Origin: Isoetes taiwanensis
Lineage: Eukaryota; Streptophyta; Lycopodiopsida; Isoetales; Isoetaceae
Reading direction: 5' to 3'
DNA length: 64,000 nucleotides
NCBI GenBank assembly: GCA_021234155.1
Contig: JAJEKV010000100.1
Coordinates: forward strand, 2,642,116-2,706,115
A model generated the notes under the pieces. That model had not been told where the DNA came from, ran no database searches, and saw only the letters and a list, made by a program, of their open reading frames with translations. Positions 1 to 64,000 of the stretch are shown one piece after another. Within the stretch, counting starts at the first letter, position 1; each line of letters starts with the position of its first letter. The translations under genes were made by a program, and so were the position numbers.

Positions 1-905
1 CAACAGAATCACCACAAACTGCTCAATGTCAAGTGCTTATAATTTTCTATATGGTTCAGGTGGTGAAGGTTTTAGATCCCTTGCTTTGCTCGCAAAGTCT
101 TTTTCTTGGGGGATGGTATTCTTGGTCTAACCACACGTCCTCGTGACTATCCCTTTCATCCTCATCGCTGTCCCTTCTATCGTTTATTACCATCACTTTC
201 CAAGAGATGCTGGTAGCAGATGAGGTGCCACTCGAAGATCCATACTATCTACTCCGTATGTAAATGATCTGTAAAAACATGCTCCAACTGCAAAATAATC
301 TCCAAACCCTAATAATATTTATTTTATTAAGAATCCTGGCGCAACCCTTGCCTAAGAAATTGTGCAAAAAAAAATTGCAGGACTAGACTTTGAAGATTTG
401 GAATCTTTGCTCTTACTCTGCAATCTGATCCTTAGAAAACTGATGAAGGGCATTCCTGAGTTTCTTTTTGGTTCTCGAACAAAAACTGATGAATACACCT
501 TGTAATGAACCATATGGAAGCTTATGAATTTACCTACTGCCACAGCTTTGTTTTAAAATAGATATTTGTAACCAACAATTCAGCCATAGCAAACTAAAGA
601 ATCTGAAATGTTACAGTGAGCTGCATCCAGTAGATCCATCAGTTCAGAAGTTCTTGGATTTTATCCCATTTCGATCTGTCCAAATGGAATGCATAAGTAG
701 AAAGGGGCAAGTTACCTGTTTGTTCACATCGCTCTGTATAAGTACAAAAATTCGCCTCCAACAGAACAAGCCATTGCCAACCAAAACATCCGATATACTA
801 CAATGAGCAGACAGCTGTAGGCCTGGGCACTAGAAACTAACAACTACTATGCAAAGACGATTCTTACCAGCTTGTTAGAGTTTCATCCAATTCGTCCCAT
901 CGTCT
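1..905. other. No recognisable gene, left edge
   Basis: This AT-rich stretch has no open frame that resembles a known protein and no clear transposon end. Short phrases recur within it, for example catccgatatac-like and agctaaacaagtatacc-like strings, so it is probably old repeat or intron sequence. I see nothing further in it. Confidence 0.4.
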
Positions 906-1018
906 GCCAGCTAAACAAGTATACCATTGCCGCTGCTTTCCTCAAACATTGCCAGCTAAACAAGTATACCATTGCTCTTGCTTAAACAAGTATACCATTG
1001 CCGCTGCTTTCCTCAAAC
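906..1018. repeat. Short tandem/direct repeat
   Basis: A unit of about 40 bp containing ctaaacaagtataccattg occurs three times in 113 bp. The first and last copies share the downstream phrase ccgctgctttcctcaaac. The middle copy is shortened. It looks like local tandem duplication without coding potential. Confidence 0.7.
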
Positions 1019-1632
1019 GAAATTTTAACCACCTTTAAATTTTGCCTCTATTCAACAACTTTTTCAACAGGAAAAATGCTGTTGATGCGCTATTGCATTT
1101 TGGGCGGCGCCGCCTCTCCTCCTCTCTGCACTCTGTTTTTACCCTAGCTGCGAAGAAGCTTCAATGCCCGAGTCGTTTTTCTGGCCATGAATTCTGTGGC
1201 TCCAGTTTTTAATTCCGTCTCCATCTCTGAATACTGTGGTTGAGCAAGAGTTATGTTGTGGTAAATTCGACCCTTTTCCTATTTTAGATCCAGCCAAGAG
1301 ACCCTTTGTTGTAACTAAAGCCGGTGCTTTGGAAACGCTTGTAATTGTAGATGCAGATGAGCCCGCCCCTGTTTTTGCAGAAGGCCAAAAATCTTTATCA
1401 CCATAGCTTCTTCAAATGCCCAATAGAATCTGGTGAAGCCCTGAACAAAAGAAATCAGATTTACTGTCTTCACTCTAAGGTGCCTGAATCTGGCTAAATT
1501 ACAGTTTTAATCCGGCTTGAATCAGACTGGAGCAAAAAGAAATGCAAAGAATCAAGCTCTGAGGAGATCAAGATCCCTCAAGAACCGCTGAAATTTAAAG
1601 CGGATTAAAATTTCGTCCAGAATTTCACGACA

Positions 1633-1761
1633 TGAAATTTCGGAAGAAATTTTTCGGTGGCTGGCGGCGCCACTCAGGCTGCTCCGCCAGGCTCGTGGTT
1701 CCCGCCAAACCATTCACTAGTAGCCACCAAGTCAAATTGAAAATTTCTTTCCGAAATTTCA
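1633..1761. repeat. Foldback element with GC-rich loop
   Basis: The left arm at 1633-1654 (starting tgaaatttcggaa) is the near-perfect reverse complement of the right arm at 1740-1761 (ending ccgaaatttca), about 21 of 22 positions. The 85-bp loop is GC-rich and contains ggctggcggcgccactc. The same kind of loop appears in foldbacks at 2.6, 56.9 and 59.2 kb. A short open frame starting at 1632 lies across it and is not considered a gene. Confidence 0.6.
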
Positions 1762-2614
1762 AGCTGACTGAAATTACTCCTTCCATGTCGCTACTTCAAT
1801 CCGGCTTAGATCATAGCGGGCACCTGCAAAGAAAAAGAAACAAGTAGACCACCTCAAAATTTATTACCTTTTGACTCATTTTTTATCGCTAAATTGTTCC
1901 GTTGAATTGCCTCTGGGATTTTCATGGCCCGCTTACTGCTTTTGCACTCGCATCCACGCCACCCACGACCTGCTTCTCGCACCTTTGCACCGGGCTCTAC
2001 AGTCTTGCGGTTCGTTCGCGGTTACTTTTATTCTCTCATTCTCGGTTCTCATGGGGCTGATGGTCCGAAAGGGGCCGGATTTTCTCTGCACAGATGTATA
2101 GAAAAAACAGAGGATAAGCAAGGTGCAAACAGGGGATTTTTTTTCACTATTCTTCCATCGATCTTTCCCTTTCAGAGCCGATTCCTGTTTTTACTTCCTT
2201 TCTATCTTCTTCCAAAAGCAATGATTCTATCAGTAGTTTTTTTCAGCTTGATTCTTCAGGAGTTCATAGCTTGATTCTTGCAGACGAGTCCAATCCAGCG
2301 AATGAAGGCCTCTTGCAGAGTGCAAAAACAGAGCCGTCACAGGGCAAATATAGGATGTAAACACCATAGCCATGGCTGGAAATAGCAAGCAAAGCACAGA
2401 AATGGCACAGAAACGCCGGAAATGCAAAGCTAATGCTGGAATCAATCAAGAACGGACAAAATTTTGAGGTGGACAAAATTTCGTCGGAGAATTTGAAGGA
2501 CCATAAAATTTCTGAATGAAATTTTGAGCAGACCTGGCGGCGCCACTCGCGGAAACATGCCGGAAAGTACTTTTGGCACGCCGGAAATAGTAGGCCTGCA
2601 ATTGTTTCGTTAAG

Positions 2615-2713
2615 AAATTTCTGCCGGCAGAAAGTTTCGCGGCGCACGCCCAGGCTCGCGGCTGCCGCCGCTCGCCAGGGCTTACGCCACGAAACTTTCT
2701 GTCGGCAGAAATT
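2615..2713. repeat. Foldback element with GC-rich loop
   Basis: The arms at 2615-2639 and 2690-2713 are inverted copies (tttctgccggcagaaagttt against aaactttctgtcggcagaaa), differing at about one position. The loop of about 50 bp is GC-rich (gcggctgccgccgctcgcc). It has the same architecture as the other foldbacks in the window but different arm sequence. Confidence 0.7.
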
Positions 2714-3227
2714 ACCTATTCCAAAATATGTGCTAACAAATTCATATGCAACATGGAGACCGAGAGCTCGTTCCTGCAGCAGAATGAAAAGTGGGGCTCA
2801 GATTCCGCTCGCCAGGTCATGAACAGGTTAAATCCCAAGTCTCAATGTTGTTGAGGGATGGAACTGGGTCGCTGATTCTAGGACCTGCTTCTGGCTAACG
2901 CCCATCGGGGGACCCTGGAATCCACTCCCCAATTTCCATCTCCCAATATGGTTACATCCTTTATGTTATAATAAGTCAATTAAATTCATTCAATCAAATT
3001 TGTGTGCTAATTGTGGTGCTTTAAATATTTTCACATATTTCCTTAGTGGTTGATTAGAGTGATTGATTCCATACCAAAAGGCATTTAGCTTAGTTATGCA
3101 AGGATGCTAGAATTTAGCATCATATTTTTCTCACTTAGCATTTACGAAGTGTTATATGCAGTTGCCCCTTTAGTGGTACATTTTTAACTCCCAAGTGTAA
3201 CATAGGCACCATAATTTCCACAATTAT

Positions 3228-3400
3228 GCTAGGCACCTTTGGTTTGTGTTGGAACGACATTTGATAGATGGGGACACACGCTAATTATTTTGGCATCAAC
3301 CTAGATGCATAAGATTACCAATGCTAGGCACCTATGTTTCGGCTGGAACCACATTATATAGATGGAGGCATAAACTAATTATTTTGGCATAATCCTAGGA
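3228..3400. repeat. Imperfect direct repeat, about 75 bp twice
   Basis: Two copies, at about 3228-3302 and 3323-3400, start with gctaggcacct and end with aattattttggcat. They share a middle of the form ggaac(g/c)acat..atagatgg. The stretch around it (2714-4780) is otherwise AT-rich, without a recognisable gene. Confidence 0.55.
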
Positions 3401-4784
3401 AAAATAACCCATCAAAAAAGGCCTTCTGCCTTTTTTCTTACGAGCGGTCTTTATTTGAAGATATATGTTTGTTTCTTAGTAGTTTTAACATCATGCCATA
3501 GTGTCAAACATCCCTTAGGACATATGCGGGCCAGAAGTTACTCTACAATTCCCAAAATGATCCAAGGGCCTAGAAGTTACCCTACTCAAATGCACAAGTT
3601 CTCAGAGGCCCAAAAGTTAATGCACAAGTTTCCAGCATTTACAGGTTCCCAAATTATGCCCAGCAACACTGGGCACCATTACTAGTAAGTCAATTAAATT
3701 CATTCTATAAGTTTTTTAGTCAAGTTTTTTCGGAGGTTTTAAGTTTTAATAGCATGCAATTTTGCATTTACAAGTCTGGAAAAAGATCATACATTGTGTA
3801 AGCATTCAGCATTTGCAAACTTGCCCTCCAACATGGGTAGGGATGTGGAAGATTATAGGTTCTCAACATTTATTATTGTAGGTCCTTGTAATTCATGATC
3901 AAGAGTGAACACTCAACCATTTATGTTGGGCTAGAGAAATACACATCAATGAATAGAAACAAGTGATATTTGAAATGTTGGCTAAGCCAAAATGAAAAGG
4001 CTTATAATTCCAAGTAGAATTAGTCTTTTACGCAAAAACTAGTGTTGTTTGTGCTTGGAGCATTATGTAGAGTGTACAACCTTAATGATTCCCTGCAAGC
4101 GTAGAATAATTAACATGAACGACCTGAAATAAGAGTGGTCAGCTAGTCATAAGTTCTATTATGCAAAAGAGTCCAATATTCCGTCCATTCTATTGTGGGG
4201 ATTGATGCCCTTTCTGTCTTCGGGGCAACATATGCATATTTTCTTTACTTCCATAGTTACTCAGCCATTCAACAATATTCAATCATGTATTCTTAGGGTG
4301 CATAAATAAAATATGTCATAAATGTTAGGTAATAGCCTGCCTGGAGAGGTAACCGGCCACCTAGCATAAGGTTATTGGGCCGGAAAGAAGGAAATTTAAT
4401 ACCCTCGGTACCTTTGTGCGCGTCGTAGCACGAGCACTGTGGTTTTGAATGAGCAGCATCTTGCAACATAACCATGTGCAGATCGCCAGTGTCGAAGTTA
4501 TATATGAAATAAACCCTACTTTCTACTAGATGGTAAAGTAGAATCGTGTGTAAAAGGCAGATTAGGGAAGGTGTTTCTAAACAATCTCAAGGACTCCCCT
4601 TACCATAAAAAAATACCCGTACTTATTGATCTCAAGTGCATGTATCAAGTGTTTATGGGGCAGAACTCCGCAAGATCCTTGCACCTCCATATAAGTTGAT
4701 AAAACTGCTTACTTAGTAGTTCTACCTCTCTAGAAGTTGTGAAAAATGTTGCAACTTCATATTGTTAAGGTTAATACTCATAAT

Positions 4785-5203
4785 GTCACTATATGAACTA
4801 ACATAAAGCTTGACACAACTGATGGGACAATATCTGACAATATTGGTGATACTAATAGCAACTATGGCCACACAACATTGACATAATTTGTGACAATAAA
4901 GGTGCTATTATATTTGATGCTAATAATAACACCTATAATGTCACTGGTGGGTACTGACATTAATCATGATGCTATCTGTGTAACAACTAGTGACGCTATA
5001 GTTGGCGCTAATAGCAACATCTATAGCGTCATAACAAAATTACTGACACTGTGGGTGACACAAAGTGTGAAGCTATAGGTGACACAAATTGTGACATCTA
5101 TAGCGTCACCTATGTCTAGATGTCACCAATAATGTCATAGTGTATACTTTTCAATGCTCTGGTGACATTTTGATGACATAAATTGACCCCTTCTCTTGTA
5201 GTG
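4785..5203. mobile_element. One end of a CACTA-type DNA transposon
   Basis: The plus strand ends with cttctcttgtagtg at 5203. Its reverse complement begins CACTACAAGAGAA, the classic terminal sequence of plant CACTA (En/Spm) elements. The roughly 400 bp inside this end are packed with short subterminal motifs in both orientations, such as tatagcgtcac, gtgacac and gacaatattgg, as expected for transposase-binding subterminal repeats. The matching second end is not visible to the left, and no transposase is present. It is either truncated or its other end lies outside the window. Confidence 0.6.
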
Positions 5204-5425
5204 ATCATAGCCTTACGGTTAGCTTTATTTGTTCTATTGCATTATATGTGTTTGCTGATATAGTTGTGGAACAAAATACATCAACAAAACATTTAGAGTG
5301 CAAAAGAAATATATTTATATATATAATAGCTTAAGTACAATGCCTTCGGGATCAAGAGTCTAACTATTCTTGAAATCGCCGGTATGATGGGTTATCTTGA
5401 AGAAACTTCTTAACTTGGGCCGTTC

Positions 5426-6780
5426 CTACTGAGCGTCTTGCACCAAGTCTTCTACCCTGCGGTCGGAAGTGTAGGCCGCGGTTACTGCTAGTCTTCCCTG
5501 CCGTCGGTAGGGTACGGCGAAGTCGAAGAGGTCAAGTGCCATCGTTCTCTTGACTAGGATGACATGGTCAACTGTTGGGAGCAGCCGAGCATGCCTGCCA
5601 AAGCCTGGGAGTGCGATGAGCATAAACACTCCTTCTTTGCCCCTTGGGCTGAACTTGCGGTGTATGACCGCTATCCTCCCGTCCAGCAGCAGAGGAAGAT
5701 AATACCTCAGTGACCTGTCCCTGCCCGCTGCTGTTGATTCATCGTCTGCTCGGGCACCGGTTCTATGTCTTCCCCCATATTCATCGACGTCGATCTCTGA
5801 GAGGTCTCCGTAGTCCCTGACTGTCGATGTGATTCGCCTCAGGTCGATTTTGCCTCTTCTCTCTGGGGGAGATGGTGTCGAAGAACTCGGCATCAAAATG
5901 TTCGTGAACTTGCCACGTATCCCCATCCGTTCCTGGATGGCGTAGAATTCTTCTTCAGACGGCAGATCCCGAGCTTCCATCATTTGCCGGATGCTGTTGT
6001 ACGCCTGGATATCTGAAGTCGACTCCCCGGTGTAGGTGTCGGATTCCCTTACCTGGATTGGGAAGTCGGAAGCTTCCCGGTCGATGAAGTCATCCAGATC
6101 TGGTTGTTGCCGCAGAAGGTACAGCAACTCGTCGAGTCGATACTCCCTGTCTCTGCATTCGGGAAGATTCTGGATGTCGCTCAGGAGCAGGTATTCCTAG
6201 CCATTGATGATGATGGGGGCTAGGCTTGTGATACCTAGCCCGAGCGGGGGAGCGATCCTGAGGGTCTGCCGATCCTGCTCGAAGATCGGTATCTCCTGCT
6301 CTGCTAGTTGCCGCTCTTCTTCGGGGTCGAGCTCAACGTGGTCTTCGTCATCCGAATCAATCGCTTCCTCTTCGGCTCTTCCTTCTTGCTTCGCTTGATA
6401 CTGCAATAGGAGCTGACCTTCTGCTGAGGAGGCTAGGGGGTCTACGTCCATGGGAGGGATAGAGGTTTCCCCGATGGGGTTCTGGGCACAGTGGGAAAGA
6501 AAGATGGCTAGGGCAGCGGTGTAGGAGAAATACTTGGTCCTATTAGCGGTCAAGACCATGTAATCTGGCAACCTAAAAGCTTTGTTGGTCAGATATTTGG
6601 CAATGTTGGGGACGTCATCTAAGGCTGCTTGGAGGGATGGCCTGGGAACAAAATATCCCTGCATAAGGGGGGCTGTACTAAGGACGGTCCTACCCTAGCT
6701 TGGAACTCTATCATGACTTGCATATAGGCTGGGGTTGCCTGCAGAGCGCTGTACCATCGCCTAAAGTCTGAAGTTGCCAT
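5426..6780 (-). pseudogene. Second ORF of the H3-carrying retroelement, unknown function
   Basis: The ATG at 6780 (start MATSDFRRWY) opens a frame of about 451 codons ending at 5426. Two lesions break it. One is a single-base change in a C run near 6674, which shifts the frame just before the MQGYF segment. The other is an in-frame TAG at 6197-6199, after which the same frame continues to the end. The protein has a globular N-terminal part, a very acidic middle (a DSDDEDHVELDPEEE stretch around 6340), and a C-terminal part of mixed composition (LPLLLDGRIAVIHRKF, LLPTVDHVILVKR). I recognise no domain. It is not a protease, RT or integrase. It follows the H3-like ORF on the same strand with about 700 nt between, and that spacer holds two palindromes. 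It could be a capsid-like, adaptor or chaperone partner of the H3-like protein, but this is a guess. Confidence 0.6.
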
Positions 6781-7063
6781 GGATCTTGAGTGAACTAGAC
6801 TAACAAACAGATGCTGAAGCGCCTCAGGGAGCTGAAAGATCGCCTAAAAGTCGGGAGCAAACTTGTAGGATACTAAGTGAGAAATGGGGGCCTATTTATA
6901 GACAAGGGGGAAACCCTAATTTTTGGATGGCTTGGGAAAATCTTGGGGTTGGGCAAATCTCATCTACTTTGAGGTCAAAATGGGGATTGGAAAGGTAATT
7001 TGAGGATTTAAGCATGAATGGGACTATCTAATGAACCTATTGCAACACATTTGAGGTCAATTG

Positions 7064-7128
7064 GAGGTGGTATGCTAGAGAAATTGCCAACCTAAAGCTT
7101 AGGTTTGAGTCCTGACGCATACCGTGAG
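7064..7128. repeat. Palindrome copy 4 (left arm decayed)
   Basis: The core aacctaaagcttaggttt is a palindrome. The right arm ends in cgcataccgtgag as in the other three copies, but the left arm has drifted. It lies in the spacer between the two retroelement ORFs. Confidence 0.6.
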
Positions 7129-7268
7129 ACATTTGGCTCTAATTGGTCAAAACTTATCCAAACAAGATGAACTAAGGGTCAAAATATGATAATCTCGCCG
7201 AGATATGCAAGATTGACCCCTTACTTGGTCGATTTGGAGGTGTTTAGGACTAGTTTAGGTGTGAAGGT

Positions 7269-7330
7269 CTCATGGTGTGCGCTGGAGGCCGAACCAAAGT
7301 TTAGTTTTGGGTCCTGGCGCATACCGTGAG
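7269..7330. repeat. Palindrome copy 3
   Basis: This near-perfect inverted repeat runs from ctcatggtgtgcgc to gcgcataccgtgag. Its AT-rich centre (ccaaagtttagttttgg) is itself partly palindromic. It lies downstream of the H3-like ORF and about 490 nt upstream of the second ORF. Confidence 0.8.
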
Positions 7331-7474
7331 ACATTCCTCACTAATTGGCCTAAAAATGTCCGATTCGACTATAACAAATGGCAATTATTGCTAATTCAAC
7401 CTAATTAACAACAATTATGCACTCATAATTTACATCAAAACACTTTGTATTAACAAAATTTATTATTTACAGAA

Positions 7475-8743
7475 TTAATGAGGTTCCCCTTTAATGTGAC
7501 TGGCCAGGTGCATGTCCTTCTTCATTACGGTCACCCTCTTGGCGTGTACCATGCATGCTGTGGAGTCTTCAAAATGTTGCACTAGCTTCTGCTCCGCTGC
7601 TTCTTGCAAGGCTAGCAGCATCTCGCCCGTTACCCTCATGCTGGTGTCGAATTCTTGCACGACCTCTTTTACGAGCCTGGCGAAGGGTGCACGTGGAATT
7701 AGAAAGTCATAACTTTCTCTGGAAGTGTCGGATCTCCCTGATTGCTCGATCAGGTTCGAATTGGCTTTCCTTTTTGCTGGCTTCTTCGGGGGAATGCGCT
7801 TCTCAGGAGGTGGCTTCAAAGTCTGCTTCTTTGACGGCCGTCCTCCTGCAACAAAAGTGACATTGTTCGCCTGATAGTAGGAGTTGTAAGCCTCCCACTT
7901 CTTCATGAACTCCTGAACTTCTTCTGGTAGACCCTGATAGGGTCTATCACGTAGGACTCCCTGGCAGGTCGAGGCAGCTTCTTGGGGTCCTTGTCCTTCT
8001 CCCAAGTTGGATAGGGTGGGGGTACCTGCACTTGCTGATCCTGCTCTGTCTGCTCCTAGGCTGTGTGATCCTCCTCTGGGGGCTTGGAGGAGCTCCCTCC
8101 TTCTAGGTTAGGGTTGAAGTCTTCATCCTCTGAGTCGTCCGAGGGTAGGGGTTGGTCGACCGGCCGGTCCTCGATGACGATCTTGGTCCGAGGGGTCTTC
8201 TTCATCTTCCTCTTGGGCTGCTCCACGTTCTTGCCCTTGAGCTTCTTCTTTTCTTCGGCTTCCTCTGCCTCCTTTTCTTCCCTCTTCCTCTTCTTCTCTG
8301 CCTTTTTCTTCTCCCTGCGCTGTTCCTTCGCCTCATGCATCTTGATCCAGGCTTCAAGCTGCTCTTCATCAGTCGGCTCGAGGGTGGGCTCCTTCTGCTC
8401 CTCCTGTGCCTTGGCCTCCCGCTCTTGCTCCGCCCTTTCTTGCTTCTCCTTGTCCATCTGCTCGACGACTCGTTGAATTTCGTCGTCCTTTTCAATTTCC
8501 TCGAGCACTTCCGTTGAGCCCTCCGATTGCACCTCTGCTACTTCGTCCAATTCCTGGTCGATGGTGTCGGCCAGCTTCTCTTGTGATTCCTGCTCGGATC
8601 CCTGCTCGTGGTCGGTCTCCTGCAGTGGTCTCCCCGATGACGACTGCCTCCTCCGCTGAAGACGCCTCCCGGCACTGCTGCACTTGGGCGCTGGCTGATT
8701 CACCTCCTCGAGGAACCCGAGCAGTCTGTTTGATGCGGGCCAT
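7475..8743 (-). pseudogene. Giant histone H3-like protein (decayed ORF)
   Basis: The ATG at 8743 gives MARIKQTARVPRGGE, matching 10 of the first 14 residues of histone H3 counting the initiator Met (R2, K4, Q5, T6, A7, R8, G12 and G13 kept; T3 to I; K9-S10 replaced). About 250 residues follow, rich in Glu/Lys/Gln and likely coiled coil (about 8560-8200), then a basic Pro/Lys stretch (about 7820-7760). The C-terminus (7726-7478, 83 residues) is an H3 histone fold: PFARLVKE, LALQEAAE, FEDSTACMVHAKRVT and KDMHLA line up with the H3 core, about 36 of 69 positions identical by my hand alignment. H3 Cys110 and His113 equivalents are kept. The protein would be about 423 aa, against 136 for H3. Lesions: a frameshift near 8630, an in-frame TAG at 8056-8058, and a compensating frameshift near 7925. 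It sits where gag would be in an LTR element. An ordinary H3 variant gene is unlikely given the LTR, PBS and palindromes around it. Confidence 0.85.
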
Positions 8744-8957
8744 GTCTTACTTTACTTCAATCGGAGGTCGGTGCCCAAAAATTGCCTCAAAAAGGAGCAA
8801 ATCTCTAGATAGGGAGCCTACAAATTGGGGGGGGGGGTCTAGGTCTATTTATAGTTTGGGCAATTTTAGGTCAAATTCTAAGTTACTCTTTTTCATGTGT
8901 CAAAGCACTTATTAACCTAATACATATACTTACTTCAGCGTTTTCTAAACCATTTGT

Positions 8958-9020
8958 CTCATGGTGTGCGCTGGGGGCCCGAACTAATATTTAGATCAAG
9001 GCTCTGGCGCATACCGTGAG
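8958..9020. repeat. Palindrome copy 2, in the retroelement leader
   Basis: This inverted repeat runs from ctcatggtgtgcgc to gcgcataccgtgag, with the centre cgaactaatatttagatc. It lies in the leader between the primer-binding site and the H3-like start codon. Confidence 0.8.
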
Positions 9021-9169
9021 ACATTTGGCATTTTAGACTAAATTATATGATTTCTAGCCATATTCCTAGGAGTGTGACATACAATTCTAGCTAAACCTTA
9101 CCTTAAAACTTGATTTAGCATATTAGCTTGTTAAAATTCATCATGTTTCAAGGTGATTATGGCCAGTAT

Positions 9170-9232
9170 CTCACGGTGTGCGCCCAGGGCTTAACCTAAA
9201 ATTTAGGTTTGTGCTCTGGCGCATACGGTGAG
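9170..9232. repeat. Palindrome copy 1, in the retroelement leader
   Basis: This inverted repeat runs from ctcacggtgtgcgcccaggg to gctctggcgcatacggtgag. The centre aacctaaaatttaggttt is a near-perfect palindrome. It begins about 200 nt after the primer-binding site. Confidence 0.85.
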
Positions 9233-9429
9233 ACATTCGTACCTTAGGTCAAAATTTAGTTCAACTTTTTAGTTTTCTTAGTTTTCAATTCTTCTAACTG
9301 TTACTAGCTTAGCATAAACTACAAAAAATGAAAAAAAAAAATTCCCACTTTTTCGAGGTTTGAGGATCCTACTAAGTTAGTACTACTAGGAGCATGGTCA
9401 GTGCTTTGCTCTTGGTCACCAAGAACATT

Positions 9430-9441
9430 GCTCTGATACCA
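9430..9441 (-). promoter_or_regulatory. Primer-binding site, initiator Met tRNA type
   Basis: On the minus strand these 12 bases read TGGTATCAGAGC, the standard plant LTR-retrotransposon primer site for initiator methionine tRNA. It lies one base from the end of the LTR at 9443, which fixes the element's orientation as minus. Confidence 0.9.
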
Positions 9442-9442
9442 C

Positions 9443-11037
9443 TGTGACGTCCCCTACTCGTATACGGTGCACTCACCTTATACAAACAGGAGTTCATCCC
9501 CCATACCAGCTCCATGTTGATACAAGGCCCTCTACGTGTCACTGCAACCTTGATGAGTTCCAGTGGGAAGAATGAAGGGGTCATTTTACCCTGTCTCCCT
9601 TCAGGGCCTACCTAGCTGCAGAAGCATAAACATACATGTCAGTATATATACATCAATATCACATGACCATCACGAAGGATGGCTCACCACATACCTGCAT
9701 AGACAAAGATCAGCACATCACATAGGGAGAATCTACCCAAGGCTCAGACTCGAGAGGGATGACTGACGGCTTGGGCCTCCAGAAGTCATTGCAGACAGAA
9801 TTCATGGCAATGGATTGGCTGGCAATAGAACATGGCTTGGGGTAGTCCACTCCATCCGCCCCTCCTGTGCACACTTTGCAGAGTAGGTTGAAAAGTGTTG
9901 GGACCCGACTGTAGCCCGCCGGATGCATAGCCAAAGGGGCTATTCCTGGGTTGCATCTCCCCAGTTTCGATGGGGCAGGTAGGGATCGCTCCCACCAGAG
10001 GTTAGCATGCTGACTCAAGGTGACTAGAGGGCCACTGCCCGTACTCAACTGAACTCCATGGAAGGTGTCCACCACCCCAAGAGTGTCGAACCCAATGCAA
10101 AGCCCGCACGCAGTGGCAGAGCATTAGGCCTAGTCACTATAGTCCCCGATAGGCTTTACTACCAGAGGGACGTGATCATGAGTCAGGACATGTACCTCCT
10201 TGTAAGCCAGTCTGGCCCCTTCACCCACAACCAGGTGTGGTTCTTGTACACAGGCCGAATTTAATAGTGCATTAAAGAGGGTTGGCTAGGAGCATCATAC
10301 TACTAGGCTTTTAAGGCCTCTACCCCCCTTCCCAATACAATGAGTCCACAGAGATCATCATCACATACATATCATAGAAGAACTAAAGAATGAGATTTAA
10401 TCTAAATCACAGAGTTAGGTTCTTTAGTTAAGGCTTGGTATCTAGAGATCTAGATGGCTGCTATGGGCAAATCAATGGGCTAAACCTACTTACTCTATGT
10501 CTTGAAGGCGGTTTAGATTATTGAATTGACAAAATACCTGATCCCTGGCTTGCTCCTCCTGCTCTGAACTCGACCACGCTGCAGAACTGCTAGAAGATGA
10601 AGTTAGAAAGGGAAGCTGATGAGCTAGACTGTTCAGACAGACTTTGGGGGGCGAGATTGGCTCTTGGATCAAGCAAAACAGAGCCCTAGAAGGCTGTGGA
10701 TGAAAATAGAAAGTTAGGGTTTCCTATACTTATATAGACTAAGGGTTAGGGCTAGGGTTTCCCATTATCCCTTGAGCATGTGGGATAAATTGTGTGGCCC
10801 ACTTGCCTTTATTAACTAAGTGGCATAAAGTGTACACATGGGTAAGTGTGTACACATGGATAAATGTGCACATGAATAAATGTGCACGTAAATAAATGTA
10901 CACACCTTGCAAGTTGCCCCCTAGGGTGCTACTTGCTTGGCTACACGTCGGCGTACACGTCAATCGGGATGGCGTGTACGCGTGACGAGGCAGTATAGTA
11001 TACGTCCTGGGACCGTATACTGTGCTGGAACGTCACA
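9443..11037 (-). mobile_element. LTR (5' LTR of the H3-carrying element), 1,595 bp
   Basis: The LTR is bounded by TGTGACG at one end and CGTCACA at the other, a perfect 7-bp terminal inverted repeat with TG...CA ends. It is directly adjacent to the primer-binding site. It contains no credible coding sequence. A diverged relative lies at 21139-24908. Sharing of short phrases such as ccaaggctcagactcgag / ccaagctctgactcaatg between the two supports the family assignment. The partner LTR of this element is not in the window. Confidence 0.85.
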
Positions 11038-12800
11038 ATGTTTGTCTCAGTAGGATGCTAAAAATTAGTTGAGCGATTCAGGGCATTGGGTATGGAAGAT
11101 CGTGGGGCGATTCAGAGGACTGATTATATGCCATATATTCGACGGTAATGATTATTTATTTAGATGCACATCAAGGGAATGGTGCTGATTTTTTGTTTCT
11201 TATGTGGTATTTTCTCTGAGAGTTGTAATTGATCTAATCAGGGCAGATTCTTAGATATTCGCATGTATAATGCGGGCTTATATCCTTTGGTATCCTGAAT
11301 ATACATGTTTAATTTAGGCGATAGAGGATCCATATTGCCAAAGCTAGGGCCATCACTGTGAAACTTGGCGGCTTTCATTCACGGCAGTGGAAAATATGTA
11401 GCCATATTCTTGGAACGTACTGCTGCAGTTTTCCCAGATCCTCCCATTGAATTTATGCCATTGAATTTTTTTAGGCTATCTAGAGGACGAGTTTTTGCTT
11501 AATAGCTGTACATTAAAGCATTCTTTAGGTTTAGGAGATTTAATGCATATTTCTTTAGAATGGTGAAAGTACAGCTAGTTCAGACACAATATAAGCAGAG
11601 TATCATACATGAAAAATATCCCTTTGACATAGAATGATTGAAATGGAATGTAAACATTATTGAATATATTGTTATAAATCCTCTTGCATCCTCTTGCAAT
11701 CTTCGGAATAGTGTCCTCACAATCTTGAGAGTTTTTATTTTTCTTTGCGTTCTTAATGAAAGTTCTGATGGCAGAGTTGCATAATTCATTATGTTTTCTA
11801 GATTGTTGCAAATAGGAACTTTGTGAACCCATTGATTATAGAGGGATGTGAACATGTCTCCAGGTTATCCGGATTGTGGATAATACAAGCAACTAGGATA
11901 TCTACATATACACAATCCAATGCTTACAAAGAGTAAAGGGAAGTTGAAGTTTGCTAATGTTGCCTCTTCATTTTGCTTCAAGTGGCCTAAAGACTTAACA
12001 TTAGGTCTATCCATGGTGCAATATCTATAGGGCTCCTTAAATCATAACTGTCTGCCTTGGTGAATTGCTTGCTTCCTTATGAATACAAAAGGTTCGGTGG
12101 AGTTAATTGTATTGAACATTGGAAAAGAACTCAAATTTTATCTTCTAGAACCCATTTTGTTCTAACAAAAAGTGTAATCTTGTTCTATCTTGCATTGATT
12201 AACGAGATATGCTACATTCTATGAACATGTTGCAGCTAGAGTCCAAGCAACTTTTGAGCCTTTTGACCCGCAAACGATGTAAGCAACAACATTTATTTGG
12301 CTGGCACCCACAGTACAAGAACATGGGAGTGGAAGTTTTATGAGGGATGGAGAATAATGCCCATGCACGTATGCATGTTTGGCTTTTTGAGCATTATTTG
12401 CTAATTTATATATTCTTAGCACAACAATAATGTAGTAGGGCTCTCTCATATGCTTGGCAGTTTGTTAAAAGATTTAAGCATAACTATCATCATGGAGCAG
12501 GATTGAGATTATAAGTTTGGAACCAAACGTTGAAGCTTTTAAACTGTTCAGAATTGCATCAATTTATGTGTTTTTGAAGTGGAGGGAGCTCACATGTGTC
12601 AGTAAAAATTGGAATGAAACATATATGATGTTCTAAATCACTAGGGGAGTTGGGGAAGAGAAGTGTGCGTGGCGACCTTGGCCGCCATGATAAATTCCTT
12701 GTAATATAAACCATGAATTATTTGGCTTAGGTAATAATTTGGCTTCATATTTTTAACTTTCTTTCTCATTCTCTTGCTTCCATGGCCACTCCCCTAAGTG
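11038..12800. other. No recognisable gene
   Basis: This is AT-rich sequence with short open frames only. A frame on the minus strand (11575-11855) resembles nothing I know. It is probably old transposon or intergenic DNA. Confidence 0.4.
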
Positions 12801-12811
12801 CCACCATATCA

Positions 12812-13430
12812 TTACACCCCTGCCAATATGCAGCAAGGTCTGAATGCACTTAGTAGTTTATGCAAGAATACCAAAATGCGGATCAACTTGGCCAAGTATA
12901 AGGTCCTCCTAGTATCCACTTCTAGGGAGCACATAGCGCTTCTCGCTTCACCTATCAGGGTGAAGATGTGCAGGTGACACAAACATACAAATACCTTAGG
13001 GCGGAGTTCACAACTACCATATACTAGGATACCGAGTGTCTGTAGGCTGGAAGGCTTTGTATACCATGCAGAACAATTGTCAAAGGAAAGAGATTTATGA
13101 TTGATCCCATCTTGCACACTTGTTTTGAGTTTTGTTGAGCCAATTCTTCTACATAGGGTCCAATGTTATTGCTCGCCACCCGGAAAGGCTTGGAACACCT
13201 CTAGAAGGCCTTTTGAGTCTGGCTCTTGGAGTTAAGCCTCATAGTTCTATATCCATTTCTTTCTACAAGAGACATGATTTCTTCCTCTTCAACATGCTAG
13301 CCTGGAATGCCACATACTCTACTATAAAAAGGTGGACAACATGGGAAACATTTGACTTTTTGAAAGGAACGCCACTTGAGCCTAATGTAGCGGCATTCAC
13401 TTCTTATTGCTTGTAGAATACATAGTAATG
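12812..13430 (+). pseudogene. RTE-type LINE reverse transcriptase fragment
   Basis: Joining frames on the plus strand gives phrases typical of the C-terminal half of an RTE-clade RT: LSSLCKNTKMRINLAKYKV, a TSREH segment, SVCRLEGFVYHAEQLSKERD, then FVEPILLHRVQCY. Several frameshifts and stops interrupt it, so it is a dead, old copy. The catalytic motif region lies upstream and is not recognisable. Confidence 0.6.
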
Positions 13431-13512
13431 TAAAAGCAGTCCATGGACATTAAAAGATTATACAAACAATGGATGTTTGTTCACTATCCAATTTTGCATG
13501 AACAAGACATTG

Positions 13513-13666
<154 letters not shown>

Positions 13667-14102
13667 TATTTTTACATCATGCCACATTAGCAACATCCAT
13701 GAGGACATATGACGGACTCCCATGAGAATAAAAACATAATAACATGGAGAAGATGCTGCATAATCATTAGAAAATTCTTCATAAATGAGAGCAATGAGAG
13801 CTGGAGAAAAGAGATCCAAAGTTATCTGTGTAAAGAATCTATGAAATGGATAATATGCAAAACTAAATGTACATAATCTTGGCTTTAGGAGCAACATCAA
13901 ATAGTGAGGCTACCTTAATGACAAGAATTTTGCTCAAGTGGATTCTAGATTGATGGGATCCATGGACTAAGGTCCAAGATTTGTCACATTTGGCATAGGT
14001 CCTAACAAAACAAGCTTGCTTATTCCTAGTTAACTAGCCAGTAAATGTCAATTGCCAAGTATTGCCATGCTCAAAAACCCTAAATTTAAAACACCTAGCA
14101 GA

Positions 14103-14402
14103 TGGGACAGAGAGACGGACGTCTTCGCCATCCACCAGGACAGAGTGGGGTAATTAGCCCACCGACTGGTGCCTTCTACTAAGCTACAAACACCAAGCTA
14201 TCCGGCCCTGGAGATACAACAGCCACAAAGGATGGACAAAAGGAAACGAATAAACAAGGGAACCAGGAGTAGATGGTGCAAATAGGGGGAGGCAAAGCTA
14301 TGGGACAGAGAGACGGACGTCTCCGCCATACACCAGGGCAGTGTGGAAAATAGCCCACCGGCTGGTGCCTACCACTAAGCAACAGACATCAACTTCTCCG
14401 GC
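14103..14402. repeat. Direct repeat, about 103 bp twice
   Basis: Copies at 14103-14205 and 14300-14402 both begin tgggacagagagacggacgt and share ...cgccat.caccagg..., ...agcccaccg.ctggtgcct... and ...ccggcccc. The spacing is about 197 bp. It is probably part of an old transposon. Confidence 0.7.
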
Positions 14403-15054
14403 CCCATAAAACGCGTATACAAGTGTGACTTTTTGCCACGTATGACTTTTTGCCAACTGCAGAATGGCCAACAAAAGTGGAATAGGGAATAGCACAATCA
14501 ATTATGCTGCAGGCCTTCAAAAAACTCGAAGATGAGGACGTTCATCTAATCAGGTTTTTTCATTTGAATTGAATAGCTAGTAACACACAAAACAAGGGAA
14601 GGGTGATACCACTATCTGCATAATCTGGATGATTGATCTTTTCATTCTTTTATCCTCATTGATTGGCTGTTGTAGGCTATGAAATTGGATGGTTTCTTTG
14701 CACAATGCATCAGTTCTATCAACATAGTATATGCATGCTATGTATGAAATTAGGAAGTCTCTTTAGACGCTTTACACTAATATAAATCTGGACTATTAGG
14801 CAGTGACTACATAAGTTGGGGATAGTGTAGTTAGAATATTTCAAGATGGTGTATAAATACGGACCTTTGGACACGTGATGTTATGTTGACAGTAATTACT
14901 ACACATTCATAGCTCCGGATTGGAGCTCTAATCAGTACTAATCAGTTTAGTTTAGAGTTTTTGCAGCCTAACAATAATGGCGTGGGAAAAATCCAAAATC
15001 CAGAATGACAGAAAACGGATCTGATAATAATACTGTGCATCAGTGAGCCCATTA

Positions 15055-15115
15055 CTATTAAGGTTTTTCCTCGAAAACCCTTCGGGGCGGGGTTTTTTAA
15101 TCCTGATAGTAATCG
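15055..15115 (+). mobile_element. LINE 3'-UTR-like fragment
   Basis: The phrase ggtttttcctcgaaaaccc..., followed by ggttttttaatcc, matches one at 47850-47890 just downstream of a LINE zinc-finger domain. I therefore read it as the 3' end of the same LINE family. Confidence 0.4.
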
Positions 15116-15174
15116 GCATCACTAATAGATAGAGCAGAGTGAATATGTCGACTATGTGACTCAGGAAAAATAGA

Positions 15175-15640
15175 AGACGAAGCACGTATGGTCAAGGAAT
15201 GCCCGGTCTACACAGACATAAGGTCCAAATTTAACAAGGTCAGGTGGGATTTCCCACTCCCAGCACTGATGGACAAAGAAGAGACACTCACAGATGTAGC
15301 GAAAGCTATAAAAGAGATGATAATAAGACACCGGGGGGTGCACAAAGAGAGAGGGCTAATAATCTGAGAAGCACTGTTGAGGCGAATCAGAGAGGCCCAC
15401 AAAGTACAGTTCAAAACTGTTTATAACGATGCATTGTGTATGGCCAAGAAGCCAGCTATAAGCACGATGCGGGTATTACAAAGAACAAGAGAAGCCCGCT
15501 AGATGGCTACATAAACCTATGCGTCTGTTTGTTGGCAGCACCCTATTGGGAGCTCGCAGGATGCTACACAAGTCCGGGGGCCTCACGGCCTGAGGGACGT
15601 TAATGTATATTCTATTCTATTCTATTCTATTCTATACTAA
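15175..15640 (+). mobile_element. 3' end of an RTE-like LINE with (TTCTA)n tail
   Basis: A frame through 15186-15370 reads MVKECPVYTDIRSKFNKVRW, then DVAKAIKEMIIRH, a form typical of the extreme C-terminus of LINE RT proteins. It ends with a stop. About 240 bp later the sequence runs into a (ttcta)n tract at about 15608-15640, the kind of simple-repeat tail RTE-type LINEs carry. It is 5'-truncated. Confidence 0.5.
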
Positions 15641-16638
15641 TACCTCCAAATCCTAATATCATATAACCCAAAGTAGCAACCTTAAAAAGGTATACGCCCC
15701 AAACCTTAGAAATTTTAGTCCATGACTCCCATTTTTGAAGAGTATAGGTTATTAAAAGCATAGCAAAATGCTTGTGTACCCTCTTATCGTCTTATGGACT
15801 TGGGGTCTTGAAGTCTATAATCGATCTTGATATTATGGCAAAATGGTTTCGAACTTGTTGGATTTATGCACACCACAGATATTAAGAATCATCAGAGTCG
15901 GATTGTGAAGCCAATGAATTTACTTAGTTTTTATACATATACATAGATATAAGCCACATATTTCAAACAAATTAGGTCATGAGCTATACAAATTTCCCAA
16001 GGGTCTCATATAATGTAGGTCATACATAATATATGAGTGGATGATATGGGTTTTTTTATAGCCTAAAGCAAACCAATACACACGAGAAGGGAGTTTTTTT
16101 TGGGGACAATCTAGTGCAGGATACATATGAAACGAGATTTTAGAACCTAAAAAGGCAACCATACATGTGAAGGGCAATAATATGTCCCAAGAGGGATGAT
16201 GCCTAATGTGGTATGATGTAAAAAATGCAAGTCACTTCACTTCACTTCCTCGCACATGGAATATTACCTTTACTGTAGGTGACATCTCCAAGACAAATTT
16301 GTATGAGGTGAGCTTTTTTTTTTTTTCTATATGGTTTACATATACATGCATATAGCTCATGCTTTTATAACAGGTAAATTCATATAATAGGTAAATAGAA
16401 AAAGCCATGGATATCTTAATCCATAAAATTATCATGTCCACGTGGTTGACAAATTTTACTTTCAATACCTTTATCAATTGAATATACATTTGATTGTCCG
16501 ACTATATGCAATAGTGAAAATATCGAGCATGAAAAACATAGGACCTTCAAGGCCATTTATGTACAGTGTGATGAAAATTATGCACCATTGTGGGGTGTTG
16601 GTCACCAAGTAAAACATCTTTGCTCGAGCTGAGCAGTT

Positions 16639-19312
16639 CTACACTCGGGAGGCAATAAGGGGAGTGCGGGTCTTAAGGTAAGCTGCAGCAGCAGCCACTC
16701 CACTTCCTAAGGTCACAGGGTACCCAACATCCTGAAGCACAAGCTCCACACCGGCCAAAGCTCCAAGAAGTTGTAACTATAAAAGATTAAAAAGCACAAG
16801 AGTGTCAGTAATTGTATTGTATAAAGAAACCATCAACTTGTCATTCCCTATAAGAATAAAAAAAGTTGCATTGTGTGCAACTTGCCATGTTAAAAAATGC
16901 ACTTGTGACAAACAAAATGGTAATGAGTAGAGAAGACCTCATTGATAAAACCCAAATGGCCAATCCGAAAAACTTTGCCAGCAACCTTGTTCAATCCAAC
17001 TCCGAGGCTGAGATTGTATTTCTTCCAGGCAACCTTCACAACGTCTCCACTGTCGATCGATGGAGGGACTACAACTGCGGTTACTGTATCACTGTGCCAT
17101 TCAGGTCGTTGGGTACATATCTTTAATCCCCAAGCTTGAACAGCTAACCTGGAGCACAATACAATTCATTCAGTTAAATTAGCAAATTAAGGTAGACTAG
17201 TTATTATAATGGGAGATTTACTATGAGATCTCAGAGAGTATATTTCACTAGCATAACTACATAGCATACAGTACATGACTCTAAGTAGGCTGTAACTCGT
17301 TATTGATTTTCCTACAACTTGGGAAAGTTCATTGAGTAGCAACCACATTCATATGAAGAACATACTTTGCCATAAACCTAAGCTGAGGATCAGATGCAAG
17401 ATATGCATGCAAAGGTAAGTTCAAACTGATCAGAACTAGGGTATGTGCACCAAACATAGAAAATGATAAGCCGCATTGTTTAAGTACCTTGTTGCTTGGC
17501 CAAGTCTGTTGTGCCTGTTTATGACGTTGTCAAGGCCTTCTTCAAAAATGAGATCGAGAGAGGCGCGCAGGGCATAGAGCAGCTGGCTTGAAGGTGTATA
17601 AGGCCAGTAGCTTCCTGCCTTGTAAAACTTCATATAGTCTGCCCAATCGAAGAAAACCCTAACAGACTTGGCAGTTTTTGCTGCTTCCAGTGCCTTCGGA
17701 CTTGCGCACACAATTCCTAGTCCTGTTGGAAGTCCTAGCGCCTTCTGTGATCCAGTAAGTGCTACATCTACTTTCCATTCATCCATTCGGAAGTCTATAG
17801 CTCCAACTGATGAGACTCCATCTACTAACAACAGTGCGGGATGCTTGAATTCATCTGTTGCAAATACACGAGTAATCAGCTTAGTAGTCTCTATATTCTG
17901 AGAATTTATTTAAGCTAATGAACAAGATTAGCTGAAAGCACTGCAATATTCTTGCAGAAAAGCATGCTTATTGATAGTTTACAGGTTTATAATGGGTATA
18001 GCATTCTGAGAAATCCTTTAGTGGAAAGAACCAATATGAACTCTAAAAATAGAAGAGCATTATGTTCAAGTCTCTCTTGGAACATTTAGGGGACAGTCAT
18101 CTATCCCCATAGGATGTTGCCATGTGGTATGATGTACAAAATACTAACTATCTATCTATCTATTCCAGAAGGAAGGTAAGCAACATATGTGCTTATCATT
18201 AACCACTGACACAAGGATTTTCAATCCTTTATATGTGCTAAGACACGAGGATTTTGAGTCCTTTGCATTCTTTTCTTTCCTTTTATAAAGGTTATGAAAA
18301 TGCAGACAAAGGATTTTAGTATTACCAATAACGCTCCTGATTTCTTTGATGTTGTTGGTAACTCCTGTGGACGTTTCATTGTGAACAACACATACAGCTT
18401 TGATGGAGTGGTTATAATCTGCTCTAAGCTTTGCCCTCAATACATTTGCATCTACTCCTGCTCCCCAGTCACATTCCACTACATCCACATTGAAGTTGAG
18501 CCTTTGCATTTGGTCAATCCAAAGAAGACTGAATTGGCCAAATCGAAAACTTATTATCTTATCCCCTGGGGATAATGTGTTTGTCAAGGCACTCTCCCAT
18601 GCTCCAGTCCCTTACAGTCACAAATTGGTGTATATTCAGCAAAACTTCAAATTCTGAAAGCAATGCTTTCATGCAGATACTTGAATGCTATTGTGATTAT
18701 AACTTGGATGGAAGTATAACTTTTTATAAACGTTCAAGAAATGCAGGGCGATGAAGATTATCAGTTCACTCTCAAGAATTTTCATTTTTATGAACATCTC
18801 AGACTTCATAAGAGGAATGTATCTCAAATCAGATAACTCAAAATTGCAACACAGACAGTATTTTTGCAAACAAATGAAAACAAACATCAACAAAAGGGTA
18901 AGAAAAAAGTAGGAAATTATCCAATTACAAAGTCTTATGAAGATATATCAAAAACTGATCGACAAAGTAGCTTACAAACTGGTTCAAATGCATAAAGTAG
19001 TAACAAAGATCACAATGCAAAGGACCAAGCAGAAAATAATGAAATTCATGAAGACAGAAAAGGAATGTCCTACAAAGTCATTCAAATGCAACAAGAAAGA
19101 ACCATACCAGTGGTTGGAAAAATGAAGGAAGTAGCAGAATGGGTCTTAAAGAGGCGCTTGACATCTTCAATGACAGATTTAGAGAGTTTTGGAAAGGCAG
19201 GAGAACGATGATCCTCATTATTTCTGCTGAAAGCCTGCTGGACCTGCTCAGGGACATTAGTAGGGCCTGGAACGAACAGATGGTTTCTTCCGGGGCCTGG
19301 GTAGTACTCCAT
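16639..19312 (-). CDS. AGT1: Serine:glyoxylate aminotransferase, peroxisomal
   Basis: This PLP enzyme of photorespiration converts serine and glyoxylate to hydroxypyruvate and glycine in leaf peroxisomes. Five exons on the minus strand, all with GT-AG borders: 19312-19108, 18610-18326, 17854-17488, 17148-16938 and 16776-16639. Together they are 1,206 nt, giving 401 aa, the length usual for plant AGT1. The start MEYYPGPGRNHLFVPGP matches the family N-terminus. Joins restore PTTGTGAWESALTNTLSPGD and FKHPALLLVDGVSS. The Schiff-base lysine is K201 in LTGSQKALGLPTG. The last three residues are SRV, a PTS1-type signal (SRI is the common form in this family). No lesion is seen. Introns are 139-497 bp and ordinary. 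No promoter element was identified. Confidence 0.96.
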
Positions 19313-21138
19313 ATCTGCTCGGCCTCCACCGGAACAATGCAGTCCATTGGATTAAAAGGGTCGAAAGGATTTGGAATCTGTGGCTCCTAGGGGATGCTTT
19401 ATGTGTGGTAGTTTTACTTTGTGTTCAATTTCCAGTTGATCCCTCCTATGGCTGAAAAGTGCTTACCATAGATTTAATATCACAATCTCATTTGGGTTCA
19501 CAATTTTGCCCCTTATGGTTTTGCACACGTTGCATCTTTAACCTAAATTCTTGGTCGTTACCTTTTTTTGCATCCCTGGCAAATTGCCCTTATCCTCTTC
19601 CCTGTTACCTTGGCACCAAGTGGCATTATCCGAAATGTGAATTTATTGGGCCTCCAATGTCAATGGCTATAACAGGACACAAATAAAAATGTTCCATGGC
19701 TATAACATGACAACATTTCTCAAGCCCAAATCTTGCTTGCATTTTGAGCCACACTTTTTGATGACGTACCTCTTGAATGATGTGTGAAGGAGTCTGGGCT
19801 TGAAGAACTCGAAGATTGGGACTACAAACCTTTAGCTAAGACAATAAAGTTGTAAAGTGAATTTTATTCAATGCAAAGACTTCTTACATGTATTGTATTC
19901 TTTAATTGAAAAGTCTATTTGCACTGTTTATTGAATTGTAAAGTAATATTTTATTTTCCCATTGCTGCCAACCCCCCTTTGCACCAACCCCCATCGTGTG
20001 TAACCTCCATTGATGTCACCTTACAATTTTGCTTGACGGCTCCGCCCTACCATTCATAGCCCATTTTGGCGAAGATCTCGACACATATTCCAGGTATGGC
20101 ACCTCCCTGCTCGATGAATCTATAGCTAATTGATTGATCTCTCTGGTCATTTGATGTTTTAGGATGTACTACGATAGCTAAGATATGATGCTTATCTTGT
20201 ATGCATGTAAAAGCACAACTCTAGGATAGCTAAAGACCTTGGCCAAAAGATTAATAGTGATGCATCATTAGTATGCTCCAAGTTTATTGAACCTCATTTG
20301 GCTCCCAAGACAAGCCCACTTGTTATCTCAATATTACCTTTGGAGCATTGGACAAAAGCTTGAGTACTATTTTCATGGGTCCAAGGTTGCAACCCAAGCG
20401 GCCCCAACTAGGATTGTGTCTGGCTTCGTTAAGCGGTTATCCTTTCCCTAAATGGGATCGTATCTCTGTGGAAGTAGAGTTATGGGTGATCCAAAACTTG
20501 CTCCTGAGGTTTCTAAGACAATAATTAGCTGGGGTTTACCAAGTAGACTGCGGGGCAGCATTATGGGCTTTGTTGTTAGTGTCGTGGTCCCTAAGCCTAA
20601 AGTTCCACCTCTAATGTAAATGTTTGATCATGCAAGAGGTAGATGGAATTGCAACCCTAGCTTATGACATCTAGTTTGATTAAGGTAAGATGATTTATCA
20701 CTTTTTCCTTATGTATCCTTGTTGGTAATTGCAAGTGTTAGGTGCACCCCGTCTTTTTTCCGTGAAGAAATGCCCTAGTTGGCATTTGTCTATGTATCAG
20801 GAGCTTGGGCATAGGAGGGACCAGTGGGAACTCTTTGGGGAGGAGTTGCCCGACACTTTAGGACTAACTGTCCCAGTTGTTAGTTAGCTATGAGATCTCA
20901 TCAAAACAAAGAACCCAGACTGCACAAGACCATGAAAACACCTAAAGTTAGCCCAAAAACATTTTTTCTACCCAAGAATTTGGTAAAATTAGTCCCACGT
21001 CGAAGTACAATAGATCATAAAAATATAAATGTAATTTTAATTAGAGGTCACATGTAAACCGGTGTCAGTCATTTTTACCATAGCTTTTGCTAGAAGTTTC
21101 TATTTGACATAATTATTTGGGCCACTAGATAGCCATAG
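19313..21138. other. Upstream flank of AGT1; no gene recognised
   Basis: This stretch contains the presumed promoter and 5' UTR of the aminotransferase (just above 19312), followed by sequence without a recognisable frame. I see no clear transposon boundary until the LTR at 21139. Confidence 0.4.
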
Positions 21139-24100
21139 TGTGATGTCCCCTTACTCTATACAATGCCCAATGGTATAAAATTGGGAGATTCCCTCATGTT
21201 GACTTTCATTGGCTGGTGCACCAGAGACGATGTGGAATCATGAACGTATCATTACCCCATCATCCTCGGGCTTGAACTAATTGCGGAAGTGTGAAATATA
21301 AGCATAAGCAACATGCACATATCAAGAAATAAATATCCACTACAAAGGGTGGGGCACCATCATCTAGCATCATATCATCATAGTTATCATCTACATAACA
21401 TGGTAGAAATCCTACCCCAAGCTCTGACTCAATGTGGTATGACTCGCGGTCCGGGCTTCAAGATAACAGAAGTCATAAACCAAAATGTATAATGGAAATT
21501 AATGAGGTCTACAACTAGAGTCACATCTAATCATGTCTCTTAAGTCTCTAGCTCCCCTTCCCTCAAGCATAAGAGATGCAAAAAGAGCAACATTCTCGAT
21601 CATCTCATAGTCCAAAATAGAACAGCAGTTCTAATCTAGTTTAACCTATTCATACATAGTACAAGGTCCAGGGTTCCTTTGTCAGTCTCGTCAGGGTTAA
21701 TGTCAATTTGGCTTATTTGCCACAGTTAAACCACGGCCAGCATGTTATTCCATGACTAACTTAATGCCTGAGCTACATCCCCGCTCTGGAATCCTGACAT
21801 GCTGAACAGTGTCAATCAGCATCTTGATAGTGTTGAGTGATAGTTCTTCAGTAAAACTATAGCATGTTCACGTCTTAATTTGTACATGATTAATCATTTA
21901 CCTGGAACGGAACGGGAGCAGGAATGTGGACCTAAAATTTGGAACGGGAACGGGAACAAATCGGAATGGGAATGGCCAACATTCGAATTTTTAAAATCTT
22001 AAAACAACTTTGGCATTCCCTTTGCATAATGATCATTGTGGAACACTTAGAATTTAAAAATAATTCATAGGGACCGCTTTGTAGATGAAAACATATTAAA
22101 CCACTCCGTAGATGCTTAGTTTTTTATATAACATTATATTCAAGACTTAAAACATAGTATTACATCTATAATTCTAACACAATAGAAGTATAAAATAAAC
22201 AAGATAGGGAAGTTAAGCTTAGGTACTGAGGGCTTTGACGAACTAAAAAAAAATGCTTTGCAATATTTCCCTTCCTTTAGAGATAACGTTTCTCAAAATC
22301 AATAGTGCCATTTAATCTGTTACAATGCAGCACTACAAATCTCCATCAAAAAATAAATTCTATAGTTCTGCAGCAAGTTTTCTCAACTCTTTAACGCCCC
22401 TTAATGCTCTTACACTTACTTCTCCTTTGCCGCCTAGAGTCTTCCACAACTCGTTCTTCAAGAACACATGGTTTCCTCCAATGCAAGTGCCTCTGACTGA
22501 GCTAAGAAAACAAATCGAAATTCCCATCATCAAAATGCAAAATGGATAGATTATAAATGAGATCGCAAATCGAGAGATATCGAGAGTGCGCTGCAGAGCA
22601 GTTTATGTGTATGTTTATGAAAAGCACTGAGCAAAGAGCCCTTGCCAGTTGCACTATTCTTTCATACCAAAAAAAGGAAGCAAAGAAGGAGAAAAATGAA
22701 CTATAAAACATTGATTTTCTTACCTTTTTTTGGGAACTTACCAGAAACGCCGTTCCCAAAGATGGGAACGGCGGCCGGAACAGCGTTCCCGGTAACAATC
22801 CACCCGGAACTGGAACTTGGCATTCCGGGAACGTAGAACCCTAGGGAACGCGTTTCGGAATGGCATTCCCGGTAACTCCTGAAATACCTCTTTGACAATG
22901 GCGCTGCAGTACTACCTTAAGTAAGAGAGCTCTACTCGAACTCTGAAGCCTTCACTCAGGCGCTGCTCCAAAAGGACTCTTGGAGCTCCACCAACCTGTA
23001 AATGGCACCCAACCTAAAAAATCCATGGTTTAGGGCCCCCTCCTTTTATAGCCTCAAGGGCTTGTCCATGGAGATTGGGCCACGAGGTTCCATCACGCCT
23101 TGATAGTTGGCAAGTGGGTGGGTCCCAAGGTTACCTAAAGGGGCATTTACAGATATGTGCAATGAACTTAAGATATTAAAATGTGTAATGTTAATAGAAG
23201 TCGTCTCTAGAGGATATATTATATATCTTACCTAATATATAGGCACTATTAGTAGTATTATCCCTAATATATAATTGTAAGACGCCGATATAAGAGTGCA
23301 GCTTAGTTGCCTGTTTACAGAAATTTTTATACTTATGATTAAACACATATAAGCCTTAAACTTTTTACAAGCAGTGGTTTCGAGAAGCTACTGCTAGCTC
23401 TAGAACTTGGTTTGAAGTCTCTACAAGGCTGCGACTCTTTTAGAACACAAAGCTCTTTGCGTTCTAAAATTATCTAGAAGCTTCCATCCCAAGTTCTGGA
23501 ACGCTCTTTGGTTTCATATAGAAAAAGATAAGGCAAGCTCGCAATTTGAATCTAGCTTGATCAATTACAGATAAAGGAAATCAAGGAATGCTTAATAGTT
23601 AACGAGTTATGTTGAGAAATAGAAAAAACACATTCTGGCTTGAAGATAAGGAGAAGCTATCCAACTTTCAGTTGGAAGAACATCCAAACTTCAGTGACAG
23701 TTGTAATAAGTGGTTCTACACGTTTCTTTGCAGGATAAAAAGGAAAGACAACACAAAACTACAATTTGGCAAGATTGGGATATTGGCCGCTACAAAAATC
23801 CTCGGTCCAGAGGATAGACACTGATTTGCTTGGGTTTTGATGGCAGTTTTGATTTGCTCGACAAGAAATCTGCTACGGACAAGAAAGGGGAGAAGTAGCA
23901 TTCTCCAGCAAAGCATGGGGTCTGAGCCGGATTCTGAAGGATTATGTGGAGGGAATTTTGGACCATGATAATAGTTCTAAGCAAATCGAAAATGAAGTCT
24001 GTTTCAAATAATTGAAATAGATTCATATTCTCGAGGTCTTTTTTGGCTCTAAAAGTGAAGTTATTTGTTGGAAGGCTATGCTTTCTTCTCTGCCCATGAA

Positions 24101-24908
24101 GGGAAGCTTGTTTACATCTTTAACTTCATCTAATGTTCTAATAAATAAATGGTCGACAAAATCCTAGAAAATGACAGCATAGCATGTCCATTTCTAGATG
24201 CTAAATTTGGATTGAGACTAGGGATTGGTTCTTATAGCTCTGCTTATAGAGCAAAGTCAGGTGCTTCTCATATTAACCTACAGAACTAAAGTCAGGCATC
24301 ATGTACAGAAAATTTTTGAGTGTTTATTTTACTTCCAATTTAGGACGGAATTTAGGGACCTGCAGATGTTTGATATCTACATCTATAATCTATAACCTGT
24401 CTACAATTGGTTACTAACATCTGTACATATTTTTCCATCGAATATCATAGTGTTACTACTTTTGCGCTTGCTCTTGCCCTTGCAACTACACCATCCTATA
24501 TAAGTTTTACATCATAAAATTCTACATGTTATCTTTGGAAATCATAGTAATGACTCTAAATTTTGTCATGGATCTTACCATTTAGTTTCACCTATATCAC
24601 AAATTTAAATAGTAATAATTAATATAAATTTCTTACAATTCAATGTCAATCCTAAACCTTATGTCTTGTATTAGTAAGTCTTATATTATTAAGTACAATA
24701 CAGTAAGTTGCCAATGGTCACCATGCACTCCCATACTAATGTATCTTCGTGTGGCCGTCACGTATAGGCTCTCGTCATGCAACCTACCTACATGACATGC
24801 ATGTGTTTACACATGTATTAACCTTGTACATGTCATCTAGATGGCATCTACTATGATGTTGCAGTATAATGTATGTATTCATGGCATATAATCTACTGGA
24901 ACATCACA
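21139..24908 (-). mobile_element. Old, interrupted LTR related to the one at 9.4 kb
   Basis: The left end tgtgatgtccccttactc and the right end ctggaacatcaca correspond to the two ends of the LTR at 9443-11037 (tgtgacgtcccctactcg and ctggaacgtcaca). Internal stretches also match in order (near 21410-21470 against 9725-9785). It is 3.77 kb rather than 1.6 kb because later insertions split it. Right of it, the minus strand reads aaggtggtgagaa, a purine-rich tract where a polypurine tract would be. That would make it the 3' LTR of an element extending to the right, but the corresponding internal region is not recognisable. Confidence 0.6.
21901..22890. mobile_element. Insertion with ggaacgggaacg-type ends
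   Basis: Both sides of this segment carry clusters of ggaacggg/cccgttcc words: ggaacgggaacgggaac near 21940, and gggaacggcggccggaac plus several further copies in 22740-22880. It interrupts the older LTR. No transposase is visible between the ends. A short-motif-ended non-autonomous transposon is the best reading, with superfamily unknown. Confidence 0.4.
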
Positions 24909-25137
24909 TTCTCACCACCTTGAGTTAATGTTCTTCTCGACATCATGCGACTCTCCACTTCCAATCCTGCATCAACTTTACAAACACATTTATTTAATAT
25001 ACATACTTGCTTATACAAGATTTAAGACGATAAGCTCTGATTAAACAAAATTTCTCAAGGTTTTACAAAACTTGAGCCTACGAAGGATAAACCTTATCAC
25101 AATTATCAACAGCGAAAATATTTCGTAATTTTAGACA

Positions 25138-25459
25138 GGGTGAAAGCATGCTAGGGTGTACCATCTAAAGTACTTTTTAGGGAGTGCGAAACTACCCAGA
25201 AAAGTACCCATCATTGGGTACTGGGAACTTGCATAAATGCTGCAATAAATAATAAGTTTGAGAGTTAATCCATTTATATTAGTCTCTAATAGTATTGTTA
25301 TCCTCTAATACTATAGATTGACATGTTATTGAACTTCAATTCAAAAAATTTCAATTGATTTTAATGGAAAGAGAAAACAGAAAGTACTAGTTTTAAAAGT
25401 ACCCAGTGTAGGTACTTTTGAGGGTTCCAAAAGTGGTACACCGTAGCATGCTTTTACCC
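25138..25459. mobile_element. MITE, 322 bp with about 26-bp terminal inverted repeats
   Basis: The left end gggtgaaagcatgctagggt is the inverted counterpart of the right end (accgtagcatgcttttaccc), with two or three mismatches over about 26 bp. The 3-bp sequence aca flanks both sides as a possible target-site duplication. Inner arms share aaagtac(t/c) words as well. No coding capacity. The 3-bp duplication fits CACTA or PIF-type parents, but the terminal bases match neither consensus well. Confidence 0.75.
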
Positions 25460-25937
25460 ACAATGTATACTTAACATAGCCTCTCAACATTATAATATGA
25501 TATCTAAACAGAACATCTGCATGGAGCTCTACGCTCCTTATTGTGATCCTCTACTTGCCCAGTTCTCTCCAACATTGGCTTGCAGATTCACACACCACGT
25601 TAGGAATTCTTTTCTTAATACTTATAATGTGGTTTAAGGGGTTTACCACCCTAACTAATCTACTTGAGCTAAACAGCATAGAGGAATTATGCTTTTCCCA
25701 TTGTTGCTGATGATTTCATGCATCCTATCGTTCATACCTAGATATGGCCCTTATATTGCCTGCACCTGTTGCTGACACGACATGAGGAATGGAGAAAACC
25801 CTGCCATGGCCACTGGCACAGTTGCTTTTCTATCATGCATCCTACAACATTCACCTAGATGAATGCACTCTCCCCACCGTGGCTTTAACACACCTTAATA
25901 CTTGTGCATCCTAGTTTTGTTGATATGATGGCTGGAC

Positions 25938-26420
25938 GTGAGATCTCCTCGATCACAATCACATAATGTGCTGCACCTCTTCGGGTTCTATTCGAGGGAG
26001 CCTCTTGTAGTATCTCCTTCACTCTCATTGCTAGCCCTTATATGCCAGTGGTTTTGGGTCTTCCTTGGCTTGAATGGCATAATCCACGGATTGATTGGTG
26101 CTTACTTCATGGTGGAGGGATCTGCAGAGGATCAAGAGAGAAGCCAGAGAAACTAGTAGTAACTCAGAAGGAGGAGGAATGGATAACTCCTGTTAAACAC
26201 AAAGGTAAAGAAAAGATGGTAGACAGGAAGAAGAATACCAATGGAAGTGCTAAGAGAAAGGCACGAAAATAGAGGATCAGAGCAGAAAAGGAATGAATAA
26301 GGATGATAGAAAAAGGAGAGGAGTGATATGCTAAGGAGAAGCAAGGAGTAGAAGAAAAAGGTGAGATTCCAGGAGGATCTGGCCAAAGTCAAGGTCTTGA
26401 ACAACCCTCAGGCCAAGGGC
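25938..26420 (+). pseudogene. Ty3/gypsy protease-region fragment
   Basis: On the plus strand 26042-26110 encodes PVVLGLPWLEWHNPRIDW, the signature at the end of Ty3-type aspartic protease where it joins the RT linker. The active-site DSG motif is not found upstream because of stops and frameshifts. A Lys/Glu-rich linker follows and breaks off near 26420 without an RT domain. It is a dead fragment in the opposite orientation to the LTR at 26564. Confidence 0.65.
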
Positions 26421-26563
26421 AAGGATATACTGAGGGCTAAAACACTGACTTTTCATGAACTGGATAAGGCCCCTATAAATTCTTATTCGAACTCAGATTC
26501 TAACTCTAGTGGCACTGTGACTTCATTCGAGTTCTACTAGCAGTGAACAAAATGTACTTCCTT

Positions 26564-26752
26564 TGTAACACCCACTTAACTGGTTGTGCTACTAGCACTT
26601 ATACAAATGCGCTTTCTCTTCACAACCACTTAACTAATTATCTATAGGCACTCGGGACTTCTCTTATGCATTGATGCCATGTGTCCCTTAAACCTATAAT
26701 CTTTAGGTTTAATAGTCCTATGTGATCTAGGGCCCAACATTTGTATGTAACA
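26564..26752 (-). mobile_element. Short Ty3-type 3' LTR (189 bp) with polypurine tract
   Basis: TGTAACA...TGTAACA bound a 189-bp segment. Just right of it the minus strand reads aaaatgggggaggaaat, a clear polypurine tract, preceded by ttgagggcaaggttt. That arrangement is typical of the pol 3' end in plant Ty3 elements. The element body therefore extends to the right, towards the chromodomain fragment at 27.8 kb. Confidence 0.6.
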
Positions 26753-27731
26753 ATTTCCTCCCCCATTTTAAACCTTGCCCTCAAGTTCATACTCGGGTCA
26801 ATATAGTCGTCTTACACTTTTCCCTTTTAGAATAGTTAAATTCTTAACTTAACCATCTATCGCCACTTACTTTCTAACTGAACAAGTCCTTATTCCCTTG
26901 ATGACTTGAATTGACATCTGCCTCCACCTCATGGTGGCCTCAGTCCTATAGCATACCTTCTAAGATTTTTGGTCCAAAGTAGGGAAATTTTAAGGGACCT
27001 ATAATTTTGTACAAGTAAAATGAATTGGCCATTCCTTTAAAATATGCCCTCAAAAGTGTAGCCTGAACTGGCCATTTTTCCTACTTTTTTCTAATGTGGC
27101 TGCAACCCAATTGGCGATTTTTGAACCAAATATCTAATAATGTGTCTTATTAAATATAGAGCTAGTTGCCCAAGCATAAAGAAGTTGCTACCCTATATAA
27201 ATGTGTTTAAGTTACATGTTGTATGAATTTGAATTCATACCCCATGTATTTCAATGATGCACATATTGCTGGTAGGGAGAATCAGAAATCGGATGCAGGA
27301 GTCTTCGAAAAGAGGATTGAAAAGTGCCTCAACATTTGAATTTTCAAAAGAGGGGGATTCTTCTTAGTTGGTAGATATATTTAGGAATAAAAATTTCTAA
27401 TAATGTTGGCCTCCCATAAGTAAGGAATTTATGCGGGGGCCTCCTAATGACTTAAGATTTGGCGAACTTAAAGCATTATAAGATTTGGGCAAGTGGCCTA
27501 AATGGCCATTCCATAAGCATATCTAGTTCTCACTTAAGAGTAAATTGGCCCCAAAGTCGATACCACTCCGATTAGCAAACATCTAATTGGCCATTCTAAT
27601 GTCGTAATAGGCAATAAAGTGCCACGAAATGGCGAATCTCCAGGTAGTCCGTACGTAAGGCATCCTACTCAAGCCGGTCGTCGCATTTTGCCTGAACCTG
27701 TAAATTGTGGCCAAATGGCCCGCCGGGGCCA

Positions 27732-27917
27732 CTAAAATTTTCGTTGTTCAAAGATCTTCTTTCTAATAGAAGATATTAGCTGGTCGTACTCCTTCGATCT
27801 ATAGTGGCATCTGAGATCGATTGGCTCCTTTGCCACTGAATTGGGTACTTCCACAATCCTCGATTGTAGCTTCCGATAATGAGTGTCTAGAATCACTTTG
27901 GGTGTTACAGGGTGCAA
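27732..27917 (-). pseudogene. Chromodomain-like end of a Ty3 chromovirus integrase
   Basis: The minus-strand frame includes PKVILDTHYRKLQSRIVEV and a later EYDQLISSI. These resemble the start (EPEAILD...R...RAVTEVLV) and the end (ATWE.YDQLISSFP) of chromovirus integrase chromodomains. The aromatic middle is frameshifted. It lies about 1 kb upstream of the 3' LTR at 26564 on the same strand, which fits one decayed element. The sequence between is degenerate. Confidence 0.45.
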
Positions 27918-29512
27918 GATGCTATAAGTATTGCAATGAACCTAACCCTCGGTTAACTACTGCCAATACGCATTTTGGCTTACATGGAATGCTTGTGCCC
28001 TATGACTTCTTTTAGCTAATAAGCCATAATAGTCCCTAAAGTACCATTTGGAATCGATTTCTTGATGAAGAGGGGCTTCAAGGCCCAACCTTGATCACAC
28101 GACTCAATATTAATTCATCTTCTTAGAAGTTTTTAACTAGTTACAACTTCGTCCTCATCCAATCCTGGGCCTTAAATCTAGAATATATGCTACTTATATC
28201 TGGAGCATATCTCATCCCCCCATGTTTAAGATCCAATTCGGGTCACTTGTCAGCTATTCTAAACCTCATATTCTCAGAGTAACTCCTCAATAAGAATTAA
28301 TTTAGGCCTCTTGTTCCAACAAGTGCCTTGAGAGTTCCTCATTTTCTTTAGTGAGCAATTAAAACTCTCATCCTCTATGCTTTAATTGCTTTGTACCATC
28401 AATAATAAATGATTAGTATCTAATGTGTATGGGCTATCAGACTACAATAGGCACCATCCCATACCAGCACCTATGCAGTATGGTCCTTAACTTATAACCA
28501 ATCAAACTCCTACAAATCATTGTTCGGTTCCTTCTCGAGGAATATCCATACTAGATCGATTACAACGTTCAGACTTCTTGTTTTCTTGTTCTCAACAAGT
28601 CTATGACAACCCTTGGGTGCTATACTAAAATAATTTCTAAGACATCAAACATGTGCTTCTCAAGTGATAATCCTAACCCTTATACATATGGGTATTAGCA
28701 TCACATCATCTGAGTTCTCAACTCAAGCACGCATATCATCCTCCATCTATAGCCTTGCTACTTTTCTCCAGCTCATCAGGACATAAAATCCCAAGCCAAT
28801 CCATGGAGATGCTAATATATAGTTTAACTATATAGCACCCAATTAACATGATGGTCATGACACGTAGTGTATTCTTACTACAAGCCTGGATGTTTCCATA
28901 TATAGCCCAACTTGCAATTAATATGCATGGGTGTCTCACTCACAACCCTAACCTGCATCAAGTCTACATAAAGTATCCTTCCATTCAAAGTTAGTTACAT
29001 GCCTATAAGAAAAATTCTTAACACTATTGACAACCTTGCCTGTCACAATCATCATTTTAAGTGTGTGCCAATAATTTTCACGCTGGAAAATACTCGTTAA
29101 CCTTATTTATCTTATTGTTGCCTCCCCTTTTTAAAGGAACACGTCCTCTTGTTCTGGGCATTTATTTGGTGCGCATAATAAAGTTCCACTTATCAATTGT
29201 TTAACTTAGCACCTCAAATCCTAAATGAAATGCTTGAAAGATCTAATTACACCATTAAATCTGAAGTAAATTGTGTATCATACATGACAACTAAGATAGA
29301 TATAGGAAAATAACAACATCAGAAATATCAAATTAGCACTAAATAACTTGGTTAATAAACACAAATTCCATCATCGTCTTGTTTGTCATCCGTGGCGTAC
29401 TGCATCCCCAAGTAGTGTGCATGCATCGACCATACATTTCACATGTGTTGGCCCTGCGTTTAATCGCTAGAAAACCCCACTATTCCATTTCATCATCTGA
29501 CAATGGCCTTCC
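27918..29512. other. Degenerate, probably old Ty3 sequence
   Basis: I cannot recognise a conserved RT or integrase motif here on either strand. Given the chromodomain to its left, it may be eroded pol. No host gene is seen. Confidence 0.35.
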
Positions 29513-30033
29513 TCAAGTTGTGATTATTTGGGCATAGCAAAGTGCCGCATGTCTTGAGGATCCAACCTCAATAAATGATCCCTGAGTTGCGGAGCTGCTA
29601 ACCCCTAGCAACAAGGCTGGCAACTCTAAACCACTATTGATATTATTGCAAGCATAGCAGTGTTTGGCCTTCAATTCAACACTGAAGTTATGAAGCTGCA
29701 TTGAAGAAATGGAGACTCCCACAAAGTCATCACCAATAGCCTGTCCATTATAGAAGTGCATAGGATCCCATAGTATAAGCACACCTTCATCAACAATTCC
29801 TCTGTTGCACTGATGATGCAAATTCACTTTCTCATCCTTCCATCTTAATTTGGAAACCACTATTCTTCTTTCCCCATTAGCACCAGCTGGTTTTTAATAT
29901 TATCTGCATTTGCTTCAGATGGCTTCTCATTCTTATTTGCATTAATCTCTTCCACATCCATGTCCTCGACATCATTCTTCTCTGCTCGAGGTCCTTGGTT
30001 ATAAAGTTCCTCAGCACTAGCTTCACAAAAAAT
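29513..30033 (-). CDS. Exon of an unrecognised gene
   Basis: A minus-strand exon can start at 30033, directly after an acceptor ending ACAG. It reads IFCEASAEELYNQGPRAEKN, then an acidic DVEDMDVEEIN stretch, then (after a one-base frame correction near 29870) VVSKLRWKDEKVNLHHQCN, DEGVLILWDPMHFYNGQAIG and CYACNNINSGLELPALL, ending at a stop at 29513. The composition looks like a real protein and not a transposon frame, but I do not recognise the family. The frame break suggests a pseudogene or a missed small intron. It may belong with the exons at 31170 and 32463. A LINE sits just upstream, at the intron border. Confidence 0.4.
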
Positions 30034-30037
30034 CTGT

Positions 30038-30649
30038 GACAGTTACTTCATCCTAAAGTGGCAGTTCTTTGGTGGCAGATTCTTCATAGGTGTCTGCGGG
30101 TTAATGTGCTTGTCCATAAGTTTAACCCTAGAATATCAAATCAGTGTCCAGTATGCAAGCGTGGATCTGAGACCATTGAGCATTGCTTTTTCATGTGTGA
30201 ACACCTTAGACAGGTATGGGACTGGTTGTTTTCCCTTTTTCAGGTTTCACTAACAAGTCAACAACTGCTTTTGGCAATTTACCCAAGTACCTGGTCAGAG
30301 TTACAAGGCCGGGGCTTTTCATCTAGCAAATGGGATGGTTGCTTTGGACTACTTGGAAAAGACGAAGATTGGTAATCTTCAAAGGTCTGGATGTGGCAGA
30401 TAACCGTGTTCTCCAAGAAGCTCAAGGTTACATTGTAAAGTCGTATCATTGTTCTTCACTTGCCCCTCGCAAGAGGCAATTGATTTTTGAGGAGTTTTGG
30501 GATGTGCACTCTTATGCTCAGGCAGGTTGCTTCACTCGGTGGGTCTCCGCTTATCCGCTGAGATTTTATTCCTGTCTCTGCATTTATACTTGTATTTGAC
30601 TCTTTGATTGAATAAAGTCTGACGTCCTTCAACAAAAAAAAAAAAAAAA
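30038..30649 (+). mobile_element. 5'-truncated LINE with zf-RVT domain and poly(A)
   Basis: The plus-strand frame from about 30045 reads LLHPKVAVLWWQILHRCLRV, then CPVCKRGSETIEHCFFMCEH, the zinc-binding domain at the C-terminus of plant L1-type RT proteins (C-x2-C ... H-x4-C). It is followed by an aataaa signal at about 30611 and a poly(A) of about 20. The 11-bp target-site duplication aaaaaatctgt lies at 30027-30037 and 30650-30660. The RT core is absent through 5' truncation. Confidence 0.8.
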
Positions 30650-30655
30650 AAAAAA

Positions 30656-31156
30656 TCTGTAAATCAGAAGAAAGGGTTAAGAGAATTGTCTGCAATAACA
30701 ATACATCAAATATTTACACAAATTAACTCGCGCTTGGCGTGACACCTAAATTACTAGGCTCTGCCTAGGATTAATGCCTACACCACGCTACGCGCGACAG
30801 TTTGCGCGACATGTATGGACAATAGTAATATGAAATAGATAAGAAAGGCATATTACTTTATCAAATTAAGTATGCGCGCTGGGCGCGACTCATACAAAAT
30901 TATCCAATATTGCTGTTTGTGACATAACAGGTCTCCACACGTCAGCACATATACCATTTCGTATTTGTTGAATCAGTACAAATATATTTTCGTGATTCCA
31001 ATCTCCGCAGTTTTTTTTTTGTTCAATACTTTTTCTCGCGCAATGTGTTACCTAACCGGTTTGATGCATGTTAATGCTACCAAGGGAGTTCATGTCACGA
31101 GCAAGGCTTGGCCTTGAGCCTCACCAAAGCCCGGATATGGCACTTCAAAGACATAT
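30656..31156. repeat. 501-bp direct repeat, copy A
   Basis: It begins tctgtaaatcagaagaaagg and ends cacttcaaagacatat. It is nearly identical to copy B at 33172-33672, differing in a handful of bases and one or two single-base indels. It has no TG...CA ends and no primer-binding site, so it is not an obvious LTR. Confidence 0.9.
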
Positions 31157-31169
31157 CCCGAAAGCCACC

Positions 31170-31358
31170 CTATTCAGGGATTTTCACAGATTGATCCACA
31201 AAATTCGACCATGTCCTTCCAGCCCCTGAGGAGAGAGATTTTTCTGGAAGTGCCCTGCAGCCAGTGGCAAGCTTAACAGATGTCGAGTTCAATGCCCACA
31301 TGGTTGAAGTAGTCCTCAATGCGGCTGCCTCAATTGACATCACTTTTGTGCGTGCATC
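31170..31358 (-). CDS. Possible exon of the unrecognised minus-strand gene
   Basis: After an acceptor (gtctgcacag) at 31359, the frame reads DARTKVMSIEAAALRTTSTM, then WALNSTSVKLATGCRALPEK, and ends with a stop at 31170. Alternatively a donor (such as CT|GTGAAA near 31188) could join it to the exon at 30033. No domain is recognised. The assignment rests on the splice site and protein-like composition only. Confidence 0.35.
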   Translation of the reverse strand, partial: DARTKVMSIEAAALRTTSTMWALNSTSVKLATGCRALPEKSLSSGAGRTWSNFVDQSVKIPE

Positions 31359-32462
31359 CTGTGCAGACATAATAGAGTCAAAATATTAGCAAGATCCATA
31401 AAGCCGGCATAATGCCAAAAGTTTTGCTCATTTTACTACCAATAGATAAGATGCATCAGTGATAAGACCACTGAAAAGTGTCTAAAAAAAACCCGGGAAC
31501 AACTAGCACAGGCAACAACCCTACTAGCAGTCCAAGCTACCTCGGTCAATCCCTCAATAGCCTTATCATTCTGTACAATTAGTCGAGCAAACTAAAAGAC
31601 AGTGCATCAAACTATGGTCCAAAGTCTAATGACTTTAGTTTCGTATGTTAATCTTTAATCAATATCTAAGTTCCAGTATCATGCTCATACATATTTAGCA
31701 CTGCAAATTACAGTTCAATGTTTCTTTGACTATCTAGACATCAGATATAGTCATGGCAGAGAGTTAACCGTATTCTAAATCAAAGTTTCAAAATCATTAC
31801 TCAAGCATAAAATTATGCGGAGAAAAGATCAAGATATCAACATAAATTGAGTTTCTTGTTCAAAGACAAGCAATAATTATCTAGTATGAAGCAACTTCCC
31901 TTTATCCAGTAAGCCTTTATGTGAGCCGAGGACATTCAGATAATTGCACGAATACTTGAGCTGTAGAATAATCTTGTAAGCTAAGACATATAGCCAGCAG
32001 GCTTCCATCTTCCATATATGCAAAACAACTTGATCTAGGACAAGAGAACTACATTGAGAGGAGAATATCCGTACCTGCAGCCAAACAAGCAAACATTAGC
32101 ACGACGTGGTAATGCTGCAGGGGCCAAAAGGTACATTGGATATTCTCGGCTCTTCGCCTTTCACCCAATGTAGCCTCTTGCCCTTTGTTAGTGTAAGCAA
32201 ATGGAAAATGGAATGTAGAATATAGAAGAATAAATTCAATACAAGTTTCTTAAATTCTAGGAGACAAAAATGTCTTATGCAACCAGCATAGTTCATCACC
32301 TGCAAAGAAAAATACTTTTACAATATTTCTTTTAGGGTGTGTATAATAATCATACAGAATGGTGTCTTAAATAAAAGATCAAACTCTTATTATAAACAAG
32401 AACAATCTGCAGTTTTACACGCTTCCTTCTGCTATGAAAAAATAGGAAACAGACCCAGTTAC

Positions 32463-32667
32463 CTGAAGTTTGCCTTGAAGGATTTAGCCTCGCCTTCCAA
32501 CTGTATGTAACAGGGATACTGAGGATTTTTTGAAATACTGCATCTCTGATCTTCCTTGAGAAAATATCAGCATCTGCGGAAGAGCTTGCAGAAATTGGCC
32601 AAGTTGGAGCATGTTGCCGTAATAACCGATTTGGATCTTTCAAAACAGATCGAAGCTTCAAACGACT
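32463..32667 (-). CDS. Possible upstream exon of the unrecognised gene
   Basis: The frame RQHAPTWPISASSSADADIF, then SRKIRDAVFQKILSIPVTYS, ends at a good donor (TTCAG|GTAACT) at 32463. There is no ATG in the frame after the preceding stop, so it would be an internal exon, with an acceptor near 32667 that I cannot fix. It lies in the same orientation as the exons at 31358 and 30033. Confidence 0.35.
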
Positions 32668-32727
32668 TCATGAACTTGTTTGTAGAGCATGCAAACGGCA
32701 AAGGAAATATGCCGCTTCATGTGTTAG

Positions 32728-32788
32728 CCACGAAATGGTTATAGCCACGAAATGGCCACGAAATGGTTATAGCCACGAAATGGCCATC
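32728..32788. repeat. Short tandem repeat ccacgaaatgg
   Basis: The phrases agccacgaaatggttat and ccacgaaatggcca alternate four times within 60 bp. No function is apparent. Confidence 0.7.
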
Positions 32789-33171
32789 TGTTACTGGGCA
32801 TTTTTGCCTCCTAGAAGAGCCGTTCAGTAAAAAAATTTTCTGTTTTCATCAGGCGGCACAATATTCTTGGGCGCAAACCCTAAGGGTATATCGATGGCTT
32901 GCCCTAAGAATAAAAACTTGGATATGCCCTAAGGGCAGATATTATAATTCATTAAAACTTACCAGATATTATGTCTCAGAATCTCCTTCCTCCATTAAAA
33001 ATGGCGAGATAGTATGCCACATGTATGATGTCATAGTAATTGAGACACTCTCATATGTTTCCCAATGTGAGGCACATTCCAGAACCAATATGACTTAAAG
33101 TTCCCCATGTGAGAGTTCACAATCAAGAAAGGAATGTTAATCAATAATTAAAAAAAAAATAATAATAATAA

Positions 33172-33672
33172 TCTGTAAATCAGAAGAAAGGGTGAAGAGA
33201 ATTGTCTGCAATAACAATACATCAAATATTTACACAAATTAACTCGTGCTTGGCGTGACACCTAAATTACTAGGCTCTGCCTAGGATTAATGCCTACACC
33301 ACGCTACGCGCGACAGTTTGCGCGACATGTATGGACAATAGTAATATGAAATAGATAAGAAAGGCATATTACTTTATCAAATTAAGTATGTCGCGATGGG
33401 CGCGACTCATACAAAATTATCCAATATTGCTGTTTGTGACATAACAGGTCTCCACACGTCAGCACATATACCATTTCGTATTTGTTGAATCAGTACAAAT
33501 ATATTTTCGTGATTCCAATCTCCGCAGTTTTTTTTTGTTCAATACTTTTTCTCGCGCAATGTGTTACCTAACCGGTTTGATGCATCTTAATGCTACCAAG
33601 GGAGTTCATGTCACGAGCAAGGCTTGGCCTTGAGCCTCACCAAAGCCCGGATATGGCACTTCAAAGACATAT
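33172..33672. repeat. 501-bp direct repeat, copy B
   Basis: This is the second copy of the repeat at 30656-31156, in the same orientation, 2.0 kb away. It is preceded by an A-rich (aat)n tract where copy A is preceded by the LINE poly(A). Confidence 0.9.
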
Positions 33673-34330
33673 TCCCATGAAATTCTAGGGAATCTTGACA
33701 AAATCTTCATATGTAATTTGACTTTTTATCTTGACCTTGATGCAATATATTGGCTTCACCTCATAGATTGGCTTTGATAGAACTACGTGGCTGCACTTTC
33801 ACTTTTGAAGTAGGTTTCATGGATTCGCCCACACATGCATTCCCTATATGAGATTTGATACAAATGGCAATGGCAGGGTAGGTACATTCCAGCGCTCCAG
33901 AATGCAGGGTAAAGATCCAGAATGCTGGGTAGAAGTGATTGTAAAATCTTGATGCCATTGTTTTTTTATGTTAACATTCTTTCAAAAGAAATGCGCCACA
34001 TGGCAAGGCACAATTGGCGGACAAGTGTGGAATGCACCTACCGTGTGTACAAGTCTTGAAATCCACCATGGCCTATATATAGCGATAATAGTAACGGAAA
34101 GGATCATTGGGCTTCGTTCTGCCCTGTCCTCCAATCAAAGCATGCCACATGGCAGTTTTTCTTTACCTGAAAAGAGACCAAGAACAGGAGCGATGCCCAG
34201 CGACTGCTTCAACGGATCTACTCTGCATTCAGACGTTTTTACCCTTGATTGAGTTTTTACCCCAGATTCGAAAATTTTACTCGCGATTCAAATTGCGAAA
34301 CGAAGCCCAAATGATCCTTTCCGTTAGGGC

Positions 34331-34409
34331 AAAGGCCCCGGCTTTGTTTTACCGGTCAGCGAGGCCTCCGGCCGGCCTTTCCTTCGGCAGCTTTCGTGCC
34401 GGGGCCTTT
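34331..34409. repeat. Small foldback upstream of DGAT2
   Basis: Twelve-bp arms, aaaggccccggc and gccggggccttt, enclose a GC-rich loop that itself holds ggcctccggccggcc. It lies about 330 bp upstream of the DGAT2 start codon, so it could fall in its promoter or 5' UTR. Confidence 0.55.
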
Positions 34410-34734
34410 CCCTTATACAAGAAACTTCACATCAAACTTCTTCAACTGGAATGATCTACCGGCGGAGCGGCTGCCGCCATCCACCATGATGCCATGGTGG
34501 GCAGACATTTTTCCTTCCATAATGTATTATTCAATGGTATGTAATTAGGCATTGTCGGTTGTATGTTGCCCAACTTCTTCCCCATATTAGCAAGATCGAG
34601 GCACGTACATATTTCGCTAAAATCCAGGCCGTCAATTTGAAGTCCACAATCGCACGCTGCAGGTTTTTTTCCCATTTTCGAAACGCTACCATGTATAAAA
34701 AAGAGGCGAATTTCTTTTCTTCGGAGCTGCGGCT

Positions 34735-37205
34735 ATGGCGGAAAACAATACCCAATTGGCTGCTTCTATCACTACCATCTCTGATTCTAGTCCTTTGCCA
34801 GAATCCCCAACTCAAAATAATAAGCCTTGCGGCTTTCTCAGCTTCATCGCCGTTCTAATTTGGCTTGGAGCTATGCATTTCAATACTGTCATGGCTCTGC
34901 TTGTTCTATTCAATCTCAGGAGACCTTGGGCTTACGCGTAATCTTGTTTCTACCCTCTTTCCTGGATTTCTGTTGCACTCAAAGTTTCCTGAATTTTTCT
35001 TTTCTTTTGACAGGATAATTGCGTTCTATGTGCTGTTGGCGTTTCTGCCAGCCGATCTCAATGATCCACGGGGAGTCTGGATTGCCAAGTATGTAGTTTT
35101 TATGCAGTTAATTCAATAAACGGGGCAATGTAAATTAGAAGCAGACCACTATTGTAAATCAGCATTTAAAGGACGCCTGTGGGATGTGGTATTTCCAGCC
35201 TTTTTTTTTGTGATTTGAGCTTAGATAGGGTGGATCAAGCAAAAAAAATGACCCAAAACAGTTGATTCTGGGCTGGAAACTCTGAAGGGTGGCCGGAAAC
35301 ACCACAAAAAAGGGCCGGAAATACCACATCCCGAACTCTAAATACGGGGATCCCATTTAAACTTTCTGTTAAAAAAAATTGAATTGGCACACACAATGGT
35401 GTTTAATGGTGTTTATTTGCCTGTTGAACGTGCATTCGTCCCAAACTGATATGAGTGCCTGATTCTAGATCCACCCTTTTTGTGTGTTGGTACTATAGAG
35501 ATGCTGTGATAGCGATAGCAGTTGATATTGTAAACCACTACAATATGAATGCATATAGGGTATGGGATAAAACTAGAGAGATTAAGGCCCACTAAAGATC
35601 CACCTTTTGGTGCATTGGGTAGCACTATAGAGTCCGTATTGTAACTAGAAACCGAGCACACACTCTTTTTGCTAAGGCTACTAATTGTATGTTGATTTTA
35701 GAATTATGTGTTGATTTATATTGCTTGTCTAAATTGTATATGTTAAGTGTTTTGGACCATGTTTGACATTATACCTCGACTTTTATAGGTTCATTGCCAA
35801 ATATGCACCTAGACATTTTCCTATGGTAGTGAAATTTGAAGACAAAAGTATACTGACTCCGAATCGCGCATTTGGTAACTCACCTTCTTGTGTTTTTTGT
35901 AATGCACTTCACATGAAGTTAATTTGATGTCATTTGTTTTTTTGTTTTTTTTTTTTGTTTTTTTTGTGTATAGTTTTTGCACTTGAACCTCATTCCGTGA
36001 TACCTATTGGAATGATGTCACTATGCTATTATGCTGGTTTTGTCACCTTCTCAAATATTCGAGGTCTTGGAAGTAGTGCGGTAAGCAATAAAGATAGATT
36101 ATCTTAGAACAACAATTACTAGCTCTTTCTAACAAATGAACTTTCTAGGAGCTAGTTCATTTTAACATCATGTATTAGTTCATTTTAACATCATGTATGT
36201 TTACTGAAAGATCTTTAATACACCACTATTGCGCCAAATCTGGACATGGACGGGTCTCGTTCTTGCATCACGAGAAGTCTTTACAAAACTCTTGAATGAT
36301 GGTTATTCTTGCATTCTTGTTCCTGGTGGTGTTCAGGAATGTCTATATATGGAACCTGGACATGAGGTTAGATAATAAGAAATATATACCATCTATTATA
36401 CTTGTGCATATTGTTATTGGTAACATTGTTTTATTTTACCTTCCAGGTAGTATTTTTGAAAAAACGATCTGGGTTTGTCCGCGTAGCTATTGAAACTGGA
36501 ACACCTTTAGTACCAGTATTCTGTTTTGGACAGGTAATCTATGTTATAGTCAAAAGCAAAGAATGAACAAGTGAGATACTAGAAGTATACAATATTTTCT
36601 TGAGGCTGTTAGTAGATTCATTTTGTAATGTGACGAGTTCTAGGAGCTACGTCGAAACAATAGTTGCCTTGTTTTTTTCTAGACAAATGTATACCGCTGG
36701 TGGAAGCCGAGAGGGGAATTCTATTCACGTGTATCAAGGGCAATTAAATTCACTCCCTTGATATTCTGGGGAATGTATGGGTACGTAACTTCACACTGTC
36801 ATTATCCATCCCCCATATGTAGTTTAAGTTCGAATTCCACTTCAAATAGAAAGCCCAACTATGTAAATTTTTGTGCCAGGTCTCCTGTTCCATATAAGCA
36901 TCCATTATATATTGTTGTTGGAAAGCCTATTGAAGTGACAAAGAATCCTAATCCCACTGGAGATGAGGTAATTTAGTTTGTCTTAGGTTTTACAAATTTT
37001 ATCTACAAAGTAATATTTATATATGTTGCTAAAGGTTGCTGCGGTACTTTCAAAATTTATACAAGCTATTGAGGAGCTATACCACAAGCACAAGGTGGCT
37101 GCAGGATTCCAGAATACAATACTTCAGTATATTGACAAATGTATGGCAACTTCATTCGCATTACCTTGTATTTGTGAATCAAGTCATAGGGTAGTGCTGA
37201 CATAA
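34735..37205 (+). CDS. DGAT2: Diacylglycerol O-acyltransferase 2 (plant type)
   Basis: This ER-membrane enzyme joins acyl-CoA to diacylglycerol to make triacylglycerol. Nine exons with GT-AG introns: 34735-34937, 35014-35088, 35789-35874, 35974-36080, 36211-36366, 36447-36533, 36683-36780, 36880-36967 and 37035-37205. They sum to 1,071 nt (356 aa) with all phases agreeing. A hydrophobic hairpin (about residues 33-80) carries IWLGAMHFN, the plant DGAT2 start of the membrane domain. Motifs in order: EPHS at 126-129 (the plant version of HPHG), VPGGVQE at 194-200, RSGFVRVA from 216, FCFGQ at 234-238, and VVGKPIEV at 283-290. The C-terminus is about 25-30 residues longer than in Arabidopsis DGAT2. 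The start chosen is the only ATG giving the N-terminal block upstream of the membrane hairpin. No lesions are seen. Confidence 0.95.
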
Positions 37206-38500
37206 GCAAACTATTGTTAGCTTTTGTACATGTCTATTTAGGTGTCGAGCAGGAGCATGAAGAAACTTGCATATTCATTTCCACTTCCAGATGGATATTC
37301 ATTTCTATATCCATTTTTCCCATTTGTTGTATAAAGATACCATCATTTAATACAGAAAAAACAATTATTTTCTCAAACTGGTGCTCTTACCTTTTTAAAG
37401 TTGAAAATGCCTCAACCATAGGTTCAATATTGAAGACCCATAAGGTCTGCAAAAGATCCTGTGGGGTCTTTTTTTAAAGTAAGCTTTTTTTAATGGTTTG
37501 AATTTGTTTGTTTTTTTTTTTTTTTTTTTTTTTTTGTTAATGGTTAATTTTAGAAAGTGGGATTGTTCTTTTTTTGGTCGCGACCCTCAGGCCTTGCAAT
37601 TCATGCATCCGCCACAACCACCGCGCAGGTATCTCTTGCACAAGCATGAACAACGATGGCTTTCTTTGCACAGCGATGGCTTTTTTGAACAAAGTTTCTT
37701 GAACAGGGTTTTCTTGAACATGCTTTCTTGAATAGGATTTTTTGAACAGGGTTTTTTGCACCGTCGAACCGGACTTGAAGCTCTGGTCTAGGATGCGATT
37801 CTCGCTCGCTTACGCTCGCTTACGCTTAGGCTCGTCCGGCATCGAAATTTGTTCTGTTCTGCTTTGCTTCATGATTCATTGTTGGTAGTGTGCTTTGAGA
37901 AGAATCAAACAATATATTTTGACAATGTGTTTTATGATTTTGAGGCAGGAGGTTTCGGTGATGCTCGTCCCCGTACTTGTGAATTCCAGTGTTTGCTGTA
38001 GGTAGCATGCATTGCCAATACACGATGGATTTTATGGATTTTATGTATTTGTTATGTTTCAATGGTTTCAATGACATGTATTTTATTTTTTTCCAATGGT
38101 CAATTAACGAGAAACAAAAAAAAAAAAGAACTAGGGAAGCACTTAGACATAAGGAAGCACTTAGACATAGGTTGTTTAATATGTGGCCATTTTGAGGTCT
38201 AATACTTCAAAAAAAAATACTTCTAGAAAAAAGAAAAAAACATGTCATTGCAAAATCGAATACGCAAAAAAGAAGGAATTGTATCAATGCATCCCTTGCA
38301 TACACGTGCCAGTTGGCATACACAAGTTTTCAATAATTTTGCATATGCAATGTGCAATATAAAGCATTCTTCTCAAGCTAAAGTCCCATATTTCCACTTG
38401 GTGACCACTTCCTCTGCATAGCATACAACATTTTTAGCACCCCCAATCATTGACCCTCTTGTCTACCGGCTGGTTCCAATTTGGGCTCCATGTATTGATT
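37206..38500. other. DGAT2 3' flank; poly(T) tract, no gene
   Basis: The gene's 3' UTR is followed by a poly(T) run of about 27 bases at 37509-37535, which could be the tail of a minus-strand retroposon. Short frames up to 38.2 kb do not resemble proteins. Confidence 0.45.
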
Positions 38501-38505
38501 TTTCA

Positions 38506-39383
38506 TTATCCATAGTGTCCCCTTTTATAGAAGAAAGCATATTTGTCTACCTTGTTGGCTCCATGCACTATAACATTTGTCTTGGCCATGCTTACTTTCA
38601 TGTCCTTGATGTCATAGAAAGAGGCTAGAGTATCCAAATGCTTTTGCATCCTTTGCATACTTCTTGATAGCAATACAATGTCATCACCATTAAATTGCAG
38701 CATAATAACATATCCAACCAATGCAATCCACCTCCAAGTTAGGCTATAGGTCTCTAGTTCGTTTATAAACAATCGAAATAATGTAGAGGAGAGAGGACAC
38801 CCTTATTTGACTATAATATTACTCGCAATTAAATTCGGGCAGTCTTGAGACAGGGGGGACAAAAGCTCTACCAATACCTTCTCATGAAGAGTCTTCGCTT
38901 CTTTTTGGAGACCAATGGGTACGTCGAAGGTCTCCCATCTTTGCCATAAGCACCTCCTCTGCACCATGTCAGAGGCTTTTGTGAAATCAACAAAAGTAGC
39001 AAATATTGGTCTTTTAGTACCTTACACGGATGCTTGTCCTTGTGTTCTTACATTGTGTTCTTCTACCCATCTACTTATTTTGTCATCCAGTATTATGGCA
39101 AACAACTTAGAAAGAAGGCTATTAAGCATTATCATGTGACAATTATTGGAATATGTCTCATCCCCCTGCTTTATGCAATGGAATTAACTCTACTTACATG
39201 CCAAGATGGCGGGAGCCCTTCTTGCAAGGCCGCATTGAACATCAAGGTGAGGATCTCTAATGTTAGCTCTCCGACCCATTTAATCATTTCAGAGACTACC
39301 CTTTAGCTATCAACAACCTTCCGATTGAATAGCTTTTGTAAATTTCCATGGATATCCTCAACTTGAAATTGCAAAGCATTATC
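38506..39383 (-). pseudogene. RTE-type LINE RT fragment (interrupted by a later LINE)
   Basis: Minus-strand frames include MVQRRCLWQRWETFDVPIGL, a CPLSSTLFRLFINELET segment, and LQFNGDDIVLLSRSMQRMQK with the GDD form of the RT YXDD box, then a FYDIKDMKVSMAKTNVIVHG segment. Multiple stops and shifts make it dead. Its 5' continuation lies beyond the full-length LINE at 39384-46441, which inserted into it: joining across the duplicated target gives a continuing open phrase (DALQFQVEDIHGNLQKLFNR). Confidence 0.65.
39365..39383. repeat. Target-site duplication, 3' side of the full-length LINE
   Basis: gaaattgcaaagcattatc, 19 bp, is repeated exactly at 46442-46460. The LINE poly(A) (poly(T) on the plus strand) begins at the next base. 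Confidence 0.95.
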
Positions 39384-39600
39384 TTTTTTCTTTTTTTTTT
39401 TTTTTTTTTGAAGGCAGTGTATATTAAATATGTATAATAAAGGTACAAAAGGGAGCAATGAGAGCTCTTAACTTTTAGGAGGTAACCTTTAGGAAAGGGT
39501 AGGTTATTGACCCTGAAAAAACCAACTATCCCAAATCAAACAACAGTTAAAAGTTTATGGAAGTTGCAGGTGTAAACTGGTAGTAGTTAAAGCCGGAGGC

Positions 39601-39948
39601 TTAGTGATCACCCGAGAACCGTCTTTTCTTGGGCTCTCTCTTGGAGTGGTCTTTTCTTCCCATTCCCTTGTTGGCTACAATGAAAAGGCAGTAGGGGCAT
39701 TTGCATAAATGAGCCTTTCCTGGGTTGAATCTGTCCTTCTTATCTTTTGCACTGCATAAGATGTATCTTTTTTCGTCATAGTAAGAGAGGCAGGCGCAGT
39801 TGCAACTACAGTCTTCGCCATGTCCATTTGGTACTTCAACTCCAAATTGTGTCAACCAGAGCGCATTTGCATGGAGATTCATTCTCTTCCACCTTAGTCT
39901 TTTGAACATAATCAAAGTATTACCTGAAAATAAGGAAAAAACCAACAT
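39601..39948 (-). pseudogene. Cys-rich C-terminal segment of the LINE
   Basis: Downstream of the zinc-binding domain of ORF2 the frame encodes GEDCSCNCACLSYYDEKRYI, then LCSAKDK...HLCKCPYC. It has nine cysteines and a histidine in about 50 residues, then a basic end (KDHSKREPKKRRF) and a stop about 190 nt before the poly(A). It looks like a metal-binding domain. A one-base shift separates it from the zf-RVT frame, so it was probably the true C-terminus of ORF2. A pyrimidine-rich tract ending ttttcag precedes it, which also allows a spliced origin. Confidence 0.5.
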
Positions 39949-40003
39949 AAGTAATTATGTACCTTATTGCTGATTTCCATATACCTCAAGGACCCAGTTA
40001 ATA

Positions 40004-43000
40004 TCATATTGGGTCTGCAGCAATGATGGCAAGAGGCCATATAATTTCCTCCTTAAAGATTAAGGAGTTTCTACCCTTCCACATTCTCCACATGAGAATA
40101 TATCTTCTCCACTCAATAGGGTTTTCAGGGAAGAAGAATTCTGTGATATGCATATTAGAAAGGCCTGGAATGTTCGGGCTCAGATTCAGCCAGACTCCGT
40201 AACCCATTCTCCCCCATAGGCACTCTTTAAAAAGGTGTGCTTCATCTTCTTGATCCTGCAAGCATCTAACACAGATATCAGAGTTAGACATATTAAGCCT
40301 CCATCTCTTACTGTTTGTGGCAAGGGCTTTATGCCAAAGTTGCCACATAAAAGCTTTGATTTTAGGATGAATTGGGCTCTTCCACATAAATTTCAGTTTT
40401 TCGAACCCCCCTGTCAGTTCGATGTTCCATTTCGAATGAATGGTAACTTCTTGGTCTCTATTGAGGTACCTCGTAAGCTAAAGTGACTTTTATAACCACA
40501 AAACCCATTAATGTGCCGTAAAACATTAGTATCATGCCAATCTCCATAAGCCAATCTTTGAGTAATACTATTGAAAAGTCACCGAGTCATCTCCTAGATC
40601 TGCAAGACTGGAATCTTGGTAAACAAATTCATCCATAATATCACTTATGTAGATAACTCCCCGTTGAGTCCATTGCTTGGCTAACTTAGGAAAGTTAGTG
40701 GCAAGACAAATGTTAGGGTTATCCGTAATCGAGAAGGGCTCCAAAATATAGGTCGGGTCCCGTGAAAGTCCTTCTTTCCAAGTATACATACCTCTAACCT
40801 TCAACCATGCCCTAATCCACTTCTTAATAATTAAAGGCATATTGGTAGGGATAGTAAAGTCGAAGTAGATACTATGAGGAAGTCGTGATATTAAGATTTC
40901 TCCAGCCAAAGGGGTGGCATTTCTTAATGTAATAGGAGATGAGAGTACTCACAGGGTGATTAATCTGGTTATTACAGGCCCTAAAGAAGTACTTTGCAGC
41001 CAAAGCAGTGGCCTGCTTCTCAATGTTTATGACCCCCAGACCCCCCATTCTTTTGTGCTTGCAGCATTCTTCCATAGAAATAGGAATCCAACATCTTCTG
41101 CTTGATCCACCTGCTATAAACCTTCCAATGATGCTCTGCATTTTTGTCAAGACTTTCTTAGGGGCCATAATGATGGAGGATTGATAGACCTGAGAGGAAG
41201 AGATGACCGAGTTCGCCAGAATAGCTCTCCCATTTTTGGATAGAAACTTGGAATTAAGGGAGTCAACCTTTTTATAAAATTTATCAATTAAATCCTCCCA
41301 AAGATCACAAGCATTAACTCTAATAGCAAAGGGGATACCTAGAATTTTAGTTTTAGTATTAGGGGAGAGATACATACAACCCAGTCTTGCTGCAGCAAGC
41401 TCATCCTCCTCTTGATGCCTCGAAATCAACTTGGTCTTGACAGGATTGATTCTACATCCCGAGCATTTGCCAAATTCTTCCAGAGTGGCCAGAGTATTCT
41501 GGATGGATTGGTCCTCCAAATGTAGAAATAAGAATGTGTCATCTGCAAAGTGGACATTAAGAATCTCACCATCCTCCTGAGAGGGAAGCCTAAGACCCTT
41601 GATTAGGTGAAGATCCTTTGCTCTTTTAAGGTTGCTATTTAATCCTTCCATTACAATAAAAAAAAGGAAAGGAGCAAGAGGGCATCCCTGTTTGACCCCC
41701 CTTTTGATGTCAAAAAAAGGGCTACATTCACCATTAATGAGAACAAAGAGATCTGAATTTTTAAGGATGCCTTGGAAGATTGAGATTATCTCCTCGAGAG
41801 AATCCAAATTTCCTCTGACAAAGACCAAAGAAAGAAAAGCCCAACTTACAATATCAAAAGCTTTTGTGATGTCCAAATTTTGGAGGCCAATTGACCGGTT
41901 GGAATCTTTGGCCCAGGAGATACCCAAAGATGCAAAGCAGAACATTGTCAAGAATATACCTTCCTCTTAGATAAGCACTTTGAGTGTTACCGATAACTTC
42001 CTCCGGATAGGTTTAAGACGAAGCAGCCATAGTACCCGAAATTAACTTATACACCACATTGGTCGAGATATTGGTCATAGAAGTCGAGAACGTAGTAGGG
42101 AGCTCCATCTTCGGATAAGAGCAATTAAACTTGTGTTGATCCCGGCTGTCAAGCTGCTTGGTGATCAGGAATTCATTGGCCAAAGAGACAATGTCCATAC
42201 CCAATATGTCCCAAGACTTCTTGAAGAACTCAGCTGGGAGGCCATCAGGGCCTGGGGTCTTGCCATTCTCCATCTCCTGCAGAACTTTCAACATTTCCCC
42301 CCAGGTGAAGGGCCTAGAAAGAGTGTCATTCATGTGCTCAGTAACCTTCTGCTGGATAGACACAAAATTTTCAATGTCTTCTCTACTTATATTTTCCTCA
42401 GTTCCCATGATTCTGGAGAAATGAGTTTTGGCAGCACATTTGAGCTGTGTGTCGTTATCGATATTGTTGCCTTCCCAAAGAATGCTATAGATATGATTTC
42501 TTTTCACTCTTCCCTTAGCCTTAATGAAGAAGTACTTAGAATTGCTTCTCTCATCTTCCTTTAACTCCTTTACCTTTGCTTTGATCTTCCAACCCCTGGC
42601 AATTCTTGTTTCTTCTCTTTCGATTAGGATCTTGATCTCATCCTTTTGTTGTCCACTAGCCGAGTCTAACTGAGTTCTGAGGTCCTGCAGATGGGCAGTA
42701 TTACTTCTATGGATCTCTTTCCCCCAAATCTTGAGCCAATTCTTGATCCTCTTAGAGACTCTAACCCACCAATCCATCCAACCTCTATTACCCCTAGGCT
42801 TAACCTTCTGAGAGATGATCTGTTGAAGGTTATGCAAAAAGTCATCCTGATCCAAAAGATTAGTGTTTAATTTAAAATAAGAATTCCTCTTTCTCTGGGG
42901 ACTATTACCACATATGCTAATAAGCTGGGGGAAATGGTCAGAAAGAGTGTAGTTGGTGAGGTTAGTGACCCTAGTGCTGTTACACCAAAGGGATTCACTG

Positions 43001-43629
43001 AGATAGAACCTGTCATGGAGGCAGCAAACAGGCTGAGCTCTGTGATCATTCCAGCTATAGGAGTGAGGAATAACTCTGGCGAAAGAGAGGTGGTGAGAGT
43101 AAAGGAGAGCATTCCAGCTTGAGAATTCATTGTCAGTCAAAGGTCTGAAGTTGGCGCTCCTCATATAGCTATGAGTAACCATATTAAAATCACTTGCTAA
43201 AATGCAATCATCATAAGGAATTCTCTCAAGACTTCTATTAATTACATCCCAAAGGCCAATTCTATCAGGGGGCTGGTGGTATGCATAAACATTAATAAAG
43301 ACAATTCTTCTCATTCCAACTTTTCCATGGATAATCTGCCATCTCCTACTATTGTCATTAACCATCTGAATATCCTCCATGTTGAGTCTGTTGTTCCAAG
43401 CAATGGTTATGCCTGCAGAAGTGTTGTTAGCTTTAAGAGACCAATGCTGAAAGTTGACAGGCAGAACATCTCTGATTACATAGTTAATATTATCATCATG
43501 AATTTTATGCTCTTGGAAAAAAATAAAATCTAGATTCATAGAGCTTAGGCAAACCTTTAATCTACCTCTCTTGTTATTCGAATTGATGCCTTGGATGTTC
43601 CAAGTAATGCCTTTAAGACTTAAATCCAT
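40004..43629 (-). pseudogene. LINE ORF2: endonuclease, reverse transcriptase, zf-RVT
   Basis: The ATG at 43629 starts MDLSLKGITWNIQGINS, an AP-type endonuclease (FFQEHKIHDD, VFINVYAYHQPPDR, LASDFNMV, TLSDHFP over about 43600-42890). The RT follows: NGKTPGPDGLPAEFFKKSWD near 42260, NTQSAYLRGRYILDNVLL near 41980, LDITKAFDIVSWAF near 41870, KRGVKQGCPLAPFLFF near 41700, and catalytic FADD (in place of the usual YADD) near 41550. The zf-RVT domain is at about 40387-40200 (CVRCLQDQEDEAHLFKEC). At least four frameshifts (near 42010, 40900, 40560 and 40400) break the frame, so no active protein is made. Its ATG lies inside the end of ORF1, overlapping by 17 nt. Confidence 0.9.
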
Positions 43630-44868
43630 TAGAGAGGGTCTTTCTTGGGGATCTTCTTAGGGGTCCCATGGTAAAATCTTTAGGGCTTTTCTTCCCCCTT
43701 TTTCTTCTGCTGTTAACTATTGACCAAGTCACATCTTCCAGGTTGGAAGTCTTATTGATGACCTGTATGTCAGAGTCGTCCTCTGAGTCTTCCTTCCTGA
43801 TCTCTTCACAAGAACCAAAGTTATCATTTAAAATACCAAGATCCAAAGTCGAGATGCTCATATTAGTAGGGTCAACCCTGATAACCACCTTGGATGGAAA
43901 TTGAAATATGATGCCTTTATCAGGAAAAAACATACCATGGTGATCTTTACATACATTATATTCCACCCTGGTTTGGTTGGCCTCTCTTCGAGTAACCTCT
44001 TTGCTGATGATACCATCAGCCTTGTTGATGTGATTATTCTCCATGATCTTGGATTTAGGTCTCCAGACCTGCCTACCATGATTTGTTTCCACCTCCTTTT
44101 GCATCTTAGTCTCCTTATTCTCTTTAGGAGGAGGAGAGAAATTAGCTAGAGGCATCTTAGAGTAGGAAATGTTAAGATTAAAAATGCCTCTATTGGGAAT
44201 TTTGCATGGAATGCAGTCCTCCCAGTTAGAATAAATCTTTTTCTGGATACAAACAGAGGGGAAACTAGTCTGGGGGATAGAGATCTGAATAATTTCTCCT
44301 AAGCTACTAGCAATGGTTCTAAGATGGGAGACAGTCCAGCATCCCATAGGCAAATTTGTGCAAGATATCCAGGTGGTAGTAGCAATTGTAGAGAAATCCC
44401 CTGGAATATAGAAAGGATCCCATTTCATAATGTAGACTGGATATCCTGAGATAGAAGAGATCTTTCTGATGAGAATTTGAGGGACACATTTCTCTTCTTT
44501 ACAGATAATTTGAAAAGTCTTATCATCCAGCTTGAGGATAGAAAGAATAGGAACTAGAAGAGTCTTGGTAATCCAAAGATTTCCACAAATGCTTAAGGGA
44601 GGGCATTTTTGGGGGAAATGGGTAAGGATCCCATGATTGGAATATCTGACCTTGGCCAAGTTATCAGCAATATCACACAGGTCAAGAATGCCCTCATCCT
44701 TATTGGTTACTTTACCTACATTTCCTGGATCAGTAGCAATATTAGTAATTCAAAAGAATTGAGTAAAGCGTTCTTGTAGGAGTTACCATTGATTTTGTCA
44801 TACTTCCCCATAATTGGAACTGAGGACTTCAGAGATTGCTTGGAGACTTTCGTTTTATTTTTGTCCAT
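43613..44868 (-). pseudogene. LINE ORF1 (gag-like), one frameshift
   Basis: The ATG at 44868 gives MDKNKTKVSKQSLKS and a NSYKNALLNSFE segment, then a single-base shift near 44745 breaks the frame. The remainder (44745-43613) is one long frame: DPFYIPGDFSTIATTTWISC, then CWTVSHLRTIASSLGEIIQI, the DUF4283-like RNA-binding region of plant L1 ORF1, followed by a basic tail (RRKRGKKSPKD). A zinc knuckle is not evident. It ends at 43613, 17 nt inside ORF2. Confidence 0.75.
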
Positions 44869-44943
44869 ATTTTGCTCCTTGATGTCGGGTACGCTTATGG
44901 CGTCGCTAGCTAGCACAATCCGGTCGGGTGAAAGTAACCATTA

Positions 44944-45636
44944 TCACAAGCAATTCCGCACTTGGTAGGAGTGTGAAGGGAGTTGGTATGTTTTGTAATC
45001 CATCTCAACCTCTTTCAAAGTCTCGGCGGCAAAGGAAGGGAATCTTCTCTTGAAGCCTTTTCGGAAGCTTTCTATAACATGATCATCCGCCTCCTCCCAG
45101 ATTTTCACTAACCGAAAAGAGGCTTTTGATTTCCATCCAAGATCCTCAAGTTCTTCTACAAGATTCTTTGCTGTCTGTAACATTTCCATCATCGATCTTC
45201 TAAATATCTGATTTTTTAAGCTGCAACAATCTTCTTTCGAATGACCTGTTTTTACCCTTATCAGCTGGTACAGAAGTATGTCCATTTCCTGGATTTTTTG
45301 GAGCATCTGCCAAGCCAAGTCTCGGTAATTGGCTTTGCCTTCTTTGTACTGATTTTCGAGCCTTTGCATTTCGAGATTACACACCATAATCTGCCCTTCT
45401 TTTTGTATTCCCATGCAGTTTGATGCGGCTTCTTGCTGTTCTCTGATGATGTCGAAGGCAGCCTTGAGTTCTTTCATCTTAATCCAAGCTTGATCCTTCT
45501 TATCATCTAGAACAAAGATTTGGTCCCAGCTTTGAATGATTAAAATGGGATCTGTGTCTTTATATTCATAGGGAGTTCTTGCAGAGGATGAAGAGCCACC
45601 CATGGCTGGTTTATTTGTCAACTCCTTGGTTCTCAT
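44944..45636 (-). CDS. LINE extra ORF b, coiled-coil protein
   Basis: The ATG at 45636 begins MRTKELTNKPAMGGSSSS and gives 230 intact codons. The middle (about residues 35-150) is strongly helical with heptad-like spacing (MKELKAAFDIIREQQEAASN, then LEMQRLENQYKEG). The C-terminal part contains EEADDHVIESFRKGFKRRFP. It lies 75 nt upstream of the ORF1 start. I do not know this protein. The coiled coil recalls the multimerisation domain of other LINE ORF1 proteins, so it may serve particle assembly. It is open while ORF1 and ORF2 are broken. A TTG codon at 45669 would extend it, but ATG is the likelier start. Confidence 0.65.
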   Translation of the reverse strand: MRTKELTNKPAMGGSSSSARTPYEYKDTDPILIIQSWDQIFVLDDKKDQAWIKMKELKAAFDIIREQQEAASNCMGIQKEGQIMVCNLEMQRLENQYKEGKANYRDLAWQMLQKIQEMDILLYQLIRVKTGHSKEDCCSLKNQIFRRSMMEMLQTAKNLVEELEDLGWKSKASFRLVKIWEEADDHVIESFRKGFKRRFPSFAAETLKEVEMDYKTYQLPSHSYQVRNCL

Positions 45637-45657
45637 AGTGGAATCAGACGAGGAAGG

Positions 45658-45957
45658 GATCAGAGACAAGAACCGACTGAAAAGAAAGAAAAAGAACAGG
45701 AAAAAAAGGATCTATGAGGGGGGGGGAAAGAAAGGGGGGAGCGGAAGATCCGAAAAAGGGAAAAAAGGAAAGCAAGAATGATTGGAAAGGAATGAAAATC
45801 TGCTTAGGCAATGAAGAGAGGCAGGCCAGACCAGAGTCCCCCGCAAGGATCTAATCGGGGTAAGGGGTCCCATCACCGTCGAGGCAAATGAAATCGAAAA
45901 ACCAGAAAAACCAGAAATCATAAGAAAAGGAAAAAATGGGGAACCAAGAGTCGACAT
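45658..45957 (-). other. Pyrimidine-rich spacer within the LINE
   Basis: On the minus strand this 300-nt spacer between extra ORFs a and b is C/T-rich (for example ttccctttcctttttcccc-like runs) and ends in ttctttcttttcag, a sequence like a 3' splice site. It could be an internal promoter, an internal ribosome entry region, or an intron remnant. An open frame through it (45957-45712) reads as low-complexity Pro/Phe/Ser and is not counted as a gene. Confidence 0.4.
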
Positions 45958-45959
45958 GG

Positions 45960-46361
45960 TTAGTTAGCCACCCCAAACCTCCAGACCACAATACCAAGGT
46001 CTCCAAAAAATTCTGCTGGCTGAAGATCGAAGAAGTCTGCCCAGTGGTACAGGGGTTCAATACCGAATTCGATGGGGACCTCTAGAAGGAAGAGGTTTCT
46101 TTCAATTCTGTTACCCAAAGCGATGTAAGGCTGAGAGTTGTGGGCTAACACTCTGAGGGAGCCAATTCTGTCGAAACACAGGATGCTGAGAAAAAACTTG
46201 TCAAAAAATTCAAAATCTGCCCTACAAAAACCTATTCTGGATTGATTGGAACTAGCTAGATCTATTAACTCCTCGATGGCATGAAGAGTATCCTCATGGC
46301 CTTGGGGTGGGATGACAAAACCCAGCCCTTGGAGAACAGCTTCGAGTAAAGCCTCATCCAT
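45960..46361 (-). CDS. LINE extra ORF a, 133 aa
   Basis: The first ATG of the element (46361) opens MDEALLEAVLQGLGFVIPPQ and runs 133 codons without a break to 45960. It contains a helical N-terminus (HAIEELIDLASSNQSRIGF), an aromatic-rich middle (DFEFFDKFFLSILCFDRIGS) and an acidic/aromatic C-terminus (YHWADFFDLQPAEFFGDLGI). It is acidic overall. I recognise no family. The position 80 nt from the 5' end and the lack of lesions argue for a real ORF of the element. Confidence 0.6.
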   Translation of the reverse strand: MDEALLEAVLQGLGFVIPPQGHEDTLHAIEELIDLASSNQSRIGFCRADFEFFDKFFLSILCFDRIGSLRVLAHNSQPYIALGNRIERNLFLLEVPIEFGIEPLYHWADFFDLQPAEFFGDLGIVVWRFGVAN

Positions 46362-46441
46362 CAGGGCTGGGTAGTGCACACCTCCCGAGGCGCGAGTGGG
46401 AAGCGCTTAGTGCCTGCATCTCCAACCCTTCATGTTGTCCC

Positions 46442-46460
46442 GAAATTGCAAAGCATTATC
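46442..46460. repeat. Target-site duplication, 5' side of the full-length LINE
   Basis: Exact 19-bp copy of 39365-39383, immediately 5' of the element on the minus strand. Confidence 0.95.
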
Positions 46461-46770
46461 ATTTGCACATCTTTCATCCCTGGTGATGGCAGAATTTTCC
46501 ACATCCCCATCATTTGGCCTCAAAGGCAAATACAAGATCATTCTGGTTCATGCTACACAAAGAAATTGGAACAAGAACGAAGAAATAATAGGGGCCCAAA
46601 ATCTTTTCATAATAAGAATAAGAGTACACATGAAACAAAGTACCCTTCTATGTCTCAGAACCATGAAGCACCACTGAACTAGATCATGTGGAGACTGCCT
46701 CCTTCCTCTAATAATCGTAGAGCAGGGAAAGAGGAGGAGCTCATGCTCCTCAAAATTCTTATACAATGTA
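46461..46770 (-). pseudogene. Upstream part of the split RTE-type LINE
   Basis: This is the continuation of the RTE fragment at 38506-39383, separated from it by the younger LINE. Minus-strand frames (KRFWAPIISSFLF, LPLRPNDGD) are weak on their own. The assignment rests on continuity across the insertion site. Confidence 0.45.
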
Positions 46771-46889
46771 CCTCTTCATCAACCCTTCATGACACATCTT
46801 AATCTCAACTGTCCAAATTCACCTCTTCATCCCAAACTTTCACGTCTGCCTCTTCATCACAGCCATCAAAAATATAATTTAAGGGCTTT

Positions 46890-47220
46890 TATATATTAGG
46901 CCTATAAGTTTAACATCACCCTAATGGCCTTTATATTATCGTTTAGGGTGCCTCTAGATTTTTCAGGGCCATTGGATCATGGTATATTATGTAGGATTAT
47001 ACCCTCTAGAGGCATACAGACCATGCATTTGAAATCAAGATGGGATCAAACAACCTTGTTTTGACCCCAATGGTGATTAAAAAAACCAATTCAATGGTTA
47101 CGAACCATTCAATATAACAGTGCACTACACTTTTTAAACCACAGAAAGAATAGAGGATGGGGATTCGAACCCCAACAAGATGCCAATGCTCTAGCAATAC
47201 ATCGTGTAAGTCAAACTAGC
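46890..47220 (-). mobile_element. Possible tRNA-derived SINE
   Basis: On the minus strand ggggttcgaatcccc (around 47160-47174) forms a perfect tRNA T-arm with a B-box. A D-arm-like tgctagagcattgg lies about 15 bp upstream. The anticodon arm is missing, so it is not a functional tRNA. The body that follows shares the phrase tcaagatggg(a/g)tcaaac with a segment at 58060, suggesting a dispersed family. Confidence 0.4.
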
Positions 47221-47469
47221 AGTAAATCTACTATAGCCATGATAAAAATAAAATCAGCAACCCTGTTAAACAAGTGTCTATCATAACAAGGTTTTTCATG
47301 TCAACTGCCACACAGACGCCGGACGGGATAGGCTGAGGGGGTACTTGGACTCTTGTTTCCTGGGGAAGCTCTAGGACCACAATGCTCTGGAACAGGTAAA
47401 GATGGCACACTACAATGAGCACATAAACCCCACCCTGGTTCGAGGCCCACATCTCTACCTGCGTTCTTA

Positions 47470-47960
47470 GTTGCCCATGAAGAAGCGCAGGATCATCGCG
47501 TTCATTCGAACAGGGGCCCACCATCTTCGGCTTGAGACTGGTCGGTGGATTGGAGAGCCACGCCAGGACAGGCTTTGTTAGTGTTGCCCGCTGGGGGTTG
47601 TTGAGGATGAAAGCCATGCCTTCCAGAGCTGTCCAGCCTATAGTCAGATTTGGGCTCGCTACGCCCTCTTGGTGCGACCTGGTCTGCCACTGCACGAGCT
47701 ACTCAGTACACTGTCAGTTCGATCCCTTGGCTCTTACCTCCATGAGGTTTTGGATTTGCGGACTCACCTCTGTCCCTGCGCGCCTATCTGAGGTGCCGGG
47801 AAATCATGTGTATACGTATATTTGTACAGCTGCCAGCAGGCTTGTTGCTGCGACGGTTTTTCCCTCGTAAGGGGGTTTTTTAATCCGGGTAGCAAATTTG
47901 GGTCCCATAGGCCGATTGGCCTCCGCGGACGATAAAAGAACCTTCCTTCCTTCCTTCAAG
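47470..47960 (+). mobile_element. LINE 3' end with zinc-binding domain
   Basis: Across two frames the plus strand gives RRIIAFIRTGAHHLRLETGRW, then VVEDESHAFQSCPAY, the zinc-binding H-x(n)-C segment common at the C-terminus of LINE RT proteins. It is followed by a 3' UTR with cggtttttccctcgtaaggg and ggttttttaatcc, as also seen at 15055. The minus-strand frame here is only its antisense. Confidence 0.5.
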
Positions 47961-48294
47961 AACTGGCTTTGGGGGTCTCCCCCCATTCTGATGGGGGTGG
48001 GCTCACACTTCTCCTTCAGGAAGATGATGTGCCCGGCCTTCAGGTATGACTTTTACTTTTGTAGAAAGTTTAGTTCTTTGAAAGCCTCTAAGATAACTTA
48101 GCAAACTCTTTTCAAAAACCACTTAGGTCGAGCATTTGATCCTGGAATTCTGAGCTGGAAAATCCATAGACTAAGTCACTATAACTACATAGAACATTAT
48201 GATACTGGGGTCAATTTTTTTGTCTCCGACCAATTTTCCTATGTTACTCCATCACTTGATTCCATGCAAGTCTGAATGTTATGAATGTTATGTC

Positions 48295-48440
48295 TTTACG
48301 TACCTTAACGCTCTGGTGCTCGGGTTTGCAACCTGAGATCAAATCTCAACCGTTGACTGAAGTGTTGTTACCAACTAATAACATTTGACTGGCCCAATTA
48401 TATTGTCTCTCTCGTCACGTCCTAGGGTCTTAGATCAATA
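48295..48440 (-). mobile_element. SINE-like repeat, copy 1
   Basis: The plus strand reads ccttaacgctctggtgctcgg ... gatcaaatctcaaccgt ... agtgttgttaccaac ... tcctagggtct. The same order of phrases recurs at 62724-62885 (ccttaacgcactggtcctcgg ... gattcaatcttgaccgt ... ccctagg). The reverse complement starts with a tRNA D-arm-like aggaccagtg(c/g)gttaag, so I read the family as minus here. Confidence 0.45.
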
Positions 48441-49702
48441 TTTATTACTCTCTTCACTGCTCTCGGCACTGAGCAAACATCAAAAGCCTCTTCTAACATA
48501 TCATCGAATTCAACATCTAACAAATACAATGGTCTGTTCCAAAAATTGAATGACTGCCCTTCTTCTTATCCTCTTTTGCTCTTTGTTGCCCCTCGAACCT
48601 AGGCATTAAGGGCGCCCTGCCCCTTGGCGTCACTGTAGACAAATTTGAGGGCCATGTGTTGGCCATAGCTACATGATCCTCAAACTTTTACAGTAATGCC
48701 CTCAGGCCAGGGCTTTATCTACAACATAATCATATGCATGAACACCCACTCCAAAATCATTTGTAAAATGACTATGATTGGCATAAAGAAACCTATAAAG
48801 ACTTTGTGTATTAGTGGATAAAATCCTTGGTGGCACCGCTCAATTAGGTGGTCAACAAGCAACAGAGTCGTGAATCCACTATCGACTCTACTAGGAAATC
48901 TATCGTTGTGAAAAAAGGCATGAGCTATGGGCATTAACCTATCTCTCCTGGCTTAAGAGCGAGATTTTTTCTTGCCAAATGACCTTGTGAAAATAATTTA
49001 GCTTATAATAACTAGCATTTTTATTTAGTTTATTTTATTTTAATTAGGTTTATTAGTCTTAGTTGAGTAATCACTTGAAACTACCTTCACATGGATACCC
49101 TCAGATCAACTTCAAAAAATGTAGTATTGAATACCCAACTTGTACAAATTACATGATAGCAATTTGGGTTGTGTTCTGTGGGCAGTAAGAATTTCGGAAT
49201 CAGGGATAAAAGCTTCAGAATCACAGGTAAAAGCTTCGGAATGAGAGGTAGAAGGGTCCAATGTCATGTAAATCCTCCAGAATGCGATTCTAGGATGCGA
49301 TGTAAATCCTCCAGGAGCCGTCGCAAATCCTACAAAAGCCGTCGTTGTTGAGCCGTTGTTAAGGTGGGTAGGAATTCAGGAAGAGAAAGTGTGCCACATG
49401 GCAACCTAAGTTGCTATGGGCGGATAGGGCAGAACGCAACCTAACCTAAGTTGCTATTATGTGTTGGAGAATGAAGAGATAAATCTCGAAATGCAACAAG
49501 GAATCAATCAACATCAAATGTTAGGAATAATGTGGAATGTACCCATGCTTTGTTAAGACTTGAAATAAAGTAGCTCGCCCATTCTTTTATAAGCCAAATA
49601 TGAAGTTTAGACTTGTTTTGAACTATATGACAATGTTGTGATCTTATTTATGATGCATTAATCAGTGACACTTTATAGTTTGCTTGCTAAATGACGTTAT
49701 AG
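48441..49702. other. No recognisable gene
   Basis: AT-rich sequence with a cluster of ttcggaatca / agcttcagaatca-type short repeats at 49190-49260. No catalytic exons of the oxygenase fragment that follows could be found here. Confidence 0.4.
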
Positions 49703-50641
49703 GTGGATGTTAGTGGAACCAATACCAAATGCCATAGTTGTAAATATTGCGGATCAATTGCAGGTATAATTTGAATGCTTTTTAAAACAACATTGAATTA
49801 ATTGAATTCAATTGAACTATAGCATCCACAGAGATCAAAATGGCACATGGAACCTAGTACAATAGAAAAGTATATCCATCACTACCATGATTAAAGAACC
49901 CTCGCCCTAAGGTTTTAAAGGGCAAAACCATAGAAGGCCGCAAGCTCTAGCCCATAGATATAGAGATTCACAAGTAAGTACTATAGAACGGAATGATGTC
50001 AAAGTTGTTAGAGTTGATTTTAGAGAGAGACAGTCTATTTTTTTGATGGACAAAAGTGGGAATAGCCCGTCATGTATCTAAAAGGGCTTAGATGACGATA
50101 TATTGAAGTATTCCTTATAATGTAAACGTCATAGTTAGGAGGACGACAAGGAGGAAAAAATGGAGAGAACGAAAGTAAATGTCCAACATTGAAGGATATA
50201 TTTAAGGCTATGGTGTTAGGAAATAAGACTTGTACCTAAAAAGGGGGATTGTATGTTTTAGGGTGTGTTCTAGTGGAAAGGACATAAATGCGTGTCCATT
50301 TTTATAATTTTTTTTGTGAACATGGAAAATTTGTTAGAATGTGTTCTTCATGTATTGTGGTTTATTTTTATTGATATATCTATCTCATACAGATATTGAG
50401 CAATGGGAAGTATAAGAGTGTTGAACATCGAGTTCTAGTCAACAGATATAGATCAAGGATGTCATTAGCAACATTTTGTAATCCAGAGGAAGAAGATATA
50501 ATATCTCCAGCATGTCAATTGATTGACGAAGCACATCCGGCCCTTTATAGAGCCATGACTTATAAAGAGTACTTGAAAGCTCTATGTATGAATGGGCTAA
50601 AAGGAAAAAGTTATGTGGAATCATTTAGAACGAAAGGTTAG
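49703..50641 (+). pseudogene. Last two exons of a 2-oxoglutarate/Fe(II) oxygenase
   Basis: Two pieces on the plus strand fit the C-terminal end of a DOXC-class plant oxygenase. Exon 49703-49763 encodes WMLVEPIPNAIVVNIADQLQ, followed by a gt donor. Exon 50393-50641 encodes ILSNGKYKSVEHRVLVNRYR, then an ISPACQLIDEAHPALYRAMTYKEYLK segment, to a stop. The Arg-x-Ser equivalent that binds 2-oxoglutarate is present (RYRSRMSLATFCNP). The HxD of the catalytic triad and the whole N-terminal half are missing upstream, where only unrelated sequence is seen. Most likely a truncated paralogue of the family represented at 63512. A complete gene with a very long intron reaching further left is less likely. 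Confidence 0.7.
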
Positions 50642-51339
50642 TAAAGATATTCTTGGGCCTTATAATATTCGTATTCAATAATATCTTACATTTATTTAAC
50701 CTTCATACTTAAAATAACTTTAAGGTCGCATAATAAATATGCTTGCAAGTCAAATTATTATCAGGTATATGAAGACATTAAGAGAAACATTTAGGTGATG
50801 TTAAAAAACCACTCTTCATCTTCTTAGACATGAATAGCCTCCTCCTTTCAAATGCGGATGTTTCTTCCTGAGTGTTGCCACCTGGATTTTTCCCATTGTG
50901 AACTCTCAGCTTCTCTATCGTTCTATTTACTTGATCCTGTTGGTCAATGTCTACATCCATATTCTCTTCTTACTATTGATATCATTGCTGCTACTCGTCG
51001 ATTGTTTCAAGAAGTCGCCAAGTCAGCTTGAGGTGATACTTGTCATTAGTGATAGTTGCCACCAATGCATCTACAAGCATTGCGGCTTCTGCTTCACCAA
51101 TGGCGAAGTTGTCGTCTCTTGTCATAATGGTATGTGGGGAGTTTGTGAGGCTCTTTCCGCCAATGATGCACATTGTTTCCCTAGTATTAGTACTTGTCAA
51201 CCTTGTTCGCTAGGCTAACCTACGTTATCTGAGTTGCATCCATCTTGTCCAAGTGTCTAATGGTGTTCGTAAGCTTCTTCTACTCTGTGTTCTCATCTGG
51301 TACATCAGTCCAGTGCCTCAGAGCACTAGGGATAATAAT

Positions 51340-51395
51340 TCCCTTCCCTTCCCCTCCCCTCCCCTCCCCTCCCCTCTCCTCTCCTCTCTTCTCTT
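51340..51395. repeat. C/T-rich low-complexity tract
   Basis: Runs of (cccct)n grade into (ctctc)n on the plus strand. It is a simple repeat without further features. Confidence 0.9.
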
Positions 51396-52779
51396 CACCT
51401 TATTATACAAAATCATAAGCATGCAAGCAATTTTAGCATGTAAAAGCACAAAGTTTCCTGATGGAATACAATTGTTTAGTGTTCCTAATATCTAAATTGT
51501 AGGCCACGTGTTCATTATACTCCAAAACAAATCCATTGAGTGCCAAAAACTCCATACTAGATAAAATTGGTCTTATTGTAAAGCTCTGGCCAGACCTATT
51601 CAATGACACCAATTTCATAGTCATGCAAGCTAGCCATCAAAACATTTTTATGAAATTATCTAACACCAGCATACAATCCAAAAGTAATAATACAGAGTCA
51701 CAAATCAACTATGCGCAGGTGTGGGGCACTTTGCTATTTTGAGATAAGAAAGGATAAATGTTGACGATCTTAGCTATACCTACCCAGTGACACAATCGAG
51801 ATGAAAAGGCCTTAGCTATACTTAACCAATGACACCAATTTCTTGAACATGCGAATATGCTGAATCGGCATACATTTATTTCTGGGTTTCAAAGTTCAAC
51901 TTACTATTTCGCAAATATCTTTTTGTTGGAGGTCTGTAATAGGCAGGTTTGTACTTTTTGTAAAGCTTAGACCCATGTGTGACATTCCACTATAATTATA
52001 CTGCATCGCAGTAGGTATAAGGTTAATACATGTGTGACTCGACACATGCATGCCACATAGGTAGCCGACATGAGGAGAGCCTATAAGTGGTGGCCGCACG
52101 ATAATACATTAGTATGGAAGTGCATGGCAACCATTGGCACTTGGCGTATTATACTTGATAATACCAGAAATTTATCACGGCGGCGAAGGTTGTCACGAAC
52201 ATTTCTATTTATTAAGGCAATTTCTTTTGTTTATTAGCCATACTCCACTACACTTTCATATATCATCCAGAATAATGAACTAATAAATTTATGGAAAACA
52301 ATGAGACAACACAATATGTATTGTTGCGATGTAAGCACACATGATACCAAAGTCCCTTTTGCTAGTTCAAATGCTGCAATTTATGTGTCATAAAACTGTA
52401 TCAAAGCATGATAACAAGATTGCGTATTAAACGGGAGCAAATCATTGAAATGGGAGCAAAAGGAATATTCCTTAAAGATTCCTCTTTTTTTCCAAAAAAG
52501 AAGCTAAAATGAGGTAAAAATTTTATTTTGGTCATGAAATTGCATTTTGACCCCCCCAAAATCACTCATTTTTTTGTGCAAAGAGAAAATTGACTATGTC
52601 AAAGTGACACTTTTTCTAACAGTTAGAATCTACCTGAAGTGTGTTTTTAGAGAAAACCACTAATTTAAGTGTATGTCCTACACAACATTTTGTAAGCTTG
52701 GATTATATTCCAGAAAAGGTTACTTTAAGGTTACAATGTGTCATTTTTTAATGATGTAATATTTCAAAGTACCAAAATT

Positions 52780-53312
52780 GGAATCCGGAATACACTTTTA
52801 CGATTCGAGGATAACAGAAGTGTATTCCGGAATACACTTTCGCTTTTTTTGAAAGTCAAAGTGTATTCCAGAATACACTTTTGGTTTTGCTCGAAATCCA
52901 AAGTGTATTCCGGAATACACTTTTGTTGTACAAGTTTTTGAGACTCAACAGTGATCTTCAATTTCCCAGGTTTTTCGAGTTTTCGACATTTTCAATGACC
53001 TGGCAATTTTTTTTGTTTCAATTGATTTGAACGACCTTGCGATTTTATTTGTTTTTTATGTGGGATAGGCCTATAGGAACAAAGTTCTAAATAATGAAGG
53101 GATTAGCGAAAGAGAAAAACGAACCAACAACAACTAGATTTTCTAGCATGTTCAATTTATTTTGATGACCTTTCAATTGTTTTTATTGTTTTGTGTGGAT
53201 ACGGAGTTATGGTATTAAATAATAAAGGGGTTTTGATTTTTTTGCTTTTTAAACTAGGGATATTGGATCTTGGTTTCAAATGACAAGAGGGAAATGTATT
53301 CCGGAATACACT
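52780..53312. repeat. Cluster of gtgtattccggaatacac palindromes
   Basis: The 18-bp palindrome gtgtattccggaatacac, or one-base variants, occurs at about 52820-52838, 52861-52878, 52903-52921 and 53295-53312, with half copies near 52787. Copies are separated by unrelated AT-rich DNA, so they are not a simple tandem array. Confidence 0.85.
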
Positions 53313-54950
53313 TTGTAAGGAGGATAGAAACGTGTTTTTTTTTGCCCTTTCTGCTCTGGCGATCTTTGTCTACAGACCTTGCGCCACGATTTTATGCTCA
53401 GATTGGAAAAGACTCTGGCGTTGGCTAAAGCTTAAGCCAAGGCGCTGGCTAAGCGTCTTTAAAAATCATTTTTTCCATTAGGGTCGAATGTAGCAGAATA
53501 AAATCGGATGCCTGAATCAGGTCGAATGCTTTAGGGTCGCATGTAGGGCAAAACGTTTTTTCCAATAGGGTCGGATGCCAGAATCAGATGCCAGAATGTT
53601 GGATCATTCAGGTCGGATGCTCTTAGATGCCAGAATCGAGGAGCAGGGGACTGCTGGCTGACTGATTCATAGATGGTAGAGCATGTCAAACAAGGTTGTT
53701 TTGGTGGCTATGATGGCTTTGCAGCAGTGAAGCTATGGTGCCTCTGGTATTTTATATGGCATGGCTGCAGCGAAGCTATGGTGGCAACGAAGCTATGGTG
53801 GCAGTGAAGCATGCCAGTGAAGCATGTCGTCCAAAGTAAGTTGCATAGTTTTTTTTTCTTTCTTTTAAACTAGGTGAGCAGGTCTGACCATTTGAAGCAA
53901 GGAGATGTTCTTGATTTGCCCATGCTGTGTCCTCTATGTTTAAACTGTAGCTTCTTTTCGCATTGTGCATTGAAGCTTTGAAAAAACAGCTGAGAAATAT
54001 GGTCTGGCCATGCTTTGCATTGTAAAAAAAAACAGTGATGAATGAGAATTTTGCTGTATGAGACCTTGAAGCAGGAAAATGCTTTTGTGGTACCTCAGTT
54101 CTATCCCCATATTATGGTAAGATATTTTCACATTTTTGTGCTTTTTTAGTTGCCATTGCTAACTTTTGTCAACATGTTTTGTTATTTCTTAAGTGTCGAT
54201 TTAATTATTCTATCATTTCTTGCTGATTCTTAGCATAGAGTTCTTTTTTAAAGTAGGTTAAATTTGCATGACTATTTTTTCTAGCCAAGTTTAGCCAGTT
54301 GGTTGCATTTCTTCTTACTAGAATTTTGCTTAGTTCTTTTTAGCTTTGAAGATCTTATGTTAACTGTTTGTGTAGATTGCAGGTTCTACTTCAGTTTTGA
54401 GAGCAATTCCTCTCAATAACTTTTCACCTTCCTTGAACTCTACATCTAGAATTGCTGAACAAATATAAAGTCATAGAGTCGACGAGGATTTCATCAAATT
54501 AGCATGAGATTTTTAGCCACTGAGTTGGCATGTAAAAAACATTATTAGCAGAAGAAGATCACAATGGCTCGTACAAGTTGTTGCTACTTTAATGAACTAG
54601 AACTGAGGTTGCAAAATGGAGCAGTTTCTGTATATTTCTATAATAATGTTTACATGAAATGTACATGCCTTGAAAATAAAAATAAATAATATGAATTCTT
54701 ATTATATTAATGTCTACAAGTTACTTGCATCAATGTTTTTAATTTTCATCCTCAACAAAAATAAGAAGGTTGCATACTAAACAGGGTCTTTAAATCGAAG
54801 GAAATAAATCCTTCACCAAATTCTAAAAGCACCAAACCATCTTAAAGCTTTGTCTGATCTTAGAACATGCTTTTTGAGGTGCAATAGATGCTACCTTCAG
54901 ATTTGAGCAACATTTGGCATGTTGAATGGCCTCTTAAACATAAGGTGTAC
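53313..54950. other. No recognisable gene
   Basis: This stretch contains short repeated phrases (gtcggatgccagaatca near 53470-53640, aagctatggtggc near 53730-53810) and AT-rich filler. No frame resembles a known protein. Confidence 0.4.
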
Positions 54951-54974
54951 TGCAGAGATTGAAAACATGGTTCC

Positions 54975-55125
54975 CAATTTGTATTCTGGAATAGCATAAG
55001 AGTGCAAGGTGCTATTCCAGAATAGCGCAAGACATCAAGGTGTGGTGGAAAGATTTGGAATATGGCTCCCAATTTGTATTCTGGAATAGCGTAAGAGTGC
55101 AAGTTCCTATTCCAGAATAGCGTAA
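54975..55125. repeat. Cluster of tattccagaata half-palindromes
   Basis: The phrases gtattctggaatagc and ctattccagaatagcg alternate in opposite orientations four times in 150 bp, each followed by (g)taagagtgcaag. They resemble the 52.8-kb palindromes in their tattcc.gaata core. Confidence 0.75.
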
Positions 55126-55583
55126 GAGTGCAAGGGCAACTGACAATCCTATTCCAAAATAAAGTAGGAATTTTGAAAACACTGATTAGGTTCTTCTCTA
55201 GACAGATATTGGTATGCTCGGGTAGGTTCTTCTCCTCACATCATAAAATTTTATGTTTATTTCTTCTTCATACCTTGCACTTATTGTGTAACACAAGACT
55301 AACTAAAGCTACAACACAAGAGCTAGGAATAACAAGTACGCTGCCGAAGGAAGAAGAACCCGAGATAACGATTGCCTGCTTTGCTTACAATGCAAGCAAA
55401 AAAACACAGAAGAAGAATTTTGACACCTATAGACCACAAGAAAAAGAAGAACCTGGAAGCAAGTACACTTGCAACGCATGCAGAATCCCCAGCGCCATAG
55501 AAAACCAAGCCTGTATTCTGGTAGTAGCAGGACACATGGCACGACTGGATTGGGGCCAGCCATCTTTTCTGTTATGCCAAAGG

Positions 55584-55647
55584 CCCCTTGGGATATTTTT
55601 TGGCCTCATGTCGGCCAACTTTCCAGGCCAAAAAATAGCACAAGGGG
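55584..55647. repeat. Foldback element, 64 bp
   Basis: Arms of 22 bp (ccccttgggatattttttgg... and ...ccaaaaaatagcacaagggg) with two mismatches enclose a 20-bp loop. Confidence 0.75.
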
Positions 55648-56082
55648 ACTTTCTCTTACATAGAATATAGAAGAGGAAGAAAAGTAGATGTTGGATTTCA
55701 ATTTTGAAAGCACTAGAATTTGAATACATAAAAAGCTATTTTTGCCGGCCTAGTCCTGAATAGGATAAGCACTATGCCCCATTGGCTCCTCTACTGGTGA
55801 TGGATCCGGTAAAAAAGAATCAAAAGCCATGAACTCTTTTCATTCTATTTTTTCCCAAATAGCGTAAACATAAGGTAGATGCTATTCTGGTCATAGAGCC
55901 AACGACAAACATGCCATGTGGCACAAGTTCTTTTCCTGAATGTTTATCTAAATTTCACAGCGATGTAGGTTGTTCTTTATTTTTACCTCGCATTCTGCCT
56001 ATTTCACCTTGCATTCTGCATGATTTCACCCGCTAAAATAACTTTTTTATCTTACTTTCATCTTAAGAATGGCCTCCGGCCT

Positions 56083-56150
56083 CAAATTCCGGGGTGGCAC
56101 CAGCGCCTCCACGCTTCGCGTGTCGGCGCTGGTTCCGTTCCAGAATTTGA
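56083..56150. repeat. Foldback element, 68 bp
   Basis: caaattccggggtggcacca pairs with tggttccgttccagaatttg, and the inner cagcgcc pairs with ggcgctg, around the loop tccacgcttcgcgtgtc. The arms have a few mismatches. Confidence 0.7.
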
Positions 56151-56855
56151 AGCATGCGGTCATTCTTGTATACGTAATGCACACCTAGGCAGAATTACTG
56201 CCTTTTTCTGCATATTTTACCCCGCGCAATTCTCTCTCCGCCTGTGTATAGCGGCGCCGCCAATATTTTATGGCTATGGCGGACTATGGCGGAGCAATGA
56301 CCTTCAAATCTTCTGGCGACCTTCCTTCAAATCTCTTCGTCTGAAGCACTGCTGCCGGATGTTTGAAAGAGAGCAGCGTGAATAGTCAGAGATCTAGCCG
56401 GAATAGCTTCTTCATGAATAGCCTCTCCATGAATAGCCAGAGATCTAGTCGGAATAGCCTGAATAGCGACACATCTAGCTGAAATAGCCTGAAGCGGAGC
56501 AAATTCATTGAGGAAAGCCAGAGAGCCAGAATAGCCGGAGATCTCTTTGTTTCGGAGATCTCTTCATTTAGTAAGTTTTGTTTCTTTTCTGTGAGTTTTG
56601 TTTCTTTTCTGTGACGTTTCATGCCCTTATGTTCCTGCATTTTTCCCTGTTGTGCATGCATCAAAAGCTCCGATGGGGATGAAAGAAGCATTTCGGGCAT
56701 GAAAGAAGCATTTCTGAAGCATTCCGGCCTTCAAATCAAAGCTCTGATAGCCCAGTTTCATTAGGCATAGCCATTGAAGGGAAAATTTGTGCCATAGCCG
56801 TTCAACTTTCTCTGTTCAGCATATTTTTCCTGTTCGTAATTCTGCCAGGTGTGCA

Positions 56856-57026
56856 TTACGTAAGGGAATCTACTGTCCTCAGGTATCCCCCTCAGAATAT
56901 TCCTCGGCGGAGCCACCAGCCTCGGCGAAGCACTCGCGGCTCCGCCGCTCGTGCGCCGCCTCAGCTGGCGGCGCCGCCTCGGAAATTCCTCGGCGGAATA
57001 CCCTCGGGGCGTAGATTCCCTATTAC
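56856..57026. repeat. Foldback element, about 170 bp, GC-rich core
   Basis: The outer arms acgtaagggaatctac and gtagattccctattac are inverted copies with minor differences. The core is very GC-rich (ctcggcggagccaccagcct, later cagctggcggcgccgcctcg) and strongly resembles the loop of the 59.2-kb foldback in the opposite orientation. Confidence 0.65.
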
Positions 57027-57191
57027 ATAAACTATAAGAAAGACAATATTACTTGCGCTGAACTATTGGAATGCCACAAAGTCTTGGCTAGGCGGCGTAG
57101 AATAAAGCTCGCAGAATACCACATCTCTTCTTTATTTTTCAAATTTCCCCGCAATTTATTCTCTCTCTTATGAGGAGGTTAACCTCCTTCG

Positions 57192-57259
57192 TGAGAGGGT
57201 CATGAGAAATAACCCTCGAGGCTGGCAGGCCGAGAGGGTTATTTTGCATGACCCTCGAG
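57192..57259. repeat. Foldback element, 68 bp
   Basis: gagagggtcatgagaaataa... pairs with ...ttattttgcatgaccctcga, and the inner ccctcgaggc with ggccgagagg, around a loop of about 5 bp. Flanking gaggaggttaacctcct and gaggaggaggttgacctc extend the symmetry outward. Confidence 0.8.
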
Positions 57260-59145
57260 AGGAGGAGGTTGACCTCAACCACTGGCCCGAGCAGGTTCTC
57301 CATAGCTAGTTTGAGCTTAGATCTTACCAGCTTTTCTCCTCCCCCTGGCCACAGCAAGCTCCTTGTTGGTGTAGATCTTTTTAGCGAGGTTAAATTTCTG
57401 AGTCAGTTGAACCCAGATCCTGCTCTTGAGTTGTATCAGGATGTTTCTGGTAATATAGCTTGAAAGGAAACTGTGTTCTCGCATGAGAGACATTGCGGTT
57501 CCTCAGACGGGTCTGCCCTTTCTTGAAGAGAAATATGACATCAGAGGTAGCTCTTTTACGCTCTGAGAAATGTGTCCTCTGAAAAGAATGGCTATGGCAG
57601 GAATTAGTGGAGAAAAAATGGCTATGGCAGGGATTGGGAAGTTGGGCGGGCAGAAAACGGAGATGGGTGATGAAAATTTCGTTGGAAGAAGCCATAGCAA
57701 GAGCTTGGGAAGAGGAAAAACCATAGCCAGAGCTTGGAAAATGTTTATTCCGAAGAGGAAGAAGAGAACAATAGTTTTATGCAAGAGAATACAGAGGATC
57801 TAGAAGCTCTGCTTAGCTCCGATGATGAGGAATTTAACACTGGGCATTCCTTCAATGATCTAACTTGCCAAAACCATGGCTATAGTGATGAAGAGGATGA
57901 GCTGAGTTCATAGAAGAGTCATGTCGAAGGAGAGCTATGCCGGAAGAGCCAGAGCTATGCCAGAAATCTCCAAATATTCTCTGGAAAAGAATACTTACTT
58001 ATAATCCATATAATTGCTTAATCTGGACCGTTGGTCCAGGGACGTTCCTCAAAAATCAAGATGGGGTCAAACCACCATTTCCACCTTATGATTTCTTAAC
58101 CATGGATGAAAGCCAATCATGTAGTCAACCTGAAAACATGGAATCAAAATCCTACAGTGCACAACAAACTGAAGAACTTTGCATGAAATATAGCAATTGA
58201 ATATGAGCATAGAACATGCCATCCAGCAGCACGACAACAAGGATTAAACATGGAATTGAAACGGATATTATAAGGAGACCTCTACTACAGTGCACATCGA
58301 ATGCACATCGAATGCAATAACTATGCTTGAATATGTTATTTTATTGAATGAATATTCACTGAACATGAACAGAGAACATGCCACAATTTCCAATAGCGAA
58401 ACAACACAACACCTTCATATGCCTTGCCTATAAATAGGCTATGTGCTTGCAAGAAGCTTGCCGGAACTAGAAGAAGATCCAGTAAAATACAACAGCTTCT
58501 TCCTTTGCCCTGTCTGCAAACAGGCATATGTGCTTGCAAGAAGCTTGCTGGAACTACCTTCAACAGAAGTGAAGAAGGAAAAATGAAATTCAAACAGAAG
58601 AAGATTCATGAATCATGCCCACTGGAATAACGTTGCAGCATGCATGCATATTCTCATATGAACAGGCCTGTCAGAATCGACCAACATAAAAAAAAGGCAA
58701 AATGGCTCTCAGCATATTCCTTGAATGCATCAGGGGATTCGAATCGGAATGCTCTGCAACAAATCTGGAAGAGCAACCTCCATATTCTCAAAGGCATCAA
58801 ATGTAGAAGTTCAAAAATTTGGAGGTTTGGCTATGGCAGCAGAGGGCTGGCACAACATCAATTCCACAAACAAGCATAGCCACAACAAACAAGCGAGCCG
58901 ACAAGCATAGAAGCAAACAAGCCTAACCATAGCCATCGCCTTCACAAGCTTAGGAGCCATCGCTATTTCCCTACCAAAAAAACCTATGAGCGCAACCTGC
59001 CTAGGCCAACATAGCCGCTATCCCCTCCAGCTTCTTCCAAAAATAAGTCAACCTAAAATCTTCCATAAGAGGAAAATAAAAGCCAATAACCATGCAAAAC
59101 CCAAACTCTATTTTCTGACCTCAGCAAAGTACGATTTTGTACTAC
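57260..59145. other. No recognisable gene; GGCTATGGC-rich
   Basis: Several open frames are present, but none resembles a known protein. The word ggctatggc or its complement gccatagcc appears repeatedly. A segment near 58060 (tcaagatggggtcaaac) shares its phrase with the SINE-like repeat at 47 kb. An imperfect direct repeat (gcttgcaagaagcttgc.ggaact) lies at about 58445-58555. Confidence 0.4.
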
Positions 59146-59303
59146 GTAATCGACGGGAGGAGGGGCATTCCGCCCCGTAGAGCCTCGAGGCGGCGCCACC
59201 AGCCGAGGCGGTGCACGAGCGGCGGAGCCACGAGTGCCGCCGAGGCTGTGTGCGCTGCCGAGAGACTCTACGAGGGCGGAATGCCCCTCCTCCCGTCGAT
59301 TAC
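59146..59303. repeat. Foldback element, 158 bp, GC-rich core
   Basis: Arms of about 37 bp (gtaatcgacgggaggagggg..., mirrored by ...cccctcctcccgtcgattac) enclose an 83-bp core of about 75 percent G+C (cctcgaggcggcgccaccag, ggcggagccacgagtgccgc). Small frames on both strands through it (59053-59319, 59137-59568) are by-products of the symmetry. Confidence 0.85.
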
Positions 59304-60214
59304 GGGACGTAATAAACACTTAGTGCAAATTACGTTCAGGATCGTTCCCTCTCTCGGCTATGGTTCCCTCTCTCGGCTATGGCATAGAAGTTCAGAAAAC
59401 AAAACCTCTAGCTATCTCGGCTATGGCGAGCACAGAACACAAAGCATAGAAGTTCAGAAAACAATAGAAAGCACAAAACAATTCAACGCAGAAAAACACA
59501 GGCCATTGAAGAAAACAATTAAGCATGAACTCTGCTTGGAGCTTCCGGACGATCTAAACTGCTTCTGATCAACCTAAAGTCTGCTTGGCCGAAAACATGG
59601 ACCGATCCATCTCTGTAGACAGATTTTTAGACATCTACTAAGTCTGTCCCGCCTCTTTTCACTTTCCGGCAAAAATCTCGATAAAGCTTGAAAAATGGTG
59701 CTATGGCGGCCTTCAGAAAAATCTGGAGAATGAAACCTTAGAAATCTGGAAAACCTTGGAGAACGGCTATGGCGGCCTTCAGAGAGAACGGAATGGCGCC
59801 GCTCTTCTCAAACCTGGTTATGGCGCCCGCGAGAATGAAGCCTGGCTATGGCATCGCTAACCTGGCTATGGCGCTCACTGCAAAACCTGGCTATGGCGCC
59901 CGCGAGAATGAAAGGGCCGCCTTCCTGACTGAAGAAAGAACTTTAGCGGCGCCGCCATCAACAAGCGGAGGAACATTTATGCCATATAAAATTGAAGCAA
60001 ATATACAGTAATTTGCACTAAGTGTTTATTACGGCATAATTATAGATGCCAAAACAATTAATAATCATATGCAACACTTGCCCTTTCTTCAATTGCCGAA
60101 GGTAATCGAGCGGTTATTACAATAATCATTCAAATATTCTATTAAAAAGAATATTCGGGAGGTTAATATAATCCCTCTATGATCCAACGGTGGATAGCGG
60201 TTGGATCTTTAGAA

Positions 60215-60250
60215 CGTGCAAGGACCAGTGGTTAAGATGCAAGAATCTTT
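60215..60250 (+). mobile_element. SINE-head-like fragment
   Basis: aaggaccagtggttaagatg, followed by caagaatctttat, recurs at about 62545-62575 as ataccagtggttaagatgca ggaatctttat. It resembles a tRNA D-arm and the reverse complement of the SINE-like repeats at 48.3 and 62.7 kb. Confidence 0.35.
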
Positions 60251-62723
60251 ATGGGGGGAGGGTGTCCATTGGCTGCGCATTTAAGCGCAAAACTAGAAGT
60301 GCAAATTTCTGAGCATTTCAATGGCTATATTTTTTATATGACAACATGCCCACCGAGAATGCCTACCCGAAAAACTTAGCTCCTCGCCAATTGAACAATG
60401 TCACCTTAAGTTGGAAGGTGTCAAAGTGGTGGGGGTACTAGTACCACCAAGGCTGAGGTGGCAGCCCCCTAGGATACCAGGGTGCCCATTGAAGGCTGCC
60501 GCGATAGGCCATAAAGAAACTTGTGGAAAACAATTTTTTTTTTGTTTGAATGAACTTGATCGTATCTTTCAACACCAATCTTAAATTTGACAACAATGTT
60601 CAAAAATTATCAAAATTTTCCCATAAAAGTTTTAGCATAGTAAAACTGGAACATTTACAAAACAGAAACATGCACAAATATCTGAACCCCAGGACGAATT
60701 TGCAAGGTAGACATATGCACATACATAAAAATGTATTATTGTAATCAGACAGAAGTTGAAGAAGAGTTTAATTGCAATAACTCAACCACACAAGCACACT
60801 TACCTTTTAACGAAATTATCTGGTAACATAAATGTTAACAAGAGGATAATTGTTCATGGAAAGAATGAGTTAGTACATTATTATACTTCAATAGAGGAAA
60901 GTTAAGCTTAAAATAAAGCTCCACAAACTTTGATATTGCCCATCTTATAGCCAAACATTGTTTGTGATGTACAATCCATATATCTATATACATTTTTCTG
61001 ATATGCAATCTATACTTGCTAGGATTCTATACCGTAGGTTATTTATCCAAAATACAAAGGCATACCAAGGTGCAGGAGTTCCCCATTCATACCCAGTTAA
61101 AACCATAGATGTAGTGATGTAGTGATCTGATCTTCATTTGACCATGCTGGGACATTGCAGGCATGACATCATACAGTATAGGGATAGGAAGGTCCCTTCA
61201 TGCCCACTATTCTTTAAAAATTATCAGATAAATACCATGAAAAGAAGACAAGAAGTACCTTTTTTCTTTCAGATTCTGGTGACAGCCTGAATTTCAAACT
61301 TAATTCTAGGGAGATCTCGTAACCAAAGCTCTGTATACTGTTTGCTGAATGTCATTTTTTATGGAAACCTTTGATGATGAATGCCTGCATTATAATACTC
61401 AAAGCAGTGGATGCATTAACAGGGTAGCCCAATAATATGGCTTACATGCACTAGCATGTACATAAATATGTAAAAGGTAGCTTGTCCTAGTGATATGTTT
61501 TGAACAAATAATTGAAAGGATCCAAAATCTCAATATACACATTCAGAGAATTAGCTTTTCTACCCCTATCCATATGCCTTGACTGCTTGTTCCACTAGAT
61601 TGTTTCATCCTCAATTTTCAAATTGTATATGTAATACTCTATGCTATCAGTGCCCTCCAACCCCAGATACTACATGATATAAGAATTATTTGCCCTCTAA
61701 GAGACCAGCTATGAAAAGTAACCCAACTACCAGCTATGAAAAGTAACTCAGTGGCTTAGCTATGCACACTCTTGCTAAGGTACTTACATGGAAGCTTCAA
61801 AAGTGATGCTCTCTGTGCATCAGTTTTATATAAGCTCTGCAACATCTGTGTCAAACCTAGAAAATGTGCCAGAAGCAATTATGAGCATATAACTGTCAGA
61901 TAGTGCAGCTCAGCTAGATGGTTTTACTAATGCATTTCTTATTTTCTTTTTCCATCTGCTTATGCATCAAACAACTGCCTCTACTTGGCATTGCGAAAGC
62001 GAGCAACAAAGGCATAAAATTGCTTACATTCATCAACAAGGACAAACGTATTGCCATCATCTTAAAATTCTCCCTTAAATTATTAAGTCATTTGCCAGTT
62101 CATTGCCTCTCGCGCTATGTATTGGCTCTTCTTGTCTGAACCATGATCAGGAGTAGCATCTGTTGTGCCTAAATTACAAGCTGTGGCATATTAATAGACA
62201 ATGAAGAGAAAAAATGAAATATAAGCAAATTCGAGTTTACCAGTGACGGAAATGCAATCCGACTAGAAGCAAAAACCACCAATCCGACTGGAAGAAAAAC
62301 TAGGAAAGAGAATTTGATAGTGTCGGAATTGAATAACCAGCATTACATGTAGAAAGCCTGGCTATGGTGGTCGCTTACATGCGCCGCCTACGATGGCATT
62401 GCTAGGAGCCTTCGTTGTTCTGTGCACAGCCGTAATAGAAGCCTAGGTAATCTACGTGGCAAATTCTGAAACAGCCAATGGCAATTTTACACATCCGCCA
62501 CTGGCAACGGCACAGCCAATGGCCACCCTCCCCTATAATGTTCGGATACCAGTGGTTAAGATGCAGGAATCTTTATAGAATGTTCGGAAAATATCTATAT
62601 GGGAATCATGGGAAAAGCTATATGTTTAGAATATGAGTACTAGAATCACAAAGTGAAAATGGACGTCAGATTCGCCGACCGGACCGGAATACCTTCTTCC
62701 ATCTCCGGCGGAATCTTTCTTTC

Positions 62724-62885
62724 CTTAACGCACTGGTCCTCGGTTTTCCACGGTAAGATTCAATCTTGACCGTCGAATGGACAACTGTTATCAGCTAGTA
62801 ACACGCCTGTTCTTGAAAATTTATGGAGACAATCCCGTAACAGCCTAGGGTTTTCTCTGCCCTTCTCTGCATCTGCCATAACACC
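62724..62885 (-). mobile_element. SINE-like repeat, copy 2
   Basis: Shares the ordered phrases ccttaacgc.ctggt.ctcgg, gatt/caa.tct..accgt, taacac/taacat and cctaggg with copy 1 at 48295. The reverse complement carries the D-arm-like aggaccagtgcgttaag. Confidence 0.45.
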
Positions 62886-63029
62886 CTAGGATTTTTTACG
62901 AACGAGGGCCCCATTTGCGGAAGCTTACCTTGCAAGCAAACTTCTGGCTAACCGCAAGCAAGTGAATGGGGTTGGGCTTCCCTTGCAAGCAAGCTTAACT
63001 GGTAACCGCTTCGCCACCTTTTAACCGCG

Positions 63030-63215
63030 CCTGCTTCCTAGATCCGGCTTCTGCCCCTGCTTCTAAGATCCTAAGATCCGGCTTCCACGATTCTAAGATC
63101 TGGCTTCTAAGATCCTAAGATCCGGCTTCCACAATTCTAAGATCCGGCTTCTAAAATCCCTGCTTCTGCCCCTGCTTCCACGATTAGGTGCCCCTGCTTC
63201 CTTGATCTGGCGCCC
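63030..63215. repeat. Minisatellite, gatccggcttc(...)ctaa units
   Basis: Units of about 18-30 bp containing aagatccggcttc or aagatctggcttc repeat at least six times, mixed with tgcccctgcttc units. It lies 300-480 bp upstream of the oxygenase start codon. Confidence 0.8.
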
Positions 63216-63262
63216 TTGCTTCCGGCCCAAGGTGCAAACCCTCGGACCAGAGCGTTAAGGGA

Positions 63263-63392
63263 GATAACGCCCTGGGCCTCGGCCGTTACCATAAAAAAAA
63301 AATTTTGGCATGGCCAAAATGGCGAGGGCGTGCTCGCGAGCCATTTGCCTCAATTTTTTTTTATGGTAACGCCCTCGGCCCAGGGCGTTATC
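63263..63392. repeat. Foldback element, 130 bp, upstream of the oxygenase gene
   Basis: Arms of about 36 bp (gataacgccctgggcc..., ending ttaccataaaaa, and the inverse ttatggtaacgccctcggcc...gttatc) enclose a loop with a second, smaller symmetry (tggccaaaatggcgagggcg). It ends 119 bp before the start codon at 63512, so it probably falls in the promoter or 5' UTR. Confidence 0.9.
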
Positions 63393-63511
63393 TACCCCAT
63401 ACTGGACTGCACATCCTTATCTGCCCATCTTATTAGAAGCAAAAACAGGTTTGATCTCCTCCTTGTTCTTGTCCTTTTTCTTGTTTTTTATTTGCCCTAT
63501 CTTTTCAATCA

Positions 63512-64000
63512 ATGGCCGTAGCTCCGGAAGGGCGAGAATCAAGATACTACTTGTATCCCGAATTTGAAGAACCTGAATGGTCTGATCCGGTAGAAAGCGT
63601 ACAGGCTTTGGCCGAGCTTGATCTTGAGGATATCCCCCCTGCTTATGTAAGACCCCCGCCGGATCGACCCTGTTTTGGCAATGTGCATAATGCTCAGAAT
63701 CAGATTCCTATTATTGATTTTTCAGGTCTTGTCGAAGAGATCAAACCATGTCGGAAATTGCAAAAGCTTCTGAAGAGTGGGGATTTTTCCAGCTCCTTAA
63801 TCACGGCATTTCGTTGTCTTTGATAGAAAGGACTAAAAGAGTTGCTAAGGAGTTCTTTGATCTGCCTATAGAAGAAAAACAGGTATATGCTAACAAGCCT
63901 TGGTCCTTAGTTGGCTATGGTAGTCGGATCGGAGTTACAAAGGGTGCAGTTTTGGATTGGGGAGATTATTTTCTTCATTATCTTTGGCCTTTGGAGAAAA
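63512..64000 (+). pseudogene. 2-oxoglutarate/Fe(II) oxygenase, 5' part, frameshifted
   Basis: The ATG at 63512 starts MAVAPEGRESRYYLYPEFEE. The frame has VQALAELDLEDIPPAYVRPP, then QIPIIDFSGLVEE, the N-terminal domain (DIOX_N) of DOXC-class plant oxygenases. Near 63745 one base is missing relative to the family and the reading continues in another frame: SEIAKASEEWGFFQLLNHGI, then FFDLPIEEKQ, then VGYGSRIGVTKGAVLDWGDY to the window end. The closest plant relatives I know by pattern are the jasmonate oxidase/LBO/anthocyanidin synthase group. Substrate is unknown. The catalytic HxD...H lies beyond the window. The gap may be a true frameshift (pseudogene) or a sequence error. The downstream part is so well conserved that a young lesion or an error is likely. 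Confidence 0.75.

Follow-up and report, generated by a model that had tools for sequence, protein, structure and literature searches.

A broken copy of an abundant chromovirus-like LTR family in Isoetes taiwanensis, with an H3 histone fold encoded ahead of gag-pol

The locus and its histone-like reading frame

The window, that is, the whole stretch of 64,000 nucleotides of Isoetes taiwanensis DNA that was analysed, carries on its minus strand one damaged copy of a chromovirus-like LTR element, whose family is abundant and has, ahead of gag-pol, a first open reading frame (ORF1) with an H3 histone fold. The closest relatives of this copy are referred to here as branch D, and the other copies as branches A, B and C. 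In the direction of the element, the features are the following:

9443..11037, minus strand: 5′ LTR of 1595 bp, with the ends TGTGACGTTCC...GGGGACGTCACA
9430..9441, minus strand: primer binding site TGGTATCAGAGC, one base past the LTR
9168..9234: palindrome 1, an imperfect stem-loop in the leader (fold z -5.6)
8956..9022: palindrome 2, a stem-loop in the leader (fold z -5.5)
8845..8854, minus strand: TATA-box-like CTATAAATAG, 102 nt ahead of the ORF1 ATG
7475..8743, minus strand: ORF1, a broken copy with H3-like tail, acidic/coiled insert and H3 fold
8702..8743, minus strand: H3-like N-terminus MARIKQTARVPRGG, with K4 retained and V at the K9 position
7478..7807, minus strand: H3 histone fold region (Pfam PF00125, residues 67-171 of the 7475-8005 frame)
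7267..7332: palindrome 3, in the gap between ORF1 and ORF2 (fold z -5.3)
7086..7159: degraded palindrome copy 4 (fold z -1.0)
6892..6901, minus strand: second CTATAAATAG box, 112 nt ahead of the ORF2 ATG
5367..6780, minus strand: ORF2, a broken copy with weak likeness to the A/B/C ORF2
5190..5203, minus strand: terminus CACTACAAGAGAAG of a DNA transposon, presumably CACTA-like, nested, running left and foreign to the H3 element

The LTR and the primer site, both recognised in the initial annotation made from the letters of the DNA, are real, and a partner LTR (97% identical, on the same strand) is found beyond the window at C909:2634405-2636000, so that the window element has two LTRs and spans about 18.7 kb. 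The element is interrupted at 5203-5190 by the transposon end. On the minus strand of positions 1-9498 only histone-fold Pfam families passed the cut-off and gag-pol was not found. The Rfam and tRNA scans gave 0 matches each.

ORF1 had been taken for a single reading frame over 7475..8743, which does not hold: there are frame changes near 8701 and near 7930 and a TAG at 8058-8056, and the alpha-N segment LIEQSGRSDTSRES, when set against the REIRHFQRS of intact relatives, appears to shift out of frame and back. The two ends had been read correctly, given that the frame starts with MARIKQTARVPRGG (8743-8702, minus strand) and finishes in an H3 fold; the 7475-8005 frame matches the Pfam Histone profile PF00125 with E=1.4e-23 (83.9 bits, curated cut-off 26.4) and solved H3 chains in the PDB with 7.6e-21, and four A/B/C proteins reach 138-149 bits against the same profile, also over the curated cut-off. 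AlphaFold gives a weak model for the window piece (pLDDT 64.9, pTM 0.32), the best PDB match of which is a nucleosomal chain at E=3.9e-3 and TM 0.22.

Outside this genome, one search for protein homologues gave 5 hits from 161 candidates and another, with 74 candidates, gave 53 at E <= 1e-5; the matches listed were H3, its centromeric form and further proteins with a histone fold, aligned over the fold. The plan of tail, insert and fold was not seen in the outside homologues listed nor in the 14 sequences inspected, and a scan of viral contigs found nothing. Centromeric H3 (CENH3) is distinguished by a lengthened loop 1 and a divergent alpha-N, and this identity was rejected, because loop 1 of the element proteins has the length of H3, whereas the centromeric hits bear insertions there, and alpha-N is mostly retained in A/B/C and D. 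A canonical H3 tail (ARTKQTAR with K4, K9 and K27) is not present either: D keeps K4 but has V for K9 in 6/7 tails and no ARKS in 7/7 frames, and A/B/C are without the tail tip.

Each ORF of the window is preceded by two copies of the palindromic stem-loop, one of them degraded in the case of ORF2, and by an exact CTATAAATAG 102-112 nt before the ATG. This motif has 3 matches in the window as against 0.18 expected, and the arrangement looks as if each ORF owned a promoter module; a search for an exact form of the palindrome motif did not find it in the first 9.9 kb of any of the ten A/B/C stretches described below. The window ORF2 matched no Pfam family, and of 7999 candidates from outside this genome that were scored against it, none reached E <= 1. 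One of its pieces aligns with the A/B/C ORF2 by hhalign (E=2.7e-4 over 219 columns, with a probability of just 41.5%) and the other shows no significant hhalign match to it, which leaves the link of D to A/B/C through ORF2 a weak one; the structure model of ORF2, for which no alignment was used, is of no value (pLDDT 35.8).

The family in the genome

The genome searched comprises 1,658,258,908 bases in 1110 contigs. The Pfam Histone profile gave 8705 first-look candidates, and the 150 that were scored all lay above the cut-off; a 176-residue piece of the window gave 10184, with E <= 6.1e-58 in all 150 scored (the window itself among them), and neither total is a copy count, since host histones and fragments are included. 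Of the scored hits, 36 of the 150 from the profile and 20 of the 150 from the window piece lie in frames that reach 400 residues or more and have no stop within the matched part, and the eight best profile hits (L001-L008) read as canonical host H3. The copies studied further were picked as the best or longest hits, a choice that is biased towards conserved ones.

Ten A/B/C copies, picked for long frames, were taken as stretches of 19.8 kb. An LTR pair surrounds ORF1 in seven of them, and in 7/10 the primer site of the window element recurs behind an LTR end of like type. Divergence across the seven pairs (K2P) is 0.027-0.104. Exact 5-bp target duplications accompany four pairs, and in the remaining three, one has 4/5 bases alike, one is offset by a base and one has an end that was not located; a polypurine tract stands ahead of the 3′ LTR in six pairs, the start of the seventh 3′ LTR not being located. 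The window LTR is 63.7-73.5% identical to the LTRs of seven A/B/C elements over 100-598 bp. By its LTR pairs, primer site, polypurine tract and target duplications, the family is one of LTR retrotransposons.

In the four A/B/C copies scanned with Pfam, Retrotrans_gag/Ty3_capsid was found in L011 and L023, protease in L011, reverse transcriptase (RT) in L011, L014 and L020, and RNase H, the integrase zinc domain and a chromodomain in L014 and L020, two A-type copies whose chromodomain matches have E=2.4e-8 and 3.3e-9; under the curated cut-off were the integrase core rve of the same two copies (28.8 and 30.6 vs 32.6 bits) and a weak zinc knuckle in one of the two gag frames scanned. Judged on the A-type copies, this set of domains places the family among the Ty3/gypsy chromoviruses. 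The H3 frame had been assigned to the position of gag; in the relatives, gag-pol lies downstream of ORF1, and in the majority of those read past an ORF2, the frames of which align in six A/B/C copies and stand downstream of ORF1 and ahead of gag where a gag frame is seen. In L011 gag-pol comes directly after ORF1, without an ORF2 frame of 150 residues, and no Pfam family matches the ORF2 of L023.

Across the family, the ORF1 protein has roughly 410-460 residues. A near-canonical H3 fold is kept in the 30 A/B/C copies fetched, with 78-83 of 94 positions identical to host H3 in the 10 copies counted; in seven D copies, the figure is 44-50 of 93-94. The A/B/C proteins (for example, L009:4458-5834, L015:4436-5785 and L027:4602-5834) bear before the fold a shortened internal stretch resembling the H3 tail, which has GGK in A-type copies, is altered in B and C, and is without the ARKS motifs of K9 and K27. 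ARKS is missing altogether from 11 of 12 A/B/C proteins, and the only one, at residue 263 of L027, is upstream of the tail-like stretch. By our own assignment, a K occupies the place of H3-K4 (M-x-x-x-K) in 12/12 A/B/C starts, the other residues of the tip being different.

Seven D copies were taken, likewise picked for long frames. It had been a question whether tail and fold ever share one intact frame, and in four of these copies (L051, L053, L054, L055) a single open frame runs from the Met of the tail to the end of the fold; of the others, L049 has ACG for ATG, the tail of L052 is interrupted by a TAG, and in L050 the frame is open from a point past the tail. The tip reads MARTKQTAR in L051, L053 and L055 and MARTKETAR in L054, and ARTKQTAR identical to host H3 is present in L049, L051, L053 and L055. 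In the seven D tails read, window included, position 4 is K in 7/7 and position 9 is V in 6/7, L054 being the one copy that retains K9; ARKS occurs in 0/7 D frames. That the H3 ORF is present in further copies of the LTR family is likewise confirmed: when 150 ORF1 hits are compared with 43 LTR hits, at least 8 D ORF1s, that of the window among them, are accompanied by an LTR on the same strand where one would be expected, a lower bound given that the best 40 LTR candidates were scored. Five of the eight have the 5′ LTR 1091-1440 bases upstream of the match, and for the others a 3′ LTR lies downstream at a distance of up to 25 kb; an LTR on the opposite strand within 25 kb was found for 0 of the 150 hits among the same 43 LTR hits.

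Selection and origin of the fold

Selection was measured as Nei-Gojobori proportions, for which the pairs are not independent. Over the fold of the 30 A/B/C copies, pN/pS is 0.058 within A (300 pairs, pS 0.39), 0.019 within B (6 pairs) and 0.125 between A and B. Among the 12 long copies, the values within A are 0.07 for the fold, 0.20 for the tail-like stretch, 0.22 for the N-domain and 0.39 for the linker, and within B (3 pairs) 0.03, 0.17, 0.27 and 0.23, respectively; in D (21 pairs) they are 0.12 for the fold, 0.26 for the part before it and 0.34 for the insert, so that insert and linker range over 0.23-0.39 across branches. Residues 1-9 of the D tail have 0.06 (15 pairs, pS 0.75, nine codons only), and the first residues of the other branches 0.06 within A, 0.61 within B and 0.70-0.76 between branches, with just 6-8 synonymous sites. 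To judge from these ratios, the H3 fold and the tip of the D tail are under purifying selection; the choice of copies can lower pN/pS, but in the absence of constraint it would hardly yield such ratios where synonymous divergence is so high. Open frames in many copies, LTR pairs and selection between copies that is purifying (fold pN/pS 0.02-0.07 in A and B, 0.12 in D) thus agree with the initial annotation in that the H3 ORF is part of the retroelement; of its interpretation, the element-borne and selected H3 ORF stands, and the gag position has to be given up.

C110, H113, R116, V117, T118, K122, D123 and L126 are constant in 37/37 folds, and K115 in 36/37, positions whose structural roles we take to be those in ordinary H3. 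S87 and E105 are changed in 30/30 A/B/C folds. The D folds have lost R63 (replaced by P), Q68, R128 and R129 in 7/7 copies and K79 in 6/7, and for this reason D may not form ordinary nucleosomes.

In the tree, the A/B/C folds group together close to host H3 (support 97/88), and the D folds make up a separate long branch (100/100). Forcing all 37 element folds together is not rejected (p-AU 0.207), and a single capture as opposed to two is, on these sequences, neither shown nor rejected.

What the element could do with a histone

Given that it belongs to the element, stays open in a good number of copies and evolves under purifying selection, the H3 ORF probably works for the element, and a selected H3 carried in this way suggests that jumping genes alter chromatin to their own advantage. 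In the reading that we prefer, and to which we would give slightly less than an even chance, the protein is a variant H3 which, paired with host H4, forms nucleosomes that keep K4, lack K9 and oppose silencing. From an encoded and selected histone, this would require that ORF1 be expressed, that its protein enter the nucleus, that the fold pair with host H4, and that the product be put into nucleosomes on the DNA of the element (new cDNA or provirus) or at target sites, with the coiled insert in D, or the N-domain in A/B/C, perhaps binding the partners that target the protein to the element. On such nucleosomes the K4 mark would be possible, and methylation of K9 and, as its motif is missing, of K27 would not; since plant transposon silencing relies on the latter methylations, copies could stay transcribed, or permissive sites be marked. 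The conservation of positions presumed to face H4 and DNA, together with that of the D tail tip, the loss of most K9 and the scarcity of ARKS, fit nucleosomes of this kind, markable at K4 and unsilenceable through K9. Against this preferred reading, the starts of A/B/C differ from ARTKQTAR, with the K4 place alone common to both, and their first residues are conserved within A but neither within B nor from one branch to another; the K9 of L054, the residues lost from the D fold, the weak model of the window piece and the bias in the choice of copies also count against it.

An unlikely alternative is that the histone steers integration, the H3, either within chromatin or, together with H4, as part of the pre-integration complex, guiding insertion in concert with the chromodomain of the integrase. 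Chromodomains read H3 tails (PMC3350952), and the integrase of the family does end in one, as seen in two A-type copies. However, these two copies are all that the chromodomain evidence covers, and the D tail is mostly without K9, a usual chromodomain ligand.

It is rather improbable that the fold, alone or with host H4, serves for packaging, condensing RNA or cDNA in particles or during transport to the nucleus. A basic DNA-binding fold that largely keeps R69, R83 and K115, which we take to be DNA-contact positions, would lend itself to this, and histones of viruses exist; but an H3 fold without H4 is unstable, the family has a gag apart from ORF1, which shows a capsid domain and, in one frame of the two scanned, the weak zinc knuckle, and packaging leaves the conservation of the D tail tip unexplained. 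This tip, with the lowest pN/pS of the D protein (over nine codons), would be accounted for by a decoy, in which ARTKQTAR mimics the H3 tail and titrates the readers and writers of the K4 tail, the fold helping in solubility or dimerisation only; we think this improbable, as the fold is also strongly conserved in D, A and B, and the exact tip is missing from A/B/C. Finally, a host H3 pseudogene piled up by chance on a retroelement, an idea that the several breaks of the window copy might invite, has a negligible probability and is refuted by the 150/150 scored genome matches at E <= 6.1e-58, the long open frames, the purifying selection, the constant spacing of ORF1 and LTR, and the LTR pairs with target duplications.

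To return to the reading in terms of nucleosomes that keep K4 and lack K9, its more far-reaching form is possible and somewhat more doubtful: the family would make its own K4-competent, K9-blind nucleosomal H3, which would replace host H3 on the DNA of the element and stop the silencing loop, and, as part of the same tentative idea, the chromatin state would be self-encoded and inherited with the element. Elements of the VANDAL type encode VANC, which is not a histone. As a transposon-encoded protein that counters silencing, VANC is a precedent for the effect that the element H3 may have, although it differs in being sequence-specific (PMC10398659).

Canonical host H3 (L001-L008) resembles the element H3 in the fold and in the ARTKQTAR tip of D, and differs in that the latter has some 300 extra residues, has mostly lost K9 and is borne by a retroelement. 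Core histones are also found in viral or selfish genomes, such as the H4 of bracoviruses and the histones of marseilleviruses, but these belong to DNA viruses, whereas here a single H3 is fused to other sequence in an LTR retrotransposon. Tat/Ogre elements have an ORF1 upstream of gag, an extra frame comparable to that of the H3 elements, and to our knowledge it has no histone fold. With chromoviruses in general, the family has in common the LTRs with 5-bp duplications, the primer site, gag, protease, RT, RNase H, integrase and chromodomain, and it differs from them by the addition of an ORF1 with an H3 fold and, in the majority of copies read, of an ORF2 before gag. The passages on chromovirus chromodomains in PMC3350952 do not mention an element-encoded histone; searches of the open-access PMC literature found no report of a retrotransposon-encoded core histone, and in the main text of the genome papers of I. 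taiwanensis (PMC8566536) and I. sinensis (PMC10541799) the word “histone” occurs 0 times. The chromovirus element is of a known kind, and the histone module is the new part.

If a core histone can be encoded by selfish DNA and kept under selection in a family this abundant, parasites would have access to the set of histones in the nucleus, and histone gene counts and H3 antibody data would be affected in such genomes. A natural H3 mostly without K9 would add a further party to the struggle of transposons with silencing, and would offer a direct test of which residues of the H3 tail silencing requires.

The rest of the window contains a plant L1-type LINE at 40004-45711 (domains RT, DUF4283 and zf-RVT), and a frame at 17436-17909 that matches a class-V aminotransferase and, perhaps together with 18156-18611, looks like what is presumably a serine-glyoxylate aminotransferase gene. 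Two direct repeats of 527 bp (30634-31159 and 33150-33675), 97.9% identical, 2.5 kb apart and starting in A-runs, show no LTR-type ends. Positions 24826-24908 have a weak likeness to the start of the element LTR (68% over 85 bp), and 24684-24829 is 81% alike to 52015-52163; the segments 24684-24908 and 51978-52163 are probably relics of related elements.
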